From Gemmatimonadota bacterium (GTDB lineage Bacteria; Gemmatimonadota; Gemmatimonadetes; Gemmatimonadales; GWC2-71-9): a stretch of DNA of 64,000 bases. Numbering within the stretch: the stretch's first letter is position 1; each line of letters begins with the position of its first letter. The position numbers and the translations under genes are program-made. This document shows positions 1 through 64,000 of this stretch, piece after piece. The notes under the pieces were generated by a model that saw only the letters and a program-made list of their open reading frames with translations, made no database searches and had not been told where the DNA came from. The stretch is from NCBI GenBank assembly GCA_003169895.1, contig PNAE01000007.1, positions 275,603-339,602 of the forward strand, written 5' to 3'.

Positions 1-801
1 CATGTCTGGCGCCAGGATCACAATGGCTTCACGCACCAGGATCCCGGTTTCATCGACGTCGTCGTGAACAAGAAGGCCGAGGTCGTTCGTGTCTACCTTG
101 CGCCGGACGCGAACTGCCTGCTGTCCGTCATGGATCACTGCCTGCGCAGCCGCCATTATGTCAACGTCGTGATCGCGGGCAAACACCCGGCACCCCAGTG
201 GCTCACGATGGACGCTGCCGTCAAGCACTGCACCGAGGGCATCGGCATCTGGCAGTGGGCCAGCAACGACCAGGACGTGGCACCCGACGTGGTCATGGCC
301 TGCTGTGGCGACGTGCCCACGCTCGAGACACTCGCAGCCGTCTCCATCATGCGCGAGCATATGCCCGACCTGAGGATTCGGGTGGTCAACGTCGTCGATC
401 TCATGAAGCTGCAGCCCCAAACCGAGCACCCGCACGGATTGAGCGACGTGGATTTCGACGAGCTATTCACCAGGGACAAGCCGGTCATCTTCGCCTTTCA
501 TGGTTACCCGTGGTTGATCCACCGGCTGACTTACCGCCGCACCAACCACGACAACATCCACGTCCGGGGCTACAAGGAAGAGGGCACCATTACCACGCCC
601 TTCGACATGACGGTGCTGAACGATCTGGACCGGTTCCACCTCGTGATGGACACCATCGACCGCCTGCCGCAGACGGGCGACAAGGGCATCTACCTGAAGC
701 AGCAACTCAAGGCCAAGCTGATCGAGCACAAGCAGTACATCGACACCTACGGCGAGGATCTGCCGGAGATTCGGAATTGGACGTGGGGCGGCACGAAGTG
801 A
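1..801 (+). CDS. xfp: Phosphoketolase (xylulose-5-P/fructose-6-P), 3' part
   Basis: The 5' end lies outside the window; the frame is open from base 1 and ends in TGA. The visible 266 residues match the C-terminal third of the thiamine-diphosphate phosphoketolase family, including the stretch beginning [16 protein letters not shown] and the segment [15 protein letters not shown]. The enzyme cleaves xylulose-5-P or fructose-6-P with phosphate to acetyl-phosphate and an aldose phosphate in the cytoplasm. The ending (NWTWGG then a short tail) is the usual family terminus, so the 3' end looks complete. A PPK2 gene follows 70 bp downstream on the same strand. Family assignment is firm; preference for one substrate over the other cannot be read from this part. 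Confidence 0.93.
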
Positions 802-871
802 TCGGCACGCCGAGACTGCGAATGGAGACCAATCTCCCGGCCTTACCCGTTGCCTGGACAGGACATCAAGG

Positions 872-1741
872 ATGAAAATCGACCCCAAGGATTTTCGCGT
901 TCCGAGCGGGAAACAAATTCGGCTGAAGAAATGGCCCACCGACATACGCCCGCTCTACCGGTCGGAAAAGCAGTACACGGAGCTTCTCACCGCCGACGTC
1001 GGGGAATTGAGCGCGCTGCAACGCCTCCTCTATGCGTCCAACGGCTATTCAGTGCTCCTCATTTTTCAGGCCATGGACGCCGCCGGAAAGGACGGCGCGA
1101 TCAGCCATGTCTTGACTGGGGTCAACCCGCAGGGCTGCGAAGTCTATAGTTTCAAGCATCCGAGTGCAGAAGAATTGGAGCATGATTTTCTCTGGCGCAC
1201 AACGTGCCGTTTGCCGGCACGCGGACGGATTGGTGTGTTCAACCGCTCCTATTACGAGGAGGTGCTTGTCGTCCGCGTGCATCAGGAGATCTTGCGCCGC
1301 GAGGGGATTCCGGACGGGCTGGCCGGTAAGCGGGCGGTCTGGAAGGGACGCTACCGTTCCATTGTGGAGTTGGAGAAACACCTCCACCGCAACGGCACCC
1401 GGGTCATCAAGTTCTTCCTTCACATGTCGAAGGAGGAGCAGCGAAAGCGGCTTCTGGAGCGCATCGATGAACCGGACAAGAACTGGAAATTCAGCCAGGT
1501 CGATGTCGTCGAGCGGAACATGTGGAATCAATACATGAGGGCCTACGAGGACTGTCTGAGCTCCACCAGCACGAAAACGGCGCCATGGTACATCATCCCC
1601 GCCGACGACAAGAACAACGCACGGCTCATCATTTCGCGTGTCGTCATCGACGCGCTGCAAGGCCTCAAGCTGAGCTACCCCAGCATGACCCGTGCGCGGC
1701 AAAGCGAACTCCGGGCAATCCGCCAGCAACTGGCGAAGTAG
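872..1741 (+). CDS. ppk2: Polyphosphate kinase 2 family protein
   Basis: 289 residues, the usual length of single-domain PPK2 enzymes, which move phosphate between polyphosphate and nucleotides. A Walker A-like motif AMDAAGKDG lies at residues 67-75, followed by the family stretch [14 protein letters not shown] (about 124-137), a lid-like region with WKGRYRSI, and a late [11 protein letters not shown] segment. Start is ATG at 872; an alternative upstream frame has no PPK2 similarity. The gene sits after phosphoketolase and before an H+-ATPase relic, so the three may once have formed an energy-metabolism group (acetyl-P, polyP, proton gradient); this grouping is inference. The PPK2 class (NDP- or NMP-using) is not decided here. 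Confidence 0.92.
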
Positions 1742-1755
1742 GCCGGGTCACGGGC

Positions 1756-2465
1756 ATGGAACAACGATCAGGAAATCTGGCTGGACCCGACACGCTCGCG
1801 GCGGTCCATGTTAATCCCGACGCCGGGCTCACGCAGGCGGAGGTGGACGCCAGCCGGAAGGAACACGGCTACAACGAAGTGGCCGAGGAAAAAGGGCACC
1901 CAGCTGGCCGTCACCGGCGTCATCCCGCTGGAGCATGCGACGGAGGCCGACGTGCTGTTCGCCGGCGCGCTGGCGTCGCAGGACGCCAACCAGGATCCGA
2001 TTGACCTCGCATTCCTGGCCGCGGCAAAGGAGCGGCACATTTTTGACGCCCTTCCCACCGTCGCGCCCGTCTCCTTCACCCCGTTCGATGCGACTAACCG
2101 GCGGACGGAAGCCCTCGTCGAGCAGAGCGGGCAGCGGCTGCGCGTGATGAAGGGCGCCGTGCGCACCATTGCCGAGGCGTGCGGACTCCAGCCGCCGGCG
2201 ATTGCGACGTTGGAGGTGCGCGTCAGCGAGTCCGCATTGAACGGGTATCGCACGCTGGCCGTAGCGCGCGGCCCGGAGACGGGCGCGCCCGCATTACTCG
2301 GATTGGTGACATTGTATGACGCGCGTGGGTCTTCCGGGACTCATGCCATTACCGTGGGCGCAGACGTTCGTGATATTCACCTATGCGATGGCCGCGTGCC
2401 TGGTCGTGAACGACGCCGTGAAGGTCGTGATGATCAAGTGGCGTGCGCCCGCGGCTATTGCCTAG
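1756..2465 (+). pseudogene. Plasma-membrane H+-ATPase (P3A-type) relic, three collapsed fragments
   Basis: Three separate pieces of a P-type ATPase lie end to end in different frames. Piece 1 (from ATG 1756 to about 1890) is the N-terminal cation-ATPase domain (GLTQAEVDASRKEHGYNEV). Piece 2 (about 1900-2320, another frame) is the nucleotide-binding domain: it starts at QLAVTGVIPLEHA, which in the family follows the DKTGTLT loop, and contains SFTPFDATNRRTEA and MKGAV. Piece 3 (about 2344-2465) is the C-terminal membrane end (PWAQTFVIFTYAMAACLVV then VKVVMIKW). The phosphorylated Asp with its DKTGT motif and nearly all transmembrane helices are missing, so it cannot pump. A full gene would be about 2.4 kb; this is 0.7 kb. 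Internal deletions, not a simple frameshift, explain it. Confidence 0.8.
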
Positions 2466-2478
2466 AGATCGATGATTC

Positions 2479-2874
2479 TCACGCCCCTGCGTTCGCCGGT
2501 GCACCATGTTCTGCCAGCGAAAGCAGGTTGTTGTCCGGATCCTTGAACCACGCGACCTTGGTCCCGCCCGGTGCGGTCCACACGCCCAGCGCGTCCTGCT
2601 GCATGAACGAGTAGCGCTCGAAGGAGACGCCACGTCGGGATAGCCCCGTGACGGCGCGCTGAATGTCGGGTACCTGCCAGCCCAGGACGGTGTATGCCGC
2701 AGCTTCCACCGCCGCGACCTTCTGGACGCGGAGCACCATGCCGCTGACATCGAAGGCAAGGGCAAAGCTGTCCTCGGTCAGGAGCTGAAGACCAAGCGTG
2801 CCTTCATAAAACTGGCGGGCGCCGTCGGGATGAGCGGTCGCAACGAAGGCCGTAAGACGCGCAGTACCGAGCAT
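2479..2874 (-). CDS. VOC-superfamily (glyoxalase/dioxygenase fold) protein
   Basis: 131 residues from ATG at 2874, which has AGGAGG eight bases upstream; a longer frame to 2937 exists but lacks such a site. The sequence shows the paired beta-alpha-beta-beta-beta repeats of the vicinal oxygen chelate fold: RLTAFVATAHPDGARQFYEG at the start and a second-half ending in KVAWFKDPDNNLLSLAEH. These proteins bind a metal and act in glyoxalase, dioxygenase or resistance roles. The first-half metal position looks replaced (TAFVAT instead of a His), so a typical glyoxalase reaction is doubtful. It points back towards the ATPase relic, and no operon partner is visible. Confidence 0.8.
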   Translation of the reverse strand: MLGTARLTAFVATAHPDGARQFYEGTLGLQLLTEDSFALAFDVSGMVLRVQKVAAVEAAAYTVLGWQVPDIQRAVTGLSRRGVSFERYSFMQQDALGVWTAPGGTKVAWFKDPDNNLLSLAEHGAPANAGA

Positions 2875-2977
2875 GTCATCCTCCTCCGTGTTCAACGAGG
2901 GCTCCACGCCCCACCGCATGCCTGGGTGAGGCTGCACTCACGTGCAATGTTGCGCGGCTGGCCGGCCCAGCGACCCG

Positions 2978-3316
2978 CTATTCCGCGGTAGCTGAACCGA
3001 AGCGGAGGCTCGCAGTTGCAGCCCGGATCTCGCGAAGGAACAACACGAGGCCGCCAATGAAGGCGCACAGTGCCGTGATGAAGAAAGCCTGCTCGGCCTT
3101 GCCGAAATACTCGGTATCGGCCGCGAATGGCTGGAAAGCCGTCGGACCTCCTTCCGGCCACCAAGGACGTTGCTCGTAGTCGCGCGGCGTGAGTGCGACT
3201 TCCATGGAATCCCGCCAAGCATGATTGGTTAGCCCGCCCCACCAGGATCGAGGATCTGGAACGCCGACCATGGTCTCGAGGCGGCCGGTCGGGTGATCGT
3301 CCGGGAACAGCGTCAT
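2978..3316 (-). CDS. Small single-span membrane protein
   Basis: 112 residues. The first 70 are polar and Trp/Pro-rich (RSWWGGLTNHAW, QRPWWPEGG) and one hydrophobic helix spans about residues 77-95 (AFFITALCAFIGGLVLFL), followed by a short basic end. No family is recognised. Its ATG (3316) overlaps the TGA of the upstream CocE-like hydrolase by four bases (ATGA), so the two are translationally coupled and the product probably works with, or next to, that exported hydrolase. The region is AT-poor and the reverse frame is also open for much of the length; the coupling is the main reason for calling it. Confidence 0.55.
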   Translation of the reverse strand: MTLFPDDHPTGRLETMVGVPDPRSWWGGLTNHAWRDSMEVALTPRDYEQRPWWPEGGPTAFQPFAADTEYFGKAEQAFFITALCAFIGGLVLFLREIRAATASLRFGSATAE

Positions 3317-5274
3317 GGCGTCGTCACGAGCGGCAGTTCAACGAAGCTTGCCTGCCCGGGCGCATGGTAGATCCGCTGCACCGCTTTCCGGTAATCGCCG
3401 GGCTTCGCCCAGAAGATATTCGGCACGAACGTCTGGGGGTTGCGGTCATAGAGCGGAAACCAGCTCGACTGGATCTGCACCATGATCCGGTGTCCTGGCA
3501 GGAATACGTGGTTGGCGTTCGGCAGCGCAAAGCGGTAAAGCAGCGGGCGGTCCGCTTCGATCGGCTTCGCCGTCTCGAAGCTCTCGCGATAGCGGCCGCG
3601 AAAAATGTCGGCGGAGATCATCAGCTGATATCCACCCATCCCCGGCTGGCCGCCGAATTCGTCCGGGTACACGTCGATCACCTTGACCACCCAGTCGGCG
3701 TCCGTGCCATCGGTCGAGGCGATGAGATTCGCGATCGGCGGTCCGCTGATCTTCACGGATGTGGTCAGCACGCCTGATTCGAACGCCAGCACATCGGTGC
3801 GCCCGGAGGCTTCGCGCTGGTCGTCGGCCAGCCAATCGGGCCAGGTCAGGCCGTTGTCGTAGCCCACCGGTTGAATCGGGCGCTTGCGGAATGGCACTGG
3901 TTTGGCCGGGTCGGACACGTACGCGTCGAATGCCGGACCGTTCGGCGCGGGCGCGGCGAGACTCAGCGTGAGCCCGGTGTTCAGGTAGAATGGCGTCGCA
4001 TGAATCGTGCAGCCGCTGGCGCAACCAGCGGGCCACGCCGGTAGCCGCCGCCAGGTATTCGTCCCGGTTTCAAACGCCGTCACCGGCGCGACGCCGCTCG
4101 CGGGAGCGTCGTCCTTGAGATAGTGGTCCAGAAACGGACGCAGAATGTCGTGTTGAAAGGTGAGCGATGTGTTGCTGTTGAAGCGCAGCGCGCCGAGGAC
4201 GCCTCCGTCTTCGATTTCGCCGCCGTGATGCCACGGGCCCATCACCAGGAATACCATGTCGTTGTTGGCGTCCTTGGGCTTGATCGCCTTGTAGACCGCC
4301 ATGGCGCCGTAGATGTCCTCCGCATCCCACAGGCTGTGGACCAGCATCACCGGCACCTTGAGGGGTTGTGCGGCGAGTACCTTGTCCATCGCCTGATCCT
4401 GCCAGAAGGCGTCATAGCTCGGGTGCGCCAGGATCTTGCGCCAGAAGCCGACCTGTTCGAGCCCGCGGCGGCGCCCGAGTTCGCCTGCCGATCCTGCCTG
4501 CATGAACATATCGTAGTCATCAAAGTTGCTCGTCCACCACTTCACGTCGTTGGCGCGGGTACCGTCCTGTTCGTAGATGTATGACATGTTCTGCTGGCGG
4601 AAGGCGCCATAGTGAAACCAGTCGTCTCCCATCCATCCGTCGACCATCGGGTTCATCGGCACCGCGACCTTGAGCGCGGGATGCGGGTTCACCAGGGCCA
4701 TCAACGGCAGAAAACCGTCGTAGGAGATGCCGAGAATACCGACCTTGCCGTTGGTCTCGGGGATGTTCTTCACCAACCAGTCGATCGTGTCATAGGTATC
4801 GGTGGCATGATCGACCATCGTGGGGTTCTGCGGCCCGTGCAACGGTCGGTTCATGATGTAATCACCTTCGGAGCCGTACTTGCCTCGCACGTCCTGCACC
4901 ACACGGATGTAGCCACCTTCCACGATGACATCGGTGGCGTTGTCGTATCCGGTGAGAATCGGCCCCAGGTGCGAACTCTGCGCGCGTGTCGTCAGGTCGG
5001 AGGCATTGTACGGCGTGCGCGTGAGCAGGATCGGCGCGCGGCTGGCGCCGTTGGGCACCAGGATGACGGTGTGCAGCTTCACGCCGTCCCGCATCGGGAT
5101 CATCACCTCGCGCCGAACGTACTCGAAACCGTAGTTGGTCGGCTGTAACCGCGCCGGCATCTCGCTCGGCAGGTTGATCGGGACCTGAGCCCGCACCGGG
5201 CGCACCAGCACCGGCGACACGCTGAGTGCGCCCACGATCAGAGTCAGTCCGCGAACGCAATCGATCGTCTTCAT
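3313..5274 (-). CDS. CocE/NonD family hydrolase (X-prolyl dipeptidyl-peptidase-like), exported
   Basis: 653 residues from ATG 5274, chosen because it gives a clean signal peptide (MKTIDCVRGL then a hydrophobic core, cleavage near VRA-Q at residue 29); the frame continues upstream without support. An alpha/beta hydrolase core carries the nucleophile motif GISYDG with Ser at residue 184. Asp (HSLWDAEDIYG) and His (GPWHHGG) triad candidates follow, then a beta-rich C-terminal jelly-roll domain as in cocaine esterase and Xaa-Pro peptidases. RREVMIPMRDGVKLHT near residue 55 is the family's opening motif. It likely cleaves acyl or Xaa-Pro substrates in the periplasm. It is coupled by ATGA to the downstream small membrane protein. 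Confidence 0.92.
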   Translation of the reverse strand: MKTIDCVRGLTLIVGALSVSPVLVRPVRAQVPINLPSEMPARLQPTNYGFEYVRREVMIPMRDGVKLHTVILVPNGASRAPILLTRTPYNASDLTTRAQSSHLGPILTGYDNATDVIVEGGYIRVVQDVRGKYGSEGDYIMNRPLHGPQNPTMVDHATDTYDTIDWLVKNIPETNGKVGILGISYDGFLPLMALVNPHPALKVAVPMNPMVDGWMGDDWFHYGAFRQQNMSYIYEQDGTRANDVKWWTSNFDDYDMFMQAGSAGELGRRRGLEQVGFWRKILAHPSYDAFWQDQAMDKVLAAQPLKVPVMLVHSLWDAEDIYGAMAVYKAIKPKDANNDMVFLVMGPWHHGGEIEDGGVLGALRFNSNTSLTFQHDILRPFLDHYLKDDAPASGVAPVTAFETGTNTWRRLPAWPAGCASGCTIHATPFYLNTGLTLSLAAPAPNGPAFDAYVSDPAKPVPFRKRPIQPVGYDNGLTWPDWLADDQREASGRTDVLAFESGVLTTSVKISGPPIANLIASTDGTDADWVVKVIDVYPDEFGGQPGMGGYQLMISADIFRGRYRESFETAKPIEADRPLLYRFALPNANHVFLPGHRIMVQIQSSWFPLYDRNPQTFVPNIFWAKPGDYRKAVQRIYHAPGQASFVELPLVTTP

Positions 5275-5351
5275 GGGAGAACGCTCCGCCAGAAATGGAA
5301 GGATGCGACGAGGTGGCGACGGCCTGGCGACGGCCTTCGGGATAGCCCCGC

Positions 5352-5732
5352 TCATGACGTCCCGCGCGTTCGCGCATGCCGGCGCACAAAGCCAACTGCA
5401 CTGATGCCGAGATACACAACGCCCATTGCAAGGATGCCCCAGCCCCAGAACCGGCCGCCGAGCATCTTGGTCGCACCACCGAGCACGATGAATACGGCGC
5501 CCCACGGCAGGTAGGCCCGCCGGAAGGCCGCCGTCGAGCGGGGCACGCGGTCCCGGGGGCCAAGCCACACCCCCGCGGCGACTGTCACGCCAGCGATGCC
5601 GGCGCCAACCATGGCAGCTCCCGCCAGGCTGACAACGCTGAGGAGATGGTCGAGGGCCATGACGGCCCCAAGTATGACGAGGGCAAACCCAGGTTGGATA
5701 TTATCCCACGTTTGCCGCGAGAGTCGCTTCAT
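5352..5732 (-). CDS. Small integral membrane protein, about four helices
   Basis: 126 residues with hydrophobic segments at about 12-30 (FALVILGAVMALDHLLSVV), 33-55, 75-90 (WGAVFIVLGGATKML) and 93-112 (WGWGILAMGVVYLGISAVG), and a basic C-terminus that fits the inside-positive rule. No named family is recognised with certainty. It lies between a DUF2892-type protein (28 bp upstream) and the CocE-like hydrolase (77 bp downstream), all on the same strand, so a short transcript of envelope proteins is possible. Start ATG 5732; no strong ribosome-binding site stands out. Confidence 0.65.
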   Translation of the reverse strand: MKRLSRQTWDNIQPGFALVILGAVMALDHLLSVVSLAGAAMVGAGIAGVTVAAGVWLGPRDRVPRSTAAFRRAYLPWGAVFIVLGGATKMLGGRFWGWGILAMGVVYLGISAVGFVRRHARTRGTS

Positions 5733-5759
5733 GGTCGATCCCGAGGTGCCGGTTCTCAG

Positions 5760-5978
5760 CTACTTCGAAGCACCGCCCGATGGCTTTTGAGTCGAAAGAC
5801 CGAATGGGACATAGCCCGGGCACCACCCAATCAGACTGGTGACCAGGAACACGATCGCGACGATTCCCGACACGATGGCCAACGTGCCACCGATCTTCCC
5901 GGTGAAGTAGAGCACTCCAATGACAATGACGATGAAAATCCGGATGGCCCGGTCGGTACTGCCCATGTTCCTGGTCAT
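5760..5978 (-). CDS. DUF2892-type two-helix inner membrane protein
   Basis: 72 residues: an N-terminal MTRNMGSTDRAIRI motif, then two transmembrane helices (IFIVIVIGVLYFTGKIGG and a second ending VFLVTSLIGWCPGYVPFG). The pattern N-x-G-x-x-D-R-x-x-R followed by two helices and a WCP-x-Y-x-P-F-G ending is characteristic of the DUF2892 (YgaP membrane part) family. Function is unknown; some homologues are attached to rhodanese domains and linked to sulfur handling. The Cys in WCPGYVPFG is conserved in the family. It is the first gene of the small leftward group ending in the CocE-like hydrolase. Confidence 0.85.
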   Translation of the reverse strand: MTRNMGSTDRAIRIFIVIVIGVLYFTGKIGGTLAIVSGIVAIVFLVTSLIGWCPGYVPFGLSTQKPSGGASK

Positions 5979-6011
5979 CGAGCTACTCCCATTGCGACGA
6001 GTTGTGCCGGA

Positions 6012-6113
6012 TCACGGCTTCCGAAAATGGAGCACTAGGAGGGTCAGGCCGGCAAATACGGCCAGACAGAGGATACAGGCTACAATCAACTTCGCAACAG
6101 GCGGAACTCTCAT
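6012..6113 (-). CDS. Possible 33-residue single-span membrane peptide
   Basis: The 385-bp gap between the DUF2892 gene and the next plus-strand gene contains one plausible small frame: ATG at 6113, then one hydrophobic helix (KLIVACILCLAVFAGLTLLV) ending in HFRKP. Such isolated one-helix peptides are easily missed, but no strong ribosome-binding site precedes it and there is no homology that I can name. The rest of the gap shows nothing else that can be supported. It is called only on the strength of the helix and the positive-outside end. Confidence 0.3.
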   Translation of the reverse strand: MRVPPVAKLIVACILCLAVFAGLTLLVLHFRKP

Positions 6114-6364
6114 GGCCTGCCAATGAGCCGCACGCGACTCTTTGCGGGAGAAGAAGTAAGACCGACCACTCAACCGCAGCACCGGTGGCTCCATGGCCCA
6201 TAAGATGCTGACGCCGCACACCAGTCCCTGCCTTCCGGGCCACGCATGTCGGTCCCAATCTCGCCCTCCGAGCCTCCCGACGCTGCGCGCTTGCCGCGCC
6301 GATCGTGGCCGCGCACTTTTCGCAAAGCACCGCAGCGGTTCGCGGTGACCCCGGAGGCAGCGGC

Positions 6365-6574
6365 ATGGCGATTTATGAGTTCCTGCTTGGCAACACACCA
6401 CTGCGCACCAACTACTGCTCGCTCGAATATCTCGACCCCACGCTGCACGACGGCTATCGCGCCCAGATCGCTCACCTGATGCAGGATATCGAGACGTTCT
6501 GGAAGGACTCGACCCTGTCTGACGAAGCAGGGATGATCGAGCCGGGATGCATCACGCACACGCTGTCGGACTAA
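6365..6574 (+). CDS. Small hypothetical protein upstream of glycosyltransferase
   Basis: 69 residues from ATG 6365, which has GGAGG about nine bases upstream; the frame is open further upstream but the ribosome-binding site favours this start. The sequence is soluble and mixed (MAIYEFLLGNTPLR, EYLDPTLHDGYRAQIAHLM) with no recognised domain. It ends two bases before the ATG of the membrane glycosyltransferase at 6577, so the pair is probably co-transcribed and translationally linked. Function unknown; a leader or partner peptide of the glycosyltransferase is conceivable, but nothing in the sequence proves it. Confidence 0.5.
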   Translation: MAIYEFLLGNTPLRTNYCSLEYLDPTLHDGYRAQIAHLMQDIETFWKDSTLSDEAGMIEPGCITHTLSD

Positions 6575-6576
6575 GC

Positions 6577-8241
6577 ATGCCCGATCCAGTAGGAAGCGGC
6601 GCCGCTTCCTATCGACGACTTGCCCTGATCGCCATCGCGATCGGGGCAATCCTGAGCATCGCCCTGTACCTCCAGCGGCCGTCGCTCTGGCTCGACGAAG
6701 CAGGCGTGGCCCTCAACATCGGGCGCCGGTCGTTTGCGGGACTTGCCGAACCGCTGGACTGGCGTCAGTTCGCCCCGGTGCCCTGGCTCTGGCTCGAGAA
6801 ACTGGCGGTGACCGTTGGCGGGATGCACGAATGGGCGCTCCGTGCTCCCGCGCTCGTGGCTGGGATCGCACTGCCATGGCTGGTCTGGGCGGCCGGCCGG
6901 CGGCTGGTGGGTGAGCCGGCAGCACTCGTCGCGACCGTGCTCACGGCGTCAGGCGCGAGCCTGCGCTACTACGCCAACGAAACCAAACCATACGCGCTCG
7001 ACGCCGCGGTTGCGGCGCTGTTGCTGCTCCTCGCAGCCAGGATGTCCGATCACAGGGATGATCACCGATCCTGGTGGGGGATCGGGATCATCGGCGTTCT
7101 CGCGATCCTGATGTCGTTTCCTGCCGTGCTGATCCTTGGCGGCATCGGTTTGGCGCTCGCCAGCGACGCGCTGGTGCGGCGCCACTGGCCCAGTCTTCGG
7201 CGCGCCGTTGGGTGGGGAATCGTCTGGGTCGCCGCATTCGCGGTGCCGCAGTTCCTGCTATACCGCCGGGCGGCGTCGATCGCGCGGATGCCCGACTTCT
7301 GGCGGCCTGCCATGGCTCAGATTGGGACTTCCGGCCTCATTGGCAGGGTCAGCGCGGCCGTCAACGAGCTGATCATGACGCTTATGGCTGTCACTGTCTG
7401 GCCGGGATCAAGACTCTTTCTGGCGCTCTTCGCTGTCGGCGCATGGATCGTGTGGCGACGTGGCGGCGCAAGGCCGGCATTGCTGTTGATCGGTCCGCTG
7501 TTTGTCACCGGCGTGGCGTGGGGAATCGACCGGCTTCCGGCGCACCGGCGACTCATGCTGTTCCTCGCGCCAGTGATTGCGTTGCTGTTGGGCGCGGCGC
7601 TGACGGGGATGGTGGATTCGCTGCCACGACGGTGGCGGTCCGCTGGCGTCGCGCTGTGCCTGCTGCTAGTGCTTGGAGTGGTGATCAGCGAGATCTCGAC
7701 CGGCGTTCGGGAGCGAAAGCCGAGCGGGGGACGCGAGTTGGCCGCGGCGGTGCTGGCGCGCGACCCCGCCCCGCTGTGGCTGACTGGCGCCAGCGCAGCG
7801 GTCTGGCTGGTGTATTCCACCGATTGGTCGCGTCCCGACACGGTGCGGCTTGACTGGTTCGCGGCGACGCTGCGGCCCCGCGGGCCGATCAACCGCGGTG
7901 GCCCTGACGCTGCCGCAAGAACACCCGACGAGCTTCTCACCTTCTCTGCCGGCCCTCGCGGATTGGAAATGCTGGCGACGCCAAGCGGGCTGCACATCGA
8001 TGTCGCTGGAGCGGCTGCCGAGGGACCGTCGCACGGGTGGGGAGCGCACGAAGCGGCGCGGATCGTGGCGGTGGCGGGTCGCGGTGCGTGGCTGCTGATG
8101 ACCCACGATCGAGAATCGGAGCGGGATGCATTACTGGCGGCCCTGCGTGCGTTCCGAATCCCTATCGATGCGATCCGCCGCGAGCAACGCGGGTCGCTCT
8201 GGTGGGTGATCGATCCGCCAGCGTCGGCAGCCCGCCCCTAG
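6577..8241 (+). CDS. GT-C membrane glycosyltransferase (GT39/ArnT-like)
   Basis: 554 residues with roughly ten or more transmembrane helices in the first 400 residues. Early in the chain, after the first helix, is RPSLWLDEAGVALNI, placing an acidic pair in the first extracytoplasmic loop as in lipid-linked-sugar-dependent GT-C enzymes; SLRYYANETKPYALD is the second typical loop motif. Such enzymes move a sugar from a polyprenyl phosphate carrier to a lipid, glycan or protein outside the membrane. The start is ATG 6577, two bases after the preceding small gene; an earlier in-frame ATG at 6547 would overlap it. It opens the plus-strand side of the glycan island, 311 bp before the asparagine synthetase-like gene. 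Confidence 0.85.
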   Translation: MPDPVGSGAASYRRLALIAIAIGAILSIALYLQRPSLWLDEAGVALNIGRRSFAGLAEPLDWRQFAPVPWLWLEKLAVTVGGMHEWALRAPALVAGIALPWLVWAAGRRLVGEPAALVATVLTASGASLRYYANETKPYALDAAVAALLLLLAARMSDHRDDHRSWWGIGIIGVLAILMSFPAVLILGGIGLALASDALVRRHWPSLRRAVGWGIVWVAAFAVPQFLLYRRAASIARMPDFWRPAMAQIGTSGLIGRVSAAVNELIMTLMAVTVWPGSRLFLALFAVGAWIVWRRGGARPALLLIGPLFVTGVAWGIDRLPAHRRLMLFLAPVIALLLGAALTGMVDSLPRRWRSAGVALCLLLVLGVVISEISTGVRERKPSGGRELAAAVLARDPAPLWLTGASAAVWLVYSTDWSRPDTVRLDWFAATLRPRGPINRGGPDAAARTPDELLTFSAGPRGLEMLATPSGLHIDVAGAAAEGPSHGWGAHEAARIVAVAGRGAWLLMTHDRESERDALLAALRAFRIPIDAIRREQRGSLWWVIDPPASAARP

Positions 8242-8552
8242 GTGCAAGTGATGAGGAAGTTGTTCACTGTCTGGCTGGATGGGCGTGCATTCGACCCTGC
8301 TGCACCTCGGTTGTGTGGGCGAGCGCGATGCCGGATTTCCTGCGATACTACACCCAGCAACGATTCCACATCGGCATCAACGGGCTCACTCGCATGCAGT
8401 GACTTGCTGGACACCAGCCAACAACGCCTTCGTCAACGAGACCATTGGTACCCAACGACTCGGCGGAGCAAGCCACCTGATCCGCCGGAAACACGGATAT
8501 CTGCACATTCCATGGCGTGGGTTGCGTATTCACCATTCCCCAGGACATCCCG
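8242..8552. other. 311-bp spacer with no supportable gene
   Basis: Open frames cross this spacer on both strands but none has coding character or a homologue that I recognise, and those on the plus strand merely run into the amidotransferase gene out of frame. No clear promoter, hairpin or repeat is seen; presumably it holds the promoter of the downstream amidotransferase gene. Confidence 0.4.
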
Positions 8553-10448
8553 ATGTGCGGACTCGCAGGATGCTGGTATCGGGACGGCCAGCCGGCCGAG
8601 ACAGCTATTGCGGCGCGGATGCTCGATCGGCAGCGCCACCGCGGCCCCGATGACCGCGGCACCTGGGCCGACGGCCCGGCGACGCTCGGCCTCGATCGCC
8701 TCAGCATTCTCGACCTGAGCCTCCACGGCCACCAGCCGTTCGTCACGCCCGATGGCAGCAGCGCCCTCGCCTACAACGGCGAGGTCTACAACTGGCAGGA
8801 GCTCAAGCAGGAGCTGGAACAGGAAGGCGTCCAGTTCACCTCGCATTGCGACACCGAGGTGGTACTCCACGCCTTGCACTGTTGGGGACCGGAGACGGCG
8901 ATTCCCCGGTTCAATGGGATGTTCGCCCTGGCATGGTACGATCGCCGGGCGACCACGCTCTGGCTCGCACGGGACCGCACGGGCATCAAGCCACTCTACC
9001 TGGCCGACACCGGCCGAGTGGTGGTGTTCGCGTCCGAGGCCAAGGCGCTCTTCGCACATCCGGCGGTTCCCTGTCGTGCCGATGTCCACGCGCTGGTCAC
9101 CCAGGTGTACCTCGAGCGACTGGTCGGCGACTGGACCGCGTTCGAGGGGGTGCGGAACGTGCTGCCGGGGACGATGATACGCTGCACGCCGGCTGCCACC
9201 ACGACCATCACCTGGTTCGACCTCGAGCGCGACCTCGACATCGGCCGGATTCTCCGGAGCCGCGCCGAGCCGTTCGAGCAGCACGTGACCGAGTTCCGTG
9301 ACCGCCTCGAACGGAGCGTGGAGTTACACCTGCAGAGCGACGCACCGCTCGCGGTGATGTGCAGCGGCGGGCTCGACTCATCCCTTATCACTGCGATCGC
9401 CCGGCGGCACAAGCCCGACCTCGTGGCCTTCGTGGCCGAGGCGGCAGGACTGCGGGAATCGGAAGCCGACAAGGCTCAGCAGGTCGCCGATCATCTTGGC
9501 GTGCGCCTCCGGCGAGTCCAGATCACCAACGAGGAGTTTCCCCGACTCTGGGCCCTGGCCGCCTGGCACAATGATGAGCCGATGTACTTCCACCAGAACC
9601 CGCTGGCACTCAAGGTGAGCGAGGCAGTGCGGGATGAGGGATTCAAGGTCCTGGTGACCGGCGAGGGATCGGACGAGCTCTTCGGCGGCTACGGCTGGCA
9701 GGCCGAGACGGCGAGAATGTGGCGGCTGCGGCAGTGGCACGCGCGGCTGCTCCCCAATCTTCGCCCGCTCCGTGCCATCGGGCGCTGGCTGCAATGGCTG
9801 GCGCCGTTCGACCTCGAACACCTCGCCACTGAACCGTTCGACCGCCGCAGTCAGTGGCACCGCGCTCCGCCAGGCGCCGAGCTCGTGATCGACGGCGGCA
9901 TGCGGCGGCGCCGGGCCCGGTCACTCTTCGCGCAGCTCGAACGGATTCCACGCATCGACGAACGTGCATTTCTCGCCCGGGAGTTCGACGATTTCTATCA
10001 TCACCTGCGCGTCCTCCTCAGGGCAAATGACAAGATGACGATGGCGGCGTCCATCGAGGCACGGGTGCCGTTCATTGAAAACACCCTCATCGATTTCGGG
10101 CTGCACCTCGCGCCGGCATCGAAGTATGGCAACCGCCAGAGCAAGCGGGTGGTGAAAGCCGCCGCCGCGGGATTGCTGCCCCGAAGCATCATCCACGCCG
10201 AAAAGGTCGGGTTCGCGGTGCCGAATGGCTTCATGACGGGCTACGAACCACTGCTCCGTGACGGCATCGTGCCGCAGCTGTTCAAGTGGGGCGAACGCGA
10301 GAGTGACCGGATGCATGAGGTGATGCGCGCCGACCCGATGCTGGGCCGCCACATGGTTAGCATGGAACTGTGGGCCCAGCTGTACCTCAACGGGAGGACC
10401 CCGGAAGAGTTGACCGAGCGGTTGAAAACGGTGCGAAGGAAGCGGTGA
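8553..10448 (+). CDS. asnB: Glutamine-dependent asparagine synthetase-like amidotransferase
   Basis: 631 residues starting MCGLAGCWYR, so Cys2 becomes the N-terminal nucleophile after Met removal. The class II glutaminase domain continues with QRHRGPDDRG and YNGEVYNW. The synthetase half has the PP-loop SGGLDSSLIT near residue 270, TGEGSDELFGGYG, and a late VPFIENTLIDFGL helix. It transfers ammonia from glutamine to an ATP-activated carboxylate. Free-standing paralogues of this type occur in exopolysaccharide clusters (modifying uronic acids or amino acids) and as the cyclases of lasso peptides. The intact Cys2 favours a real amidotransferase. Neighbours are a GT-C enzyme upstream and convergent ATP-grasp and glycosyltransferase genes. 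Confidence 0.93.
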   Translation: MCGLAGCWYRDGQPAETAIAARMLDRQRHRGPDDRGTWADGPATLGLDRLSILDLSLHGHQPFVTPDGSSALAYNGEVYNWQELKQELEQEGVQFTSHCDTEVVLHALHCWGPETAIPRFNGMFALAWYDRRATTLWLARDRTGIKPLYLADTGRVVVFASEAKALFAHPAVPCRADVHALVTQVYLERLVGDWTAFEGVRNVLPGTMIRCTPAATTTITWFDLERDLDIGRILRSRAEPFEQHVTEFRDRLERSVELHLQSDAPLAVMCSGGLDSSLITAIARRHKPDLVAFVAEAAGLRESEADKAQQVADHLGVRLRRVQITNEEFPRLWALAAWHNDEPMYFHQNPLALKVSEAVRDEGFKVLVTGEGSDELFGGYGWQAETARMWRLRQWHARLLPNLRPLRAIGRWLQWLAPFDLEHLATEPFDRRSQWHRAPPGAELVIDGGMRRRRARSLFAQLERIPRIDERAFLAREFDDFYHHLRVLLRANDKMTMAASIEARVPFIENTLIDFGLHLAPASKYGNRQSKRVVKAAAAGLLPRSIIHAEKVGFAVPNGFMTGYEPLLRDGIVPQLFKWGERESDRMHEVMRADPMLGRHMVSMELWAQLYLNGRTPEELTERLKTVRRKR

Positions 10449-10475
10449 GACGGGCTGCAGCGACGGTAGAATTCG

Positions 10476-10494
10476 GCGTGACCGAAGGTCACGC
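10476..10494. terminator. Hairpin between convergent genes
   Basis: A perfect 8-bp stem (GCGTGACC / GGTCACGC) with a GAA loop lies in the 64-bp gap between the ends of the asparagine synthetase-like gene and the convergent ATP-grasp gene. There is no T-run on either side, so if it ends transcription it does so without a classical U-tract. Confidence 0.4.
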
Positions 10495-10512
10495 GACGAT
10501 GCGTATCGATCC

Positions 10513-11670
10513 TCAGTCGTCGCCGGCCAGCGCGAGAGCCTCAAATTCGATCCACTCGGGTGACGCGAGACGGCGGCGCTCCAGGATCCCTCCGGCGCCC
10601 ACCTCATGCAACAACCGGATGAAGGCGCCTCTGGTGAGTCCTCGACCCGCCGGCAGTTGCATCAGCTTCTCGCACCAGCTCGCGTTTGCTTCGATCACCA
10701 CCGGACCGGTCGCTGTCACCGCGATGTCCCATCCAATGGCACGGCGCGGCGTCAGCAGCGGAGCGCCGGCGAGAGCCATCGCCAGGACGCGCGGCCAATC
10801 GGGAATCCGGCAGCCGGTGATCGCCACGCCGGTGGTCGGGTGATGGTCGAATCGCGGCGCACCACTGCCATCGGTGGCCGGACCCACGATGCCGGTGGCG
10901 AGGTCCACCGCTGCCACGAGGTTGCCCTTGGCGAGGTTGTCCACTCCCGAATCGCCCACTGGCAGCTTGAGCGTGGCGGCATGCACCACCGCGGTTCCGT
11001 CGACCAGAAGCGTCAGCAGCCGCACTGTCGGAGTGGCCCCGGGACGAAACTCCGCCAACACCGGATGGGGGCGCACCCAGCGCTCGATCCGCCACGACTC
11101 GCCGCCATGCGAAACGAGTCGCTGCCACAGTGCGTCGGCAGAAAACTCGTCGCCCGAAAGCAGCTTCACTCCGCCAGCGCCGGCTGCCGTCGCCACCAGG
11201 ATGCCATCCCCCTGCATACCATGCTCGGGCTTGAAAACGAGGCCACCGTCACCCTGGGCCTCGAGCAGTACCGCGAGCGCCGCGGCGGTGCGCGCGATCG
11301 GCACCGAGTCGATCGCGGCGGGCGCGGTGATACCGACCCGCCCCACCAGCGTCGGCACGGGCAGTCCGGCGCTGGCGAACAACACCAGCGTCTCGGATTT
11401 CGAGCGGTGGTGAGTTGCAGGCTCGCGACGGTTGGTGGCCGCTTCCGTCAAGCGACGCTCGCGCTGGCTGGTGTAGCTGAGTCGCTCCACGGGCGTGAGC
11501 TCAGGTCGCCAGACGCGGTACTTGAAGTACTCGGCGCGGCCCATCCCCGTGGCACTGCGGAGTTCGGCGAGTTGGCGGAGCTGCCGCCGGATTGAGACGA
11601 CGGCGATTGCCCGGACGCCAAGAAGCTGTCGGATACCCTGCTGGGCGGTGATGAGCGGATTGATCAGCAC
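10513..11670 (-). CDS. Sugar-transfer-associated ATP-grasp protein (first of three)
   Basis: 385 residues. Two blocks are diagnostic of the ATPgrasp_ST family: KPEHGMQGDGILV (nucleotide-binding lysine and glycine loop) and the terminal metal-binding region AIGWDIAVTATGPVVIEANAS followed by W. An N-terminal helical part contains MGRAEYFKYRVW, echoed by MDRAEFMGYGLW in the paralogue at 22974-24110. ATP-grasp enzymes make an acyl-phosphate and couple it to an amine or thiol; members of this family lie in surface-glycan clusters. It is the last gene of the operon from the PqqD-like gene, 13 bp after the HprK/GT2 fusion. Confidence 0.88.
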   Translation of the reverse strand: MLINPLITAQQGIRQLLGVRAIAVVSIRRQLRQLAELRSATGMGRAEYFKYRVWRPELTPVERLSYTSQRERRLTEAATNRREPATHHRSKSETLVLFASAGLPVPTLVGRVGITAPAAIDSVPIARTAAALAVLLEAQGDGGLVFKPEHGMQGDGILVATAAGAGGVKLLSGDEFSADALWQRLVSHGGESWRIERWVRPHPVLAEFRPGATPTVRLLTLLVDGTAVVHAATLKLPVGDSGVDNLAKGNLVAAVDLATGIVGPATDGSGAPRFDHHPTTGVAITGCRIPDWPRVLAMALAGAPLLTPRRAIGWDIAVTATGPVVIEANASWCEKLMQLPAGRGLTRGAFIRLLHEVGAGGILERRRLASPEWIEFEALALAGDD

Positions 11671-11683
11671 GCGCGCCGCCCAC

Positions 11684-13543
11684 TCACTGTGCTTCTTCCG
11701 CGACGACGATCCCCGGTTCGGTGCGGCGCCTGTCGATCGCCTTCTTGAACAGGCGAAGCGTATTCAATTCCACGAGCGACTTGCCGCGCGTCATGTTGCC
11801 GTCGTGCCGGCGCACGAAAAGCGTCACCTCGTCGAGGTGGAGAATGTTCAGGCCGTGCTCGACAGCCCGCGTGAACCAATCGGTGTCCTCGCTGAAGCGC
11901 AGCTCCTTATCGAAGAGACCAACCCGCTCGAAGGCTCGACGACGGTACACGCCGGCGCCGATGTAGTACGGAAACGCCTCCGACGGGCTTCCGATGTACT
12001 CGCCGTGTTCCTCGTACGTCGTGAAGCGCGTCACCTGCGCGCGCCCGTGCACGACGTCCAGGCCGGGTTGCTCCGCCAGCAGGTCGACGAGGCTGCCGAG
12101 GGTGCGCTCCGGCCACAGGTCGTCCACGTCGAGGAAGGCGAGAAGCTCTCCGGAGGCGTCGCGAATGCCGCGATTGCGCGCCGACGCCGCGCCGGCGTTC
12201 TCCTGGCGGAAATTGCGCACGTCCACCGGAAGGGCCGCGACGGCGGCGTCCACGTTGTCGGTGGACCCGTCATCCACCACGATGATCTCGATGGCCGGGT
12301 ACTCCTGCGCCAGCACGCTGCGCACCGCGTAGGGGAGAAACCCGGCTCCATTGTAGACCGGAATGATCACGCTGACCAGCGGACGCGCCGGCGCGCCCGG
12401 TGCGGCACCGGGGGATGTGGCAAGTCGGTCGAGCGCCGCCCCATCAAGTCGAAGGATCGACCGGATCGTCTCCGGTAACGTCGTGATGTCGTGCCCGAGC
12501 GCGAGATGCAACCCGGGAAGGCGGCGAAGCATCCGATCGATGAACGCGTGGGTGCGCCCCCCGGCGTGCGGGAGCTGTGAGAGCGTGGTGAACTCTGCCG
12601 CGCGCAGCAACGCGGCGCTCGACGCCGCCGACACGATCGTTCGCGGTCCGTCGCCGAAGGACGGCGTTGCGATGGCCTTGAGTGGGAGCGACCGGCGCAC
12701 CTGCTCGGCGTAGCGCGGCACGAGCTGGATGACCGCCTTGTCGTCCCCGTGCGGGGCTCCGTTCGCGACAAGCTCGCGCAGCTCGGGGAATCGCTCCACC
12801 TGTCCGGCATCGAGCTTGGCCGTGCTGTACAGGCTGTACGCACGCGGCTCCGGCTCGAGGCGAACCACGAGGTAGTCGTCGGCCACGTACTGCATGCCCG
12901 CCGAGAGGCAGGCGAGGGCTGTGGTGGACTTTCCGACGCCTCCTCTGCCGGTGATGAGCAGGGCGCCGTCCGCGGTGCCGACCGCCGCCGCGTGCAGCAG
13001 CTGGGCACCGTTCTCTTCCATCCACCAGTGGAACAGCGTACGGAAAGGAGACGCCTTGGTCCAGTACGGCATCTTCTCGTCGGAGCGCACCCAGAACATT
13101 CCGGTGCGCCGGTCGAGATCGAGCAGGTTGAGCGAGAATTCGACCCAGTGGAAGGCACTGCGCAGTCGCGGACTCGTCATCCCCCAGATGTCGCCGCGGT
13201 CGGTGAAGCACTGGCGCGTGCACGGGGGCGGGATCATCTCGACGCCGGTCGAGACGCTGTCCCAGACGTGAATCGTCACGTCGGGCGTCGTGTCCGGCGG
13301 CTCGATGAGGTGCGCGAGTGCCGCTGTCAGCGAAGCAAGCAGGCGGTCCCCAGCGAAGACGAGTTCCACGCGGGTCCCCGCGACGTCGAAGTGGCGCCGC
13401 ACGGTGCCGGCACGCGCCTCTGCCTGAACACAGTTCGCCATCGCCGCGTCGAAGAACGCGCGCTGTTCCTCCTCGGGGAGCTCCGGCGTATCCGACCGGT
13501 GCGGCTGTGCGGCGGAGTCGGGCGCCTTCCCGCGGTCCGTCAC
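11684..13543 (-). CDS. HPr-kinase-like domain fused to GT2 glycosyltransferase
   Basis: 619 residues from GTG 13543, which overlaps the ABC exporter's stop as GTGA; the frame runs upstream but only inside that gene. Residues about 30-375 resemble HPr-kinase/phosphorylase-like proteins, with a Walker A loop GRGGVGKSTTAL (199-210), then YVADDYLVV and a long helical end. From about residue 389 a complete-looking GT-A domain begins: SVIIPVYNG, IIVVDDGSTDN, and DVDDLWPE as the DXD-type site, followed by FSEDTDWFTRA. Stand-alone HprK-like proteins are known beside PqqD-like and nucleotidyltransferase genes; the fusion to a glycosyltransferase suggests that phosphorylation and glycosyl transfer act on one substrate. 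Domain calls are good; joint function is inference. Confidence 0.85.
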   Translation of the reverse strand: MTDRGKAPDSAAQPHRSDTPELPEEEQRAFFDAAMANCVQAEARAGTVRRHFDVAGTRVELVFAGDRLLASLTAALAHLIEPPDTTPDVTIHVWDSVSTGVEMIPPPCTRQCFTDRGDIWGMTSPRLRSAFHWVEFSLNLLDLDRRTGMFWVRSDEKMPYWTKASPFRTLFHWWMEENGAQLLHAAAVGTADGALLITGRGGVGKSTTALACLSAGMQYVADDYLVVRLEPEPRAYSLYSTAKLDAGQVERFPELRELVANGAPHGDDKAVIQLVPRYAEQVRRSLPLKAIATPSFGDGPRTIVSAASSAALLRAAEFTTLSQLPHAGGRTHAFIDRMLRRLPGLHLALGHDITTLPETIRSILRLDGAALDRLATSPGAAPGAPARPLVSVIIPVYNGAGFLPYAVRSVLAQEYPAIEIIVVDDGSTDNVDAAVAALPVDVRNFRQENAGAASARNRGIRDASGELLAFLDVDDLWPERTLGSLVDLLAEQPGLDVVHGRAQVTRFTTYEEHGEYIGSPSEAFPYYIGAGVYRRRAFERVGLFDKELRFSEDTDWFTRAVEHGLNILHLDEVTLFVRRHDGNMTRGKSLVELNTLRLFKKAIDRRRTEPGIVVAEEAQ

Positions 13544-15255
13544 GGCGCTGGCGCCGCCGCGCGCGCGTGACGATCCTCGGGCACCAGCTGCCCGCCATGC
13601 AGACGGTAGACCTCGTTCGCGTAGTCCACGACCTTCGGGTCGTGGCTCACCACTACCAGCGTGGGGCGGTCGGGCCATTCGACGAGGCGCCGCATGAGGC
13701 GCTCGATCGCTGAAACGTCGAGGTGATTGGTCGGCTCGTCGAGGATGAGGATACGTGGCCGGCCAAGGAGGGCGCGGGCGATCGCGAGGCGCTGTCCCTC
13801 GCCACCCGAGAGCAGGGCGCCACCCTCACCGATCTCCGTCTCGTAGCCCTTCGGGAGCGTCGCCACGACTTCGTCGGCGAGGGCGACGTGGGCCGCTGCC
13901 GCGACTTCCTCGAGGGTCGCCTCCGGCGATCCGTATGCGATGTTCTCGAAGACCGTCCCCGCGAAGAACGCGGGGTGCTGCGGCACGACTCCGATGGCGC
14001 GCCTCACCAGCCGCATGGCGACCTCGTCGTACGGCACGCCGCTCGCGAGGAGCTGACCCTTCCCCGGACGGTAGAAGCCGAGGAGCAGGTGCATCAGCGT
14101 GCTCTTCCCCGCACCATTGGGGCCGACGAGCGCGACGTTCGCCCCGGTCCGGAGCAGGAGGTTCACGCCGCGGAGCACGGGCTCCTCGCCGTAGCCGAAC
14201 CAGACGTCGCGAAACTCGATCGTCCCATCGAAGTCGATCGACTGCTGTCCCTGATACGGCTCCGGCGCCCCCTCGGTGACCAGCCGGTGCAGCGTGACGA
14301 GGGACTCGTTGCCGGCGAGCAGGTCGGGGATGCCGGTCATGAGCGTGTCGACGAAACCGTTCAGCATTCCCGCCGCGACGTAGAAGGCGACGAACGAGCC
14401 AAGGGTCATGGTGCCGCGCGCGATGGCCGCACCGCCGACGATGAGAATGAGGATTCCCGTGATGCCCATCAGCGTGCGCTGCACCTGACCGTGTACCGCG
14501 TAGCTCATCGCCATGCGGTGCCCGGTGGTGCGCAGGTCGCCGATGTGGCGCTGCTGACGCTCCATCTCCTCAGCCTCGAACGCCTTCATGCGCGTGAGGT
14601 CGATCTGCCGGACGGCGAAGTGCACCCCGCGGCTGAAGCCCTCGAACGCACGCTGGAAGGTGAAGACCTGGCGCTTCACGAACCAGCCGGAGAACCGTGC
14701 GGAGATCCAGAGTAGCGGCAGGACGGCACCGCCGAGCAGCAGCAGCCGCCAGTTGAGCGCGAGCAGCACGATCAGCAGTACGACCGCCGAAAACGCGGCG
14801 GGGAGCATGCCGGAGAAGAGCGTGTTGCTCAGATTGTCCACGCGCTCGCTGTCCTGCACGATGCGTGTCTGCAGCACGGAGAGGTCGGCGTGTCCGAAGT
14901 ATTCGCGCGACAAGCCGTAGACGCGCGCGATGAGGTCGCGGCGCAGATCCGCCACGGCACCCTTGATCGTGTGCAGCACGTGTGAGCGCAGCCCGAGGGC
15001 GACGACGCTGCCGAGGGCGCGCAGGAGGATGATCGCAGCACCGATGCGGACGAGGGCGCCGACATTGCGGTGGGGAATGGCACTGTCGAACGCCTGCCGA
15101 ATGAGCGCGAGCACCGGAAGCACGAGTGCCGACTGCACCGAGGCACCCAGAGTGGAGACGACGAGGCGCCGCAGGCGCGGACGGTAATACCCCGCTAAGA
15201 ACCGGAGGGCAGGCCCGTCGAGGAGGTGGCGCGAGGGCGCGGGAGCGGCGGTCAG
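13540..15255 (-). CDS. ABC exporter, fused membrane and ATPase domains
   Basis: 571 residues if started at CTG 15255. No ATG, GTG or TTG occurs in frame near the expected N-terminus. CTG forms a CTGA overlap with the upstream stop, AGGA lies six bases ahead, and every other junction in this operon is a 4-bp GTGA overlap. Six helices come first (FLAGYYRPRLRRLVVSTLG to SFVAFYVAAGMLNG). The ATPase follows, with Walker A GPNGAGKST, a Q-loop, signature LSGGEGQRLA and Walker B ILILDEPT. Length and layout are those of type IV half-exporters for lipids, glycans or peptides. There is no N-terminal C39 peptidase domain, so leader cleavage would need another protein. Confidence 0.9.
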   Translation of the reverse strand: MTAAPAPSRHLLDGPALRFLAGYYRPRLRRLVVSTLGASVQSALVLPVLALIRQAFDSAIPHRNVGALVRIGAAIILLRALGSVVALGLRSHVLHTIKGAVADLRRDLIARVYGLSREYFGHADLSVLQTRIVQDSERVDNLSNTLFSGMLPAAFSAVVLLIVLLALNWRLLLLGGAVLPLLWISARFSGWFVKRQVFTFQRAFEGFSRGVHFAVRQIDLTRMKAFEAEEMERQQRHIGDLRTTGHRMAMSYAVHGQVQRTLMGITGILILIVGGAAIARGTMTLGSFVAFYVAAGMLNGFVDTLMTGIPDLLAGNESLVTLHRLVTEGAPEPYQGQQSIDFDGTIEFRDVWFGYGEEPVLRGVNLLLRTGANVALVGPNGAGKSTLMHLLLGFYRPGKGQLLASGVPYDEVAMRLVRRAIGVVPQHPAFFAGTVFENIAYGSPEATLEEVAAAAHVALADEVVATLPKGYETEIGEGGALLSGGEGQRLAIARALLGRPRILILDEPTNHLDVSAIERLMRRLVEWPDRPTLVVVSHDPKVVDYANEVYRLHGGQLVPEDRHARAAAPAP

Positions 15256-16433
15256 GTGCTGTCCTGGGCGGCGCCGACGCGCGGCGGGCGGTGGGCGATC
15301 CGGCGCCCCACGCCGCGGACGATAAGCGGCAGGATCTCCCGGCGCCCGCCGAGTTTCATGCGGAATCGCAGGTAGTGCGAGAAGCCGCTGATGAAGGCGA
15401 GCGGGCCGCGGGTGTCGGCATAGCGGCAGTATTCGACGAACGACACCCACTGCGTGGCTAGCACCGAACGCCGAAGCCGGTAGTTGTCGGCCAGCAGCAC
15501 GGTCCGTTCGACCCGCTCCACGAGCGAGACGCGCCGGGCACGCAAGCGCGCCAGAATCTCCCGGGGGACCGGCGCCGAGAAGGTGCTCGCGAGATATGCC
15601 AGCCCCAGGCCGAGCCGGTGCGTCAGCCGGTGCGCCGCGGCGACGGCAACCATGCGCTCCCAGTCGACGTCGGCGCCACGCCGACGCAGAATGGTGAGCG
15701 CGTCCGGAATCCAGCGGATCGGGGTCTCGTCGTTCCAGCGCATCCCGTGCACGACCACGAGGAGCAGGAGGCCGGTCGGGTCGAGTTGGCGCACCGGGGA
15801 GCCGAGGAAGTCGAGGGGTTCGGCGGTGGCGCGGAAGGTCCGGTCGGCGTCGTCGGACGCTGCCTCGTAAAGGACGTGCCAGTGCAGGTCGATCTCCGCA
15901 CCGCCTGGGCCGATGCACTGCACGGCGTGTCGGAAGCGGAAAACGTCCGCGTCGGGTGCATCGATGGCGCACCAGCCGATGGTCCCCAGGATTTCCAGCG
16001 CCCGGCCGGCATCGGCGGGGGCCACCATTATGTCCACATCGGCCATCGGGCGCAGCGCATGGTTGCGGTAGTAGGTGAGGGCGAGCGGCGCCCCCTTAAC
16101 CAGCAGCACCTCCACGCCGCCCGCCACGAGCGCCGCGACCACCGGCTGCACCCGGTGGAACAGCCGGTGCGTGTCGTACCAGGCGCGCCGGTAGACGCCC
16201 TTGAGCCGCCCCATGAGCGGGTCGCTGAGCCCCTGGCGCTGCATGTTCTCGTACACCAGCGGAAGCAGGCGCACGGTCTGGTAGCTGAAGTCGGCGTCCA
16301 GATCCACTCCGGCGCACCACGCCCGGAAGGCGGCGACGGACGGCGCGCCGTCGCGCAGCGCGGCCTCGAGCAGGAGGTGCTGTTCCGCGGACGGCCAGAG
16401 GTGCGCGGCGGTCCCGTCGTTGTCAGCCATCAC
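15252..16433 (-). CDS. Nucleotidyltransferase-family protein (PF14907-like)
   Basis: About 393 residues. The N-terminal region is helical (HLLLEAALRD, YQTVRLLPLVYENMQRQ). The nucleotidyltransferase signature follows as LLVKGAPLALTYY then LRPMADVDIMV, where the two Asp residues form the metal site, and later EIDLHWHVLYEA supplies the third acidic residue. Family members occur beside asparagine-synthetase-like, PqqD-like and HprK-like genes, but the target is unknown. Start is GTG 16433 (GTGA overlap with the upstream GT2 stop) or ATG 16430. Downstream, its stop overlaps the exporter's start. Position within the operon suggests that it modifies or activates the same substrate. Confidence 0.85.
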   Translation of the reverse strand: MMADNDGTAAHLWPSAEQHLLLEAALRDGAPSVAAFRAWCAGVDLDADFSYQTVRLLPLVYENMQRQGLSDPLMGRLKGVYRRAWYDTHRLFHRVQPVVAALVAGGVEVLLVKGAPLALTYYRNHALRPMADVDIMVAPADAGRALEILGTIGWCAIDAPDADVFRFRHAVQCIGPGGAEIDLHWHVLYEAASDDADRTFRATAEPLDFLGSPVRQLDPTGLLLLVVVHGMRWNDETPIRWIPDALTILRRRGADVDWERMVAVAAAHRLTHRLGLGLAYLASTFSAPVPREILARLRARRVSLVERVERTVLLADNYRLRRSVLATQWVSFVEYCRYADTRGPLAFISGFSHYLRFRMKLGGRREILPLIVRGVGRRIAHRPPRVGAAQDST

Positions 16434-17152
16434 GGCGTTCCGGCGGGACGGGAGCCGTCTCGCGCCGCGGCCGCCGCGCGCTGGCGGTCGAGCGATCCTT
16501 TGAGCGCCCGCAGGTAGTCGGCGCGCAGGTGCCGGTTTCGCGCGCCGGTGTTGGCGCCGTGGATGCGGCGCCGCAAGACCACCTGCTCCACGGTGCGCGT
16601 TACCACGCCGGCCGCGTCGGCCCGGGCGACCCAGTCGATCGTCTCGCCAACCCGGAGTGACTCGTCGAAGTCACCGACACGTGCCACGGCGGTCCGGCGG
16701 ATCAGCATCGCCCCGGCCACTCGGCCGCGGCTCACGCCCGGCGGACACGTGAGGGTCCGCCGCACCTCGTCAGGCAGTTCCGGACTGATGAACTGCTCGA
16801 CGAGGCCGGTGGCACACTCCGCTGCGACGTCGCCGGCCAGCGACTCGAGCCGGCACGAAAGGCTGTCGGGCGTCCACACGTCGTCCGCATCGAGGAAAGC
16901 GATCAGCGCGCCGCGGGCCAGTGCGAGCCCCGCATTGCGCGTCGCGCTGATGCCGCGATGGGGCTGGCGATGGCATCGCACCAGCGGCCCGAATTGCTCC
17001 GCGATCGCCGCGCTTCCATCGGTCGAGCCATCATCGATGACGAGGACTTCGATTGGACGGGGCCATTGTGCACAGGCACTCTCCAGCGCCTCGCCAAGGT
17101 AGTGCTCCATGTCGTAACACGGTACGATCACGCTGACGTCGGCTGACGTCAC
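16430..17152 (-). CDS. GT2-family glycosyltransferase
   Basis: 240 residues, a bare GT-A catalytic domain: SVIVPCYDMEHYLGEAL, VIDDGSTDGSA, the acceptor-side ISATRNAGLALARG, and FLDADDVW as the DXD-type metal motif. A basic C-terminal region contains many Arg residues. It should transfer a sugar from a nucleotide sugar on the cytoplasmic side. GTG start at 17152 shares GTGA with the stop of the next upstream glycosyltransferase. Sister enzyme to the product of 17149-17850; both are shorter than typical processive GT2 proteins and lack membrane helices, so they likely build short chains. Confidence 0.9.
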   Translation of the reverse strand: MTSADVSVIVPCYDMEHYLGEALESACAQWPRPIEVLVIDDGSTDGSAAIAEQFGPLVRCHRQPHRGISATRNAGLALARGALIAFLDADDVWTPDSLSCRLESLAGDVAAECATGLVEQFISPELPDEVRRTLTCPPGVSRGRVAGAMLIRRTAVARVGDFDESLRVGETIDWVARADAAGVVTRTVEQVVLRRRIHGANTGARNRHLRADYLRALKGSLDRQRAAAAARDGSRPAGTP

Positions 17153-17850
17153 GGGTCGCTCGCGGCAGCGCGCTTCCGCTCGATCGATCGCCGCATCGCA
17201 CGCAGCAGCAGAGCGTTGATCTGCGGATGGGAGAGCGACGCATTGGTGTCGTGCACACGCTTGATGACCAGCGTCTCGGGGAGGACGGCCATCGGCACGC
17301 GTGCGTCTCGCGCCCGGGCGAACCAGTCGGTGTCCTCACCGACGGCGAAGCTGGGATCGAATCGGCCGACGCGGGCAAAGACCTCGCGGCGCGCCAATAG
17401 CGACTCCATGATGAAGCCGGGGACCGGATGGTCGAGCAGTTCGGTGCGGAACCCCGCGGGCGGGCTCGCTCCATCGTGCAGCACGTGCTGCACGTGCGTC
17501 ACGGTATACTGCACCTGCGGGTGAGCGCTCATGTATGTGACCTGCCGCTCGAGCTTCTCCGGCAACCAGCGGTCGTCGTGCGAGATGAACGTCACGAGCC
17601 CGCAGCGCGCGGTGGCGATTCCCTGGTTGTAAGCGTTCGCGATGCCTTGCGCGTCCTGGCGGACGAGAGTCACCCCCTCGAACGTCCGCACGATCTCCGC
17701 CGTTCGATCCGACGAGTGGCCGTCGATGACGAGGATCTCGGCGGGACGCAGCGTCCCGCTGACGACGCTCGTGAGCGCGTCGGCGATGAAGCGCTCCCCA
17801 TTACGCACGATGAGGATGACGCTGACGTTCGGGGACGCGGGGGTGGTCAC
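17149..17850 (-). CDS. GT2-family glycosyltransferase
   Basis: 233 residues from GTG 17850 (GTGA overlap with the PqqD-like stop). Motifs: SVILIVRNGERFIADAL, LVIDGHSSDRTAEI, IANAYNQGIATARCG, ISHDDRW at the metal site (HDD instead of the more common DAD), and GEDTDWFARARD near the end, which is shared with the GT2 part of the HprK fusion. Cytoplasmic; donor and acceptor unknown. A longer upstream frame (to 18183) exists but lies inside the PqqD-like gene. It is the second gene of the operon transcribed from the sigma-54-like site at 18341. Confidence 0.9.
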   Translation of the reverse strand: MTTPASPNVSVILIVRNGERFIADALTSVVSGTLRPAEILVIDGHSSDRTAEIVRTFEGVTLVRQDAQGIANAYNQGIATARCGLVTFISHDDRWLPEKLERQVTYMSAHPQVQYTVTHVQHVLHDGASPPAGFRTELLDHPVPGFIMESLLARREVFARVGRFDPSFAVGEDTDWFARARDARVPMAVLPETLVIKRVHDTNASLSHPQINALLLRAMRRSIERKRAAASDP

Positions 17851-18332
17851 AACGCGCTCGCCTCCGGTTCCTTCGGCTTCGGCCACCCGGCCTCGTCGAC
17901 GTCGTGGATGGGATCCAGCATGAGCAGGTCTTCCATGTCCGAGTAGGCATTCAGAACGGGCGCCACGAACACCGTACGCGCGTGCCCATTGGGCAACGAC
18001 GGCCGCACCGGCGCCGGAGCTGTGCCCTCGTGGCGTGCGTCCTCCACAATCAGGCGTCGCTCCAGCAGCTCGGCTACGAAGGCGTCCACGGCGTGCTCCA
18101 GTTCCGTCCGGTCGCATTCGTAGCGCCCGGCCAGCGTCCCGGCTATGCCCGAGCGCCCGAGCCCCGCCTCGACGCCGCTCCATATCTCCGCCCCGCTGCC
18201 CTGCGTGCTGAAGTAGTGCCCCGACGCGAGGTCGATGATGACCGCCTCACCGTCGATGATTTCGCCGACGACCGCCGGCGCGTTGATTCTGAGAGTGGGT
18301 TCCACTGCCACCGTCCTGATTGGAGGGTCCAT
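17847..18332 (-). CDS. PqqD-like protein with leader-like C-terminal tail
   Basis: 161 residues from ATG 18332. Residues about 13-97 form a PqqD/RRE-type fold: APAVVGEIIDGEAVIID, a GHYFSTQGSGAEIW turn, then helices to LLERRLIVED. PqqD-like domains bind leader peptides for modifying enzymes. Beyond residue 98 a 64-residue tail carries VFVAPVLNAYSDMEDLLMLD (121-140), PIHDVDEAGWP and a Pro/Glu-rich end. The spacing of aromatic, Pro and Leu residues resembles lasso-peptide leaders. The predicted sigma-54 start falls at the ATG, so GTG codons at 18311 or 18305, preceded by AGGA, may be the true start. First gene of the seven-gene operon. Domain assignment is sound; the leader reading is inference. 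Confidence 0.82.
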   Translation of the reverse strand: MDPPIRTVAVEPTLRINAPAVVGEIIDGEAVIIDLASGHYFSTQGSGAEIWSGVEAGLGRSGIAGTLAGRYECDRTELEHAVDAFVAELLERRLIVEDARHEGTAPAPVRPSLPNGHARTVFVAPVLNAYSDMEDLLMLDPIHDVDEAGWPKPKEPEASAL

Positions 18333-18357
18333 CCGCGAAAAGCAACATCCATGCCAT
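18300..18357 (-). repeat. 58-bp promoter/start repeat, copy 1
   Basis: About four in five bases match the copy at 20022-20080. The match runs from the -24 element through the first codons: an identical ATGGCATGGATGTTGCTTTT, then CAGGA-N-GGTGGCAGTGGA. It precedes the PqqD-like gene. Confidence 0.8.
18341..18356 (-). promoter_or_regulatory. Sigma-54 (-24/-12) type promoter of the PqqD-like operon
   Basis: On the minus strand the site reads TGGCATGGATGTTGCT: GG and GC are ten bases apart as required, and only one base of TGGCACG-N4-TTGCW differs. The expected start of transcription is about 18330, at the annotated ATG, implying a leaderless message or a GTG start slightly downstream. No enhancer-binding activator gene is in the window. 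Confidence 0.7.
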
Positions 18358-19433
18358 CATGCCCCTGCTTCACGGCCTGGATCACTCTCCGGTCGAGCGT
18401 GACTCAGCTTGGTGATGGTATCAAGATGACCGCGCTCCGCCAAGATTTGGTGAGGAAACAGCCGCGGCCATTCGTCGGCGAAGCGTTTCTTGATCTCGTG
18501 CTGGTCGTAGATCTCTTGAACCAACGTAACGAAAGCCTCGCGATGGACTCTGAGCTTCGCGAGCACCGCGTCGCGAGGAATGTCGGGCCGCACCCCCCGA
18601 CCGATGAGCTCTCGCACCGCCTCCTCGATCGCCCGGGGTTCCGGTGGCACGGTCAGGACGAAGCTCTCTTCAAAGAACAAATCCCGACCGCCCCGGCTGG
18701 GCGTGGTCACGATCGGGAGTCCGCTCAGCAGATATTCGGCACTGGCGAACATCGGACCCTCCTCCTCCGAAAGACACAAGCCGACCCGGCAGGCGTTCAG
18801 GCAATCGTTGATCTCCCGAAGACTGAGCAGTCGATATTCGCCCGAATCCGAGTGATTGAAGAAGTGGGCGCGAGAGAATTCGCGGCGAGTTTCCCGGATG
18901 TATTCGGGACCTTCCTTCGTGGGATTGTAGATCAGGGCCAGACTGGCGATTTCCCGGGCCAGGAAGTGTCGCTTCTGTTTGTCGAGTCGTGCGTTATATA
19001 CTGCGTCGAACCGCTTCGTGACGGAGGGCAATGGCCGAAATATTGATTCGTTAACGAAGCAATTGTGGTTGCAGAGTATTGCACGTCCTCCCCGAGCTCG
19101 GAACAGTTCCGCCTGACCAGGCTCATTGCAAAGGTGAATCAACTCGACATCCGGGAATTGCTGCCTCGTGCGGCTTTCCAACTCCAGAATCCAGTCAAAC
19201 ACGCGAGACGTGAGAGCCCAACTGTGGCGAAACAGGCAGTAGGCCTTCCGCCCACGAAGTGCGGAGAACAGCATCTGATAGCTGGGCAGAAACTCGTCGA
19301 CCATATCCAGAATTGGCTGCACATGAAAAATCGGGGGATCCACCGAGATGATCGAGTAACGGGCAAAGTGGGTTCGATGGAGCCGGGCAAACCCCTCGAG
19401 CACGCCACGTCGCACCGAGTCGCGATCCGTCAT
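18357..19433 (-). CDS. GT4-like glycosyltransferase
   Basis: 358 residues from ATG 19433, whose ATGA overlaps the hydroxylase-like gene's stop. The C-terminal half has the retaining GT-B signature: CRVGLCLSEEEGPMFASAEY, with the E-x7-E pair, then LLSGLPIVTTPSRGG. The N-terminal half is Rossmann-like (YSIISVDPPIFHVQPILDM; GGRAILCNHNCFVNES). It should use a nucleotide sugar in the cytoplasm. Its stop codon ends directly against the sigma-54-like promoter of the next operon, so there is no room for a separate terminator. Longer upstream frames cross the hydroxylase gene and are shadows. Confidence 0.87.
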   Translation of the reverse strand: MTDRDSVRRGVLEGFARLHRTHFARYSIISVDPPIFHVQPILDMVDEFLPSYQMLFSALRGRKAYCLFRHSWALTSRVFDWILELESRTRQQFPDVELIHLCNEPGQAELFRARGGRAILCNHNCFVNESIFRPLPSVTKRFDAVYNARLDKQKRHFLAREIASLALIYNPTKEGPEYIRETRREFSRAHFFNHSDSGEYRLLSLREINDCLNACRVGLCLSEEEGPMFASAEYLLSGLPIVTTPSRGGRDLFFEESFVLTVPPEPRAIEEAVRELIGRGVRPDIPRDAVLAKLRVHREAFVTLVQEIYDQHEIKKRFADEWPRLFPHQILAERGHLDTITKLSHARPESDPGREAGA

Positions 19434-19966
19434 GCTTCCCGCGCTGCGCGGTCGGGCGCTCGTTGCCGGATCGAAGGTGACGCGGCGTATTGTTCCTGCG
19501 TCTGTCGAAAGGGATACACCATCCGCACCAGTGGCCTGAGCAAGAGCGACGTGACGCCGGCCACCTTTTCGTGGGGAAATGCCTCGTCCTCGATGCCCGT
19601 CTCGGGATATTCGTCGTAGCCACGGTACTGCGTGCCGAACAGGCGATCCCGGATGCTGAACAAGGCACCGAAGTTGGTATCCCGGTGCCGTCGTTCGACG
19701 GAATGATGGATTCGATGAAACTGCGGCGTGACAAGAACATAACGCAGCGGCCCGAGATTCGTGCGAATGTTGCCGTGATGGAACCGCGTGTACCACTTTG
19801 CGATGATGGAGAACCAGACGATCTGGGGCGGATCCACCTGCAGCATCAGAAATGGAATCACGAGCAACGTGTGCCCGAACGGATGCGCGACCTTGGCGAG
19901 CCAGTATGTGACCGCGAGTGCGACCACAGCAATCAGTGCTCCGATGATGAATCTGCGTCGGTTCAT
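19430..19966 (-). CDS. Fatty-acid hydroxylase/sterol-desaturase family protein, N-terminally short
   Basis: 178 residues. A membrane region (FIIGALIAVVALAVTYWLA and HTLLVIPFLML) precedes two His clusters, WYTRFHHGNI and TPQFHRIHHSVE, plus the family's DRLFGTQYRGYDEYPE ending. Full members have about 260-300 residues and an earlier His-x3-His and HRxxH box on preceding helices; that half is absent here. With half the di-iron ligands missing, activity is doubtful unless a partner supplies them. The ATG at 19966 overlaps the stop of a 30-codon ORF and its own stop overlaps the GT4 start, so the reading frame is maintained in an operon rather than obviously decaying. Confidence 0.75.
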   Translation of the reverse strand: MNRRRFIIGALIAVVALAVTYWLAKVAHPFGHTLLVIPFLMLQVDPPQIVWFSIIAKWYTRFHHGNIRTNLGPLRYVLVTPQFHRIHHSVERRHRDTNFGALFSIRDRLFGTQYRGYDEYPETGIEDEAFPHEKVAGVTSLLLRPLVRMVYPFRQTQEQYAASPSIRQRAPDRAAREA

Positions 19967-20055
19967 GGGTGACCCTCAACGATCTCGGTGAGGACGCCCG
20001 CCGCATAGCCTCCGGGCTTGAGCTCCACTGCCACCTTCCTGCTCGGCGGGACCAT
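19963..20055 (-). CDS. Short leader ORF resembling the start of the PqqD-like gene
   Basis: 30 codons from ATG 20055 (or 23 from an internal GTG), ending with an ATGA overlap on the hydroxylase-like gene. The first residues, M-x-PP-x-R-x-VAVE, line up with those of the PqqD-like protein at 18332, and AGVLTEIVEG is loosely like its GEIIDGEAV segment. It sits at the same position relative to a sigma-54-like promoter. Either a remnant of a second PqqD-like gene after a deletion, or a coupling peptide that brings ribosomes to the hydroxylase gene. Confidence 0.45.
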   Translation of the reverse strand: MVPPSRKVAVELKPGGYAAGVLTEIVEGHP

Positions 20056-20080
20056 CCGGCAAAAGCAACATCCATGCCAT
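20022..20080 (-). repeat. 58-bp promoter/start repeat, copy 2
   Basis: Second copy of the repeat at 18300-18357, here ahead of the leader ORF and hydroxylase-like gene. It keeps the -24/-12 element and the CAGGA-N-GGTGGCAGTGGA block. Confidence 0.8.
20064..20079 (-). promoter_or_regulatory. Sigma-54 (-24/-12) type promoter of the hydroxylase-GT4 unit
   Basis: Identical 16-base core to the site at 18341-18356, again with its predicted transcription start on the first ATG. Two identical cores 1.7 kb apart, each ahead of a co-directional operon, make chance unlikely. Confidence 0.7.
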
Positions 20081-20265
20081 GGGGAGCGCTACGGAACTTC
20101 CCGAAGTTGTGTCACGCCGCGGCGCTCCCAGCTCATCCTCCCGGTGGTTCGATTGCCTCCCTGATACGGAGTATCATTCGAAGTCCGCACACAACGTCTG
20201 CCGCCTGAATAGTGAATCACGCTGGCGCACGCCAGTGCATATCCCCGTGCGCCGATGGAGCATCC

Positions 20266-21102
20266 ATGGACAAGAAGTTCATCCTGAATTTCACGCCGAC
20301 GGGAATGATCCCCACCAAGGCCATGACGCCGAAGGTGCCGATCCTCCCGGCCGAGATCGTCGTGCAGGTGGGTGAAGCGGTGAAGCTGGGTGCGAACATG
20401 GTGCATCTGCACGCGCGTGACCTGCAGGATGGCAAGCCGACCTACCGGAAGGAGGTCTACGCCGAAATCGTCACCGGAGTCCGGGCGCGACACCCCGAGC
20501 TGGTCATTTGTCTCTCGACAAGTGGCCGCGACTTTCCGGGGTTCAAGGAACGCTCCGAGTGTCTCGACCTCACGGGGGACCTGAAGCCCGACATGGGGAG
20601 CCTGACGTTGAGTTCGCTCAACTTCAATACCCAGGCGAGCATGAATGCGCCTGACATGATCAAGTCACTCGCGAAGAAGATGCAGGACAACGGGATCAAG
20701 CCGGAGCTCGAGGTCTTCGACCTGGGGATGATCAACTACGCGCACTACCTGATCACCAAGGGGTTGATCACGCCACCGTACTATTTCAACCTGATCCTGG
20801 GGAACATCGCTTGCGCCCAGGCCAACCTGCTGAGCCTCGGACTGATGATCAAGGAGTTGCCGCCGGAGTCGATCTGGTCGGTGGGCGGCATCGGCGACCA
20901 TCAGCTGAAGATGAATGCCATCGGGATCGTGGACGGCGGCGGCGTACGCGTCGGTCTCGAGGACAACATCTACTTCGACGCGGACCGGGCCCAGCTGGCA
21001 TCCAACAGTGACCTCGTGAAGCGGATCGTCGATATCGCCACGGCAGTGGGGCGCACGCCCTGGTCCCACCGGGAGGCAAGGGCGTTGCTGGGGATGGCTT
21101 AG
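20266..21102 (+). CDS. BKACE-family beta-keto acid cleavage enzyme (DUF849)
   Basis: 278 residues from ATG 20266, with GGAG about eight bases upstream; the frame to 20212 is open but unsupported. The family hallmark MVHLHARDLQDGKPT (zinc-binding His pair at residues 47 and 49) and the early FTPTGMIPTKAM are present, as are GNMACAQ-like GNIACAQANLL and DGGGVRVGLEDNIY near the end. BKACE enzymes condense a beta-keto acid with acetyl-CoA, giving acetoacetate and a CoA ester, as in 3-keto-5-aminohexanoate cleavage in lysine fermentation. No other lysine-fermentation gene is nearby. The GNAT gene starts one base after its stop, so a role in making an acyl or amino group for the glycan island is possible. 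Confidence 0.88.
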   Translation: MDKKFILNFTPTGMIPTKAMTPKVPILPAEIVVQVGEAVKLGANMVHLHARDLQDGKPTYRKEVYAEIVTGVRARHPELVICLSTSGRDFPGFKERSECLDLTGDLKPDMGSLTLSSLNFNTQASMNAPDMIKSLAKKMQDNGIKPELEVFDLGMINYAHYLITKGLITPPYYFNLILGNIACAQANLLSLGLMIKELPPESIWSVGGIGDHQLKMNAIGIVDGGGVRVGLEDNIYFDADRAQLASNSDLVKRIVDIATAVGRTPWSHREARALLGMA

Positions 21103-21103
21103 C

Positions 21104-21751
21104 GTGAGCGCCTCACGGAGCCTCGCTACCCGGGTGCGTCAGGCATGGGGCAGAGTTCGGAACCAGAGCCTGCGCGTAACGCTGCGCTATTATCTCCGGC
21201 GGATGGAGATTCGCGTCATTCCATTCTACTACGTGAAGGAGCTCCTGCCGCGTGACATCCCGAGGGATCTCACCGCCTTGCCCGAGGGATTCGACTTCGA
21301 GGTGTTTGGCGAAAGGGAGATCGCGATCATCACCGGCTTTCCCGAACAGGACGCGCCTTTCATCGGCGCACACCTGCGCGAGAGCCTCAAGCATGGTCAC
21401 ACCTGCCTGGGCGTCAAGCGCCAGGGCGAGATCGTCGCCTTCACCTGGTTCGCCCTCGACGCGACCCACAGCAAGCTTCATCCGGTTGCGATGCAGCCGA
21501 ACGAGGCCTACCTGTATAACATGTATGTCTTGCCGGAAGTCCGAGGTCACAACCTCGCGCCGATCCTGCGATTCAAGAGCTACGAGATCCTGCGGACGAT
21601 GGGCCGTGACACCTTTTACAGCATCACCCTGACTTCCAACCAGGCGTCGTGGCGGTTCAAGCAGAAACTCAACGCGCAGCGCGTATTCCTCGGGTTGTAC
21701 GTTGACTTCCTCGGAAGGTTCGATGGCCGCTGGATCCTGCGGAGATTCTGA
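21104..21751 (+). CDS. GNAT-type acyltransferase
   Basis: 215 residues from GTG 21104, one base after the BKACE stop. An N-terminal basic helix (RQAWGRVRNQSLRVTLRYYLRRM) leads to a GNAT-like core: HTCLGVKRQGEIVAFTWF as the beta3-4 hairpin, YLYNMYVLPEVRGHNLAPIL as the beta4 and acetyl-CoA binding loop, then TLTSNQASWRFKQKLN. This layout is close to acyltransferases found in polysaccharide and lipid clusters. It probably acylates an amino or hydroxyl group using an acyl-CoA; coupling to BKACE, which makes acyl-CoA, is an attractive inference. Confidence 0.8.
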   Translation: MSASRSLATRVRQAWGRVRNQSLRVTLRYYLRRMEIRVIPFYYVKELLPRDIPRDLTALPEGFDFEVFGEREIAIITGFPEQDAPFIGAHLRESLKHGHTCLGVKRQGEIVAFTWFALDATHSKLHPVAMQPNEAYLYNMYVLPEVRGHNLAPILRFKSYEILRTMGRDTFYSITLTSNQASWRFKQKLNAQRVFLGLYVDFLGRFDGRWILRRF

Positions 21752-21871
21752 GGCAGCGCTCAGCGACCCGTTCCGGATGCAGGAGTAAGCGCTTTTCCCT
21801 TGCGTTCTGCGCATTCCCGCCGAGTATTCGCGAATGCTCGCAGCGCCGGTTGTTTGCCCTGAGATCGCGGG

Positions 21872-23026
21872 TTGACTTACCCTCCCGTATCACCGCTGGT
21901 GCTGCGCCAGAAGTGGCGCTCCCTCGGCGATCTCCTGGCAGGAATCCGCGAAGTGCACCGAGCGGAGCGGGTCGGGGTGATTCGCGCACTGCGCGAATAC
22001 CTGCGGATCCGTCGGGCGATCCGTGCCACGCCACGCGAGTACTTCCGTTACCGCCTATGGGACACTGCGGCGCCGCTCGCCGATCGGCTGAGCTTCATCA
22101 CCTGGGCCGATCGCCGTCCGCTCGAGGCATATCTCAACCCGAATGCCGACGCAGTGCGGGTGCGGTCCAAGATTCAGGGCGACGACCTCTTCCGTCAGCA
22201 CGGCTTGCCGATCCCGGCTCGGCTCGGTGTCTGGTGCCCCGAGGGTACTCACTCCGATGCCGCGGATGCGATCCGAACGCGTGATCAGCTGATGTCGCTG
22301 CTCAATCGCACATCAGGGGGAGTGGTCTTCAAGCGCGATTTCGGTGGCAGCGGCGAGTTCGTGCTGGTGTTCACTGCGGCTGACATGAACGGACTCCGGC
22401 ACGCCTCGGGGGCGCACTGGTCGATCGACCGTTTGCTTGAAAGCACCTCCGCTGTAGAGCCATGGCTGGTGCAGTCGCGGGTGACGGCACATCCCGAACT
22501 CGCAGCACTCGCCGGCTGCGATTATGCCGCCACGCTACGGCTGGTGACCTGCCGACGGTCGAGCGGCAGAGTGTTCCTGCTGCCGGCCACCCTCAAGTTG
22601 CCCTCTACGGCATCGGGGTGCGACAATTTCGGTGCTGGCAACGTGGCCGTCGCCGTAAGCTATGACGGCGTCCTGGGTCGGGGTGCCCTCGGGCTCGATG
22701 GTCCGCCGATCGACCGTCATCCCGTTACCGGTGCACTGTTTGAGGGAGTGACCGTGCCACATTGGGCGGCGGCGGTTGAAATCGTTCGTCGCGGCCAAGC
22801 CCTGGTCCCCACGCTGCGATCACTGGGCTGGGACGTCGCGATCACCCCCGGCGGATCGGTGATTCTTGAGACGAATGCGTGGTGGGGAGTGGACGTGATC
22901 CAGCAACCGGGATTGCGCGGACTGGTGCGTGGCGAATTCATCGAGTTTATCGAGGAGCTCGGCGCGGCGCATATTATCCGCCGGGGGCGAAGAGTGAAGC
23001 CGCATGGTTCCGCGCGGACAGGTTGA
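21872..23026 (+). CDS. Sugar-transfer-associated ATP-grasp protein (second of three)
   Basis: 384 residues from TTG 21872; GTG or ATG alternatives inside would remove conserved helices. Shared features with the protein at 10513: RATPREYFRYRLW, VVFKRDFGGSGEFVLVF (nucleotide lysine and glycine loop), LKLPSTASGCDNFGAGN and the ending SLGWDVAITPGGSVILETNA. The final 53 bases overlap tail-to-tail with the opposing paralogue at 22974. It probably ligates an amino acid or acid onto a nucleotide- or lipid-linked sugar, but no substrate is known. It follows the GNAT gene after a 120-bp gap that holds no other gene. Confidence 0.86.
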   Translation: MTYPPVSPLVLRQKWRSLGDLLAGIREVHRAERVGVIRALREYLRIRRAIRATPREYFRYRLWDTAAPLADRLSFITWADRRPLEAYLNPNADAVRVRSKIQGDDLFRQHGLPIPARLGVWCPEGTHSDAADAIRTRDQLMSLLNRTSGGVVFKRDFGGSGEFVLVFTAADMNGLRHASGAHWSIDRLLESTSAVEPWLVQSRVTAHPELAALAGCDYAATLRLVTCRRSSGRVFLLPATLKLPSTASGCDNFGAGNVAVAVSYDGVLGRGALGLDGPPIDRHPVTGALFEGVTVPHWAAAVEIVRRGQALVPTLRSLGWDVAITPGGSVILETNAWWGVDVIQQPGLRGLVRGEFIEFIEELGAAHIIRRGRRVKPHGSARTG

Positions 23027-24110
23027 CGACGTCGCCGTAACCGCGCTCCTCGAGAAACTCCCGGAATTCCCCCTGCACGAGCCCCTGTCGCCACGGCGCC
23101 TGAATGGTGCGCTCCCCCCAGCACGGATTCACTTCGATCACCACCGGGCCCGTGTCCGTGATGGCCACGTCGTATGCGAGCGAGGCGAGTTCCGGAAAGC
23201 AGTCTGCGATCCGGTGCGCCATGACGCGGGCCGCGGGCCAGTGCGGGATCACAGTTCCCGTGATCGCTGTACCCGTGAGGGGGTGGCGATCGACTCGCTC
23301 GAGGCCGAACCAGCGTCGCGCCGGCCCGATCCTGCCCTCGACGGGATCAACCGGCGCGGCGAGCTGGCCCACACCGTGGGAAAAGTGATCGACCCCGGAG
23401 AGACCGATCGGGATTTTCCAGACCGATGGCGCCATGTGCACGGTGCCGTCGAGCATGCGAAATGTCGTCAGGCGCAGCGTGCCGAGCGTCTCGCCGGCGA
23501 TGCGGGCGAGTTGCGGATGCTGCGGGATTCGCTGCTCCACCTTCCAGAGCCCCTCCGTGGCTAGCACGGCCCGGAACCGATTCACCGTCCAGCGGGTGCC
23601 GTCGAGCGCCTCGAGTCCGTTGGGAGTCGCCCGCCGAAAGACGTATACCGAACGCCCGGATCCTCCGTCGTCCGGCTTGATGACGATGCCGTCAGCTGGG
23701 GCATCGGCGAGGAGCAGGCGCACTCCGTCATCGCCGTGTCGGAATATGAACCGATCGGTGCTCGGTGCGATGCCGTTCCGGAGGGTAAGGAGGCAAAGGA
23801 CCCGGCCGACGGAGATGCCGGCGTCTTCGAGCACCGCGGTGGTCCAGGCCTTGTTGCGGATCCGCAAGTTGGGCTCGCGCGGGTTCATCCGGTATTCAAT
23901 CGCGCGGCGCTCGATGTTGCTCATCATCGTCATCCGCTCGGCGAGTGGGCGGGTCGTGTCCCAGAGTCCGTAGCCCATGAACTCGGCGCGGTCCATGCCT
24001 ATGGCATCGCGGAATCGTCGGAATTCGCGCCGTTGAATGCGCAGCGGAATACCGTGGTTCCACCGGATAATGGCGGCACTGGAGAGAAGGCGTCTGAGGC
24101 CCCGAATCAT
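22974..24110 (-). CDS. Sugar-transfer-associated ATP-grasp protein (third of three)
   Basis: 378 residues from ATG 24110 (an upstream ATG at 24173 would add 21 basic residues). Motifs match its paralogues: GMDRAEFMGYGLW, IVIKPDDGGSGRSVYVF, IPIGLSGVDHFSHGVGQ, and SLAYDVAITDTGPVVIEVN with W after it. It converges with and overlaps the second ATP-grasp gene, so the pair may be an inverted duplication that has since diverged strongly. Such tail overlap means that transcription of one opposes the other. Confidence 0.86.
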   Translation of the reverse strand: MIRGLRRLLSSAAIIRWNHGIPLRIQRREFRRFRDAIGMDRAEFMGYGLWDTTRPLAERMTMMSNIERRAIEYRMNPREPNLRIRNKAWTTAVLEDAGISVGRVLCLLTLRNGIAPSTDRFIFRHGDDGVRLLLADAPADGIVIKPDDGGSGRSVYVFRRATPNGLEALDGTRWTVNRFRAVLATEGLWKVEQRIPQHPQLARIAGETLGTLRLTTFRMLDGTVHMAPSVWKIPIGLSGVDHFSHGVGQLAAPVDPVEGRIGPARRWFGLERVDRHPLTGTAITGTVIPHWPAARVMAHRIADCFPELASLAYDVAITDTGPVVIEVNPCWGERTIQAPWRQGLVQGEFREFLEERGYGDVVNLSARNHAASLFAPGG

Positions 24111-24235
24111 CCGGGAGTATGTACCTCGTGCCCACCGCTGCCGCAAGCGTCCGCGGCAGACTGTTAGTGGCAAGAGCGTTCGCGGAATTCGCCGTCAAGT
24201 CAGCACGATTCAGTCATTCATCAACGAAAGACGGA

Positions 24236-24754
24236 CTATCCTCCAGAGCTGGGGGATGATACCGGCGCGGCCACCCGCGCCCACGCCTCGTCCGCAGCAA
24301 GCGCGGGTGAGCTGGTCGTTGTTGACGCGTTTGCCAGACGCTCCAGGAATGCTCTGAGTTGCATGCCCGAACGGCCGACTACGTGGTCAAGTCCAGCCTC
24401 GCGCAAAATGCGCGTGCCCCAACGCGAATGCCAATCAGACGATCGCTTGACAATTACCGCGTCGTCGACCTCATCGAATTGATCTGCCGTGATGTCCACG
24501 ATGAAACCATCCACCTGAAGCCAAGCGTGGATTTCGATGCCATCGTCGGTAACCCGCTTACCGAATACATATTCCAAAGACCGACCGGGACTCCCGGCCA
24601 ATCGTGTTGCGAGCATGTCGACGGCATCGCCACAACTGCCCCGAGGGAAGTGCCGGAGCGAGATCGGTCTTGCCTCCGGTGGTACCGATATGATCTGGGT
24701 TCGGAGCGATTCCGCGACACTCCGAATGGTTTGCTCTTGGTCGGATTGCGTCAA
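24236..24754 (-). CDS. Small Cys/His protein with a papain/transglutaminase-like pattern
   Basis: 172 residues. A conserved-looking PRGSCGDAVDMLATRL (Cys in a helix start) is followed about 40 residues later by IEIHAWLQVDGFIVDITADQF, giving a Cys-His-Asp order as in transglutaminase-like and papain-like hydrolases. No assigned family. The last 25 residues (Ala/Ser/Pro-rich) are encoded across a GTCCGCAGCAAGCGCG string that also occurs in an attC-like site at 27839-27931, so the C-terminus may have been altered by cassette junctions. Start ATG 24754. Possible peptidase; evidence is motif spacing only. Confidence 0.6.
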   Translation of the reverse strand: MTQSDQEQTIRSVAESLRTQIISVPPEARPISLRHFPRGSCGDAVDMLATRLAGSPGRSLEYVFGKRVTDDGIEIHAWLQVDGFIVDITADQFDEVDDAVIVKRSSDWHSRWGTRILREAGLDHVVGRSGMQLRAFLERLANASTTTSSPALAADEAWARVAAPVSSPSSGG

Positions 24755-24986
24755 TGTTGCCTCCGGCGGTCCAGCTGACGATTCTGCGCCTCTGCTGCGA
24801 CGCGTGCGGGGTGACCGCGCAACCTTGTTACATCAATGATACCTGCGCAGCTACCCCGCACACCTCGGCAGACCTCGCGTTGCCTTGATCGGCATCCGAT
24901 GGGCTTGGTGCCAACGCGCGTTTAGAGTTCCGGGCATCGCCTTCCTCGGTCTCGAGTTTTCAGCGCGGATTCGGCGGCGGTGTCGC

Positions 24987-25688
24987 TCATGGGACCTTGG
25001 CAGCCCGCCCACGGCGGGCGCCCGCGACGGAATCGACCAGCCGCCGGGCCCGCGTAGTCAATTCGTCCCAACGGCCGTTTCGCACCAGCACTGGATCCAG
25101 CAACGCGGCAGCCATGCTGACCGCCGCCGCTCCGGCATCAATCCATTCCGCGGCGTTCTCCAGCGTCATGCCGCCGGACGGCACCAGTCGCAGGAACGGC
25201 AATGGCGCCAGGATGTTGCGAAAGAATTCCGGACCTACCGAACACGCCGGGTAGACCTTCACTAGCGAGGCGCCCAGACGCCAGGCTCGCAGGATTTCGG
25301 ACGGCGAGAGCGCGCCTGGAATACAGACCACCTCGTGCTCCACGCAATAGCGGATCACGTCGGGTTCGAGTGTCGGACTCACCACGAAGCGTGCCCCGGC
25401 GTCGATCACCTCGCGCGCGGCTGCTTCGTCGAGCACGGTACCCGCACCGATCAGGCATCCCGGGATGTCGGCGGCAACCAGCTCCCGGACCGCGTCGATC
25501 GCGCCGGGCGTGGTTAGCGTGACCTCGAACGCGCCGATGCCGCCCGCAACCACCGCTTCCGCGGCGCGACGGAGCGATCCGGCTTCGTTTCGCCGCACCA
25601 CGGCAATGACGCCGCTCTTGAGCAGGTGAGCGAGGTCGGGAGAGATCGCGGCAGCATCCCGGGATATCATAGTGGATGCAGTGGTCAT
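24987..25688 (-). CDS. eda: KDPG/KHG aldolase
   Basis: 233 residues from ATG 25688, with AGGAG at the proper distance. A TIM barrel with the catalytic Glu in AFEVTLTTPGA, IGAGTVLDEAAAREVIDAG, FVVSPTLEPDVI, the Schiff-base Lys in ASLVKVYPA and the phosphate-binding LVPSGGMTLENAAEW. It splits 2-keto-3-deoxy-6-phosphogluconate into pyruvate and glyceraldehyde-3-P (Entner-Doudoroff) or the related ketohydroxyglutarate. No edd or kinase gene is adjacent; the neighbouring aldehyde dehydrogenase, 90 bp upstream, may handle another sugar-acid route. Confidence 0.92.
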   Translation of the reverse strand: MTTASTMISRDAAAISPDLAHLLKSGVIAVVRRNEAGSLRRAAEAVVAGGIGAFEVTLTTPGAIDAVRELVAADIPGCLIGAGTVLDEAAAREVIDAGARFVVSPTLEPDVIRYCVEHEVVCIPGALSPSEILRAWRLGASLVKVYPACSVGPEFFRNILAPLPFLRLVPSGGMTLENAAEWIDAGAAAVSMAAALLDPVLVRNGRWDELTTRARRLVDSVAGARRGRAAKVP

Positions 25689-25778
25689 GCTGGTCTCCTG
25701 TCGATTCAGTGTTCTGTCCGGGCAGCAAGCCGATGAGTCATCACTTGCAACAAGCGTCAACGATAGGGCCGCTGGCAG

Positions 25779-27170
25779 CTAGCGCAAGAGAAAACCGAGC
25801 ATCCGCTCGAACAGCTTCCCGTACGGCGGCCGCATCAAGCCGACGGCATTGATTCGCGACTGGATGAACACCGATTTGGCGTGACTGAAGGTCCGGAACC
25901 CTTCGAACCCGTGATAGGCTCCCATGCCGCTCGCGCCGATGCCGCCGAAGGGGAGGTTCTCCTGTGCGATGTGCATCAGCGTATCGTTGATCGTCACGCC
26001 GCCGGATGTCGTGCGCGCCAGCATGGCGCGGCGCCCGGGACCATCGCTGCCGAATAGGTACAGTGACAATGGGCGCGGACGGGCATTCACGAAGTTGATC
26101 GCGTCATCCAGGCTGTGGTACGGCACGATCGGCAGCACCGGACCGAAAATCTCCTCCTGCATCACCTTCATGTCGTCGGTGACGCCGGCGATCAGCACCG
26201 GCGAAAGAATTCGGCCATCGGCTGCTGCGGGCGCGAGCTCCACGATGCGCGCTCCCTTCGCGCGAGCGTCGTCGATCAGTCCGGTGAGCCGAGCGTAGTG
26301 TGCCGCGTTGATGATCGAGGTGTAGTCCGGATTGCCGGCGATCGTCGGGTAGAGGCGGTGCACAGCGGCGGTCATCTGCGCGATGAAGGGCTCGACGGCC
26401 TCCTCCGGCACCAGTGCGTAGTCCGGGGCGATGCAAGTCTGGCCGGCGTTGAACAGCTTGCCATTCGCGATGCTTCCCGCCGCACGGCCGAGCGGGAATC
26501 CGCGCTCGACGATCGCCGGCGACTTGCCACCGAGTTCGAGTGTGACCGGCACGAGGTGCTCGCTCGCCGCCTGCATCACCTTCCGACCCACGGGCGTGCT
26601 GCCGGTGAAGAAGAGGTGATCGAACGGCAACCGGGCGAACTCCGCGCCGATTGCAGCACCGCCCGTCACGACGGCGACCTGGTCGATAGGGAATGCTTCG
26701 CCGAGCAGCCCCGCGAGCAGCGTCGATGTGGCGGGCGTGAACTCCGACGGCTTGAGCATCACCCGGTTACCGGCGGCGATTGCTGCGGCCATTGGCGGGA
26801 ACGCGAGAAAGATTGGATAGTTCCACGGCGAGATGATGCCCACCACGCCCAATGGCTGATGGATCACTTGCGCCCGCCCCGGTCGGAAGTACCACGCGAC
26901 GCTGCGGCGTTCCGGGCGCATCCATTTGCCGATGTGACGCTGCAGGTGATCGATACCAGCAACCGTGGGGAAAAGGTCGCCGAACCGCGTCTCTGCGTGC
27001 GAACGGTGGCCAAAGTCCGCGCTGATCGCGGTCGCAATGTCTCGCTGATTGTCGAGCAGCAGCCGTTTCAACCCGTCGAGATGCCCACGGCGTGTGGCAA
27101 GATCGGGCGCGCCGTCACGGACGAAGGCCCCGCGTTGCTGGTCGAGTACCTGGCTGGGCGATGCCGGCAT
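25779..27170 (-). CDS. Coniferyl-aldehyde dehydrogenase-like NAD(P)+ aldehyde dehydrogenase
   Basis: 463 residues from ATG 27170. The class 3 aldehyde dehydrogenase fold is evident: PLGVVGIISPWNYP, AIAAGNRVMLKPSE, FFTGSTPVGRKVM, the general-base Glu in TLELGGKSP, the nucleophile in NAGQTCIAPDY and EIFGPVLPI. The end contains FGGIGASGMGAYHG and a hydrophobic C-terminal helix (KLFERMLGFLLR) as in enzymes acting on aromatic or long-chain aldehydes. The frame runs upstream to 27377 without homology. Confidence 0.9.
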   Translation of the reverse strand: MPASPSQVLDQQRGAFVRDGAPDLATRRGHLDGLKRLLLDNQRDIATAISADFGHRSHAETRFGDLFPTVAGIDHLQRHIGKWMRPERRSVAWYFRPGRAQVIHQPLGVVGIISPWNYPIFLAFPPMAAAIAAGNRVMLKPSEFTPATSTLLAGLLGEAFPIDQVAVVTGGAAIGAEFARLPFDHLFFTGSTPVGRKVMQAASEHLVPVTLELGGKSPAIVERGFPLGRAAGSIANGKLFNAGQTCIAPDYALVPEEAVEPFIAQMTAAVHRLYPTIAGNPDYTSIINAAHYARLTGLIDDARAKGARIVELAPAAADGRILSPVLIAGVTDDMKVMQEEIFGPVLPIVPYHSLDDAINFVNARPRPLSLYLFGSDGPGRRAMLARTTSGGVTINDTLMHIAQENLPFGGIGASGMGAYHGFEGFRTFSHAKSVFIQSRINAVGLMRPPYGKLFERMLGFLLR

Positions 27171-27454
27171 GGCGCCTCGGGGATGACACTGGACCGACCG
27201 GCGAAGCGAATAAATAGCCACGGATGCCGGCCGTTGGATCGGTGCATCACTACCGTGCGGACCTGCTGCGGTGCCCCAACGTGATCGGGGCGTCCGCAGG
27301 ACGATGCCCGGTCGCCCGAACAATCCGAACACGTTGTCGCTCAATGACTTGGAATGATGCTCGCTGGGTGGCACCACCGTTGCACTGGGACAACTGCAGC
27401 CAGGTGCCGCACCGCCCGGCGTCGTTAGTTGGCAATCGTCGTCAGGGAGAAGCG

Positions 27455-27841
27455 ATGTCCCGCAATCGGAACGGGTTCACCATCATTGAGTTACTGGTCG
27501 TGATCCTGATCATCGGCATTCTCACCGGCATCGCTCTTCCAAAGCTCGGGGCATCACGGGACAAGGCCAAGCTCGCCGCCGTGCTCTCGGATGTGCGCGA
27601 CGCTGAAACCGCCGAGGAAGCGTACTATGCGGACAACGGCGGATATGCGACGTTTCCCCAGTTGCAGGCGGCGACCAACTTCGCCGTCTCGCCCGGGACG
27701 ACCATGACGATAACACCGGGGACGGATGGGTACACGGTTGATGCCAGTAATGGCAGTATTACTACCGGTCCCACCAGCTGCACCGTCGCCGTCGGCTCGG
27801 GCGTATCGGCGACAGTCGACAGCAAGATCACCTGCCCCTGA
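27455..27841 (+). CDS. Type IV pilin / pseudopilin-like protein
   Basis: 128 residues from ATG 27455 with GGGAG nine bases upstream. A seven-residue leader MSRNRNG precedes the processing site and mature FTIIELLVVILIIGILTGIA with Glu at +5, the class III signal of prepilin peptidase substrates. The remainder is short and Thr/Gly-rich (TATNF, TPGTDGYTVDAS) with two Cys residues near the end. There is no pilus assembly gene in the window, so it must use a system encoded elsewhere. Its stop overlaps the start of an attC-like sequence, which suggests that it may be, or border, an integron cassette. Confidence 0.85.
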   Translation: MSRNRNGFTIIELLVVILIIGILTGIALPKLGASRDKAKLAAVLSDVRDAETAEEAYYADNGGYATFPQLQAATNFAVSPGTTMTITPGTDGYTVDASNGSITTGPTSCTVAVGSGVSATVDSKITCP

Positions 27842-27931
27842 ACGATGCGGGGTCGGTGCCGCCTCCTCAATCAATCCGGTAGCGCGGCGGCCGAGGTGCT
27901 TGGGCCCGTCCGCAGCAAGCGCGAGTAAGGC
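27839..27931 (+). other. Degenerate attC-like site after the pilin gene
   Basis: The right side reads GTCCGCAGCAAGCGCGAGTAAGGC: an L' block like other sites in the window, then GTAAGGC instead of GTTRRRY. The left side starts at CTGAAC over the stop codon. TGCGG near the left arm can pair with CCGCA of the right arm. Weak R'' and R' make it a probable decayed site. Confidence 0.45.
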
Positions 27932-27966
27932 GGCGCGTCAAGGTGCGCCCGGACGTCGCCACATCT

Positions 27967-28140
27967 CTAGTGAGGTCGTGCCGGGCGATACCCCGACCCG
28001 CGCAGCACCGTCCCCGGCAGCGCGTTGGTCATCACGCCGTCGGCGATCACCGGCACGCCGTTCACCAGCACATTCTGCATCCCGATCGCCAGCTGGTTCG
28101 GGTTCGCGAACGTCGCAACGTCGCGAATGGAGTCTCCCCC
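27967..28140 (-). pseudogene. C-terminal remnant of an amidohydrolase (D-aminoacylase type)
   Basis: About 57 codons with no start end at TAG 27967. They read VATFANPNQLAIGMQNVLVNG, then a VIADG and LPGTVLRGSGYRP ending, which is how metal-dependent N-acyl-D-amino-acid deacylases finish. The catalytic barrel is wholly absent. It is a stranded gene end inside the cassette region; the flanking 180 bp before the next gene show nothing else. Confidence 0.65.
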
Positions 28141-28317
28141 CACGTAGCCTGACGTCAGCCTAGAATCGCTTCACATTATTACCGGTGTTGACACGCTCGG
28201 TGAACCCACCCGGTCCCCCAGCAGGCACAACCCGGGGCTGGACTCGCCGCTTGCTCCCGGCGCGGGGACATTGCATACTCGACGTGCCGCGATTGAAATT
28301 TCTATCGGGAGCCAAGG

Positions 28318-28869
28318 GTGAAGAAACTACAGGTTCAAGGGCTTCATCACATTACCATTGTTGGTTCGACCAAGCAAAGTGCCGTGGAATTCTGGCAGGG
28401 ATTGTTGGGAATGCCGTTCGTTCTTGAGCAACCCAATCTCGGTAAACCCGACGAAAACCACCTCTATTTTGATCCAGGCGATGGACGTTTGCTCACGGTG
28501 TTTACCAACGAGTCCAGAGAAGATGCCGGGCGACCGGCCCCTCGAGAGGTCGGATGCGTGGAACACCTGGCGTTCAGCGTCTCGAGGGCCAATTTCGCGG
28601 GAGTTCCGGCTCGGTTACGCGAGCGTGGCATTGAGTTTCTGCAACGCGATCGGGGATTCATGGATTCGATCTATTTTCAGGATCCCAATGGACTGAAGAT
28701 CGAAGTCGCCTCTTACAAGTTCGAAACCCCCGAGGGTTTTCGAGCTGTTGATGTGCTGATGAAAGCCCATCTGTTGCGGGTTGAGCGTGGCGACCATCAC
28801 ATCGCCGAGGAGCACCTCGCGGATGCCATCAAGTTGTTGATGCAAACTCGGGACCGTTTACCGCATTAG
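28318..28869 (+). CDS. VOC-family ring-cleaving dioxygenase-like protein
   Basis: 183 residues from GTG 28318. Two beta-alpha-beta-beta-beta modules: LHHITIVGSTKQSAVEFWQ with HLYFDPGDGRLLTVF, and VEHLAFSVSRANFAG with SIYFQDPNGLKIEVASYKF. The His-His-Glu positions expected for an Fe/Mn VOC dioxygenase are visible (HH near residue 11, His in VEHLAF, Glu in IEVAS). A helical tail of about 40 residues (FRAVDVLMKAHLLRVERG) extends past the usual fold. It lies in the cassette region, transcribed in the cassette direction, with lower GC than its neighbours. Confidence 0.82.
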   Translation: MKKLQVQGLHHITIVGSTKQSAVEFWQGLLGMPFVLEQPNLGKPDENHLYFDPGDGRLLTVFTNESREDAGRPAPREVGCVEHLAFSVSRANFAGVPARLRERGIEFLQRDRGFMDSIYFQDPNGLKIEVASYKFETPEGFRAVDVLMKAHLLRVERGDHHIAEEHLADAIKLLMQTRDRLPH

Positions 28870-29135
28870 ACAAACGCATGCATCGTCCAATAATTCCGGG
28901 TTCTTTCCGGGATACAGATAGTGACATCGAGCCGCAGTACAGGTCGGCGAGCCGGGATGGCTCGGCTCCTGTGGCTTCGCACGCCGGGGAGCGATTCGGG
29001 GCCGCGTCCGATCAAGCCCCTCCTTGCGCGCGCAGGATTTCGAGGCCATCCTAACGCCTCTCGGTTGAGCCACGTATGGCGACTGCCTTGGGGCCCCATT
29101 TCTCGCGTATGTCCACCTCGAACTGGAGTTCGCTG

Positions 29136-29738
29136 ATGCGTTACCGTTCCGCCACGGCCAGGTCTCTGGCGTTCGTGCTCCTGGCACTTCTACTACCGAT
29201 GGGCGCCGCCGTTGCGCAGGCCGGACGCCCGGCTTTGCCTCCCAACTTGACGGCGGTACGGGCAGCACTGGATAAGTACCGCGATCCCATTGTGGCAGTC
29301 CGCGACGGCTATTTCTCGACAGTCGGATGCGTAGACTATCCGGAGGGCGGCGGTGGAATGGGCTTGATGGCGTACAAGCCCGGTGGCATGGGCGTGCACT
29401 TCCTCAACCCCGCGTTCATCGGCCCGAAGCTCGACTCGCTGAAGCCACAGGTGTTGATCTATGAGCCCGTCGGAAACCAACTGCGCCTCGTCGCGGCGGA
29501 GTGGTTCGTCCCCACCGCCGTGTCGAAGGAACCGCCGACGATCTTCGGAAAACAGCTGGAAGGCCCGATGGAGGGGCACGCCCCGGTCCTGCCGGTCGAC
29601 TTGCATCATTGGGACCTGCATGTGTGGCTCTGGAAGGACAACCCCAATGGGCTGATGCACTCGACCAATTCCACGGTCAAGTGCCCGGACGGTCCCTACA
29701 CGTTCCACGAAAAAGCGACGAAGATGGTGAAGCAATAG
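29136..29738 (+). CDS. Secreted conserved hypothetical protein
   Basis: 200 residues from ATG 29136, with GGAG eight bases upstream. A signal peptide (ARSLAFVLLALLLPMGAAVAQA) is followed by NLTAVRAALDKYRDPIVAVRDG, a GCVDYPEGGGGMG loop and a His-rich stretch, VLPVDLHHWDLHVWLWKDNP. This composition matches an uncharacterised periplasmic family; the HH-x-x-x-H group suggests a metal site. Its stop runs into an attC-like sequence, so it is a likely cassette gene reading in the array direction. The 266 bp before it contain no gene that I can support. Confidence 0.7.
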   Translation: MRYRSATARSLAFVLLALLLPMGAAVAQAGRPALPPNLTAVRAALDKYRDPIVAVRDGYFSTVGCVDYPEGGGGMGLMAYKPGGMGVHFLNPAFIGPKLDSLKPQVLIYEPVGNQLRLVAAEWFVPTAVSKEPPTIFGKQLEGPMEGHAPVLPVDLHHWDLHVWLWKDNPNGLMHSTNSTVKCPDGPYTFHEKATKMVKQ

Positions 29739-29804
29739 CGAATCGCACCGAGATGGCCGCGGTGAGGGCTCGCCGCGGCCAACCGCAGCAAGCGCGATTT
29801 AGGC
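29732..29804 (+). other. attC-like site (moderate)
   Basis: AACCGCAGCAAGCGCGATTTAGGC forms the right arm: the same L' block as the best site in the window and TTTAGGC as R' (G to T at the first base). A perfect central stem, GGCCGCGG / CCGCGGCC, lies between the arms. The left arm (GCGAATCGC) is only partly complementary. Confidence 0.6.
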
Positions 29805-29810
29805 CGCCGG

Positions 29811-30245
29811 TCAGTTCCGCGGACGGCGAAGTGCCTTGCGCGGGCGCCCGCCCTTCAGCCCATTGAGTCTCGAGGCCTGCACCTTGGCCGCCGTCCTTGA
29901 TGCACCGCCAGCAGCCCCCGACGCCCGAAGCAAGACCTGACGACCAAGCGCCACTCGTGCGAGCCCTCCAATGCTCAAGTCTTCGTCGAGGTCTTCCCAC
30001 CGCAAGCCAACGCCCGCGACGCCAACCGTGACCGCGGCCAGTTCCTGGTCGGCGGCCCGCCGCAGTGACGCAATCAAGTCAATCGGCACGACCAGCGTCG
30101 CCCCGTTCGTGAGCGTGACGTGGAGTCGGCGAGTGGGTTGATCGTATCGCGCCTTCACCGCGGCGAGGTGGGTATGCTGTGCCCGACGCCGCGCGGCCGG
30201 AATCTGCTCGAGGATCTCGTTGTCGCTGACCATCCGCCTAGCCAT
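29811..30245 (-). CDS. DUF2442 protein with basic GRPRK tail (antitoxin-like)
   Basis: 144 residues from ATG 30245. The central part, VKARYDQPTRRLHVTLTNGATLVVPIDLI, then LRWEDLDEDLSIGGLARVALG, is the DUF2442 module. The C-terminus is a lysine/arginine-rich GRPRKALRRPR tail, typical of DNA-binding AT-hook-like antitoxin ends. Its start overlaps the stop of the DUF4160 frame. DUF4160/DUF2442 pairs are widespread toxin-antitoxin-like modules and frequent passengers of integron cassettes. The pair points against the cassette direction, as is usual for such modules. Confidence 0.8.
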   Translation of the reverse strand: MARRMVSDNEILEQIPAARRRAQHTHLAAVKARYDQPTRRLHVTLTNGATLVVPIDLIASLRRAADQELAAVTVGVAGVGLRWEDLDEDLSIGGLARVALGRQVLLRASGAAGGASRTAAKVQASRLNGLKGGRPRKALRRPRN

Positions 30246-30491
30246 GGGTCTTCCTCCAAGCTTGCTCGATTGTTGCGTGATGCCTCTTCACGATCCGAAA
30301 CGCCCGCAGCACGTCCTGACGCTTCATTCGGTAGACCGCCCAGACCATTGGGGAGCTGGTCCGGGTGCCGAGCCGGATCACCCACCAACTCCTCCTTGCC
30401 ATGCTCCACGCGTAACATGCGGGGGAGGATGCTCACGGGGCGGTCCGTAAACCCGGACCACAAAGCCATCCTCCCTGACAACCGTCGGCAT
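30238..30491 (-). pseudogene. DUF4160 partner gene, doubly frameshifted
   Basis: Starting at ATG 30491, MPTVVREDGFVVRVYG and HPPPHV follow in one frame, then RVEHGKEELV in a second, then VIRLGTRT and MKRQDVLRAFRIVKRHHA to TAG at 30238 in a third. Joined, these give a full-length DUF4160 protein of about 83 residues, the normal partner of DUF2442. Two indels within 40 bases break it, in tracts such as GGAGGAG and GGTGGGTG. The last codons overlap the DUF2442 start, preserving the original operon layout. Recent loss of the toxin-like member, or two sequencing errors. Confidence 0.7.
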
Positions 30492-30562
30492 GACGAACTA
30501 TAACCCAACGCTTAGGTTAATGCAAGAATGGGACTGATCGAGTGACGGTCTCGACGGAGGGG

Positions 30563-30650
30563 GTCTAACGATCTGCAAATCAGCTGCGAGCGCGCTTGCG
30601 GCGAAGCCGCGTGATCCTGTGCGGCCGTCGGTAGCAAGCGCTTGTTATGC
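30563..30650 (+). other. attC site
   Basis: R'' GTCTAAC (30563) matches RYYYAAC and R' is GTTATGC (30644), a variant common in Vibrio repeats. L'' (GATCTGCAAATCAGCTGCG) can pair with L' (GGTAGCAAGCGCTT) apart from bulges. 88 bp long, inside the normal range. Confidence 0.75.
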
Positions 30651-30657
30651 CGCTGGC

Positions 30658-30990
30658 CTATGGTGCAAACATTTCCTGGAGCACCTGCAGAACGCTGGCT
30701 TCAGTCGCCGCGGCGATACGACCAAGGCGCTGGCCGAGACGCTCACGATCGACGGTACGGATCTGGTCGACCACCACATGACCGTGCTTCCCGACGAATC
30801 GGCAAGGGACGCGGAAGGGATATCGGTGGGAACCGGTCGTTAGTGGCGCCACGATGAACGTCACGAGATGGTCATTGAGTTCGTTTGGGGACACCACCAG
30901 GCATGATCGCGTCTTGCGGATCTCACGGCCTCGACTCGGGTTCAACGCGACGAGGTACACATCCCCGCGGCGTATCGGGCTGGCTACCAT
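30658..30990 (-). CDS. mazF: MazF-family endoribonuclease toxin
   Basis: 110 residues from ATG 30990. RRGDVYLVALNPSRGREIRKTR is the family's beta1 loop, followed by CLVVSPNELND, APLTTGSHRYPFRV and VVVDQIRTVDRERL. The Arg and Thr of the catalytic cleft are in place. MazF toxins cut mRNA at short motifs. The start overlaps a frame ending DDEDWTW and stop, the sort of acidic tail seen on antitoxins, but the body of that antitoxin is not recognisable upstream, where a racemase fragment lies instead. The toxin may therefore be orphaned or poorly expressed. Confidence 0.87.
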   Translation of the reverse strand: MVASPIRRGDVYLVALNPSRGREIRKTRSCLVVSPNELNDHLVTFIVAPLTTGSHRYPFRVPCRFVGKHGHVVVDQIRTVDRERLGQRLGRIAAATEASVLQVLQEMFAP

Positions 30991-31021
30991 GTCCAGTCCT
31001 CATCATCAAACCGTGTCGGAG

Positions 31022-32204
<1,183 letters not shown>

Positions 32205-32225
32205 GCTCGATCCGGGTTCGGCGAA

Positions 32226-32300
32226 GGACTCTGCGCTTCTGCGGCGGCCGCGCAGTGTACCGAAGCTACTTCATTGCTCCGCGGCGGCCGGCAGCAGGCG
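32226..32300 (+). other. Decayed attC-like site
   Basis: CTCTGCGCTTCTGCGGCGGCC closely follows the left arm of the best site (ATTCTGCGCATCTGCGGCGGG at 38219), and GGCCGGCAGCAGGCGAC echoes its right arm, but neither R'' (AAC) nor R' (GTT) survives. Regarded as a dead site. Confidence 0.4.
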
Positions 32301-32403
32301 ACGTGCATCTGGGGACAAGCCGCCTTGCCCTTCGCAGCGTGGCTCGTATATCTCTCCCCTCGTCTCCTTCACCGGTCCCTCGCAGGAAGTCCGGAGCCGC
32401 GGC

Positions 32404-34047
32404 ATGAGTCGACTGATTGCGCTGGCGCTTGTTGCACTCGTCATCGGCTGCGGCTCGACCACGACCGGTCCCGGCACCCTTGGCAACCCGTCCGACACCG
32501 GGTGCGCCGCCCGCAGCCTCGGCACCGCGTCCGATCTCGTCGGCTGCATCCGGCAGGATGAGCTCTGGACCCACATGACGGCGTTCCAGCAGATCGCCGA
32601 TGCCAATCCTGGACCGGATGGCCACGCCTCGCGCAATTCCGGCGAACCCGGCTACCTCGCGTCGGTCAACTACGTCGCCGGCCTCCTGCGTGCGGCCGGG
32701 TATCGCGTGACGATCCAGCAGTACGCCTTTGCGTACTCCGGCTTCTCGATCACACCGTTACTCAATGAGGTGTCGCCCACGGCTCAGACCTTTGCGCTCG
32801 GGCCGGACTTCAATGCTCCAGGCAACTCGGGCAACGGTGATGTCACCGCGCAGGTCCAGTCGGTTGGTGGCATCCTCATACCGGCTCCCGCCGGACAGAA
32901 TTCGTCGTCCAGCGGCTGCACGGCGACCGACTTCACCCGATTCGTGCCGGGACGCATCGCATTGGTGCAGCGGGGCACCTGCACCTTCGACCAGAAAATC
33001 GCCCTGGCGGCCGCGGCCGGTGCCTCGGGCGTGATCATCTTCAACGAGGGAAGCACGGGTCGGACGGCGGCGAACGGCTGTGGCGGACTCGTCAACCGCG
33101 GGATACCGGTGGTGTGCCTCGCGTCGTATGCGGTCGGTCAGAATCTCTACAATCAGGCGCAGCAAGGGCCGAACAGTGCTCGCCTCAGGATTGAGACCAT
33201 CACCGATTCCAGCCGGGCAGACTACAACCTGATCGCCGACTCGCCGCACGGCGACACCAACCACGTGGTCGTGGTCGACGCCCATCTCGACGCTATCTTC
33301 GGAGCGGGGATGCTGGATAACGGCTCCGGATCGGCCACGATCCTGGAGATCGCCCTCAAGATGGCCGGCACCAGCACGCGCAATCAGCTGCGATACATCT
33401 GGTTCGGCGGCGAGGAGCTGGGGCTGCTCGGTTCATTCCACTACACGCGGACCCTCGCGTCGGCTGATCTCAGCAGGATCGTCTTCGACGTCGACGCCGA
33501 CGTGACCGCGACGCCCAACTACGTCTACGCGATCGCCGATCCGGCGAATTCCGGCGGTGTGAACGGGTTTCCGGCCAACGTGGTTCCGGCCTCCCAGGTC
33601 GGCAACAACTACTTCGCCAGCTACTTCGCCGCAGCGGGGCTGCCCTACGAGAGTCGCAGCAACGACGGAACCGATTCCTTCGAGTTCGCGCAGGTGGGCG
33701 TGCCGAACAGCGGTATCCTGACCGGGCAGGACTGCTGCAAGGGCTCGGCCGACGTGGCGAAGTTCGGCGGGTCCACCGGCAATTACGAAGGAACCGTGCC
33801 GGGGACCGACGGCGGCTGCGTCGACCGGCCCTTCCTCTGGTGCGACAACCTGTCGAACAACGATCCGGTGATCCTCACGACGGTGTCGAAGGCCTTCGCC
33901 TCCGTAGTCTTCAGTCTGGCGAACGACGCCACGCTCGCCAGATCGTCACTGCGCCAGGGTAGCATGTCCCGGGGTGGGGCGGCTCCGGCTCCGGGCGTTC
34001 GCGCGGTGCGCCACGTGCCCGGCAGCACGGACGCGCCCATCCGCTGA
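32404..34047 (+). CDS. PA-domain M28-like metallopeptidase, lipoprotein
   Basis: 547 residues from ATG 32404. A lipoprotein signal ends at ALVIGC (Cys16), so the enzyme is probably anchored in the outer or inner membrane. A protease-associated domain (FVPGRIALVQRGTCTFDQKI; AGASGVIIFNEG) is inserted before an M28 peptidase: VVDAHLDAIFGAGMLDNGSGSA gives two zinc ligands, and WFGGEELGLLGS the catalytic Glu and third ligand. DGTDSFEFAQVGVPN supplies later positions. It probably is an aminopeptidase. The C-terminus ends in a low-complexity Arg/Gly/Ala stretch. Larger than typical cassettes. Confidence 0.88.
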   Translation: MSRLIALALVALVIGCGSTTTGPGTLGNPSDTGCAARSLGTASDLVGCIRQDELWTHMTAFQQIADANPGPDGHASRNSGEPGYLASVNYVAGLLRAAGYRVTIQQYAFAYSGFSITPLLNEVSPTAQTFALGPDFNAPGNSGNGDVTAQVQSVGGILIPAPAGQNSSSSGCTATDFTRFVPGRIALVQRGTCTFDQKIALAAAAGASGVIIFNEGSTGRTAANGCGGLVNRGIPVVCLASYAVGQNLYNQAQQGPNSARLRIETITDSSRADYNLIADSPHGDTNHVVVVDAHLDAIFGAGMLDNGSGSATILEIALKMAGTSTRNQLRYIWFGGEELGLLGSFHYTRTLASADLSRIVFDVDADVTATPNYVYAIADPANSGGVNGFPANVVPASQVGNNYFASYFAAAGLPYESRSNDGTDSFEFAQVGVPNSGILTGQDCCKGSADVAKFGGSTGNYEGTVPGTDGGCVDRPFLWCDNLSNNDPVILTTVSKAFASVVFSLANDATLARSSLRQGSMSRGGAAPAPGVRAVRHVPGSTDAPIR

Positions 34048-34108
34048 TTCAAGCGGGTGCTCGCGGCGCATTGAGCGGGCGCGCGCGGCCGCTGGCACTG
34101 ACGCTCTT

Positions 34109-34327
34109 CTATAATTCTCTGCCGGTCGTCTGACGCCACGCGGCACGTACACCCTCGGCCGTAACCCCGAGGTGATTGAGGACCTGGGCAGCAGGGCCGG
34201 TCTCTTCCTCTAGCAGGCCGATCAACAGGTGCTCGGTGCCAACATAGGGCTGGCCGAGCCGCGCGGCGTTCGCTCCCGCCAACTCGAGCGCACGCTGTGC
34301 GCGAGTGGTATAGGGACGAGCATCCAT
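34109..34327 (-). CDS. Clp N-domain half-repeat protein
   Basis: 72 residues from ATG 34327 with GGAGG upstream. [20 protein letters not shown] and [20 protein letters not shown] form one of the two repeats that make the Clp R (ClpA/B/C N-terminal) domain; the second repeat and all ATPase domains are absent. Stand-alone ClpN proteins can bind adaptors or substrates. This one is half-sized and may be a truncated copy; the frame is clean and the ribosome-binding site good, so expression is possible. Confidence 0.75.
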
Positions 34328-34369
34328 ATCGTTGTCCTCCCTCGATGTAAGAGCCAGCAGCGGAATCCC

Positions 34370-34789
34370 TTAGGACTTCGCTTTCTTCGAAGGTTTCGAC
34401 TTGCCAGAACTGTTGCGGGCGACCGCTTGGCGAACGAGCGCCTTGAAGGCGGACTCGTCAACTTTTTCTCCTTCGTGGATGTCGATCGCGCGGCGTGCGT
34501 TTCCGTCGAGACTCGAGTTGAAGAGACGGGCCGGATCCTTCAGAGACGCGCCCTTGGAGAAGGTAAGCTTCACGACATTCTTGTAGGATTCGCCAGTGCA
34601 GATGATGCCGTCGTGCGACCAAATCGGAGTGCCCATCCACTTCCACTCTTCGACGACGTCCGGGTCTGCTTCCTTGATGAGCTTGCGCATTCTGCTGAGG
34701 GTTTCCCCGCGCCAGTCCCCGAGTTCGGCGATTCTTTTCGAGATGAGCTCCGATGCCGACTGGCCTTGGCTCGCGCCCGGCCTTTTCAT
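34370..34789 (-). CDS. DUF1801-domain protein
   Basis: 139 residues from ATG 34789, which forms an ATGA overlap with the preceding frame. [22 protein letters not shown], then [28 protein letters not shown] and a [20 protein letters not shown] segment, are the core of the DUF1801/YdhG fold. The C-terminus is a lysine/serine-rich tail ([11 protein letters not shown]). Members are common cassette passengers; the fold binds unknown small ligands. Confidence 0.85.
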
Positions 34790-35215
34790 GTTCTCATCCT
34801 AGAAATTCCAGATATACTGGCGGCAGAAACAAAGGATGGGTCGCCTGCCGCATGCCGATGGTGTGGATCGTCCGGATTGGTGTGGTTGACCAGGACCACA
34901 GCCCTCAGCGGATACGGATCGGGCAGCAGATCGATCAGGCTCAGAAAGTGTTCGGGCAGCGCGTGAGTCAGCACGTCGGTATCAATCGGCAGGTCATCGT
35001 CGCTCCTGTCGACCGCACTCGTCAGTTCGCCTGAGAGGAAGGCGCGCACTCTCCTCGTCGAATCGAGCGCGCGACCGTAATCGTCCGGGATGACGATCTC
35101 GACGTGGCAATACGGGGTGGCCGCACTGCGGGCAACTGACCGCATGCATGGATATTTGACGCCCGCATGCGGGGCAGGCCATCAGCTTCGCCTGCTCGGT
35201 GTTGGCAGCGTTCAT
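34786..35215 (-). pseudogene. Zinc-ribbon protein gene, apparently frameshifted
   Basis: From ATG 35215 the first 35 residues carry a zinc ribbon, CPACGRQISMHAVSCPQCGHP. After the run of four C near 35117 that frame becomes Arg-rich noise, while a second frame continues with YCHVEIVIPDDYGRALDSTR, a Leu-rich middle ([18 protein letters not shown]) and ends with an ATGA overlap on the DUF1801 start. Joining the two gives a 140-residue protein. The coupling to the next gene supports the second frame. Either a single-base indel or two adjacent small genes (34994-35215 and 34786-35145). Confidence 0.45.
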
Positions 35216-35216
35216 T

Positions 35217-35331
35217 GAGTTGCCCCCTTGCGCTTCGTGGGCCTCTTCGCGCCAGCAGTGTTCAGCGCGACGGCCAAACGGACGGGCGCCGTGAATGCCT
35301 TTGCATCAAATCCTGACGCACCTCCCGGCGA
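35217..35331 (-). pseudogene. Gene-end fragment overlapping the zinc-ribbon start
   Basis: About 38 codons without a start, reading FDAKAFTAPVRLAVALNTAG and a basic KRPTKRKGATQ tail, end in TGA overlapping ATG 35215. The basic tail and overlap look like a real gene terminus. The body upstream is missing; the lipoprotein gene begins three bases away. No family recognised. Confidence 0.3.
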
Positions 35332-35333
35332 GC

Positions 35334-35696
35334 CTATTGTACCACGAATATCTGCGTAAGCAGGGTATTCTGGCCGGAATTACACGACGCGATTACCTCG
35401 TACGAGTGCGAACCCGACGGCACGCCGGTGAAGCTGAAGCTCGTCCGGTCTGACGCTGGGGTGCCACCAGCCACCTGTGTGTGCGTGGCCGCATCGCGGA
35501 CCAGGATGCTCTCGGTGCTGTAGAAATGCCCCTGCAGCGTGAGCACGCCGGGCGCTGGCGATGCATACCCCGACACGTCGCTGAAGCATTCCGTCGCCCG
35601 CTGAGCCAGGTCGTCAGCGCACCCCGAAACAGTTGCGCTGACGAGCATGGTCGCGACGATTGCGGTCCATTGGACACTGCGTCGTTGCTGCGTCAT
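35334..35696 (-). CDS. Small lipoprotein of unknown function
   Basis: 120 residues from ATG 35696. A basic start (MTQQRRSVQW) and hydrophobic core end in the lipobox VSGC (Cys26). The mature part is beta-rich and Ser/Thr-rich (GYASPAPGVLTLQGHFYST; TSFSFTGVPSGSHSYEVIAS), resembling a single Ig-like or carbohydrate-binding sandwich, with two further Cys residues. No family is named. It lies in the cassette region, and the next 475 bp upstream are empty of genes. Confidence 0.6.
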   Translation of the reverse strand: MTQQRRSVQWTAIVATMLVSATVSGCADDLAQRATECFSDVSGYASPAPGVLTLQGHFYSTESILVRDAATHTQVAGGTPASDRTSFSFTGVPSGSHSYEVIASCNSGQNTLLTQIFVVQ

Positions 35697-36186
35697 CGTT
35701 CCTCCGTAGGGATCGCGCGCGAGGCGGATCGGTCGGGCCAGTCGGTGAGGTGCCTGGCGACCTCGAATCAGGTCCGCGGGAAGATACTATTCCAGGTTCT
35801 GATCACGGGTGTGTCCCCTGGGTCCACGCCGTTCTCTCGGTGGTTGCCGAACCAGCGCCCACGACTTGGGGCGCGACGCGACGCCCCCTCACCACCCCCG
35901 CGTCCTGATGGACCCCCGGCGCACCGGTCGGGGACGTGCGGGGTGCCCGCCAGTCCGGCGTCGGGCCCCCACCAGCCGACAACGACCCACCGGGAGGCGG
36001 ACCGGACGACCCAACAAGCCGAGCCGACCCCGCCCGAACCGCCGGCGGGCTGGTGGCGCGGCGGGCGCAGCCGCGCGATACGTTCACGACGCCGATTGAA
36101 TTTCCTGTCCTTCCGCGGTGCGTGTAAGATAAAGATCCCGAATTCGAATTCAGGCCAATTCAGAACCTCCAATGGAGACGAAAGCC
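35697..36186. other. 490-bp spacer, extremely GC-rich core, no gene seen
   Basis: From about 35870 to 36070 the sequence is dense in C and G (many CCCC and GGCGGG runs), with long open frames on both strands that read Pro/Arg/Gly noise. From 36120 it turns AT-richer (GTAAGATAAAGATCCCGAAT), the likely promoter of the secreted protein at 36187; a direct repeat CGAATTCGAATTC sits there. No attC arms were found. Confidence 0.45.
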
Positions 36187-36615
36187 ATGCGCAGAATGAA
36201 CGTTCCATTCTCCGGGTCTCTGTCCTTGTCGATGATCGTTCTCATCTCGACGGTCTCCACAGGGGCAGCACAGGCGCCGGCCGCGCCGGCACATCAACAT
36301 TACGTGTACTGCATCTCAGGCTCGAGTATGCCAGTCGTCTATTTCAGCGAAGTTTTTGCGGCGGCGACGACAAGCGATAGGGTTGGACCGTCTCCCGCGC
36401 CGAACCGGTTCTACGAGATCGCCGACCCCTTCAAGGCGTTTCTCGACAAGAAATATGGCGCCGAGGGCCATTCCACCGTTGGCCCCACCTGCCGTGTCAC
36501 CAACCTTGACCCCACGGGCCTCCAGACAGCGCAAGCGGCCAAGCAGAAGCTTGAAGACGAGTACAAGCAATCCAAGAAACAGATCGTCGAGACCGGTTGG
36601 AAATACACGCCATAG
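36187..36615 (+). CDS. Small secreted protein of unknown function
   Basis: 142 residues from ATG 36187 (GGAG nine bases ahead); ATG 36172 would add five residues. A signal peptide (SLSLSMIVLISTVSTGAAQA) is followed by VYCISGSSMPVVYFSEVFAA, FYEIADPFKAFLDKKYG, a single GPTCRVTNL, and a charged helical end (AKQKLEDEYKQSKKQIVETG). Two Cys residues (VYC and TCRV) could form a disulfide. No domain recognised. It reads in the cassette direction and is followed by the attC-like right arm at 36800, so it is likely a cassette gene. Confidence 0.7.
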   Translation: MRRMNVPFSGSLSLSMIVLISTVSTGAAQAPAAPAHQHYVYCISGSSMPVVYFSEVFAAATTSDRVGPSPAPNRFYEIADPFKAFLDKKYGAEGHSTVGPTCRVTNLDPTGLQTAQAAKQKLEDEYKQSKKQIVETGWKYTP

Positions 36616-36713
36616 TCCGTCCGCCGCCGCACACGATTGCCGCGCCCGATGGCCGCGCTAGCAGGAAGGAAAACAACAGCAGTTCCGCGGACACACGAAT
36701 CTGGTCACCTACC

Positions 36714-36816
36714 GGCCTGACACTCCTTCCCGTCGGCTGAAGCCATCGTCCGGATGTGCTTGGTTTTCTCCTGCGCGGGCCAACCGAGCGCGCCTGCAGC
36801 AAGCGTGTGTTAGACC
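36714..36816 (+). other. attC site with clear R' and weak R''
   Basis: CCTGCAGCAAGCGTGTGTTAGAC gives a textbook right arm with R' GTTAGAC at 36810. The left boundary is uncertain; GCCTGAC near 36715 is the best R'' candidate, one base off. Confidence 0.6.
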
Positions 36817-36831
36817 CCCGTCCGGTACAGA

Positions 36832-36876
36832 CCGAGGACATGGGTTACACATTGGACCGAGGACATCGGTTACACC
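36832..36876. repeat. IS481-like terminal direct repeats
   Basis: ACCGAGGACAT-N-GGTTACAC occurs twice, 25 bp apart (36832 and 36857), differing at one base. On the reverse strand it reads GTGTAACC-N-ATGTCCTCGGT, the kind of doubled terminus carried by many IS481-family elements. No transposase remains, so this is an excision scar or solo end, five bases from the array's R' spacer. Confidence 0.55.
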
Positions 36877-36926
36877 TGCGTTAGATCCGGTTCCGATTGT
36901 GCGCGCCGTGCATGCGATAATCCCGT

Positions 36927-37307
36927 TCATCCAGCCGTCTGACGTGCCTCGATGCGGCTCGCGATCGCCTGGGCGATAGCGCTGGCCAAAGCGCGGTCAC
37001 GGCGGTGAATCCGCAAACTGAGCGTGACGCCGCGCACGCCCGGCACGCCTTCGAGGTCCTCCATCTCGCACGCCCGCAAGTCCAGACAAGGCGACCACCA
37101 ACCACCGACTAGCCACACGCCGGCAATTCGCTCGCTCGGCAACTCTAGCCATTCCGGTGGGAGCTCGATCACGTCGGTGCCAACGCGATCGAGGGACACT
37201 TCCTCGACCGTCTGGACTTCGGCCCATTCGAGCGTAACACCCCGCTCGGTTACACGCAGGATACCGTCCGCTCGGTGACTGACCGACTCGATTCCATTGA
37301 ACCCCAT
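36927..37307 (-). CDS. Cassette-encoded hypothetical protein (PH-like pattern)
   Basis: 126 residues from ATG 37307; the frame stays open to 37466, but that part enters the attC arm, so a start at GTG 37367 or ATG 37307 is more likely. GILRVTERGVTLEWAEVQTV, the pattern DVIELPPEWLELPSERIAGV and a WWSPCLDLRA loop suggest a compact beta barrel with a C-terminal helix (LASAIAQAIASRIEA), the topology of PH-like domains, but no family is recognised. It lies against the cassette direction between two attC sites. Confidence 0.55.
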   Translation of the reverse strand: MGFNGIESVSHRADGILRVTERGVTLEWAEVQTVEEVSLDRVGTDVIELPPEWLELPSERIAGVWLVGGWWSPCLDLRACEMEDLEGVPGVRGVTLSLRIHRRDRALASAIAQAIASRIEARQTAG

Positions 37308-37418
37308 GGAGTCCCAACCCGGGCGCTTGAGACGAAACGGCAGTGGGTCGAGGCGTGGACTTGGCACGTGTGGCCCCTGGTGGTCGTGGTGAAGCAAAGG
37401 CGTGTTCTCAGCGGCGCC

Positions 37419-37514
37419 GTCTAACTGATCGCGCTTCTGCTGCGGCGCGTCACTGGATTCAAACACCGAGGGCCTGAACTGGACCGCGCCGGCAGCAGCA
37501 AGCGCTGGTTAAGC
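37419..37514 (+). other. attC site (good)
   Basis: R'' GTCTAAC (37419) and R' GTTAAGC (37508) both match consensus. L'' TGATCGCGCTTCTGCTGCGG pairs with L' CAGCAGCAAGCGC through the shared GCGCTT-TGCTGC block. 96 bp long. Confidence 0.82.
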
Positions 37515-37566
37515 CGCAGAAACTGGGCGATAGCGAACTAAGCTATCCTTAGGAAAGGCGTCCTCG

Positions 37567-38067
37567 TCATTTCAAGCGCGCCAACCGGATTGTGAACGTG
37601 AGCTTCTCGCCGTTATACGTCCACGGCCCCGAGAGCTCCAGTGTGTCGCGCTGCACGCGGTATCCCACGACGTCCCATTTCCCCTCATCGGCGGGATCCA
37701 GGGACATGATGTTCTCCATCCGTATCGTGCGCTTCGTGGTGTCGCACTCATAACGCCCTGCATGCGCGCTCGCCCCCTCGAACGTGTCGCGCAGCTCGGC
37801 CGGGGTCACGCTTGCGCGCCTCCACGTACGTCCCATCGGCATTATCGTCGACGACATGTAGCCGTTGCTGGTGAAGATCAGGAGGCCATTGTACCCTGCG
37901 GCGGGGCCGGTCTTGATGAGCGAGCCATCGGGCCGATGGTCGACTTCCTCCACGAAGCGCCACACGCCTTCCACGGCAGGGTCACGCTGTTGCGCGGGGA
38001 GGGCGGCGGGAATGCCGGTCGCGAGGATGGCCACGACGACCAGGGCAGATACGTGCTGTGGACGCAT
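37567..38067 (-). CDS. Secreted lipocalin-like protein
   Basis: 166 residues from ATG 38067. A signal peptide (VSALVVVAILATGIPAALPA then QQ) leads to AVEGVWRFVEEVDHRPDGSL, LLIFTSNGYMSSTIMPMGR, and YECDTTKRTIRMENIMSLDP, ending LELSGPWTYNGEKLTFTIRL. G-x-W at the first strand and the repeated strand pattern are typical of the lipocalin-like family found in cassettes. It probably binds a small hydrophobic ligand outside the cell. It faces against the cassette direction and is bounded by two good attC sites, so it is a single-gene cassette. Confidence 0.8.
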   Translation of the reverse strand: MRPQHVSALVVVAILATGIPAALPAQQRDPAVEGVWRFVEEVDHRPDGSLIKTGPAAGYNGLLIFTSNGYMSSTIMPMGRTWRRASVTPAELRDTFEGASAHAGRYECDTTKRTIRMENIMSLDPADEGKWDVVGYRVQRDTLELSGPWTYNGEKLTFTIRLARLK

Positions 38068-38210
38068 CGTCGTCGCCTCGCTGAAGGGTGATCTGCCGTG
38101 GGTCCGGCAAGCGCGGCCGGCAACGCACAAGAGTGCCCCGCCATGCACGACAACGCAACTTGCCGAGCCGATTCACGGCTGAGTGTGAGGAACTGAAGCC
38201 ATGGTGATCG

Positions 38211-38327
38211 GCCTAACGATTCTGCGCATCTGCGGCGGGGCCATGCCGGGGCCGCCGCCCTCCCCGAATCTATCAAGCGCGGCGGCCCCGGCGTTCTGGC
38301 CCCGACCGCAGCAAGCGCGTGTTAGAC
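38211..38327 (+). other. attC site (best in window)
   Basis: R'' GCCTAAC at 38211 and R' GTTAGAC at 38321 are perfect. L'' GATTCTGCGCATCTGCGG pairs with L' CCGCAGCAAGCGCGT, and a long imperfect central stem (GGGGCC...CCGCCGC with GCGGCGG...GGCCCC) lies between. 117 bp. Confidence 0.9.
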
Positions 38328-38336
38328 CACACTTCA

Positions 38337-38805
38337 CTACTGATGCGAAGGCTGCAACACCTTCATAGAGTCCGCAACGAGAACGTCCATCGCAATCTGC
38401 CAGGCTCCATCCGCTCCACGTAACCACGTCAACTCATACCGCCCCCAGCTTTCTTGCGGCGGCTTGCCAGACTCGGTTGCTACTTCGTGTTGCCACCCGA
38501 TCTCGCTGAGAATACCACCTCGGCCGAGCACGACGAGTGGATGGATATCGAACGAACTCGTAATGGTTGAAGCGAACAGTGCATCAACGAATGCCCCAAT
38601 TTCTTTCCGTCCAGCCATCGTTGATGCGCCTGCCGCAACTCGTGTCGCACTTTCGCCGTAGTGGGCCAGGAAGCCGGCAGCATCGCGGGCCAGAATCGCG
38701 CTCACCAAGGCGGCACGTGCGGCCCCGACACCACTGCTGTCCACTACTTGCTCAGTGTCGGCCGTCGGGGACCGTGATGGGGGCGAGCAGGCTACAACGC
38801 ACCCC
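38337..38805 (-). CDS. DUF4440/SnoaL-like domain, N-terminus joined to integrase frame
   Basis: From about residue 135 of a frame that begins at ATG 39200 inside the integrase, the sequence reads [18 protein letters not shown] (a lipoprotein-like cleavage site missing its own start). It continues with [39 protein letters not shown], and a cone-shaped NTF2-type barrel ending [23 protein letters not shown]4440 lipoproteins normally start about 15 residues before that Cys; here the upstream residues belong to the integrase. There is no separate start codon, so expression would be as a chimera or not at all. It directly follows the R' of the best attC. Confidence 0.7.
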
Positions 38806-39544
38806 GCCCCAGCGTCCCAGTAATGCCGCCCCGCCGGAAAAACCCATTGCCACCCCCAACTCGCCGATGCCGCGGGATACTTCCGCTCCAGCGCGTCCGG
38901 CAACGCCACGCGGCCCATACCCCGCGCCAGGTCGCGCCCGTGAATCGCGCGCACCCGCTTGAACTGCCGCACCACCACGGGGCCCAGTGAATCCGGCAGC
39001 ATCGTTACCCGATCCTTGGCACCCTTGCCTCGCCGCACCGTGAGTTCGCACCGTTCGAAATCGATGTCCTTCACCCGCAACGCCAGCGCCTCGCTCAGTC
39101 GCAGTCCCGAGCCGTACAGCAGCAGCGTCACGAGCTTCGGCGTTCCCTCCAGTTCGGCGACGACCCGGGCCACTTCGGCCCGGCTGAGCACGACCGGCAA
39201 CCGCTCCGGCGCGCGCGAGGGATCTTCCCGGCAAGCTGGAGCGGTGCGTCCCGCACATCGCGATAAAGAAAGAGCAGTGCCGACAGCGCCTGCGTCTGCG
39301 TCGATGCCGCAACGTGGCGCGCTTCCCGGAGGTGCCCGAGAAACGCCAGGACCTCGGCCTCGCGCAAACCGTCAGGGTGACGCCGCCCGTGGAACCGGAT
39401 ATAGCGGACGATCCAGTGCAGATACGCAGTCTGCGTTCGCAGCGAATAGTGGCGGAGACGCATGATGGACTGCGAACGCCGCAGCAGTCCGGAATTGGGC
39501 TGCGAGGGCAACGACGCATCCAGGCTCATGGCCGAATGCTGCAC
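38806..39544 (-). pseudogene. intI: Integron integrase (IntI), frameshifted and C-terminally lost
   Basis: From ATG 39544: LRRSQSIMRLRHYSLRTQTA, YLHWIVRYIRFHG and [12 protein letters not shown] are the N-terminal SAM-like domain. A frameshift near 39210 moves the frame to [33 protein letters not shown] (first catalytic Arg) and [15 protein letters not shown] (catalytic Lys region). [17 protein letters not shown] then VFPAG is the extra domain found only in IntI proteins, which identifies the family. The remainder, with the H-x-x-R, His and nucleophile Tyr, is replaced by a DUF4440 domain at about 38805. It is inactive. It lies 3' of the attC array with its 5' end away from it, not the usual arrangement. 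Confidence 0.9.
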
Positions 39545-39671
39545 CCAGCCACAGGCATCCTGTGATCGTCAGCACGCGTCCCGGTCCATCACACCGCAAA
39601 CCGAACCGCCCGTCACCTCTCGGCACCGGGCGGTCCATCCTAACCTCTGCTCGCACATTGTCTTCCGCTAT

Positions 39672-39743
39672 TGCCCCGCTTGGGATCGAACCAAGAGTCT
39701 TCTGCTCCAGAGGCAGACGTGTTGCCAGTTACACCACGGGGCA
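39672..39743 (-). tRNA. tRNA-Gln (anticodon CTG)
   Basis: A 72-nt cloverleaf on the minus strand: acceptor TGCCCCG / CGGGGCA, D-arm with TAACTGGCAACA, anticodon stem TCTGC / GCAGA around loop CTCTGGA (anticodon CTG), and T-arm CTTGGTTCGATCCCAAG. No CCA is encoded. It lies 127 bp beyond the 5' end of the broken integrase, a plausible boundary of the mobile region. The sequence between the two shows no gene and no clear attI. Confidence 0.93.
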
Positions 39744-39813
39744 GCGCTCCGGGACGGCAAAGCTAGGCAGACCGCCGCGACGAGGCAATTACCCACCCGG
39801 CACACCACGGGGG

Positions 39814-39897
39814 CGAAACGTGAGCGGTGAAACGGGGTATCCGACCCGAGCGGAGCCCCCGTTTCACGTCTTACGTTTCACGCTTTGCCCGCTCACC
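39814..39897. repeat. Inverted GTGAAAC-type repeats
   Basis: A perfect 11-bp stem (GTGAAACGGGG 39827 / CCCCGTTTCAC 39857) is flanked by further degenerate copies: CGAAACGTGAGC before it, and TTACGTTTCACG and GCTCACC after. The block ends the spacer after tRNA-Gln, just before the convergent methyltransferase-like gene ends, and resembles the low-complexity spacers at 51446 and 58797. Confidence 0.55.
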
Positions 39898-40459
39898 CTC
39901 TCCCCCGCGCCATCAATTGCCGGTAATGCGGCAACTCGACCAGCTGGTGGAACACCAGGATCGCCGCCTGGGCGAACCCGGCCAAAAGCAGACCGGGCAG
40001 CGAGCCGAGCGCCAACGCCAGCCCGTACATCTGCAGGTACCCCACCGTATACATCGGGTTCTGGAGAAACCGGTATGGTCCGGTGGGCTTCCATGGCGCC
40101 GGATCGCCTGGGTCAAAGAAGTTGTGCCAGTAGTACGCGTCGGCGCCAAGACTCGCCCGCGCCCAAAGCTTCGTCCCGATGCCCACGACGATCAGGACTC
40201 CGCCTGCCGCGATGTTGACCGCGCGCGCTACACCCGAATGCAGGCTGTCCCGCGTGACAATGCAGAGCAGGACGAAACTGATGGCATCGCTCGCCATCAC
40301 CGGCGACGCCAGCCGCTTGAACCGCTGGAATCCCGCCGCGACTCCGTACTTCCGCGTGAAAACCTGATGGTGGTCCTGCTGACGCAGCGCAACGCCCACA
40401 CCGACGACGTACGCGAGCCGGCTCAGCAGGTGAAACACGACAGCGAGTGCGGGCCACAT
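39893..40459 (-). CDS. Isoprenylcysteine carboxyl methyltransferase-like membrane protein
   Basis: 188 residues, four to five transmembrane segments. The catalytic signature near residue 130 is GPYRFLQNPMYTVGYLQMYG, matching the S-adenosylmethionine and lipid binding site of ICMT/PEMT-like methyltransferases; Glu in VELPHYRQ follows. Substrate in bacteria is unknown and could be a lipid headgroup. It is three bases downstream of the CDP-alcohol phosphatidyltransferase-like gene, so a shared role in phospholipid modification is sensible. Confidence 0.82.
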   Translation of the reverse strand: MWPALAVVFHLLSRLAYVVGVGVALRQQDHHQVFTRKYGVAAGFQRFKRLASPVMASDAISFVLLCIVTRDSLHSGVARAVNIAAGGVLIVVGIGTKLWARASLGADAYYWHNFFDPGDPAPWKPTGPYRFLQNPMYTVGYLQMYGLALALGSLPGLLLAGFAQAAILVFHQLVELPHYRQLMARGRG

Positions 40460-40462
40460 GGC

Positions 40463-41038
40463 TCAGGTAGCCAGTCGCGAGCGTTCGAGTCGCATCGCGT
40501 GCCAGAGCGATGGTACGTCGTGATGCCATTCCCGCAACACGAGCGACGCCACGGCGCCTTCGATGTTCGTGACGACGCCGGTGACGATCGCCGCAAGGAA
40601 CAGCGGCCCCGCGCGCCCGGTCAGCATCACTTCTCCGAATCCGAGCAGCATCGCAATACCCCACACTTTCGCCGACCACATGTGATACGCCGCCGAGCGC
40701 CCGAACTTGCGCCACTCGAACGTCATCCGGCCGAGATCGAGGACCACGAGCACAATGACACCGATGCGGTAGTGCCGCCAGATGTCGGGAAAGCGAAGCA
40801 TCAGGCTGGCGCCGGCCGCCAGATAGCAGACGGTGTCGGCACGGCTGTCGAGCTGGCGCATCGGTGCCGTGTCGACACCGAGCCGGCGAGCGACCATGCC
40901 ATCAAATACATCAGACAGCAGCGCGACCGCCGCGATGGCGAACAAGGTACTCCCCGGCCACCGGAGAACCGCCGCCATGAGGATCAGCGGTGCGCACGCG
41001 AGCCTCAAGCCGATCAGCGCCCACGGGAGCCTGGTCAT
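40463..41038 (-). CDS. CDP-alcohol phosphatidyltransferase-like protein
   Basis: 191 residues from ATG 41038 (ATGA overlap with the LysE stop). The family motif D-G-x2-A-R-x8-G-x3-D-x3-D appears as DVFDGMVARRLGV then MRQLDSRAD: all Asp residues are present but the expected Gly is Met. Several helices surround it (LFAIAAVALLSDVF; IGVIVLVVLDLGRM; PLFLAAIVTGVVTNIEG). It probably exchanges CMP of a CDP-lipid for an alcohol in the membrane. The Gly-to-Met change may alter the acceptor. Confidence 0.8.
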   Translation of the reverse strand: MTRLPWALIGLRLACAPLILMAAVLRWPGSTLFAIAAVALLSDVFDGMVARRLGVDTAPMRQLDSRADTVCYLAAGASLMLRFPDIWRHYRIGVIVLVVLDLGRMTFEWRKFGRSAAYHMWSAKVWGIAMLLGFGEVMLTGRAGPLFLAAIVTGVVTNIEGAVASLVLREWHHDVPSLWHAMRLERSRLAT

Positions 41039-41670
41039 CCCAGCAATGCACTGGCGGAGCGAACCGCCAGGACCAAAAACGCCGCACCCGCCACCGCACG
41101 CATCACCTGCCGAAATCGGACACCTCCCAATTGCGCGCGGCCAGCAGTACCCGTGAGCGTTCCGACACCCAGCATGACCAGCAGTGCGCAACCGTTGAAC
41201 GTCACGCCGAGGGTCAGCAGCTGGAGCCACACCGGGCCCCGGCCCGCAACGACGAACTGCGGCAGGAACGCCAGCATGAACGTCGCGAGTTGCGGGTTGG
41301 TGAGAGAGATCAGCAGCCCGCCGCGAAAGGCGCGACCGCTCGCGTGGGGCACCGGTGGCAGCGGCGTTGTGTCCCGTGCCCGGAAGAGCAGCTTGAATCC
41401 GAGCCAGATGAGATAGCCGATGCCCGCGACGCGAATAACCGTGAACACGGCCGGATGCGCCGCCATCGCGGCCGAAATTCCGATCGCCGTGGCAACGGTG
41501 TAGCACATGCCACCGAGCACGACAGCGCAGGCCGCGAGCGCACCCATGGCTGGCCCGCGCTGCGCGCCCGTCGTGCCCACGTACATCATGTTCGGCCCCG
41601 GCGTGAGGATGGTCGCGAACGCCGTGCCGAAGAACACGCCAGTCAGGACGGCCCTCGTCTCGGCGGGCAT
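41035..41670 (-). CDS. LysE/RhtB-family amino-acid exporter
   Basis: 211 residues from ATG 41670. LysE-type signature FFGTAFATILTPGPNMMYVG (the TPGP kink in helix 1), LIWLGFKLLFRA in helix 3, FRGGLLISLTNPQLATFML (the NP motif) and six helices in total. It exports amino acids or small metabolites. Coupled to the downstream phosphatidyltransferase-like gene. The start overlaps the 3' end of the GDCC small-protein gene by 28 bases. Confidence 0.88.
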   Translation of the reverse strand: MPAETRAVLTGVFFGTAFATILTPGPNMMYVGTTGAQRGPAMGALAACAVVLGGMCYTVATAIGISAAMAAHPAVFTVIRVAGIGYLIWLGFKLLFRARDTTPLPPVPHASGRAFRGGLLISLTNPQLATFMLAFLPQFVVAGRGPVWLQLLTLGVTFNGCALLVMLGVGTLTGTAGRAQLGGVRFRQVMRAVAGAAFLVLAVRSASALLG

Positions 41671-41834
41671 GTCGCATCGCCGTACGAACAGAACACGCAG
41701 CAATCACCGGGCTTGGGGCGCAGCAACGCGTGACACGATGGGCATTCGAAGAAGTAGAGGCAGGAATCCTCGGGCATCGGCTCCGCGGTCACCGCACCGC
41801 ATTTCGGACAGGTGATCTGGCCAACAATCTGCAT
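41643..41834 (-). CDS. Small zinc-binding protein with GDCCVFCSYGD motif
   Basis: 63 residues from ATG 41834. CPKCGAVTAEPMPEDSCLYF then ECPSCHALLRPKPGDCCVFC are two Cys-pair blocks likely to hold zinc, with the ending CSYGDATCPP. The GDCC-x-x-C-S-Y-G-D motif recurs in a family of short uncharacterised bacterial proteins. It starts five bases after the O-methyltransferase stop, so it belongs to that leftward transcript. Confidence 0.75.
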   Translation of the reverse strand: MQIVGQITCPKCGAVTAEPMPEDSCLYFFECPSCHALLRPKPGDCCVFCSYGDATCPPRRGPS

Positions 41835-41839
41835 GACTG

Positions 41840-42514
41840 CTACCGATCCGCGATCACGAGCGCCATCGCAAAGCCGTCGTACCCCTTGCTGCCGACGGTC
41901 TGGATCACCGTGGCGCTCACGCGCGGCTCCGCGGCAAGCATGTCGTTGAACCGGCGGACGCCCTGCACGTTCGCGTCGCCATTGGCGGCGTCGATCACGG
42001 CTCCGCTCCGGATGACGTTGTCCACGATGATCACGCTGCCCCGACGCACGAGCTTGAGCGACCACGTGAAGTAATCCGGAATGCTCGGCTTATCGGCGTC
42101 GATGAAGATGAAGTCGAAAGGACCCCGATTCTCGGCGGCGAGTCGTGGCAGCGTCTCGAGAGCTGGCCCAAGCCGCAGTTCGACGACGCCGTCGAGACCG
42201 GCGCGCTCGATGTTCTCGCGAGCGACCGCCGCATGTTTCGCGTCGGCCTCCAGCGTGATGAGCCGCCCGCCGGGGGGCAACGCCCGCGCCAGCCAGATCG
42301 TGCTGTAGCCACCCAGCGTGCCGATCTCGAGGATGTTCCGCGCACCCTGCAGCATCGCCAGCAACATCAACAGCTTCCCCTGCGGCGGCGAGACACTGAT
42401 TGCCGGCAAGCCGGCAGCGTCACTGGACTGCAATGCGCCGTCGAGGGCGGCATCCGGCTGCACCAGCAGCTCGGTGATATAGCGGTCGACGGCGCTCCAT
42501 TGCTCCTGAGTCAT
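41840..42514 (-). CDS. Class I SAM-dependent O-methyltransferase (family 3, COMT-like)
   Basis: 224 residues. Motif I is ILEIGTLGGYSTIWLARALP; then ITLEADAKHAAVARENI, FDFIFIDADKPSIPDYF (divalent metal Asp) and GSVIIVDNVIRSG. Early GKLLMLLAMLQ is typical of family 3 enzymes, which methylate catechol-like hydroxyls using Mg2+. Start ATG 42514, nine bases after the membrane protein upstream. It is co-directional with LysE and lipid genes downstream. Confidence 0.9.
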   Translation of the reverse strand: MTQEQWSAVDRYITELLVQPDAALDGALQSSDAAGLPAISVSPPQGKLLMLLAMLQGARNILEIGTLGGYSTIWLARALPPGGRLITLEADAKHAAVARENIERAGLDGVVELRLGPALETLPRLAAENRGPFDFIFIDADKPSIPDYFTWSLKLVRRGSVIIVDNVIRSGAVIDAANGDANVQGVRRFNDMLAAEPRVSATVIQTVGSKGYDGFAMALVIADR

Positions 42515-42523
42515 CGTGGCGGC

Positions 42524-43087
42524 CTACCTCGGCCAGAGCAATCCGAATATCTCTGCCGTCACCAGCGCGTAGATCAATCCATCAAAGGTGAGCTTGATCG
42601 TCGTGCTCCACGGACGATGATACCAGATCGACATCTGCCACAGCGCGACGACATATGAAATGAAGGCTGTGACCCCGGCAAAATGAAAGATCCGGTGATG
42701 GGTTGGCGCCACGCCTGCCGCGGCAAACGTGACACAGGCCGTGATCGCCGAAACAACGAGCAGATACAGGTACCACGAGACCAGGTACTTCCCCATCGCG
42801 GTAGTAGCGCCGCTTGGTATGACCGTGAGAATCATCACCGGTCCCTTGGCACGCTTCGCAAGGAACTCGGGGGACTTCATGTCCCGCGCGCTCGCCGGAC
42901 GCGGCATCATGTAGTCGCCCGGCGGAATGGCGAACGGCCGCAACGCATCCATCACCCGGTCCTGGTCCGGGACCATCGGGTAGTCGCTCTTGTGCCACGG
43001 CGACATCATGTGAATGATGGAACTCACGATGAACACGGCGACCGACGAGAGGAGGATCGAAAGCCAGAGCGCCGACAGCGCAGTCAT
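42524..43087 (-). CDS. Conserved membrane protein
   Basis: 187 residues with helices at 6-26 (LWLSILLSSVAVFIVSSIIH), about 97-118 (YLVSWYLYLLVVSAITACV), 130-150 and 160-180. The long loop between helices 1 and 2 has HKSDYPMVPDQDRVMDALRP and PGDYMMPRPAS. This loop and the first-helix IHMMSPWH pattern recur in an uncharacterised family found in Gemmatimonadota-like and other bacteria; function unknown. It is the first gene of the leftward group with the O-methyltransferase. Confidence 0.75.
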   Translation of the reverse strand: MTALSALWLSILLSSVAVFIVSSIIHMMSPWHKSDYPMVPDQDRVMDALRPFAIPPGDYMMPRPASARDMKSPEFLAKRAKGPVMILTVIPSGATTAMGKYLVSWYLYLLVVSAITACVTFAAAGVAPTHHRIFHFAGVTAFISYVVALWQMSIWYHRPWSTTIKLTFDGLIYALVTAEIFGLLWPR

Positions 43088-43208
43088 GAGGATCTCCGGT
43101 TACGGGTCAGGAGGGAGCAGGGCGGAAAGAGTCGGTCAAAAACGCCGATTCGGCAAGAGGCATCACCGCGATAGCACCCTGCCAAGCCCGGGCGTCACCC
43201 CGGGCGGG

Positions 43209-43242
43209 AAAAAACAGCCCGCACCGGATACCGGTGCGGGCC
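43209..43242 (-). terminator. Intrinsic terminator of tRNA-Ala
   Basis: On the minus strand a 10-bp-plus stem, CCCGCACCGG / CCGGTGCGGG, with a short TAT loop is followed by GCTGTTTTTTCC. Position directly after the tRNA supports a factor-independent terminator. Confidence 0.85.
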
Positions 43243-43243
43243 A

Positions 43244-43316
43244 TGGAGCTGAGGGGGATCGAACCCCTGACCTCTGCATTGCGAACGCAGCGCTCTCCCA
43301 GCTGAGCTACAGCCCC
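43244..43316 (-). tRNA. tRNA-Ala (anticodon CGC)
   Basis: 73-nt cloverleaf on the minus strand: acceptor GGGGCTG / CAGCTCC with discriminator A, D-arm AGCTCAGCTGGGAGAGC, anticodon stem CTGCG / TGCAG around loop TTCGCAA (anticodon CGC), T-arm AGGGGTTCGATCCCCCT. A terminator follows. Confidence 0.95.
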
Positions 43317-43372
43317 GGGAGGGCCGCAAACATAGGCCCGAACGCCACGCCGCAGCAAGTCGAAACCGAGAA

Positions 43373-44287
43373 TCAGGTCTCGCGGTACGGCACCTCGACC
43401 ACCATGCCATCCTTGCCGATATCGGTATTCGAAAACACTTCCCGCGCCTCGGCGAGCAGCTCCGGCGCGTCGCGTGTGTAGCGCGCCGAGATGTGCGTGA
43501 GCACCAGCCGCTTTGCCCCGGCGTCGCGCGCCGCAATGGCCGCGTCCCGCGCCGTGGAATGCCCGGTGTCGCGCGCCCGGTCGCGCTCGTCCTCCCCGAA
43601 TGTCGCCTCGTGAATCAGCAGGTCCGCATCGCGGGCCAGTTCAACCATTCCCGGTGATGGCGCCGTGTCTCCGGAGTATACGAGCCGGCGTCCAGGTCGC
43701 GGCGTCCCAACGAGCTCATCTGGCGAAATGATCCGGCCATCAGCGAGCGTGATTGCTTCGCCGCGATGAATCCGTCCCCACAACGGCCCCTCCGGGATGC
43801 CGAAGGTGATGGCCCGTTCCGGGTCGAAGCGGCCAAGCCGGTCGTGCTCGGCGACGGCATAGGCAAGACAATCGCCCTTGTGAGTCGCTTCGCCGACGAC
43901 CAGGTCGTACTCGCCTCGCGACATGACGTCGCCGGCGCGCAGCTCGAAGATCTCCACGGCGAACTTGGGGCGTTCCATGCCGAGCGCGGTGAGCGCTCCC
44001 ATATGGCGCTGTGCCCCGCGCGGCCCGTACAGCCGCAACGGCGCGGCGCGGCCTTGCAGTCCCATGGTGCGGAGCAGTCCGGGAATGCCCAGCGTGTGAT
44101 CGGCGTGGAAGTGGGTGATGAACACGTCTTCGACGGCAAACCCTGACCCGTAACGCATCATCTGCCGCTGCGTTCCTTCGCCGCAGTCGAACAGCAGCAG
44201 CTCGCCCTCGCGCTGCAGCATCAGCGCCGAGACGTTGCGATCCACCGTCGGTACCGCGGCGCTGGTGCCGAGGAACGTGACCTGCAT
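43373..44287 (-). CDS. rnz: Ribonuclease Z
   Basis: 304 residues. Metallo-beta-lactamase fold with the zinc motif THFHADHTLG (residues 58-67; His59, His61, Asp63, His64). Further features are LLFDCGEGTQRQMM, YSGDTAPSPG, HEATFGEDE and LTHISARY near the end. It cuts 3' trailers from tRNA precursors lacking CCA, which fits with both tRNAs in this window not encoding CCA. It overlaps folE by one base and is the last gene of the mlaE-mlaF-mlaD-folE-rnz series. Confidence 0.95.
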   Translation of the reverse strand: MQVTFLGTSAAVPTVDRNVSALMLQREGELLLFDCGEGTQRQMMRYGSGFAVEDVFITHFHADHTLGIPGLLRTMGLQGRAAPLRLYGPRGAQRHMGALTALGMERPKFAVEIFELRAGDVMSRGEYDLVVGEATHKGDCLAYAVAEHDRLGRFDPERAITFGIPEGPLWGRIHRGEAITLADGRIISPDELVGTPRPGRRLVYSGDTAPSPGMVELARDADLLIHEATFGEDERDRARDTGHSTARDAAIAARDAGAKRLVLTHISARYTRDAPELLAEAREVFSNTDIGKDGMVVEVPYRET

Positions 44288-44841
44288 CAGCGGCCGCCGT
44301 GGACCAGGCGGAGGAACTCCTCGCGCGTGCGCGGATCATCGAGGAACGACCCGCGCATCGCCGAGGTGATGGTACTGGAGTGCTGCTTTTCTACGCCGCG
44401 CATCATCATGCAGAGGTGCGCCGCGTCGAGCACCACGCCCACACCACGCGGGTGCAGCTCCGCCTCGAGCGCATCGACGATCTGGTCGGTCATCCGCTCC
44501 TGCACCTGGAGCCGGCGCGCAAAGACATCGACGATGCGGGCCATCTTGGACAATCCCACGATGCGGCCATTGGGGATATAGGCCACGTGCGCCTTGCCGT
44601 AGAATGGCAGCATATGATGCTCGCACAACGAGTAGAACTCGATGTCGCGCACCAGCACCATGTTGTGGTGAGTCTCGTGAAACAGCGCATCGCCGATCAC
44701 CCGCGACGCGCTCTGCTGGTATCCCTGGGTCAGGAACTTGAGCGACTCCTCGACGCGGTGCGGCGTGCGCTCGAGCCCGTGGCGGTCCGGGTCCTCGCCG
44801 AGCTCGACGAGGATCGCGCGGATGTGCTCCTGGATGCTCAT
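44287..44841 (-). CDS. folE: GTP cyclohydrolase I
   Basis: 184 residues, typical for the bacterial enzyme. The zinc and active-site motif [20 protein letters not shown] spans residues 71-90 (Cys73, His76) and the third ligand is in [34 protein letters not shown] is the usual helix. It makes dihydroneopterin triphosphate from GTP for folate. It starts ten bases after the mlaD stop and shares a base with rnz. Confidence 0.96.
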
Positions 44842-44851
44842 CGGCCGCGCC

Positions 44852-45733
44852 TCAGAAGACCTTCACGGTGACGCCGATTTTTCCGGGATTCTTCTTGATT
44901 TCGGCGAGCAGCGCGGTCATCTCCTGCAACGCCTTCCTCAGATCGCCATACATCGTGCTGTCGTTCATCAGCTGTCCCATCGTTCCGTTGCCGTGCTGGA
45001 TGATCGCCATCAGCGAATCGGCACGCGCCGCCGTTGCGGCGAGCCGGTCGGCCGCGCCGCCTGCCGATCGCATCGTGGAATCGAGCCGCGTCTGCAACCG
45101 CCTGGGGTCCACCTGTGCCAGCGTCGAGTCGAGGCGCGCGCTGGTGTTCTGCAGCGCCACCATCGTCGGGTTGAGCTGCGCCGTCGGCCCGTTCTTCTCG
45201 TCGGCGAGGTACTTCATGAACTTCTGGGTCGACACCAGTGTATGTCGCAGTTCCACCACCAGCTGGGTGTCGAGCATCGCGTTGAGCCGCGTCATGGTTT
45301 CGGACGCCTTGGTGGCCACCTCGGACGCCTTGTCGAACACACCGGCCGCGACGGTGCCTCGAATGGTGTCCCCGCGCTGCAGTGGCGTGCCCTTGCCCGG
45401 GTCGAGCACCACCATGTAATCGCCGAGCATTCCGATCGCCGTCACGGTGGCGGCGGCGGTCGATGTCACCCGGACCTGGTTCTTCTTCGCGAACTTGAGG
45501 CCGACGATCACCCGACCGGGCGCGATGAAATTGATGCCGTCGACCCGTCCCACCTGGGCACCGGAGATCCGCACGGTTGATGCGTCCTTGAGGGTGGCGA
45601 CGTCGCTGAAGACGACGTACACGTCGTCCCGGCCGACGCCCTTGCCACGCAGCCACAGCGCCCCGGCAACAAACGCGCTGACGGCCACGAGCACGAACAC
45701 CCCGACCAGGATTTCCTTCTGATAGGAATTCAT
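44852..45733 (-). CDS. mlaD: MCE-domain lipid-transport protein (MlaD-like)
   Basis: 293 residues. A single N-terminal membrane helix ([19 protein letters not shown]) is followed by the MCE domain: [33 protein letters not shown], and [13 protein letters not shown]. The rest is a long alpha-helical coil with Thr/Asn/Gln ([40 protein letters not shown]) which likely forms the periplasmic tube of an MCE hexamer. ATG 45733 overlaps the mlaF stop. It works with MlaE and MlaF to move phospholipids between membranes. Confidence 0.92.
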
Positions 45734-46491
45734 TTGTCCGTTCCGTTCAGAGAAGCGGTCTCGAAGTCGCGTTCGAGGAACTCCTTCACTTCAGGCACCT
45801 GCGATTCGCGGAACTCCTCGGGTGGTCCGATTGCCACGATCTTGCCGTGAGTGAGCAGCGCGATGCGGTCCGCCGTGCGGAACGCCCCGCGCACGTCGTG
45901 GGTCACGGTGATGCTGGTGACCCCAAGTTCGCCTTCGAGTCGCTTGACCAGTGCGTCGATGATGTCGGCGTTGACGGGATCGAGCCCCGACGTCGGCTCG
46001 TCGTACAGCACGTATTTCGGCTTGCCGGCGATGGCTCGTGCGATGCCGACCCGCTTGCGCATGCCACCCGACAGCTCCGCCGGCATCTTCTTCATCGTAT
46101 CGGGATTGAGATTGACGAGTCGCAGGCACTCAGCCGCTCGCTTGCGCGCGTAATCGAGGTCCTTGAACTCCTTTTCGTTGGTGAGGCCAAGGCGGATATT
46201 CTCGAACACGTCCATCGAATCGAACAGTGCCCCGTTCTGGAACACGTATCCGATCTTGGCGCGCAGCCGCGCCAGTTCCTGGCGCTTGAGTCGCGACACG
46301 ATCTGGCCGTCGACGACGATCTCGCCCCGCTCCGGACGGATGAGGCCGATGATCGACTTGAGCAGCACACTCTTGCCGGTGCCCGAAGGGCCCAGCAGCG
46401 CCAGCGTCTCGCCCTCCTGCACGGTGAGCGTAACGCCGTCGAGGATGACCTGCGAGCCGAACCGTTTATAGACGTTGCGGATCTCGATCAT
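45730..46491 (-). CDS. mlaF: ABC ATPase of Mla-type lipid transporter
   Basis: 253 residues from ATG 46491; upstream extension lies in mlaE. Walker A GPSGTGKS (34-41), signature LSGGMRKRVGIARAI, Walker B with YVLYDEPTSGLDP and the H-loop SITVTHDVRG. The arginine/lysine-rich signature GMRKR is diagnostic for MlaF rather than other importers. Overlaps the stop of mlaE and the start of mlaD by four bases each. Confidence 0.95.
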   Translation of the reverse strand: MIEIRNVYKRFGSQVILDGVTLTVQEGETLALLGPSGTGKSVLLKSIIGLIRPERGEIVVDGQIVSRLKRQELARLRAKIGYVFQNGALFDSMDVFENIRLGLTNEKEFKDLDYARKRAAECLRLVNLNPDTMKKMPAELSGGMRKRVGIARAIAGKPKYVLYDEPTSGLDPVNADIIDALVKRLEGELGVTSITVTHDVRGAFRTADRIALLTHGKIVAIGPPEEFRESQVPEVKEFLERDFETASLNGTDK

Positions 46492-47279
46492 GATACCAGC
46501 AGCAGCTTGGCGAGCAGCGTGTCGAGCAGCAGGATCAACACCGAGCTGGTGACCACCGCGCCCGTGGTGGACCTGCCGACACCTTCGGCACCCTGCCGCG
46601 TTGTGAACCCGCGATAGCACGAGATCAGGGAGATCGCGGCTGCGAAGAAGAACCCCTTGATCACCGAGTACCAGCCGTCAAAAGCGTGCCAATATGCCCG
46701 CGAGCCATAGGTAAAGTCCTCATTGGAGATGCCGATGCTCGAGTTCGACGCGATGAACCATCCCGCGCCGACGGCAATGACATCGGCGAAGATCACCAGC
46801 ATCGGGATCATCAGCAGGCACGCGAGCACGCGCGGCAGCAGCAGGTAACTTGCCGGCGACCGTCCCAACGACTCCAGTGCATCGATCTGCTCGGTCACCC
46901 GCATCGTCCCCAGCTCCGCGGCGTAGCGGGCACCGATTCGCCCCGCCAGAATCAACCCGACCAGCACCGGGCCCAGCTCGAGCACGACCGATTCGGTCAC
47001 CAGCGAGCCAACCACGTAGACCGGCACGTTGCCGGTGAACTGATAGCCGGCCTGCAACGCAGTGACCGCACCGGTGAACGATGAGATCAACACGACGATG
47101 AACAGCGAGCCGACACCGATGCTCCACGCCTCGTCGAACGTCCGGGGCAGCCACACCCGCCATTCCACCAGGCCGCGTGCCATCTCGACCAGCAGGTCGG
47201 CGAACCGGCCCACGGACGCAAGACCATCGAGGACGAATCGCCCGGTCTGCCGCTGGACGCGACTCAGCAGCGTGCTCAT
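46488..47279 (-). CDS. mlaE: Mla-type ABC permease
   Basis: 263 residues. MlaE family: amphipathic N-terminal helix (LSRVQRQTGRFVLDGLASV), then FIVVLISSFTGAVTALQAGY, RIGARYAAELGTMRVTEQID with the family's EQIDAL coupling motif, LACLLMIPMLVIFADVIAVG, and YRGFTTRQGAEGVGRSTTGA with the last helix. First gene of the operon; it starts 51 bp from the divergent mutY, so both promoters lie in that gap. A role in outer-membrane lipid balance is assumed. Confidence 0.94.
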   Translation of the reverse strand: MSTLLSRVQRQTGRFVLDGLASVGRFADLLVEMARGLVEWRVWLPRTFDEAWSIGVGSLFIVVLISSFTGAVTALQAGYQFTGNVPVYVVGSLVTESVVLELGPVLVGLILAGRIGARYAAELGTMRVTEQIDALESLGRSPASYLLLPRVLACLLMIPMLVIFADVIAVGAGWFIASNSSIGISNEDFTYGSRAYWHAFDGWYSVIKGFFFAAAISLISCYRGFTTRQGAEGVGRSTTGAVVTSSVLILLLDTLLAKLLLVS

Positions 47280-47330
47280 TGTATGCCGCCTGCTCGACGA
47301 TTCATCATTGAACCTTTATCTTGCCCCGCG

Positions 47331-48017
47331 GTGCCCAGAAAGTCCATCCTCGATGCACGAACGCAACGGTTGCGCTTCCGGCGTAACCTGCTCGCGTGGT
47401 TCCGGCGACACGGCCGCGACCTGCCCTGGCGCCGCACGCGCGACCCGTACGCAGTACTGGTCTCTGAAGTCATGCTGCAACAGACGCAGGTGGTGCGCGT
47501 CACCGGTTACTGGACCCGGTTTCTCGAGTGTTTTCCCACCCTCGAGCACCTCGCTGCCGCCTCGCCTCAGCGCGTCCGCGAAGCCTGGGACGGCCTCGGC
47601 TACTACCGGCGCGCGGAGAACCTCCGCCGGGCCGCCGGCGAGATGGTGACGCACCATGGCGGCGAAGTACCACGCGAGCCCGCGGTCCTCCGGTCGCTGC
47701 CGGGCATCGGAGCGTACACCGCCGGCGCGGTCGCAAGCTTCGCGTACGAGTTGCCGGAACCCGCGATTGACACCAACGTCGCGAGAGTGTTGCGCCGGGC
47801 TTTTCACCCCCGGCTGCGCCGCGGCGCCGCCGGCGAGCGGAAACTCTGGGACACGGCCAAGACCCTCGTCCCAAGGGCCGGGAACGCCGCGTGGACCACC
47901 AATCAGGCATTGATGGAACTCGGAGCGCTGGTCTGCACTGCGCGGGTGATGCACTGCACCATCTGTCCCGTGCGCGGGGCCTGTCGCACGGGCATGAACC
48001 GTCGGTCGACCGGGTAA
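47331..48017 (+). CDS. mutY: A/G-specific adenine glycosylase, short form
   Basis: 228 residues from GTG 47331 (an ATG at 47283 adds 16 with no conserved sequence). HGRDLPWRRTRDPYAVLVSE with Glu46 as the general acid, VMLQQTQV, LPGIGAYTAGAVASFAY for the helix-hairpin-helix, AIDTNVARV with the catalytic Asp, and the iron-sulfur cluster spacing C-x6-C-x2-C-x5-C (CTARVMHCTICPVRGAC). The C-terminal NUDIX-like 8-oxoG recognition domain (about 120 residues) is missing, so it resembles minimal MutY forms. Divergent from mlaE. Confidence 0.9.
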   Translation: MPRKSILDARTQRLRFRRNLLAWFRRHGRDLPWRRTRDPYAVLVSEVMLQQTQVVRVTGYWTRFLECFPTLEHLAAASPQRVREAWDGLGYYRRAENLRRAAGEMVTHHGGEVPREPAVLRSLPGIGAYTAGAVASFAYELPEPAIDTNVARVLRRAFHPRLRRGAAGERKLWDTAKTLVPRAGNAAWTTNQALMELGALVCTARVMHCTICPVRGACRTGMNRRSTG

Positions 48018-48032
48018 CGCCGCGAGGTCGCG

Positions 48033-49271
48033 TCAGGAGGGGGCGCCACGCAACAGTGCCACCGTGCGGTCGAGGTCCCGCGGCAGGACGTAAATGTGAG
48101 TGCTGAGGCGGAGATACTCGTAGCCGAATTCCGCGATCCGTCGGGTCCGGATGCGCGCCGCACCCAGCAGCGCCTGCAGCTTTTCCGCCGTGGTTCCTGC
48201 GATCCGGAATGATACCATCGCCGTGCGGAATGCGGCGTTGCGCGGCGACACGAGCTGCACGCGAGGGATCTCGGCGAGTGCGTCGTACAGCCGCGTTGCG
48301 AGCGAGCGGGTGCGTAGCTCGATGGCCTCGCGACCGATTGAGTTGTGGAAGGCGACCGCTGCGCGCAGGCCAACGACCAGTGAACCGTTGCTGGTACCGA
48401 CATCCTCGAAACGACGGATATCTTCGGCCGCCCAGTCGCCCGACCCGATCAGCGGCCACGTCGTCGCGATGCGATCGGGACGCACGATCAGCAGGCCCGT
48501 TCCCGGGGGAGCCAGCAACCACTTGTGGGGCGACGTGGCGTAGTAGTCCGCATCGATCGCCTGCGCGTTGGTGACCAGCATGCCGGGGGGATGGGCGCCG
48601 TCGATCACCGTGATGATGTTGCGAGCCCGGGCCCAGCGCACCAGCTCCGCCACGGGCTGCAGCATGCCGGTGCTGAACAGCACGTGCGAGATCGACAGGA
48701 CGCGTGTGCGCGGCGTGACCTGCGCCTGCCAGGCCGCCACGAGCTCGTCGGTGCTGTCCGGGTCGAGCGGCGGCGTAAAGGTGCGATAGATGATCCCACG
48801 GCGCCGCGCGAGCAGCTCCCAGCAGCAGCGCCCGCCGATGTGCTCGTGCGTCGTCGAGAGCACTTCGTCGCCGGCGTGCAGGTCGAGACCGGCCGCCGCG
48901 TTGTTCATCGCTTCCGTGGTATTGCGCAGTACGGCGATGCTGCCCGGCCATGCACCGACGAACACTTCCAGCTCCCGCTTGAACGCCGGATAGTCGATCC
49001 CTTCCTGCCCGATGATTCGCTCGAAGGCGCGCAGGTGCTGGATGGTGGCATCGAGCACCGATAGCGGACAGGCACCGATCGTGCCGGTATTGAGGTGCAG
49101 GCCGTCGATCACGAACTCGCGTTTGATGCGCTCCCACGCGACTTCGTCATCGGGCGCCGGATTGGCTGGCAGCAGATCGCGCGCCCGGGCCGGCAGACGC
49201 GCCCGCGCCAGTCCGGAGAACGCCGGGAACGCCGCCGCGAACCGGAGCAGGTCGCGGCGCGAGACCGTCAT
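48033..49271 (-). CDS. Tat-exported class V aminotransferase-like enzyme
   Basis: 412 residues from ATG 49271. SRRDLLRFAAAFPAFSGLA is a twin-arginine signal. The fold-type I PLP core follows: LNTGTIGACP, TTEAMNNAAAGLDL, STTHEHIGGRCCWELL, VIDGAHPPGMLV and the Schiff-base Lys in ATSPHKWLLAPPGTGLL. Sequence is closest to isopenicillin N epimerase and cysteine desulfurase-like enzymes. A periplasmic PLP enzyme must be folded before export, as Tat allows. Last of five genes from the thioesterase, each with a 4-bp overlap. Confidence 0.9.
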   Translation of the reverse strand: MTVSRRDLLRFAAAFPAFSGLARARLPARARDLLPANPAPDDEVAWERIKREFVIDGLHLNTGTIGACPLSVLDATIQHLRAFERIIGQEGIDYPAFKRELEVFVGAWPGSIAVLRNTTEAMNNAAAGLDLHAGDEVLSTTHEHIGGRCCWELLARRRGIIYRTFTPPLDPDSTDELVAAWQAQVTPRTRVLSISHVLFSTGMLQPVAELVRWARARNIITVIDGAHPPGMLVTNAQAIDADYYATSPHKWLLAPPGTGLLIVRPDRIATTWPLIGSGDWAAEDIRRFEDVGTSNGSLVVGLRAAVAFHNSIGREAIELRTRSLATRLYDALAEIPRVQLVSPRNAAFRTAMVSFRIAGTTAEKLQALLGAARIRTRRIAEFGYEYLRLSTHIYVLPRDLDRTVALLRGAPS

Positions 49272-49729
49272 GCCCGGCGGTAGAGCGCGCCGGCGACCAG
49301 GGCAAGCAGGCCCAGCATGCCGCCAATGGAACCCGTGATCGCCAGTCGCTTGCGCAAAGCGTCGAACGCGGCCGCGTGCGGGCCAAGCGGCTCGAGGCGC
49401 GACAGCTTGAACGCCGCCGGCATCGCCCCCAGCAGCGTCACCAGCGCGCCAATGATGCCCGCACCCTGCATGGTGCCGAGCCACGAACCCGCCTGCCCGC
49501 CGGAGAGGCCGTTGTACATCTGAAACGTCAGCACGATGCCCGAGAGCGCCGTGATGATGGCGCCGGGCCCGACCAGGACCCGATAGATGGCCGCTTGCCC
49601 ATCCACCACCGCGCCCCACAGCGAGCGATCGATCCGCTTCATCGCAATGCCGACGACCATGGCGGAGAGCGCTCCACCGATCCACGTGGTGAAGGCGAGA
49701 TAATGAATGAAATGCCAGATGCCGTTCAT
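49268..49729 (-). CDS. DUF2269-like membrane protein
   Basis: 153 residues, four helices: HFIHYLAFTTWIGGALSAMV with the HxxxxxxWIGG start typical of related families, VGPGAIITALSGIVLTFQMY, GAGIIGALVTLLGAMPAAF and IGGMLGLLALVAGALYRR. A conserved His in the first helix and Arg near the end may bind haem or a metal. ATG 49729 overlaps the DUF2203 stop by four; its own stop overlaps the aminotransferase start. Confidence 0.75.
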   Translation of the reverse strand: MNGIWHFIHYLAFTTWIGGALSAMVVGIAMKRIDRSLWGAVVDGQAAIYRVLVGPGAIITALSGIVLTFQMYNGLSGGQAGSWLGTMQGAGIIGALVTLLGAMPAAFKLSRLEPLGPHAAAFDALRKRLAITGSIGGMLGLLALVAGALYRRA

Positions 49730-50154
49730 GACCGGGCCGCCGGAAAGTGGAAGGGATCGAGCGGCTGGCGACCGGCGAACCCGCCATCGATTTCATGCCA
49801 GTGCTCCACCTTCGGTTCATCATGCTGCCAGCAGAGGTATACGTCCCGGCCGTCGAGGGTCGAGGGAAAATCCACCAGGCCGGCATCGAAGCCCTTGAAT
49901 ACGCAGCCGATTTGCTCGAGTTCGTCCAGGCAGGCCTCGATGTCGCCGGCCAGCCGGCCGGCTTCAAGTCGCGCCAGCCGGGCCCCTTCGGTCTCGCCGC
50001 CGGCCGAGACCGCGCCCTGCTCCACCTCGAACGCGGTGACGGCGGCGCGCCAGCGCGGATGTAACTGCAGCAGGTCGCTGACAATGCGCCGCACCAAGGG
50101 CAGCGTGGCATTGGCCTGTTCAATCGTGAACTGCCGCACGACGACTTCCGTCAT
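49726..50154 (-). CDS. DUF2203-family protein
   Basis: 142 residues. FTIEQANATLPLVRRIVSDL then a long helical hairpin, LEAGRLAGDIEACLDELEQI and GCVFKGFDAGLVDFPSTLDG, and the ending YLCWQHDEPKVEHWHEIDGG define DUF2203. Function unknown, but the W-x-x-x-E and final His/Asp residues are strongly conserved in the family. Start 50154 from ATG; the frame extends into the patatin gene upstream but only out of context. Confidence 0.87.
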   Translation of the reverse strand: MTEVVVRQFTIEQANATLPLVRRIVSDLLQLHPRWRAAVTAFEVEQGAVSAGGETEGARLARLEAGRLAGDIEACLDELEQIGCVFKGFDAGLVDFPSTLDGRDVYLCWQHDEPKVEHWHEIDGGFAGRQPLDPFHFPAARS

Positions 50155-50978
50155 TTCATCTCCTCGAGCACGTGCTTCATGGCGTGGTAGCCGGCGTCGG
50201 CGTAACGCGCCGTGCGATCGGCGGCGAACATCGCGCCGCGTTCCGATACCGGGCGGAGCCAGACAAGCGGCGGCCGGCCAGGAGTAAGATCCCATCTTTC
50301 GCGCTGAAGTTCCACTGAACCGGCCATCAACCACCCCATCGCCGTGTCGGTTGCCGCGACCAGCGGCGGCGGCACTTCAACCGGCGGCCCGGCTTCATCG
50401 AACCCGGGTGCGGTGTGGATCGCTACGACGAAGTTGCATTCAATCCCAACGGCCCGGCCAATCGGTACTGCGGCGCGAAGCCCACCATCATAGAAAGTGC
50501 GCCCGTTGACAGAAGCCGGCGGAAAGTAAGGCGGCAGCGCACACGCCGCTGCAAGCGCGTCGACCAGCGACGCCGGCTCGCCATCCGCTCCGAAAGCCAC
50601 CTCCGTGCCGGTCAACACTTCCACGGCAGTCACCGTGCATGGCGTAGCCAGTTCGGCAAATGAGCGCACCGGCACGAGTCGCTCGATCAGCCGACGCACC
50701 GGTGCCGGCCTGAACAACGCCCGCGCCCAGATCCCGCGTGGCAGCGCGGCCCAGTCGGTGCGCAACACGTCGTTACGTCGGATCGCGGTGACCCGCCCGA
50801 GGATTGACTCCGGTGCTTCGCCGCTCGCCAGTGCCGCCGCCATCACCGCGCCCATCGACGTGCCGATCCAGCGGATCGGCACGATCCCCGCTTCGCGCAG
50901 TGCCCGCGCCGCACCGAGGTGCGCGGCGGTCTTCGCCCCGCCGCCGCCGAGCACCACGACCACTCGCGGTGCGCTCAC
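50151..50978 (-). CDS. Patatin-like phospholipase
   Basis: 275 residues from GTG 50978. VVVVLGGGGAKTAAHLGAAR is the oxyanion-hole loop, with AKT where most have R-G, and GTSMGAVMAA contains the nucleophile Ser41. The Asp of the dyad is in the YDGGLRAAVPI turn. Such RssA/patatin proteins hydrolyse phospholipid acyl chains in the cytoplasm. It overlaps the thioesterase stop and the DUF2203 start by four bases each. Confidence 0.9.
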   Translation of the reverse strand: MSAPRVVVVLGGGGAKTAAHLGAARALREAGIVPIRWIGTSMGAVMAAALASGEAPESILGRVTAIRRNDVLRTDWAALPRGIWARALFRPAPVRRLIERLVPVRSFAELATPCTVTAVEVLTGTEVAFGADGEPASLVDALAAACALPPYFPPASVNGRTFYDGGLRAAVPIGRAVGIECNFVVAIHTAPGFDEAGPPVEVPPPLVAATDTAMGWLMAGSVELQRERWDLTPGRPPLVWLRPVSERGAMFAADRTARYADAGYHAMKHVLEEMK

Positions 50979-51445
50979 CGCTGTGGATTCTCCTGGCGAT
51001 ACCGCTCCGCTGCCGAGTACCGCTCCTTCTCCTCTTGGGTGGCAGGAATCAGCCGCGGCACCCGCTTCGGCCGGCCATCTTCGTCTATTGCCACAAACAC
51101 GACGTGCGCCGTGTTGGCGTGCTTCCGCTCACCGGTGCTCGGCGTCTCGGCATATACCTCCACCGTGATGTCCATCGACGACGAGCCCACGAAATCCACC
51201 GTTGAGCGGCACGTTACCAGCGAGCCAATCGGGATCCGTTCGCGAAAATCGACCTTGTGAATCGACGCCGTCACCACCCTCCCCCCGGCGTGCCGGATCG
51301 CCGCGATCGCCGCCGCCTGGTCCACCAGCGCCATCAGGTTACCGCCGAACAGGTCACCGAGCAGGTTGGCCATGTGCGGCATGATAAGGACCGAGACTTC
51401 GCCGCGAGAATACGACATTGGGCGGGATTCAGGTAGCTGTGGCAT
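50975..51445 (-). CDS. Acyl-CoA thioesterase (hotdog fold)
   Basis: 156 residues from ATG 51445; a later ATG at 51418 is the alternative. MPHMANLLGDLFGGNLMALV with DQAAAIAA carries the catalytic Asp-Gln region of the acyl-CoA thioesterase/YciA type. VTASIHKVDFRERIPIGSLV and AHVVFVAIDEDGRPKRVPRL follow. It releases fatty acids from CoA. First gene of the five-gene leftward series (thioesterase, patatin, DUF2203, DUF2269, aminotransferase), which looks like a membrane-lipid or acyl-recycling set. Confidence 0.92.
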   Translation of the reverse strand: MPQLPESRPMSYSRGEVSVLIMPHMANLLGDLFGGNLMALVDQAAAIAAIRHAGGRVVTASIHKVDFRERIPIGSLVTCRSTVDFVGSSSMDITVEVYAETPSTGERKHANTAHVVFVAIDEDGRPKRVPRLIPATQEEKERYSAAERYRQENPQR

Positions 51446-51558
51446 GTTGGCTCGTTGCTGTTGACCGTTAGCTTTTGGCTGTTCGCTGTTGCCTGGTAGC
51501 GGCGCTCTCACTCCTGGCTAATAGCCACTAGCCAAATGCCACCAGCTATCAACCGCTC
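51446..51558. repeat. Degenerate self-similar spacer
   Basis: Built from near-repeats of GCTGTTG and TTAGCTTTTGGCT on one half and the reverse sense (GGCTAATAGCC, CTAGCC, CAGCTATCAACC) on the other, so the halves can pair. Between the ends of nadE and the thioesterase start. No gene. Confidence 0.5.
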
Positions 51559-53367
51559 CTAATAATCCAGCGGCCTCAAGTAGTACTCGCCGATCGCCGT
51601 CTGTGATACCATTGCCACGCTCGGCAACCGCCGCTTCCAGTGCGTGCTGTCGAGGCGCTTGCGCACCGTGCCGATTTCGGCTGCCGAAAATCCGGCGGCC
51701 TCGATTACATCGTCGCGGTGGCCGCGCAGCAGCAGTTCGAGGATCGGATCGGCCCGGGCGTAGCTGATGCCGAAGTCACCCTCGTCGGTCTGCCCGGCGA
51801 TCAGGTCAGCGCTCGCCGGCTTGTCGATGATGTCGCACGGCACGTCGATTCCCGCCGCCAGCGCCCGCACCTGCGACTTGAACAGGTCGCCGATCGGGTT
51901 GACCGGGGGCGCATCATCCGCGTGCCAGGTGAAATACCCGAGGAGCCGCTCGCTCTTGTTGCCGGTACCGAGGGGGATCGCTTCGAGTGCGGCCCCCAGA
52001 TCGAACAGCGTTGCCATCCGGATTCGCGCCATGATGTTGCCCAGGCGTGCCGGAGTCGGCTGGATCCCGCACGCGGCCGCGTATCCGTCGACTGCCGCGC
52101 TGATGTCGACCGTGCGCTCGGCTATGCCGAGGGCCTGCGTCACCAGGCGGGCGTGCTCCAGTGAGTCCGGGCTCGACGTGCGATACGGCATGCGAACGCC
52201 GACGACGTTGTCGCGCCCGAGTGCTTCGACCGCCAGGTACGCCACCACTGCACTGTCGATGCCACCGGAAATGCCCACAATCGCGCGCGAGAATCGCCGC
52301 CGTCGCACGACTTCGTCGCGCAGGAATTCGACGAGCCAGCGGCGCGTGAGAGTGGCGTCGATGGCGAGCGACGGTGCCGGCACGATGTCGCCCCGAGCCT
52401 CGCGAGTGCCGTCCGGGGCCTGGTGCGCAACGGAGCCCGGAAGTCCCTCACCGCGCTCGGGACGACTCTGTGCTACGCGTTCCTTTCGTCTCGCCTCCAA
52501 GGCCTCCACCAGGTGCGGCAGCTTCAGCTCCAGGTCTGCGAGCAGTGGCGTGGCCCCGCGCACTCGCGCGATTTCATCCAGGTCGACGCGCACCGGCAGC
52601 ATCGCATCCTCGAACAGCGGTGCACGCGCAACTATCTCACCATCGGGACCCGCCACGATCGAGCCGCCGGGGAATCCCTTGCCGCCTTCGAAACCGACCA
52701 GCTGCGTCAGGGCGACCCAGACTCCATGCTCGCCCGCCATGTCCTGCGCCACGCGATCCCACCGCGCCAATGACGTTGGCTGCCCCGGATGCGAGGGATC
52801 GGGTGCGAGACCACGCGCGGGACTTGCCGCGACAATCGCGATCAGTTGTGCGCCGTCCACCGCGGCAATCGTGCCGGTCAGCGAGTGCCAGGCATCCTCG
52901 CATACCAGCATCGCAGCGCGACCGAATCGGGTATCGAACGCACGCACGTCTCGACCCGACTCGACAAAGCGTCCTTCGTCAAACACTCCGTAAGTGGGCA
53001 GGAACACCTTCCGATGAACGTGACGGATGCCAGCGTCGCTGCCGCCGAGCGCGAGCCAGATCGCCGCATTGTGGAGGCGGTCGTCGTGCAACTCGTAGCA
53101 TCCGAGGCAGATCTCCAGCGGCGGCGCACCGCTGTCCGCGTGCCTCCGGCTCAGCTCCGCAAACACATGGTCGGCCGTGACGGCGTGCTCACGGACGCCG
53201 CCTTCGAGGAAATAGCCCGTCAACATCGCTTCCGGAAACACCAGGACATCCGGCGGCGTTGCCGCGTCCGCCACGCTGCGGAACACCCGCTCGATCCTAT
53301 CGAGGTTGGCAGACGGCGAGCCCTTGGTCGGCCGGAACTGGCAAAGGGCGACGGTAATCGACGGCAT
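51559..53367 (-). CDS. nadE: Glutamine-dependent NAD+ synthetase
   Basis: 602 residues from ATG 53367. The N-terminal nitrilase domain has the Glu (VLVFPEAMLTGYFLEG), Lys (VHRKVFLPTYGVFDEG) and Cys (LVCEDAWHS) triad. The C-terminal synthetase begins around residue 345 with FLRDEVVRRRRFSRAIVGISGGIDSAV and continues with IPLGTGNKSERLLGYFTW and PASADLIAGQTDEGDFGI. It amidates nicotinate adenine dinucleotide using ammonia from glutamine. About 50 bp from a divergent phosphatase-like gene. Confidence 0.95.
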   Translation of the reverse strand: MPSITVALCQFRPTKGSPSANLDRIERVFRSVADAATPPDVLVFPEAMLTGYFLEGGVREHAVTADHVFAELSRRHADSGAPPLEICLGCYELHDDRLHNAAIWLALGGSDAGIRHVHRKVFLPTYGVFDEGRFVESGRDVRAFDTRFGRAAMLVCEDAWHSLTGTIAAVDGAQLIAIVAASPARGLAPDPSHPGQPTSLARWDRVAQDMAGEHGVWVALTQLVGFEGGKGFPGGSIVAGPDGEIVARAPLFEDAMLPVRVDLDEIARVRGATPLLADLELKLPHLVEALEARRKERVAQSRPERGEGLPGSVAHQAPDGTREARGDIVPAPSLAIDATLTRRWLVEFLRDEVVRRRRFSRAIVGISGGIDSAVVAYLAVEALGRDNVVGVRMPYRTSSPDSLEHARLVTQALGIAERTVDISAAVDGYAAACGIQPTPARLGNIMARIRMATLFDLGAALEAIPLGTGNKSERLLGYFTWHADDAPPVNPIGDLFKSQVRALAAGIDVPCDIIDKPASADLIAGQTDEGDFGISYARADPILELLLRGHRDDVIEAAGFSAAEIGTVRKRLDSTHWKRRLPSVAMVSQTAIGEYYLRPLDY

Positions 53368-53420
53368 ATTCCTAAAATACACGTCCGTGCGCGTTATACT
53401 CCGTCTCTCTTCGTCGCGAG

Positions 53421-53894
53421 GTGCCCGTGTCCTTGCTCGCCGCCGCCCACGGCGTCGTCAACGCGTCAGCGCCACTGCCGTGGTTGATCGTCGCCGGGCA
53501 GCCGACCGCCGCTCAGCTTGGCGAGCTGCACGCCGCCGGCGTGCGCACCGTAATCGACCTGCGCGACCCGATGGAACCGCGTCCGTTTGACGAGCCCGGC
53601 CAGGTCCGCGCGCTGGGCATGAATTACGTCAGTGCGCCGGTCGTGTCTGGTGCCCTGAGCGACGACGTCATGCGGCAGGTACTCGCCGCCTTGCGCGCAA
53701 CGAAGGGAATGCCATCGCTGCTGCACTGCAGCAGCGCTAATCGCACCGGGGGGCCGTTGATCGCCTACCTGATGCTGGACGAAGGCATGGATCGGCAGGC
53801 CGCGGTGGAGGTTGCGATGCGCTCGGGGCTGCGGAGCGCGGAATTGATGCAATGGGCCACGGACTATGTGGCAGCGGTAAGGACGAAGCCATAA
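53421..53894 (+). CDS. Dual-specificity phosphatase-like (beta-lactamase hydrolase-like) protein
   Basis: 157 residues from GTG 53421 (GTG 53427 also possible). The fold of the BLH/DSP-like group: LIVAGQPTAAQLGELHAAG, VIDLRDPMEPRPFDE with the general acid Asp region, and the C-x5-R active-site loop HCSSANRTGG. It should hydrolyse a phosphoester; related domains are fused to sulfide:quinone-linked hydrolases. The stop lies inside the first stem of the strong hairpin at 53889. Confidence 0.85.
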   Translation: MPVSLLAAAHGVVNASAPLPWLIVAGQPTAAQLGELHAAGVRTVIDLRDPMEPRPFDEPGQVRALGMNYVSAPVVSGALSDDVMRQVLAALRATKGMPSLLHCSSANRTGGPLIAYLMLDEGMDRQAAVEVAMRSGLRSAELMQWATDYVAAVRTKP

Positions 53895-53936
53895 GCAGGA
53901 ACGCCGGCCCGACCGGGCCGGCGTTCCTGCTTATGG
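53889..53936. terminator. Perfect 22-bp hairpin, bidirectional terminator
   Basis: CCATAAGCAGGAACGCCGGCC(C) pairs perfectly with its mirror across a GACC loop. The stem includes the phosphatase stop codon, and a symmetrical TTATGG follows. It separates convergent genes at 53894 and 53956 and can serve both strands. Confidence 0.85.
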
Positions 53937-53955
53937 CTCGCGTGTTATCGCGCGC

Positions 53956-55245
53956 CTAGCGATGCCCGCCGTGACCACCGCCGCCGTGACCACCGCCGCC
54001 TGACCGACTCGGCGCCGACCGCGCCGCGGACGGGGCAGACCGCTGTGACGGCGGGCCGGAGCGCTGCGCGGGCGCGGGCGAGCGATCGACGTGCGGCGGC
54101 TCGCGATACACCGGCCGCGACTGCGACTGATCCGGCCGCCCATACCGGACCGACGGCGCCGCACCCTGCGGCGGCTCACGGAAGGATGGGCGGGCGTACG
54201 GCGTCGCCGTCCGCGGCATGACGGTCATGTCGACCGGCCGCGGCCGCGCCCGGGTGCCGACGCCTCCATTCGAGGAGCTGTTGGACTGCGGCGTGCGCGC
54301 GGCGGGTGGCGGCGCGCTGGTTCCGCCCGACGGCCGCGGCCGTCCGCCGCCGTTCGATGAGGGCGGCGGCGCGTTGTTCCCACGGATGCCGCCTGGCGCC
54401 ACGAAAGTCGGCCGCGGACGCGAACGGGTACCCGGGGGGAACGGCCGGCCCGGACGCACGGTCACCGGAAACGAGCCCGGGAACCAGAACCCTCCGCCGT
54501 AGCCACCGCCGTAACCGAAGCCACGATTGTAACCGTAAGCGTTGTACGCCCACGGCGAATACAGCCACGGATCCCAATAGGGCGAGTATCCAAAATTGAG
54601 ACCGATACCCATGTCACCCGGATACCCCCACCCGCACCCGAGACAGCGCCACCGCGGGTCGTAGTATGGATCGTAGTATCCTGAGTAGTAGCCGCCGCTG
54701 CCGACTGCCGCGATGGTGCCGATCTCCTGCACGCGATATCCCACCGCGTCATAATCGAACCGTATGTGGTTGGTCATCTGCGCCACGATGGCAGTGAGAT
54801 CGTTCTCCGCATCACTGCTCGAGTCGCGCAACCGCAGCGCGTCGTAGTCCCAATGATTGTTTGCGGTGAAGTCGCGAACCGCGTAGGGCTCGTGGGACAG
54901 GGCGGCGTAGACCAACCCCTCGCCAGACCGGCCATCCGCCAGGAACGTCTCGCGATCGCCACGCCCGCGCAACTCGTATTCCTTGCCGCCGCGCACGAAC
55001 GCGTCATCATCGGGGTCGAGTGGAAAGAGCACCCGGATCCGGCCGTCGCCATCGACCCGGAAGACGACCAGGTAGCCGTCATCGTTGGTCTCGACACGAA
55101 CATTCACCCGGCTTCCCGGAGCGAAGTTGCCATCGTTGTTGAGTGAAATCTGGATCGCGGTGGCTCGCGCAGCGGCGGTAGCTTGGAGTCGAGCAGAATC
55201 GGTGGGCGGCGTCGCGACCAATAGCGTCGCAAGTAGTGTCAGCAT
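53956..55245 (-). CDS. DUF4384 secreted protein with Gly/Tyr and Pro/Arg-rich repeats
   Basis: 429 residues from ATG 55245 with GGAGG close ahead; longer frames lack a ribosome-binding site. A signal peptide (MLTLLATLLVATPPTDSA) precedes a DUF4384-like region: FAPGSRVNVRVETNDDGYLV, IRVLFPLDPDDDAFVRGGKE, FLADGRSGEGLVYAALS. From about residue 185 it becomes low complexity: Tyr/Gly/Trp repeats (YYSGYYDPYYDPRWRCLGCG; GFGYGGGYGGGFWFPG), then Pro/Arg/Ser blocks and a final GGGGHGGGGHGGHR. The tail resembles self-assembling or metal-binding surface proteins. It is co-directional with but separate from the SnoaL-like and kinase genes. Confidence 0.8.
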   Translation of the reverse strand: MLTLLATLLVATPPTDSARLQATAAARATAIQISLNNDGNFAPGSRVNVRVETNDDGYLVVFRVDGDGRIRVLFPLDPDDDAFVRGGKEYELRGRGDRETFLADGRSGEGLVYAALSHEPYAVRDFTANNHWDYDALRLRDSSSDAENDLTAIVAQMTNHIRFDYDAVGYRVQEIGTIAAVGSGGYYSGYYDPYYDPRWRCLGCGWGYPGDMGIGLNFGYSPYWDPWLYSPWAYNAYGYNRGFGYGGGYGGGFWFPGSFPVTVRPGRPFPPGTRSRPRPTFVAPGGIRGNNAPPPSSNGGGRPRPSGGTSAPPPAARTPQSNSSSNGGVGTRARPRPVDMTVMPRTATPYARPSFREPPQGAAPSVRYGRPDQSQSRPVYREPPHVDRSPAPAQRSGPPSQRSAPSAARSAPSRSGGGGHGGGGHGGHR

Positions 55246-55437
55246 GGAACCTCCGGGCAGACTGCTTATGGGCATGGCGAGACAGCACCAGAGACATGAT
55301 ATCCAGTTCCGTGCCATAACCAAGCCATTGTCATGCAATGACTTGTACCGATTCGATCGGTCCGGCTGTCCGGGCTGCGGGACAGGTTCGCCCAGTTAAG
55401 CGGGTCTTCGGTTGCTTGGGCCGCAACGGACGCCGGT

Positions 55438-55860
55438 TCACGCTCGAGACGTTTCGCGTCCGCCGTTCCACCGGTGCCAGTACATCCGCAGCTCGGTGAT
55501 CTTCGAGCCATCGGTCTCGGCGAAGAGTGCCCCCCGCGCGTCGACCCATTCCCCCGTCGTGCGGCGGCGGAACACGAGCTTGAACTCGGTGGAGAACCAC
55601 GGCCCCGCCACGAAGACCTCGCCGACGGTAAACGCAGCTTCGGATTGATAATAGGGAATGTCGCCTGCCCATTGCCGAATCGCGTCCGTCCCACTGATCG
55701 GCGCGGAGAACGGCGTCTCGACGAAGACCGCGTCATCGGCGAATACGCCGACCATCAGGTCGGGCCTTCCCTTGCTCCAGCCGTCGGCCAATTGATCGAC
55801 CAGTTGTCGCGCGACATCGCGCATCGCCGACGCATCCGGCGTGGTGGCGTCACTCATCAC
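55438..55860 (-). CDS. SnoaL/NTF2-like protein
   Basis: 139-140 residues from GTG 55860 or ATG 55857, overlapping the kinase stop. RQLVDQLADGWSKGRPDLMVG, VFVETPFSAPISGTDAIRQW, and FKLVFRRRTTGEWVDARGAL with WHRW at the end fit the cone-shaped NTF2 fold used by isomerases and ligand-binding subunits. The substrate is unknown. Translational coupling to the kinase suggests a shared pathway. Confidence 0.85.
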   Translation of the reverse strand: MMSDATTPDASAMRDVARQLVDQLADGWSKGRPDLMVGVFADDAVFVETPFSAPISGTDAIRQWAGDIPYYQSEAAFTVGEVFVAGPWFSTEFKLVFRRRTTGEWVDARGALFAETDGSKITELRMYWHRWNGGRETSRA

Positions 55861-58748
55861 TTCGCACCTTCAGCGGTCAGCCGCTGCATTGCGTCCTTGG
55901 CGTCACGGACGCGAGATTGAAAGTTGGAGTCGGCATGATCCCACAGCCGCAGGAACTGCCCATATGACGCGATGGCGCTCGTGCGATCGCCCGCGGCTTC
56001 ATACGCCTTGGCCAGGTCGTACTGCACGATCGGCAGGAACTCCACTCGATCGGTAAAGCCGAAGCGTAACCGCTGAATCCCCGCCGCGCGGGTCGCGGGC
56101 TGTGAGGCGAGGTGGAGCGCAAGGCGCAGCGACACCGCACCGCCGAACACCGGATTGCCGAAGCCACCGACGATGCGCATGCCGGAATCAGCGCGCGCGG
56201 CGCCACGTACCGCGTCCCCGTCAGCCATCATGCGGACGCCATCCAGTCCGATCAGGCCACCGCGCACGAAATCTGGCGTGGTGGCATTGAGCTGCGCGAA
56301 CGCCGATTGCAGGATGCTGCCGGCCTTCGCCGACTGTCCCTGATCGAGCGCGACCATGGCACGATAGTACGCGATGACGGGCCCGCTTGCCGGGTTGGCC
56401 GCGGCGACCGAGTCCAGTCGCACACTGAACCGCGCCAGCAGGGCGGAGTCGGCGAAGCCGCCGATCACCGGCATGATGGTGACGTATTCCCTGAACCCGG
56501 CGGCGCCGGGCAGCGTCGCCAGCGAGTCGCCGATCTGGCGGGCGACCTGCTGACGCCCCATCGCACCATCCAGCGAGCCAACTGCCAGCCAGCCCTGAGC
56601 CCGGATCTGTGCTGGCATGAGCGGAACGACGTGGCGCAGCAATCCGTCGAGTTGCGTGCCCGTGACAGTCGGAGATCGGGACATCCCCGTCAACGCCGCC
56701 ATCCGCATGCCGGCAGTCGACGGAGTCATCAAGGCGGCGAGCCCCGTGTCCGCTCCCCGCTGAACCGCCATGGCCTCGCTTGCGCCGTGAGCCTCGTCCA
56801 CGGCGTGCGCATCCTGGAACACCTTGAGATAGCGTTTCGCCAGCACCGAGTCGCGCTCTTCGAGTGCGATTTCCATCGGGTGGATCGCGGCGGCGGCCAG
56901 GGTCGAATCAATCGCGATCACGCGATCGAATGGTGCGATCAGGTCGGCGGGCGGCAGGGGGTGGTAGTTCCGCGAGTGATACTGGGCCTCGCCGAGCAGG
57001 TACCATGCATCGGCGTCCTCAGGATGCTGCGCGGTGTAGTTGCGCATCGAGTCGACGGCCTCGGGTCGCCCGCGCTGGAACATCTCGTAGGCAACCAGGA
57101 TGCTGCGAAGGTGCGTCGGCAGTGACGCCGAGTACTTCACCGCGTTCGCGGCAGCGGTGTGCGCCAGGGTCTGGGTGCCGGGTTGTTGTTCCCACCCTAA
57201 CGTGGTTGAGAGCTTGTACCACGCGATTGCGAAAGTGGAATCGGCGTGCACTGCCTGCTCATACGACGCCTGCGCCGAATCCCATTGCCCCCGTCGATAC
57301 CACTTCTCGCCGTCGAGGTAGGCGCGAATCGCTTCCATCGAGCCCGACGTGATCGCCGAAGTGCGTGCCGACGGCAGCGGCTCCCTGGAACGCCAGATCT
57401 CGCGAAGAATCTTCAGCGCCAAGCCGTCGGCCAGCGTCAGCACCGAGTCCGTGGGACCGTCGACCTGCGCGCGGGCCAGCTCTTTGCCGTCGAGATCGTA
57501 GAGTTCCGCGGTAAGCCTGCTCGTCTTGCCGGTGGCTACCACGGAACCCATGAGCACGGACGCGGCCTTGACACTGCGCGCCACCGCGATGGCATCGTCG
57601 AGCGTCGGCGTGCCGTTCCGGGCGCGCCGCTGCCAGGCGCGTATGACCTGGCGTGATTCGACCATGTGAATGCCGCCGACGCCGTCGAGGTTGCCGACAA
57701 TCAGGTCGACCATGCCTTCGCCGAGATTCTCGACGCCGGTGCCGGTAGCCGTGAACGGGACAACCGCGATCGTTTCGGCGCCCGAAACGACGACTCGCGT
57801 GGGCCGAGCCGCGATCACCCAGATGATCGCCGCGACCGCAACGACGGCCGGGAGCACGATTGCCAGGCGCTTCCACCGCCGGCTTTCGCGCGCAGCCGCG
57901 GCGGTGCCGCTGCTCTCCAGGGTGACGGCATTGGCGAAGGCCGTGATGTCGGGAAAGCGCTGCGCCGGATCCTGCGCCAGCGCGCGCTGCACGGCCGAGT
58001 CGAGCCCCAGTGGCGTGGTGTGCACCACGGTGGCGAGCCTGGGCCTGGGCCCGGTGAGCACCTGCGTCAGCAGTGCCTGCATCGTCGGCGCGCTGAATGC
58101 CTGCTTGCCGCTCGCCATCTCATAAAAGACGCATGCCAGCGCGTACTGATCGCTGCGTGCATCGACGACATCGGCGGTGGCCTGCTCGGGACTCATGTAT
58201 GCCGGCGTCCCGATCGCCATGCCAACACCGGTGAGGCCGGCGTTGGCGGCCCGCGACGCGTCGATGGCCCGCGCAATCCCGAAGTCGGTCACCACCGCGT
58301 GGCCGCCGGACAGCATGATGTTTTCCGGCTTGACGTCACGGTGTACTACGCCCTGCTTGTGGGCGTATGCCAGCCCGCTGGCGGCGTCGCGCACGATCTC
58401 CGCGGCGCGCTCGATCGAAACCCGGCCTTCGCGCTGGAGAAGGTCGCGCAGCGATTCGCCGTCCACGAACGGCATGACGTAATAGAGAAATCCGTCGGCC
58501 GCACCAGAATCGTACACCGGCACGATGTGAGGATGCTGCAGCTTCGCGGCGAGCTGAATCTCGCGAAGGAACCGCTCGGTGCCGAGTGTCGCCGTGAGTT
58601 CCGGCCGCAGCACCTTGATCGCGACGCGGCGGTCGTGCTTCAGGTCCAGGGCGAGGTACACGGTGGCCATGCCACCCTGGCCGACTTGGCGCTCGAGAGT
58701 GTAGGTGTCGCGAAGCGCCGTCCGAAGGCGCTCAACCGGGTCGGACAT
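55857..58748 (-). CDS. Transmembrane Ser/Thr protein kinase with TPR-like output region
   Basis: 963 residues. The kinase domain starts at YTLERQVGQGGMATVYLALD (P-loop 23-30, Lys45), with HRDVKPEN (136-143) and DFG (155-157), GTPAYMSPEQATADVVDARS in the activation segment. A helix around 293-313 (LAIVLPAVVAVAAIIWVIAA) crosses the membrane. The external part has a FlgO-like beta domain (IAVVPFTATGTGVENLGEGM; VKAASVLMGSVVATGKTSRL) and then many helical TPR-like repeats (WYRRGQWDSAQASYEQAVHA; YLLGEAQYHSRNYHPL). This layout is the common Gemmatimonadota-type kinase. The repeats probably sense partners in the periplasm. Confidence 0.92.
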   Translation of the reverse strand: MSDPVERLRTALRDTYTLERQVGQGGMATVYLALDLKHDRRVAIKVLRPELTATLGTERFLREIQLAAKLQHPHIVPVYDSGAADGFLYYVMPFVDGESLRDLLQREGRVSIERAAEIVRDAASGLAYAHKQGVVHRDVKPENIMLSGGHAVVTDFGIARAIDASRAANAGLTGVGMAIGTPAYMSPEQATADVVDARSDQYALACVFYEMASGKQAFSAPTMQALLTQVLTGPRPRLATVVHTTPLGLDSAVQRALAQDPAQRFPDITAFANAVTLESSGTAAAARESRRWKRLAIVLPAVVAVAAIIWVIAARPTRVVVSGAETIAVVPFTATGTGVENLGEGMVDLIVGNLDGVGGIHMVESRQVIRAWQRRARNGTPTLDDAIAVARSVKAASVLMGSVVATGKTSRLTAELYDLDGKELARAQVDGPTDSVLTLADGLALKILREIWRSREPLPSARTSAITSGSMEAIRAYLDGEKWYRRGQWDSAQASYEQAVHADSTFAIAWYKLSTTLGWEQQPGTQTLAHTAAANAVKYSASLPTHLRSILVAYEMFQRGRPEAVDSMRNYTAQHPEDADAWYLLGEAQYHSRNYHPLPPADLIAPFDRVIAIDSTLAAAAIHPMEIALEERDSVLAKRYLKVFQDAHAVDEAHGASEAMAVQRGADTGLAALMTPSTAGMRMAALTGMSRSPTVTGTQLDGLLRHVVPLMPAQIRAQGWLAVGSLDGAMGRQQVARQIGDSLATLPGAAGFREYVTIMPVIGGFADSALLARFSVRLDSVAAANPASGPVIAYYRAMVALDQGQSAKAGSILQSAFAQLNATTPDFVRGGLIGLDGVRMMADGDAVRGAARADSGMRIVGGFGNPVFGGAVSLRLALHLASQPATRAAGIQRLRFGFTDRVEFLPIVQYDLAKAYEAAGDRTSAIASYGQFLRLWDHADSNFQSRVRDAKDAMQRLTAEGAK

Positions 58749-58796
58749 GGGACCGCGCAGGGTTGGGGAAATGGCGGAATGTACGGCTGCAACGGC

Positions 58797-58925
58797 AGGG
58801 GGAGAAGTGAGAAGCGAGAAGTGAAAAGTGAGCAGTCAGAATGACCGCCGCTTCCCCTCGCAGGACCTCGCCCGCGATGAAGTCGAAGGACCCCTTCTCA
58901 CTTCTTGCCGCTCACTTCTTGCGTG
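58797..58925. repeat. GAAGTGAGAAG tandem and inverted repeats
   Basis: GGAGAAGTGAGAAGCGAGAAGTG then AAAAGTGAGCAG near 58800, matched about 100 bp on by the reverse sense CTTCTCACTTCTTGCCGCTCACTTCTTG. Lies between the kinase start and the AttH-like stop; no gene seen inside. Confidence 0.5.
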
Positions 58926-60345
58926 GGCTCACCCAGGTCTCAAAGAAGCCGCTGCCGCTATCGGACACCACCGCTCCGTTCGCTGTACCCGTCGCTCGCC
59001 ACGTCCCGCGCATCTGCAGGAAGATCCGGCCGGGACCAGCGGCCACCGACCGCGACGCCGCGACATCGACGATGTGGATCATCACCCGGAGCGTGTCGTC
59101 GCGTCGGGCGCCCGTGATCCGCAGTGAGTCCGGCGCGGCGATGCCCGCCACGCCGGCGACCGGTCGCATACCCATTTGTTCAACCGATTCAAACCGGTAG
59201 ATCTGCTGCAGACCCAGCGAGTCCTCGAGTCCGAGGAAGAACGGCACCGAGCCAGCCTCCTGGCTGGCGCCGATCACGCCGCCGTAGAGCAGGGCGTGTC
59301 GGTCGCTGCGACCGGTGCCCCACTCCCAGGTCACGGCTCGCCAACTGCCCCAGTTGTGATCGTGATAGGCGGGAGCGTCGCGCACGTCGCGACACGCGCC
59401 GTTGGCGCAGAGACGGCCCGTTGCCGTGCCGACCAGTGCCGGCACGACATAGCCTGACGCGTCCTCATCGTTGCCGAGCTCCACCGACGGGAAATACCGA
59501 TGCGCCGCGGGCACCAGGGTGAGGTCAAACGTGGCCGCGCCGGCGGCACCGCGCAGGTGATACTCGCCATCGCGTTGTGTCACACTGCTCGTGCCTACGG
59601 TGAGATCGGCGCGCAGCGTATCGAACACCACCGCATCGCGACTGACGTTGGTCACGAAGCGTTGATACTCTCCTGCCGGCGATCGGTGCGTGACCAGCAC
59701 TTGCCCGCCCCAATTGGTTCCCCGCATGTCACCACCGATCAGCAACGTGATGTACCACCATTCGTGCTGGCTCACTACCACGTTGAAGTAATCCCATTCG
59801 GCCCAGCTCGAATCCGGCGCAGGAGGCCGGTGGAAATGGTCGATCTCGTCATAGAATGCCTGCGCATCCGGCGCGCGCCAGGCGGAATCGCGGCCGTTGT
59901 CGGTCCACCGGCCAGCGATGAGCTGCAACGCGACGCCGGCCGACCGGGCGGCACTGGGAATTTCGCCGCCGGCGCGCACCGTCCAGGTCGAATCGTGGGT
60001 GCGCACCGCGAGGAGCTTTTGCTCCAGCACCGGTGACACCGCCGCGACGATTCCTGACTGCCGGCTGCCCCCGAGCAGTTCCCTGGAGACGAACCGCGCC
60101 CCGTTGATTCCGAAGAACATCCCGGCGAGGCCGCCCGTGCGCATGGCCTCGACGTCCACACCCTCGGGCAGCGCGGTAAGTTCACCGCCACCGACCAGCG
60201 AGGCGTCGCGCGATTGATCGAGCATGGCGTCGCCAACGGAGAGCAGGACGATCATTACCGCGACGCCCAGCGCGTAGCCGAGCAGCAGTACGAGCGCGCG
60301 CCCGGGACGGACGAACAGGTGGCGCAGTGCCAGCGTCCAGTACAT
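58912..60345 (-). CDS. AttH-like (CrtC lipocalin) protein with FtsX-type N-terminus
   Basis: 477 residues. Residues 1-50 (LFVRPGRALVLLLGYALGVA and VMIVLLSVGDAMLDQS) look like the first helix and start of an FtsX/MacB-type permease. After a MacB-like stretch, the rest is the CrtC/AttH beta domain: HEWWYITLLIGGDMRGTNWG, FVTNVSRDAVVFDTL, AHRYFPSVELGN, AYHDHNWGSWRAVTWEWGTG with the His/Asp/Asn/Trp core. AttH belongs to the AttEFGH ABC system, where it is normally secreted and separate; here it is held in the membrane by a permease-like helix. Its start overlaps the ATPase stop by one base. Confidence 0.82.
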   Translation of the reverse strand: MYWTLALRHLFVRPGRALVLLLGYALGVAVMIVLLSVGDAMLDQSRDASLVGGGELTALPEGVDVEAMRTGGLAGMFFGINGARFVSRELLGGSRQSGIVAAVSPVLEQKLLAVRTHDSTWTVRAGGEIPSAARSAGVALQLIAGRWTDNGRDSAWRAPDAQAFYDEIDHFHRPPAPDSSWAEWDYFNVVVSQHEWWYITLLIGGDMRGTNWGGQVLVTHRSPAGEYQRFVTNVSRDAVVFDTLRADLTVGTSSVTQRDGEYHLRGAAGAATFDLTLVPAAHRYFPSVELGNDEDASGYVVPALVGTATGRLCANGACRDVRDAPAYHDHNWGSWRAVTWEWGTGRSDRHALLYGGVIGASQEAGSVPFFLGLEDSLGLQQIYRFESVEQMGMRPVAGVAGIAAPDSLRITGARRDDTLRVMIHIVDVAASRSVAAGPGRIFLQMRGTWRATGTANGAVVSDSGSGFFETWVSPRKK

Positions 60346-61016
60346 CAGCCGGCGATCCGGCCGTCAAGCATGTGGATCACGCGCTGCGCGTCGGCCGCGA
60401 GTCGGTCGTCGTGCGTCACCACGACGAGCGTGAGGCCATCGCCATGCAGCCGGCGAAATAGTGCGAGGATTTCGCGGCCAGTGGCCGCATCAAGCTCGCC
60501 GGTCGGCTCGTCGGCCAGCAGGATTGCCGGCTGGTTGGCCAGCGCACGCGCGATCGCGACCCGCTGCATCTCGCCACCGGACAGCTGCGTCGCGCGGTGA
60601 TCGGCCCGGTGCGACATGGCGACGTAGTCCAGGAGTTCCCGCGTCCGCACCCGGCGTTCTGCCCGCGGCACCCGACGTTCGGCCATGGGCAACTCGATGT
60701 TCTCGCTCGCGGTCAGCACCGGCAGGAGATGGAAACGCTGGAATACAAAGCCCACCCGCTCGAGCCTGAGACGCGTCAAGGCGCGGTCCGAGAGCCCACC
60801 GAGTTCCTGCCCGAGCAGCGCAATGCTGCCGGCACTTGGCTGATCGAGTCCGCCCAGCAGCGTGAGCAGCGTCGACTTGCCCGAACCCGACGGCCCCACG
60901 ACTGCGAGGTACTCGCCGGTCGCGACCGAGAGGGACACGCCGCGGACCGCGTGGATGTCCTGCTTTGCCAGTCGGTACTGTTTGTCGACATTGCGCGCGA
61001 GAATCACCGGCATCAT
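60345..61016 (-). CDS. ABC ATPase of the AttEFGH/LolD type
   Basis: 223 residues from ATG 61016 (ATGA overlap with the FtsX stop). Walker A GPSGSGKST, Q-loop VFQRFHLLPVLTASENIELP, signature LSGGEMQRVAIARALAN, Walker B ILLADEPTGELD, H-loop VVVTHD. Sequence is of the LolD/MacB-type ATPases that drive FtsX-like permeases without transporting through the membrane. It powers the two adjacent permeases and the AttH-like protein. Confidence 0.93.
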   Translation of the reverse strand: MMPVILARNVDKQYRLAKQDIHAVRGVSLSVATGEYLAVVGPSGSGKSTLLTLLGGLDQPSAGSIALLGQELGGLSDRALTRLRLERVGFVFQRFHLLPVLTASENIELPMAERRVPRAERRVRTRELLDYVAMSHRADHRATQLSGGEMQRVAIARALANQPAILLADEPTGELDAATGREILALFRRLHGDGLTLVVVTHDDRLAADAQRVIHMLDGRIAG

Positions 61017-62203
61017 GGGGCGTCGTTTCGCAAAGTGGCGGCAATCGGTGTGCTCGCCGCGCGACTTGCCGGCAGCAGGCCGGCAAGGACTCCGGTGATC
61101 AGCAGCGTGATTGCCGCAGTCGATAGTTGGCGCGCGTCGGGTACGAAGAAAGAGATGGCTGCTGGCAAACCGGGGAACGACGTGAGGATCGCGTCGAGCC
61201 AGCGCGCGGTCCCGATACCCAATCCGACGCCAAGGGTGCCGCCGGTTACCGTGAGCAGCAGACCTTCCAGCACGACCTGCCGCAGGATGCTCGAGCGGGC
61301 GATACCGATCGCACGCAACGCGGCAATCTCCCCGATGCGTTCGTTGACCGCGATCGACAGCAACGTGCCCACCAGCAGAACGGTGACGACCAGCGAGATC
61401 GAGCCGAGGATCAGTGAAAGTTGTCTGAAGTAGCTGAGCCGCAGCCGGAACTGTGCCACCATGTCCGCCACGCTGTTGATACTGACGGCCGGGTACTTCC
61501 GCCGGAGTTGAGCCGCCACGCTGTCCGCCCTGGCACCACTTGTGGTCTGCATCATGAACAATGATGCCCGGTTCACCGCGGCCGGCCCGGCCAGGCGCTG
61601 TGCCAGGCGCAGCGTCACGGCCACGGACGGCTGGTCCTTCGCGTCGTAGACGAAGCGCGCCAGGCCGCGAACCGTAACGAGGCGCGTCACGGCGGCTGCA
61701 GCAACCCGCGGGTCGAGGCGCCCGACCAGGCGCAGCGTGTCGCCGATACCCAGGCCCAGCCGGCGAGCCGACGGCGTCCCCAGCAGGACGCTGGTAGTGT
61801 CGGTGGGGGCGAGGTCCCGGCCGCGATCGAGCTGGTAGATGCCTTGAGCTTCCGGCGTGACACCGTATACCACTAGTGGCGTAAGCGCCTGCCGCCGTCG
61901 CACGAACGCCGTGGTGCCAAGGACGGCGCCCGCCCGCGCCACGCCGGGCTCCGCGCGCAATGCGGCCAGGAGCTGTCCCGCGCTGTCGAGGGTTGCATCC
62001 GTATCGAACGGCAGCGTTCCGCGCGGGCTCACCCGCAGCTGGTACCCGCGGCTCACCAGCAGGCGCCCGAACGATCGCTCGATGCCGCCGCTTAGCAGCA
62101 CCATGTCGAGCAGCAGCGCCGTCGCAATGGCGACGCCGAGCAGCGACAGCGCGGTTCGCACTCGATGGCGCAGGAGGTCCCGCACGGCCCGGCGCCAGCT
62201 CAT
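61013..62203 (-). CDS. FtsX-like ABC permease
   Basis: 396 residues from ATG 62203 (GTG 62218 is the alternative). Helix 1 near VRTALSLLGVAIATALLLDM, a large periplasmic domain to about residue 265 (AVLGTTAFVRRRQALTPLVV; SVAVTLRLAQRLAGPAAVNR), then three helices: LILGSISLVVTVLLVGTLLS, VLEGLLLTVTGGTLGVGLGI and a final LSTAAITLLITGVLAGLLPA. Typical MacB/FtsX topology with the coupling helix IGEIAALRAIGI. It likely acts as a heterodimer with the shorter permease upstream. Confidence 0.9.
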   Translation of the reverse strand: MSWRRAVRDLLRHRVRTALSLLGVAIATALLLDMVLLSGGIERSFGRLLVSRGYQLRVSPRGTLPFDTDATLDSAGQLLAALRAEPGVARAGAVLGTTAFVRRRQALTPLVVYGVTPEAQGIYQLDRGRDLAPTDTTSVLLGTPSARRLGLGIGDTLRLVGRLDPRVAAAAVTRLVTVRGLARFVYDAKDQPSVAVTLRLAQRLAGPAAVNRASLFMMQTTSGARADSVAAQLRRKYPAVSINSVADMVAQFRLRLSYFRQLSLILGSISLVVTVLLVGTLLSIAVNERIGEIAALRAIGIARSSILRQVVLEGLLLTVTGGTLGVGLGIGTARWLDAILTSFPGLPAAISFFVPDARQLSTAAITLLITGVLAGLLPASRAASTPIAATLRNDAP

Positions 62204-63078
62204 GCCGCGCGGCTCCACAGTTCGACCGGGGCGGTACGTACCATGCGCCAGGCAGCGAGGGCGCCCGCGGCGAGTCCGAGCAGTACCGACAGCGCCAGCG
62301 CAAACAGCATCGTCGTCGACGTGAGTTGTGAGAAGATCAGGGACGTCTCGAACGCCCGCTGGTAGTACGCGTTGACTGCCGCGCTTGCCGCCACCGCGAT
62401 GCCGGCGCCGATCATGGAACCGGCAAGGGCGATGATCGCGGCCTCGAACACCAGTGCGATGAATACGGTCCGGCGTGAGATACCGGTGAACCTGAGCATC
62501 GCGACGTCACGCCGGCGCTCCTCGACCTTGAGCAGCATCAGGCACAGCAGGAAGACGGTGCTCGCCAGCACCGAGATGACGGCGATGGCGCGATGGAACC
62601 GGCTGACCACCACGAATGTCATCGAAGACTGCGAGGCGATCGCGCGCGACGGTGAGACATCATAGCCGAACGCGGTGCGGTTGAGCCTCGTCGCCGCGGT
62701 GTCGGGGTCGATTCCCGGTCGGAGCACGATGCCGATGCGATCGACTCGATCGGGCTGGCGCACCAGCGTCGCAAGATCCGAAAGATGCAGGCGGACCTGG
62801 TAATCGCGGCGCATGATGCTCGACGGATCGGGCAGCGGCTCGTAGACCGCCACAATCAATGCCATACGCCACCCGGCCGCCTCGGCGGATGACACCTGGA
62901 CCGTGTCACCCACGCGTAACCGCGCGGCTTCGGCGAAGCGGCGCTGGACGGCAATGCCGATCGTCGAGTCAGGCGCTGGCGGCCGCAGCTGCGCGAAAGC
63001 CCTCGCCGGCACCAGGCAAGTTGCCGACAGCGTGATTCCGATCGCCACGAGAAATGGCGGCTTCACCGTCCGTTTCAC
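62200..63078 (-). CDS. FtsX-like permease half with a signal peptide in place of helix 1
   Basis: 292 residues. The usual first membrane helix is replaced by a cleavable-looking signal (FLVAIGITLSATCLVPARAFAQ), then a short periplasmic part, QRRFAEAARLRVGDTVQVSS and VRQPDRVDRIGIVLRPGIDP, then three helices: AIAVISVLASTVFLLCLMLL, EAAIIALAGSMIGAGIAVAA and MLFALALSVLLGLAAGALAA. The cytoplasmic coupling segment RRRDVAMLRFTGISRRTVFI is conserved. Helix 1 may be supplied by the N-terminus of the AttH-like fusion. Overlaps the next permease by four bases. Confidence 0.82.
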   Translation of the reverse strand: MKRTVKPPFLVAIGITLSATCLVPARAFAQLRPPAPDSTIGIAVQRRFAEAARLRVGDTVQVSSAEAAGWRMALIVAVYEPLPDPSSIMRRDYQVRLHLSDLATLVRQPDRVDRIGIVLRPGIDPDTAATRLNRTAFGYDVSPSRAIASQSSMTFVVVSRFHRAIAVISVLASTVFLLCLMLLKVEERRRDVAMLRFTGISRRTVFIALVFEAAIIALAGSMIGAGIAVAASAAVNAYYQRAFETSLIFSQLTSTTMLFALALSVLLGLAAGALAAWRMVRTAPVELWSRAA

Positions 63079-63082
63079 ACTG

Positions 63083-63859
63083 CTAGTGTCTCACCGCAAA
63101 CCCGAACCCCGCGAAATAGCGGTCTGCCGCATGATTCAGCCCGAAACCAATTCGCGCGTCGACTTGCACGCTGTTGGACAGCAGTATGAGCACGCCCGAG
63201 TTCGCATAGTGCTCCGCTCGAGCACCGCTGCCGCCGTTGACCGGCTGCACGGTGAAACCCTCGCCGTAGAGTTGCACTCGCGACGCCGCCTGGTATTGGA
63301 CCGACAATGAACCGACTGCCTGGACGTGATCGTCAGCGGTCCGGGTGCCGAATGCCTCGATCCCGGCCGACCACGGACCGCGCGTCTCCCAACCCAGCAG
63401 GAGGGCACCACCGGGCAGCGTGCGGTGCGCCGAAATCAGGTCGCTACCAGTCGACAGGTTGATCTTCAGTTCAAACGACGTGGCAGGTATCCCCCCGTGC
63501 TGCGCCGTCGCGCTGATCTTGGTGGCCACGTAGGTGTCATCGAACCCGTGAACCGACGGGACGCCGGGCCCATCCGGCCGCACCACGAGGAAGTTCTCGC
63601 CAAGTCGGACCTCTACGCGTGGCGTCACGCCGAATCGTACCAGCGCTTCCGGCAGCGAATGCGAATGCGCCGCATCGGTCCCGCGCCCCTGCTGGTAGGT
63701 GTAGCCGCTTTCGAACTGGATGTGTCCGTGAGGCACGGTATGCACGCCGTCAGTGAAGTCCGGTCGATCGGTGTCGATCGGAGGAAGTGAATCCGGCTTC
63801 TGCGCCCCAGCCGCCGGGGCGACCAGGAGCAATAGGCCGAGCGCGGCCGGCACCATCAT
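63083..63859 (-). CDS. Secreted or outer-membrane beta protein (phenol MetA-like)
   Basis: 258 residues from ATG 63859 (ATG-ATG, overlapping the transporter stop). A signal peptide (MMVPAALGLLLLVAPAAGAQ) leads to IDTDRPDFTDGVHTVPHGHI, FGVTPRVEVRLGENFLV and a series of amphipathic strands, ending QVDARIGFGLNHAADRYFAG. DTDRPDFTDG is the opening of the family once called MetA-pathway-of-phenol-degradation, thought to be an outer-membrane barrel. Co-directional with the AttEFGH-like genes, whose first gene starts four bases after it. Confidence 0.82.
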   Translation of the reverse strand: MMVPAALGLLLLVAPAAGAQKPDSLPPIDTDRPDFTDGVHTVPHGHIQFESGYTYQQGRGTDAAHSHSLPEALVRFGVTPRVEVRLGENFLVVRPDGPGVPSVHGFDDTYVATKISATAQHGGIPATSFELKINLSTGSDLISAHRTLPGGALLLGWETRGPWSAGIEAFGTRTADDHVQAVGSLSVQYQAASRVQLYGEGFTVQPVNGGSGARAEHYANSGVLILLSNSVQVDARIGFGLNHAADRYFAGFGFAVRH

Positions 63860-64000
63860 GCGAGCAGCTGCTTTGCCATCCCGACCAGGAGCCATCCATT
63901 GAGCGCCGCGATGGCAATCGCGGTGGTCCAGGCGAGCACCACGGTCACCGGGCGATTGGCGAACTCACCCATCTTCGCCTTCGACGAGGTGAACAGAACC
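63856..64000 (-). CDS. Nramp-family metal transporter, C-terminal end only
   Basis: Only 47 codons before the TGA at 63856 are in the window, the gene being cut by the right edge. LFTSSKAKMGEFANRPVTVV and a last helix (AWTTAIAIAALNGWLLVGMA) match the ends of divalent metal Nramp/MntH transporters. The start of the next gene overlaps the stop (ATGA). Confidence 0.7.
   Translation of the reverse strand, partial: VLFTSSKAKMGEFANRPVTVVLAWTTAIAIAALNGWLLVGMAKQLLA

Follow-up and report, generated by a model that had tools for sequence, protein, structure and literature searches.

What is the substrate of an operon that encodes a PqqD-like protein together with glycosyltransferases, a nucleotidyltransferase-like protein, an HprK-like protein and an ABC exporter? 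About half of prokaryotic RiPP pathways depend on RREs as adaptors, and it is usually the precursor peptide of a RiPP that is difficult to find. We analyzed such an operon in a window of 64,000 nucleotides from a Gemmatimonadota genome of 3.42 Mb, which a sequence-only reading had taken for a system that tailors and exports a peptide or an amino-acylated glycan.

Organization of the operon

The operon comprises six genes on the minus strand between positions 11684 and 18305 (Table 1). In order from the promoter, they encode the PqqD-like protein, the glycosyltransferases GT2a and GT2b, a PF14907 protein, the ABC exporter and an HprK-GT2 protein. The leftward operon with 4-bp overlaps described earlier was recovered with all the genes named: the five junctions are all 4-bp overlaps, with the sequence GTGA except for CTGA at 15252-15255, where a CTG inside the overlap is the probable start codon of the exporter. 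The protein at 11684 is a single HprK-GT2 fusion. The PqqD-like protein has 152 residues when read from the GTG at 18305; an alternative ATG at 18332 is possible. By annotation alone, the PF14907 protein is possibly of the PsmN/LppN type.

The kinase part of the HprK-GT2 protein was modelled from end to end with the PEPCK/HprK fold (pLDDT 95), and Foldseek matched it to PEPCK with an E value of 7e-11. Residues H153, G173, K174 and D192, among them the His, the P-loop Lys and the Asp, were invariant in 46 sequences. The fold together with the P-loop, Asp-Asp and His elements predicts a kinase of the HprK/PEPCK type.

Table 1. Features of the operon and its surroundings (positions in the window).
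Feature	Position	Strand	Evidence or remark
Glutamine-dependent asparagine synthetase (AsnB)	8553..10448	+	TIGR01536 above cut-off
Sugar-transfer-associated ATP-grasp	10513..11670	-	PF14397
Predicted HprK/PEPCK-fold kinase with C-terminal GT2 fused	11684..13543	-	
MsbA-like ABC exporter without C39 peptidase	13540..15255	-	
PF14907 (NTP_transf_5) nucleotidyltransferase-like protein	15252..16433	-	
GT2b glycosyltransferase	16430..17152	-	PF00535; conserved neighbour
GT2a glycosyltransferase	17149..17850	-	PF00535; conserved neighbour
PqqD-like RRE protein with precursor-like tail	17847..18305	-	PF05402; TbiB1-like; AlphaFold
Tail FVAPVLNAYSDMEDLLMLDPIHDVDEAGWP, residues 113-142 of the PqqD-like protein	17880..17969	-	
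Sigma54-type element TGGCATGGATGTTGCT before the PqqD-tail operon	18341..18356	-	
GT4-like glycosyltransferase, second unit	18357..19430	-	PF13692, below curated cut-off
Fatty-acid-hydroxylase-like protein, second unit	19430..19966	-	PF04116
23-codon remnant of PqqD start (VAVELKPGGYAAGVLTEIVEGHP)	19963..20034	-	4-bp overlap with hydroxylase ATG
Second sigma54-type element TGGCATGGATGTTGCT, duplicated along with PqqD start	20064..20079	-	

The PqqD-like protein carries a conserved C-terminal tail

The PqqD-like domain matched PF05402 with 46.9 bits (cut-off 23.4). Its closest solved relatives by sequence were the lasso RREs TbiB1, PbaB1 and TfuB1 and LppB, the RRE of the linear polyphosphorylated peptides (LPP), while the TbiB1-leader and TfuB1-leader complexes were closest by fold; the match to TbiB1 had E values of 8e-18 by profile and 1.3e-6 by fold. 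The domain, previously assigned to the leader-binding type, is indeed a lasso-type RRE, and the tail that follows it is conserved in homologues. In the window protein this tail reads FVAPVLNAYSDMEDLLMLDPIHDVDEAGWP and is followed by a short variable end; its consensus is [FYW]xxPxLxx[YF]xDMxDLLLLDPIH[DE]VxxxGWP.

We back-translated DP[IV]H[DE]VxxxGWP into a DNA pattern and ran it on 84,980 species genomes, which gave at least 116 loci. Among the matches listed, 116 out of 116 were the tail at the end of a PqqD-like frame, and these fell in at least 19 named phyla. Since the tail is conserved across at least 19 phyla, it is not a chance end of an open reading frame. When 395 genomes of the phylum were searched with a profile, the tail turned up in about ten, always as the ending of PqqD-like genes; stand-alone tail peptides were absent from the 116 matches listed and from the strong matches of this phylum search, which also gave a few weak additional matches. 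The 18 residues upstream of the DNA pattern, which were unconstrained by the search, had 2.62 bits per column, as compared to 1.88 for the RRE, 0.80 for the linker and 1.02 for the end. At positions that the pattern did not set, 107 of 113 tails had an aromatic residue (-18), 100 had Pro (-15) and 110 had Asp (-8).

The DM...GWP segment has no conserved Ser, Thr or Cys: 48 of the 113 tails lack these residues there, and 22 lack them from this segment through the end. We considered the S/T at position -9 (78 of 113 tails) as a conserved phosphoacceptor and rejected it, the position being D/E in 20 tails; it looks like a helix cap. As the tail has no conserved Ser/Thr/Cys, Ser phosphorylation of the kind found in paeninodin and LPP cannot be general. 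A near-constant core is also unusual for a RiPP and counts against reading the tail as a precursor.

Predicted docking of the tail on its own RRE

The tail begins with [FYW]xxPx[LFVI], the motif that lasso and LPP leaders use to bind discrete RREs (PMC13381572). In an AlphaFold2 model built with 97 homologues, residues 111-120, which contain FVAPVL, had a pLDDT of 97 with strand pairing, compared with 66-76 for the linker; the contacts of the docked tail were assessed by model confidence and DSSP. Docking in cis and domain-swapped docking in trans are alike to AlphaFold.

We also compared the groove with solved complexes. In the crystal structure of LppB, D70 hydrogen-bonds the leader Tyr, while PbaB1, a paeninodin-type RRE, takes Trp and has Gln in place of Asp70 (PMC13381572). 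Our alignments placed LppB Asp70 and PbaB1 Gln79 at window residue 72. This column was Asp in 16 of 27 proteins with a Tyr tail versus 3 of 66 with a Phe or Trp tail (Fisher p = 2e-8), and it ranked first of 90 RRE columns for association with tail Tyr (z 7.7, next 3.4). The tree requires no fewer than 20 changes of Tyr and 14 of Asp; independent pairs on well-supported branches gave about 2.5 with the association and 0.1 against it, too few (4) for significance. By the model and the covariation, the leader-like tail very probably docks on the RRE of its own protein. Docking is not required everywhere, because a second copy in one genome (G423) has lost FxxPxL and retains DPIHDID...GWP. The leader-like nature of the tail and its self-docking did not figure in the sequence-only reading.

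A relative with separate peptides bears on where the tail came from. A deltaproteobacterial genome with the tailed system also has a cluster of a tail-less RRE, an HprK and a PF14907 gene with six tandem small peptides, each composed of YEKPELVIYEDLSDVT and a short Ser-containing core. The leaders of these peptides matched the first half of the tail profile with 19.8 bits (best of 2700 shuffles, 10.1), of which only the agreement beyond YxxP (YxDLxD) is independent because the six precursors were picked with a YxxP-type filter. The simplest history would be the fusion of a once separate precursor to its RRE, with loss or replacement of the cleavage site and the acceptor Ser.

Partner genes are conserved across phyla

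In 29 of 30 genomes the tail gene had an HprK-like kinase gene within 5 kb, and in 22 of the 30 within 500 bp. PF14907 was present in all 30 and lay within 11 kb of the tail gene in 28. HprK directly followed the tail gene in 41 of 86 loci. The 46 loci with 4 kb of downstream sequence contained GT2 (40), HprK (33), PF14907 (25), ABC exporter (15) and AsnB (1) genes. The recurrence of HprK-like and PF14907 genes that had been noted for such sets was therefore borne out beside the tail gene across phyla, and GT2 and often the ABC exporter recur as well. The genome-neighbourhood comparison proposed along with that idea left it standing, since the tail is kept in homologues and the neighbours are conserved.

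The six-gene order was retained at 40-58% identity in two Gemmatimonadota relatives (L147 and L149). In Cyanobacteriota, a Crinalium plasmid encodes a PqqD protein with the same tail; the genes of a nucleotidyltransferase and an HPr kinase come next, and those of GT2s and an ABC exporter lie farther along. HprK-GT2 fusions made up 7 of 73 HprK open reading frames, and a Terriglobia MAG encodes a single 800-aa protein in which three RRE units are fused to HprK, the first with a canonical tail and the others with decayed tails. The RRE-tail protein, the kinase, the PF14907 protein and the GT2s very probably form one functional unit. A near-identical copy in another family (G387) was considered as a recent horizontal transfer and rejected: its contig looks like an assembly chimera, in which window-like sequence gives way, within HprK-GT2, to an unrelated RND-pump gene at a short repeat common to both.

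The two genes beyond the operon fared differently. Both lie as described before, AsnB converging on the operon and the ATP-grasp gene following it in the same direction, with a start 13 nt past the HprK-GT2 stop, but their inclusion in the system did not hold: among the matches listed, AsnB occurred in 1 of 116 loci and ATP-grasp in none of 116. AsnB is the only full-length Asn_synthase in the genome, has its glutaminase Cys2 intact and passes the asparagine-synthase cut-off, while its scores are far below the lasso-cyclase cut-offs (169 versus 525 bits and 81 versus 300). It is probably unrelated to the RRE-tail system.

Proposed mechanism and alternatives

In the mechanism that we propose, the PqqD-like protein would be an RRE that a linker of 13-30 residues connects with a precursor-like peptide on the same chain. 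In the manner of lasso and LPP leaders, [FYW]xxPx[LFVI] at the beginning of the tail would occupy the RRE groove, and the tail docked in this way would present the nearly invariant DMxDLLLLDPIH[DE]VxxxGWP segment for recognition by the HprK/PEPCK-fold kinase, the PF14907 transferase and the GT2s. These enzymes would act on one substrate, phosphorylation leading to glycosylation as with PsmK and PsmN, and the MsbA-like pump would export the product. We infer that the modified and exported entity may be the tail, or a chain started on the tail.

To date, the lasso and LPP peptides that have been tested serve as phosphorylation substrates of HprK-like kinases (PMC9266682, PMC13381572), and hexose addition to phosphorylated Ser requires PsmN, a protein with a nucleotidyltransferase annotation (PMC9266682). 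Because these precedents act on peptides, the RRE may well present its own tail to HprK, PF14907 and the GT2s. No recurrent peptidase was found beside the tail genes, and as neither a leader peptidase nor a cyclase is present, the tail probably stays attached. Our best reading overall, with about an even chance of being right, is an RRE tethered to an uncleaved precursor-like peptide and serving a phosphorylating, glycosylating and exporting system. That the tail itself is the modified substrate is a shade short of even. Because the tail has no conserved Ser/Thr/Cys, it would have to offer another acceptor (Asp, His or Trp) or be a pseudo-substrate. An RRE that keeps its own near-invariant peptide, modified in place by the kinase, the PF14907 transferase and the GT2s, could even define a new class of peptide modification, with the RRE as a universal protein-linked carrier or primer on which at least 19 phyla build a phosphoglycan or glycopeptide for export; we regard this as unlikely.

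The strongest alternative is that the tail derives from a RiPP precursor and is no longer modified, acting as a captured pseudo-substrate: a docked scaffold that recruits and activates the HprK-like kinase and the GT2s, while these enzymes transfer phosphate and sugar to a different molecule, such as a lipid-linked sugar belonging to a surface polysaccharide. The lack of a conserved acceptor Ser/Thr, with Asp, Glu or His where the split cores carry Ser, fits this explanation, as do the near-constancy of the motif over at least 19 phyla, expected of a docking peptide, the richness of tail loci in GT2, GT4 and sulfotransferase genes, the fusion of RRE-tail units to HprK and the lack of a peptidase. 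However, HprK-like and PF14907-type proteins of known activity act on peptides (PMC9266682, PMC13381572), an exporter in 15 of the 46 loci with 4 kb downstream suggests a product, and no alternative substrate was identified. We hold a pseudo-substrate to be possible but doubtful.

A standard capsule or exopolysaccharide locus with the PqqD-like protein as an incidental passenger would account for the many glycosyltransferases, the three ATPgrasp_ST genes and the PMT-type transferase nearby, but it is very improbable: RRE-tail, HprK and PF14907 keep together much too consistently from phylum to phylum, tail and RRE covary, and the window genes scanned include no Wzx/Wzy/WbaP-type gene. Least credible is a lasso-peptide or LPP cluster with AsnB as macrolactam cyclase and an overlooked separate small precursor, since, although RRE, HprK, PF14907 and MsbA-like exporter are common to paeninodin and LPP clusters (PMC13381572), this AsnB is far below the lasso-cyclase cut-offs, retains Cys2 and occurs in 1 of 116 loci among the matches listed, neither the cluster genes nor the recurrent neighbour families that were scanned include a B2 or SipW-type peptidase, and the six genes, overlapping by 4 bp, leave a precursor no space within the operon.

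Relation to known systems

The closest described system is that of the LPP (Popov et al. 2026, PMC13381572), which shares with the operon a discrete RRE, an HprK-like kinase, an NTP transferase, an MsbA-like exporter, the lack of a cyclase, a [Y/W]xxP-type leader and a setting in polysaccharide loci. The LPP combination of kinase, NTP transferase and MsbA-like exporter is thus complete in the window. However, LPP clusters have separate variable precursors and a SipW-like peptidase and are limited to Bacillota (PMC13381572), whereas in the tailed system a near-constant peptide without a conserved Ser forms the C-terminal tail of the RRE, no peptidase accompanies it, GT2s and HprK-GT2 fusions occur, and the range covers at least 19 phyla. 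A SipW-like signal peptidase was absent from the window cluster genes and the recurrent neighbour families, and in place of a separate precursor with YxxPxVLxHQxIxFETxxS and a phosphorylated Ser we found a peptide fused to the RRE.

The phosphorylated lasso peptides of the paeninodin and pseudomycoidin type (PadeK; PsmK, PsmN) likewise share the HprK-like kinase and a nucleotidyltransferase-type protein; the tailed system differs in lacking a lasso cyclase, a B2 protease, a separate precursor and a conserved phosphoacceptor. The window AsnB does not reach the macrolactam cyclase cut-offs, and no B2 leader peptidase was found among the cluster genes. A weak PF13471 match (E 0.0024) lies outside the cluster at 24239-24754. 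The lasso RREs TbiB1, TfuB1 and PbaB1 have the same fold, groove and aromatic-xx-Pro-x-Leu ligand motif, but they bind a separate leader, whereas the window RRE bears its putative ligand on its own chain. The system would resemble LPP or pseudomycoidin in its working, yet it departs from their definitions in precursor, peptidase, cyclase and acceptor.

The HPr-rel-A system of NCBIfam (TIGR04352/TIGR04353) also pairs a PqqD-like protein with an HprK-related kinase, but the tail lies outside those models, and the window protein scored 20.1 bits against TIGR04352 (cut-off 200) and did not match TIGR04353. It passed no NCBIfam model, and Pfam gave only PqqD. The PQQ biosynthesis genes PqqA, PqqC and PqqE were absent from the window operon. 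In the literature outside subscription papers, we found no description of the motif or of an RRE carrying its own precursor.

Adaptor and peptide are here one protein with a searchable signature of 30 residues; a large number of loci without a known function, spread over most of the bacterial tree, can therefore be tested as a single family. The tailed protein would also provide an RRE-ligand pair that occurs naturally on one chain, and it is relevant to the roles of PF14907 proteins and HprK-like kinases near polysaccharide loci.

The promoter and the second unit

The sequence-only reading had noted the same promoter core before the operon and before a second unit with a GT4 and a hydroxylase-like gene, and this proved correct: TGGCATGGATGTTGCT, which corresponds to the sigma54 (-24/-12) consensus, precedes both. 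Exact matches to this consensus numbered only 3 in the 3.42-Mb genome (reversed-pattern control, 1), and the genome encodes RpoN. We considered sigma54 control as a trait of the family and rejected it: one -24/-12-like site was found upstream of 106 other tail genes, with 0.34 expected, and the sigma54-type promoter is thus a local trait. The GT4 and hydroxylase genes of the second unit had no homologues near tail genes in the loci scanned. The similarity between the promoters of the two units is ungapped over about 96 nt and reaches the first PqqD codons, which indicates that promoter and PqqD start are both present in the second unit as a diverged copy.

Variant arrangements at other loci

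In a Deltaproteobacteria genome, we found a tandem array of six 30-aa precursor peptides of the form YEKPELVIYEDLSDVT-core, adjoining an RRE without the tail, an HprK-like kinase and a PF14907 gene. This cluster is a split relative that may be undescribed. In a Terriglobia MAG, an HprK-like kinase and three RRE (PqqD) units form a single 800-aa protein, with a leader-like segment of its own after each unit. A second tail type is represented by DMADLLALDPPMPGLDESAWGD, carried by a PqqD-like protein (L026/L156, G340:C29) that is flanked on both sides by PF14907 genes. At L166, a second PqqD copy beside HprK and PF14907 retains MDPIHDID...GWP and lacks the FxxPxL docking motif.

The window operon and its surroundings

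The start codon of the ABC exporter seems to be the CTG of a CTGA overlap; none of ATG, GTG and TTG is found where it would suit. Downstream of the second sigma54-type element lies a 23-codon PqqD-start remnant, which shares 4 bp with the hydroxylase ATG and may be a translated leader. A stretch of under 14 kb holds three ATPgrasp_ST (PF14397) genes, of which two converge and overlap. At a distance from the operon, a small protein with a Cys-His-Asp pattern weakly matches PF13471 (lasso B2-type transglutaminase fold). Part of the window has a near-identical counterpart in a MAG from a different family, where the window-like stretch meets an RND-pump gene at a short repeat common to both; that contig is probably chimeric or mis-binned.

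Positions of features in the window and at comparison loci
Feature	Sequence	Positions
Precursor array	L162 (G428)	2021-4709
Kinase-RRE fusion	L157 (G414)	5086-7488
Second PqqD copy	L166 (G423:C12)	5161-5580
ATPgrasp_ST	window	10516-11670
ATPgrasp_ST	window	21872-23023
ATPgrasp_ST	window	22977-24173
CTGA overlap	window	15252-15255
PqqD-start remnant	window	19963-20034
Cys-His-Asp protein	window	24239-24754
Near-identical stretch	window	12124-27088
Its counterpart	L151 (G387:C106)	14000-33900

Follow-up and report, generated by a model that had tools for sequence, protein, structure and literature searches.

RREs serve as markers for finding RiPP clusters, and each is taken to await a separate precursor. 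In the crystal structure of PbaB1 with PbaA, the W-x2-P-x-L motif lies in a cleft and the RRE sheet is extended by the three residues that follow the motif, the pocket residues being Y39, I48, L65, Y69, E75, F83, L87, and L92 (PMC13381572). RRE-presented peptides are phosphorylated by the HprK-like proteins PsmK and LppK (PMC9266682, PMC13381572), and PsmN adds one or more hexoses to phospho-Ser (PMC9266682). In addition, for linear polyphosphorylated peptides (LPP) it has been suggested that modifying enzymes may bind the leader past its contact with the RRE (PMC13381572).

Here, we describe a PqqD-family RRE followed by a leader-like tail of its own, encoded in a 64,000-nucleotide stretch of a Gemmatimonadota contig (hereafter, the window). 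This appears to be a self-loading form, not described before, of a known peptide-tailoring system, and it is present in many phyla; no description of the tail was found in open-access papers. The explanation that we favor, with a probability of roughly 0.57, is a self-loaded RRE, in which a cis-docked leader presents a conserved peptide to the enzymes of the operon, to the exporter, or to both.

Architecture, distribution and conservation of the tail

The protein is 161 aa long and is encoded on the minus strand (17847..18332, with an ATG start at 18332 and a TGA stop at 17849-17847) by a gene that is single-copy in the source genome. The PqqD-like domain proposed in a preliminary description was confirmed by Pfam (PF05402; residues 29-95, E=3.6e-12). 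From N- to C-terminus, the protein consists of the RRE domain (residues 15-98; 18039..18290), a flexible and variable linker of low information, 14-26 aa long among homologues (residues 99-121 here; 17970..18038), and a tail with the consensus F-x2-P-x-L-x2-Y-[ST]-DM-x-DLL-x-LDPIH-x-V-D-x2-GWP. The tail comprises a leader-like FxxPxLxxY segment (residues 122-130; 17943..17969) and an exposed conserved segment, SDMEDLLMLDPIHDVDEAGWP (residues 131-151; 17880..17942), all on the minus strand. The DPIH stretch may resemble the Asp-Pro sites at which other proteins are processed, but this line of thought was set aside. At 19972..20080 on the same strand, just upstream of a GT1-like gene, lies the remnant of a duplicated RRE gene: a decayed stretch of 109 nt with 75% identity to the pqqD 5' end, which reads MVPPSRKVAVELKPGGYAAGVLTEIVEGHP followed by a stop.

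A tail-only scan of a bacterial and archaeal genome collection with the pattern D[ML][QEA]DLL[LM]LD (residues 132-140) returned 241 matches. Of these, 106 were relatives by tblastn, and 80 of the relatives, ranked by tail similarity, were kept. The tail is therefore present in no fewer than 106 public loci, which represent about ten phyla, labeled in the records as Gemmatimonadota, Bacteroidota, Ignavibacteriota, Chloroflexota, Acidobacteriota, Cyanobacteriota, Nitrospirota, Desulfobacterota-type groups, Pseudomonadota, and Verrucomicrobiota; no viral relatives were found. Of the 80 inspected loci, 77 have a recognizable RRE together with the tail, and the tail-bearing frames encode PqqD-like proteins. 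Locus L044 has no readable in-frame RRE and is possibly frameshifted, and in L086 a masked stretch precedes the tail.

The preliminary description had raised the question of whether the motif also occurs without an RRE or in short ORFs, and no such case was found among the loci and genomes searched. Stand-alone tail peptides were absent from the 80 inspected loci, from a tail-profile search of 45 tail-bearing genomes, in which all significant matches lay in frames of 142-384 aa, and from 395 genomes searched with a profile in the same phylum as the window. In this last search, 15 of the 395 genomes matched, two of them marginally and with unrelated proteins, and the same architecture was recovered with more variation. 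It includes a short-tail class, [Y]xxPxLxx[YF]xDMx[DAG]LLALDPPxP, found in G166, G375, and G410 and as two extra copies in G233. Here the DPIHxVDxxGWP half is replaced, which leaves FxxPxL plus DMxxLLxLDP as the constant core. The short-tail loci (L195, L196, L197, L198, and L158) mostly retain NTP5 with GT2 and/or HprK, and form a supported clade of their own.

The same preliminary description had read residues 121-140 and the following PIHDVDEAGWP as a segment with the spacing of lasso leaders. The letters are exact (V121-D140 is VFVAPVLNAYSDMEDLLMLD), and the F122-x2-P125-x-L127 spacing is that of the [Y/W]xxPx[L/V] leader motif. It is conserved among 76 aligned homologues: position 122 is F, Y, or W in 75, position 125 is P in 75, and position 127 is L, V, M, F, or I in nearly all. 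Further along, H143 and G149 occur in all 76 and W150 in 75. Mean information over the 76 proteins is 1.84 bits for the RRE, 0.54 bits for the linker (residues 96-121), 2.45 bits for residues 122-131, and 3.52 bits for residues 141-151; the invariance of the nine columns 132-140, which served as the search pattern, is partly by construction and is no independent evidence, and the ranking of the 80-locus sample by tail similarity inflates the values of the remaining tail columns. Over the exposed segment as a whole (131-151), the mean reaches 3.5-3.7 bits, with near-invariant D, DLL, LDP, H, and GWP. Conservation is higher in the tail than in the RRE itself and far higher than in the linker, the latter comparison having been proposed as a check; it is the linker that varies freely, and not the tails. 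The leader spacing of the tail is not due to chance.

In a tree of the RRE domain, which rests on 86 columns and thus on little data, 98/99 support separates the tail and short-tail proteins from the tail-less RREs of the lasso type, with the exception of one long-branch row. This topology is compatible with a single origin of the RRE-tail fusion. As regards the window itself, about 15.7 kb (12124-27981) are 99.9% identical to L011, a contig of MAG palsa_1244 (apparently G425), which is assigned to another family of the same order. The same-genus genomes searched do not carry the tail gene, and the near-identity reflects either mis-binning or a very recent transfer.

Predicted docking of the tail on its own RRE

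The nearest solved relatives of the RRE are TbiB1 (5v1u/5v1v; 1.3e-17), PbaB1 (9x90; 1.3e-13), and LppB (9x8z; 3e-6), together with TfuB1 (6jx3), and Foldseek agrees (TbiB1 5v1v, E=1.1e-6). By alignment, the counterparts of the PbaB1 pocket residues are, in the same order, F41, I50, L67, Y71, E77, F85, L89, and L94. The domain is thus an RRE of the lasso/LPP type with its leader groove kept.

In an AlphaFold2 (AF2) run of the window protein with the 76-row alignment, pLDDT was 94-98 for the RRE, about 65 in the middle of the linker, 97 for residues 121-130, and 57-67 for residues 131-161, with a strand at 128-130 and a short helix at 133-137. The strand covers the three residues right after the motif Leu, in the same register as in PbaA-PbaB1 (PMC13381572). 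Similarly, in the homologue of Niabella drilacis (29% identical), pLDDT was 96 for residues 101-110, with a strand at 105-109, and then fell to 62-65. In both proteins the FxxPxL segment was placed on its own RRE with high confidence, a placement in which AF2 may recall known RRE-leader complexes. Docking of this segment in its own groove, in cis, is therefore predicted. Two roles had been suggested for the tail in the preliminary description, self-docking and modification substrate; these models, proposed there as a check, favor the first.

It could be argued that the tail is a structural C-terminal cap or a dimer-swap element, unrelated to peptide tailoring. The RRE fold is small, some PqqD proteins dimerize, and a single-chain AF2 model is also compatible with docking on a neighboring molecule. 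However, the exact leader spacing, the lasso-type groove, and the RiPP-type gene set described below link the RRE-tail protein to peptide tailoring, and they make this explanation very improbable.

A docked tail could also act as an autoinhibitory lid, filling the groove until it is displaced by the better leader of a separate precursor. This idea draws on the resemblance of the tail to a lasso leader and on its predicted position in the groove of both homologues, but the precursor that it calls for did not appear: among small ORFs of the tail loci (22-110 aa, with a leader motif), none was conserved or recurring, and only antisense or repeat-like matches were obtained. Leader motifs were not enriched in these ORFs (125, against a mean of 105.7 and a range of 81-126 in shuffles). 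Moreover, a lid would have no need for the invariant DPIHxVDxxGWP half, and we consider it improbable.

Operon context and possible role of the exposed segment

In the window, pqqD is the first gene of an operon on the minus strand, followed by GT2, GT2, NTP_transf_5, an ABC exporter, and an HprK-like kinase fused to GT2, with junctions that are mostly overlapping stop and start codons. The GTG start of the first GT2 glycosyltransferase (17149..17850; PF00535) overlaps the pqqD stop (GTGA), the second (16430..17152; PF00535) also has a GTGA overlap, and the NTP_transf_5 gene (15252..16433; PF14907, E=3.9e-38) has an overlapping start, GTGATG. The ABC exporter (13540..15300, exact start uncertain; PF00664 and PF00005) is MsbA-like according to NCBIfam. 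It shares a GTGA overlap with the gene of the kinase-GT2 fusion (11684..13543), in which the P-loop GRGGVGKS and a DDY motif are found (HprK_rel_B, 1.5e-9).

These partners recur. The 80 tail loci contain GT2 in 72 cases, HprK in 67, NTP5 in 66, and ABC in 47; for the 33 loci of at least 17 kb, the counts are 31, 30, 29, and 24, respectively. Across the 67 loci, the kinase keeps the P-loop, the conserved His, and DDY, in agreement with the His-Lys-Asp-Asp set of lasso kinases (PMC9266682). All 80 tail loci were negative for B2 peptidase and for Asn synthase. By comparison, 35 tail-less NTP5 loci from the same phylum contain Asn synthase in 22 cases, B2 in 15, and GT2 in four, and their RREs mostly end no more than 20 residues past the domain. 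The window does contain an Asn-synthase ORF with a full glutaminase domain (8517-10448, plus strand), which lies outside the operon and on the opposite strand. A free precursor, a cyclase, and B2 are absent from the tail clusters.

According to the self-loaded RRE model, the domain would bind the FxxPxL motif at its own C-terminus, instead of the leader of a separate precursor as in lasso and LPP systems. Docking would then bring DMxDLLxLDPIHxVDxxGWP to the groove's open end, the site from which RREs ordinarily pass a core on to tailoring enzymes, and the docked tail would act there as a fixed element for presentation, recruiting the HprK-like kinase, NTP_transf_5, the GT2s, and/or the ABC exporter. 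We infer that the exposed half contacts these enzymes and the exporter, or is their acceptor. By analogy with PsmK/PsmN and LppK, the product of the pathway would be phosphorylated or glycosylated, and exported.

The tail might instead be the substrate itself, in an RRE-precursor fusion whose exposed half or linker is phosphorylated and glycosylated by the kinase and by NTP_transf_5/GT2; an exported glycan or modified peptide would then be carried or primed by this ribosomally made protein. Such a role has precedents in the activities of PsmK, LppK, and PsmN on RRE-presented peptides or phospho-Ser (PMC9266682, PMC13381572), no other leader-bearing or substrate-like peptide was found in the clusters, and the kinase motifs are preserved over 67 loci. 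However, the tail has no invariant Ser/Thr. T/S131, the best candidate, was rejected as an obligatory phospho-acceptor, since it is replaced in eight of the 76 homologues, whose loci retain the kinase. The putative core is also near-identical over many phyla, unlike the cores of natural products, the B2 protease was not found in tail loci, and some loci have neither kinase nor GT2. We regard the substrate role suggested in the preliminary description as possible but doubtful.

Four loci from Chloroflexota (L077, L080, L083, and L088), which share Ala at position 134, carry the tail and an ABC exporter without HprK or GT2. Nearby genes are NRPS-like, with AMP-binding/PP-binding domains (L077, L083), or encode a sulfotransferase (L080) or a methyltransferase (L088). 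The link of kinase and GT2 to the tail is consequently not universal.

A protein-primed assembly line, in which the RRE-tail protein binds its leader in cis and lends its conserved tail as a carrier of ribosomal origin, on which the kinase, NTP_transf_5, and the GT2s build a (phospho)glycan for the MsbA-like exporter to ship out, seems unlikely to us. If it were true, it would define a leader-in-cis RiPP-like class over about ten phyla. As for the self-loaded RRE, a large and widespread family of RREs with built-in leaders would, if confirmed, explain missing precursors in such clusters and point to a widespread kinase/glycosyltransferase/exporter pathway. In addition, it would offer a ready-made fused RRE-leader for structural and engineering work.

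Comparison with known systems

LPP clusters resemble the tail system in their discrete lasso-type RRE, HprK-like kinase, NTP transferase, and MsbA-like exporter, in their glycosyltransferase-rich loci without cyclase, and in the recognition motif [Y/F]xxPx[L/V] (PMC13381572). All four components of the set (RRE, HprK, NTP transferase, and MsbA-like exporter) are present in the window and in most tail loci. However, LPP clusters have separate precursors (YxxPxVLxHQxIxFETxxS) with variable cores and an SpI-type signal peptidase, and occur mostly in Bacillota (PMC13381572), whereas in the tail system motif and RRE form one protein, the sequence that follows the motif is nearly invariant, and about ten phyla are represented. 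No small ORF of the LPP precursor type recurs in the tail loci, and among their ORF families no recurring peptidase was recognized. One locus from Gemmatimonadota rather than Bacillota (L134:2100-5433) resembles an LPP cluster in having an RRE, a Peptidase_S24/signal-peptidase-like protein, HprK, and NTP5; the leader-like tail at the end of this RRE is a different one (PVPWETPLAERFGELEQLILSGE).

With lasso clusters of the paeninodin/pseudomycoidin type, the tail system shares the lasso-type RRE (TbiB1, PbaB1), the HprK-like kinase, a nucleotidyltransferase homologue, and the ABC exporter, but it has several GT2s in place of the lasso cyclase, the B2 peptidase, and the separate precursor. Membership in a lasso cluster is ruled out: cyclase and B2 are each found in 0 of 80 loci (B2 in 15 of 35 tail-less NTP5 loci), and there is no separate precursor. 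The PqqD of PQQ biosynthesis was likewise rejected, with no TIGR03859 match to the window protein and no Pqq enzymes among the Pfam matches of the neighboring ORFs scanned. The HPr-rel-A system (TIGR04352/TIGR04353) also pairs a PqqD-like protein with an HprK-related kinase, but the window RRE scores 16.8 bits against the TIGR04353 cut-off of 35, with a match limited to residues 27-95.

In borosins, the substrate is fused to the modifying enzyme. They share with the tail system the principle of recognition or catalysis in cis, but the fusion partner of the tail is a recognition domain instead of an enzyme. The system is best filed as an RRE with its leader in cis, a variant of the RRE-kinase-NTP-exporter core of LPP and paeninodin clusters.
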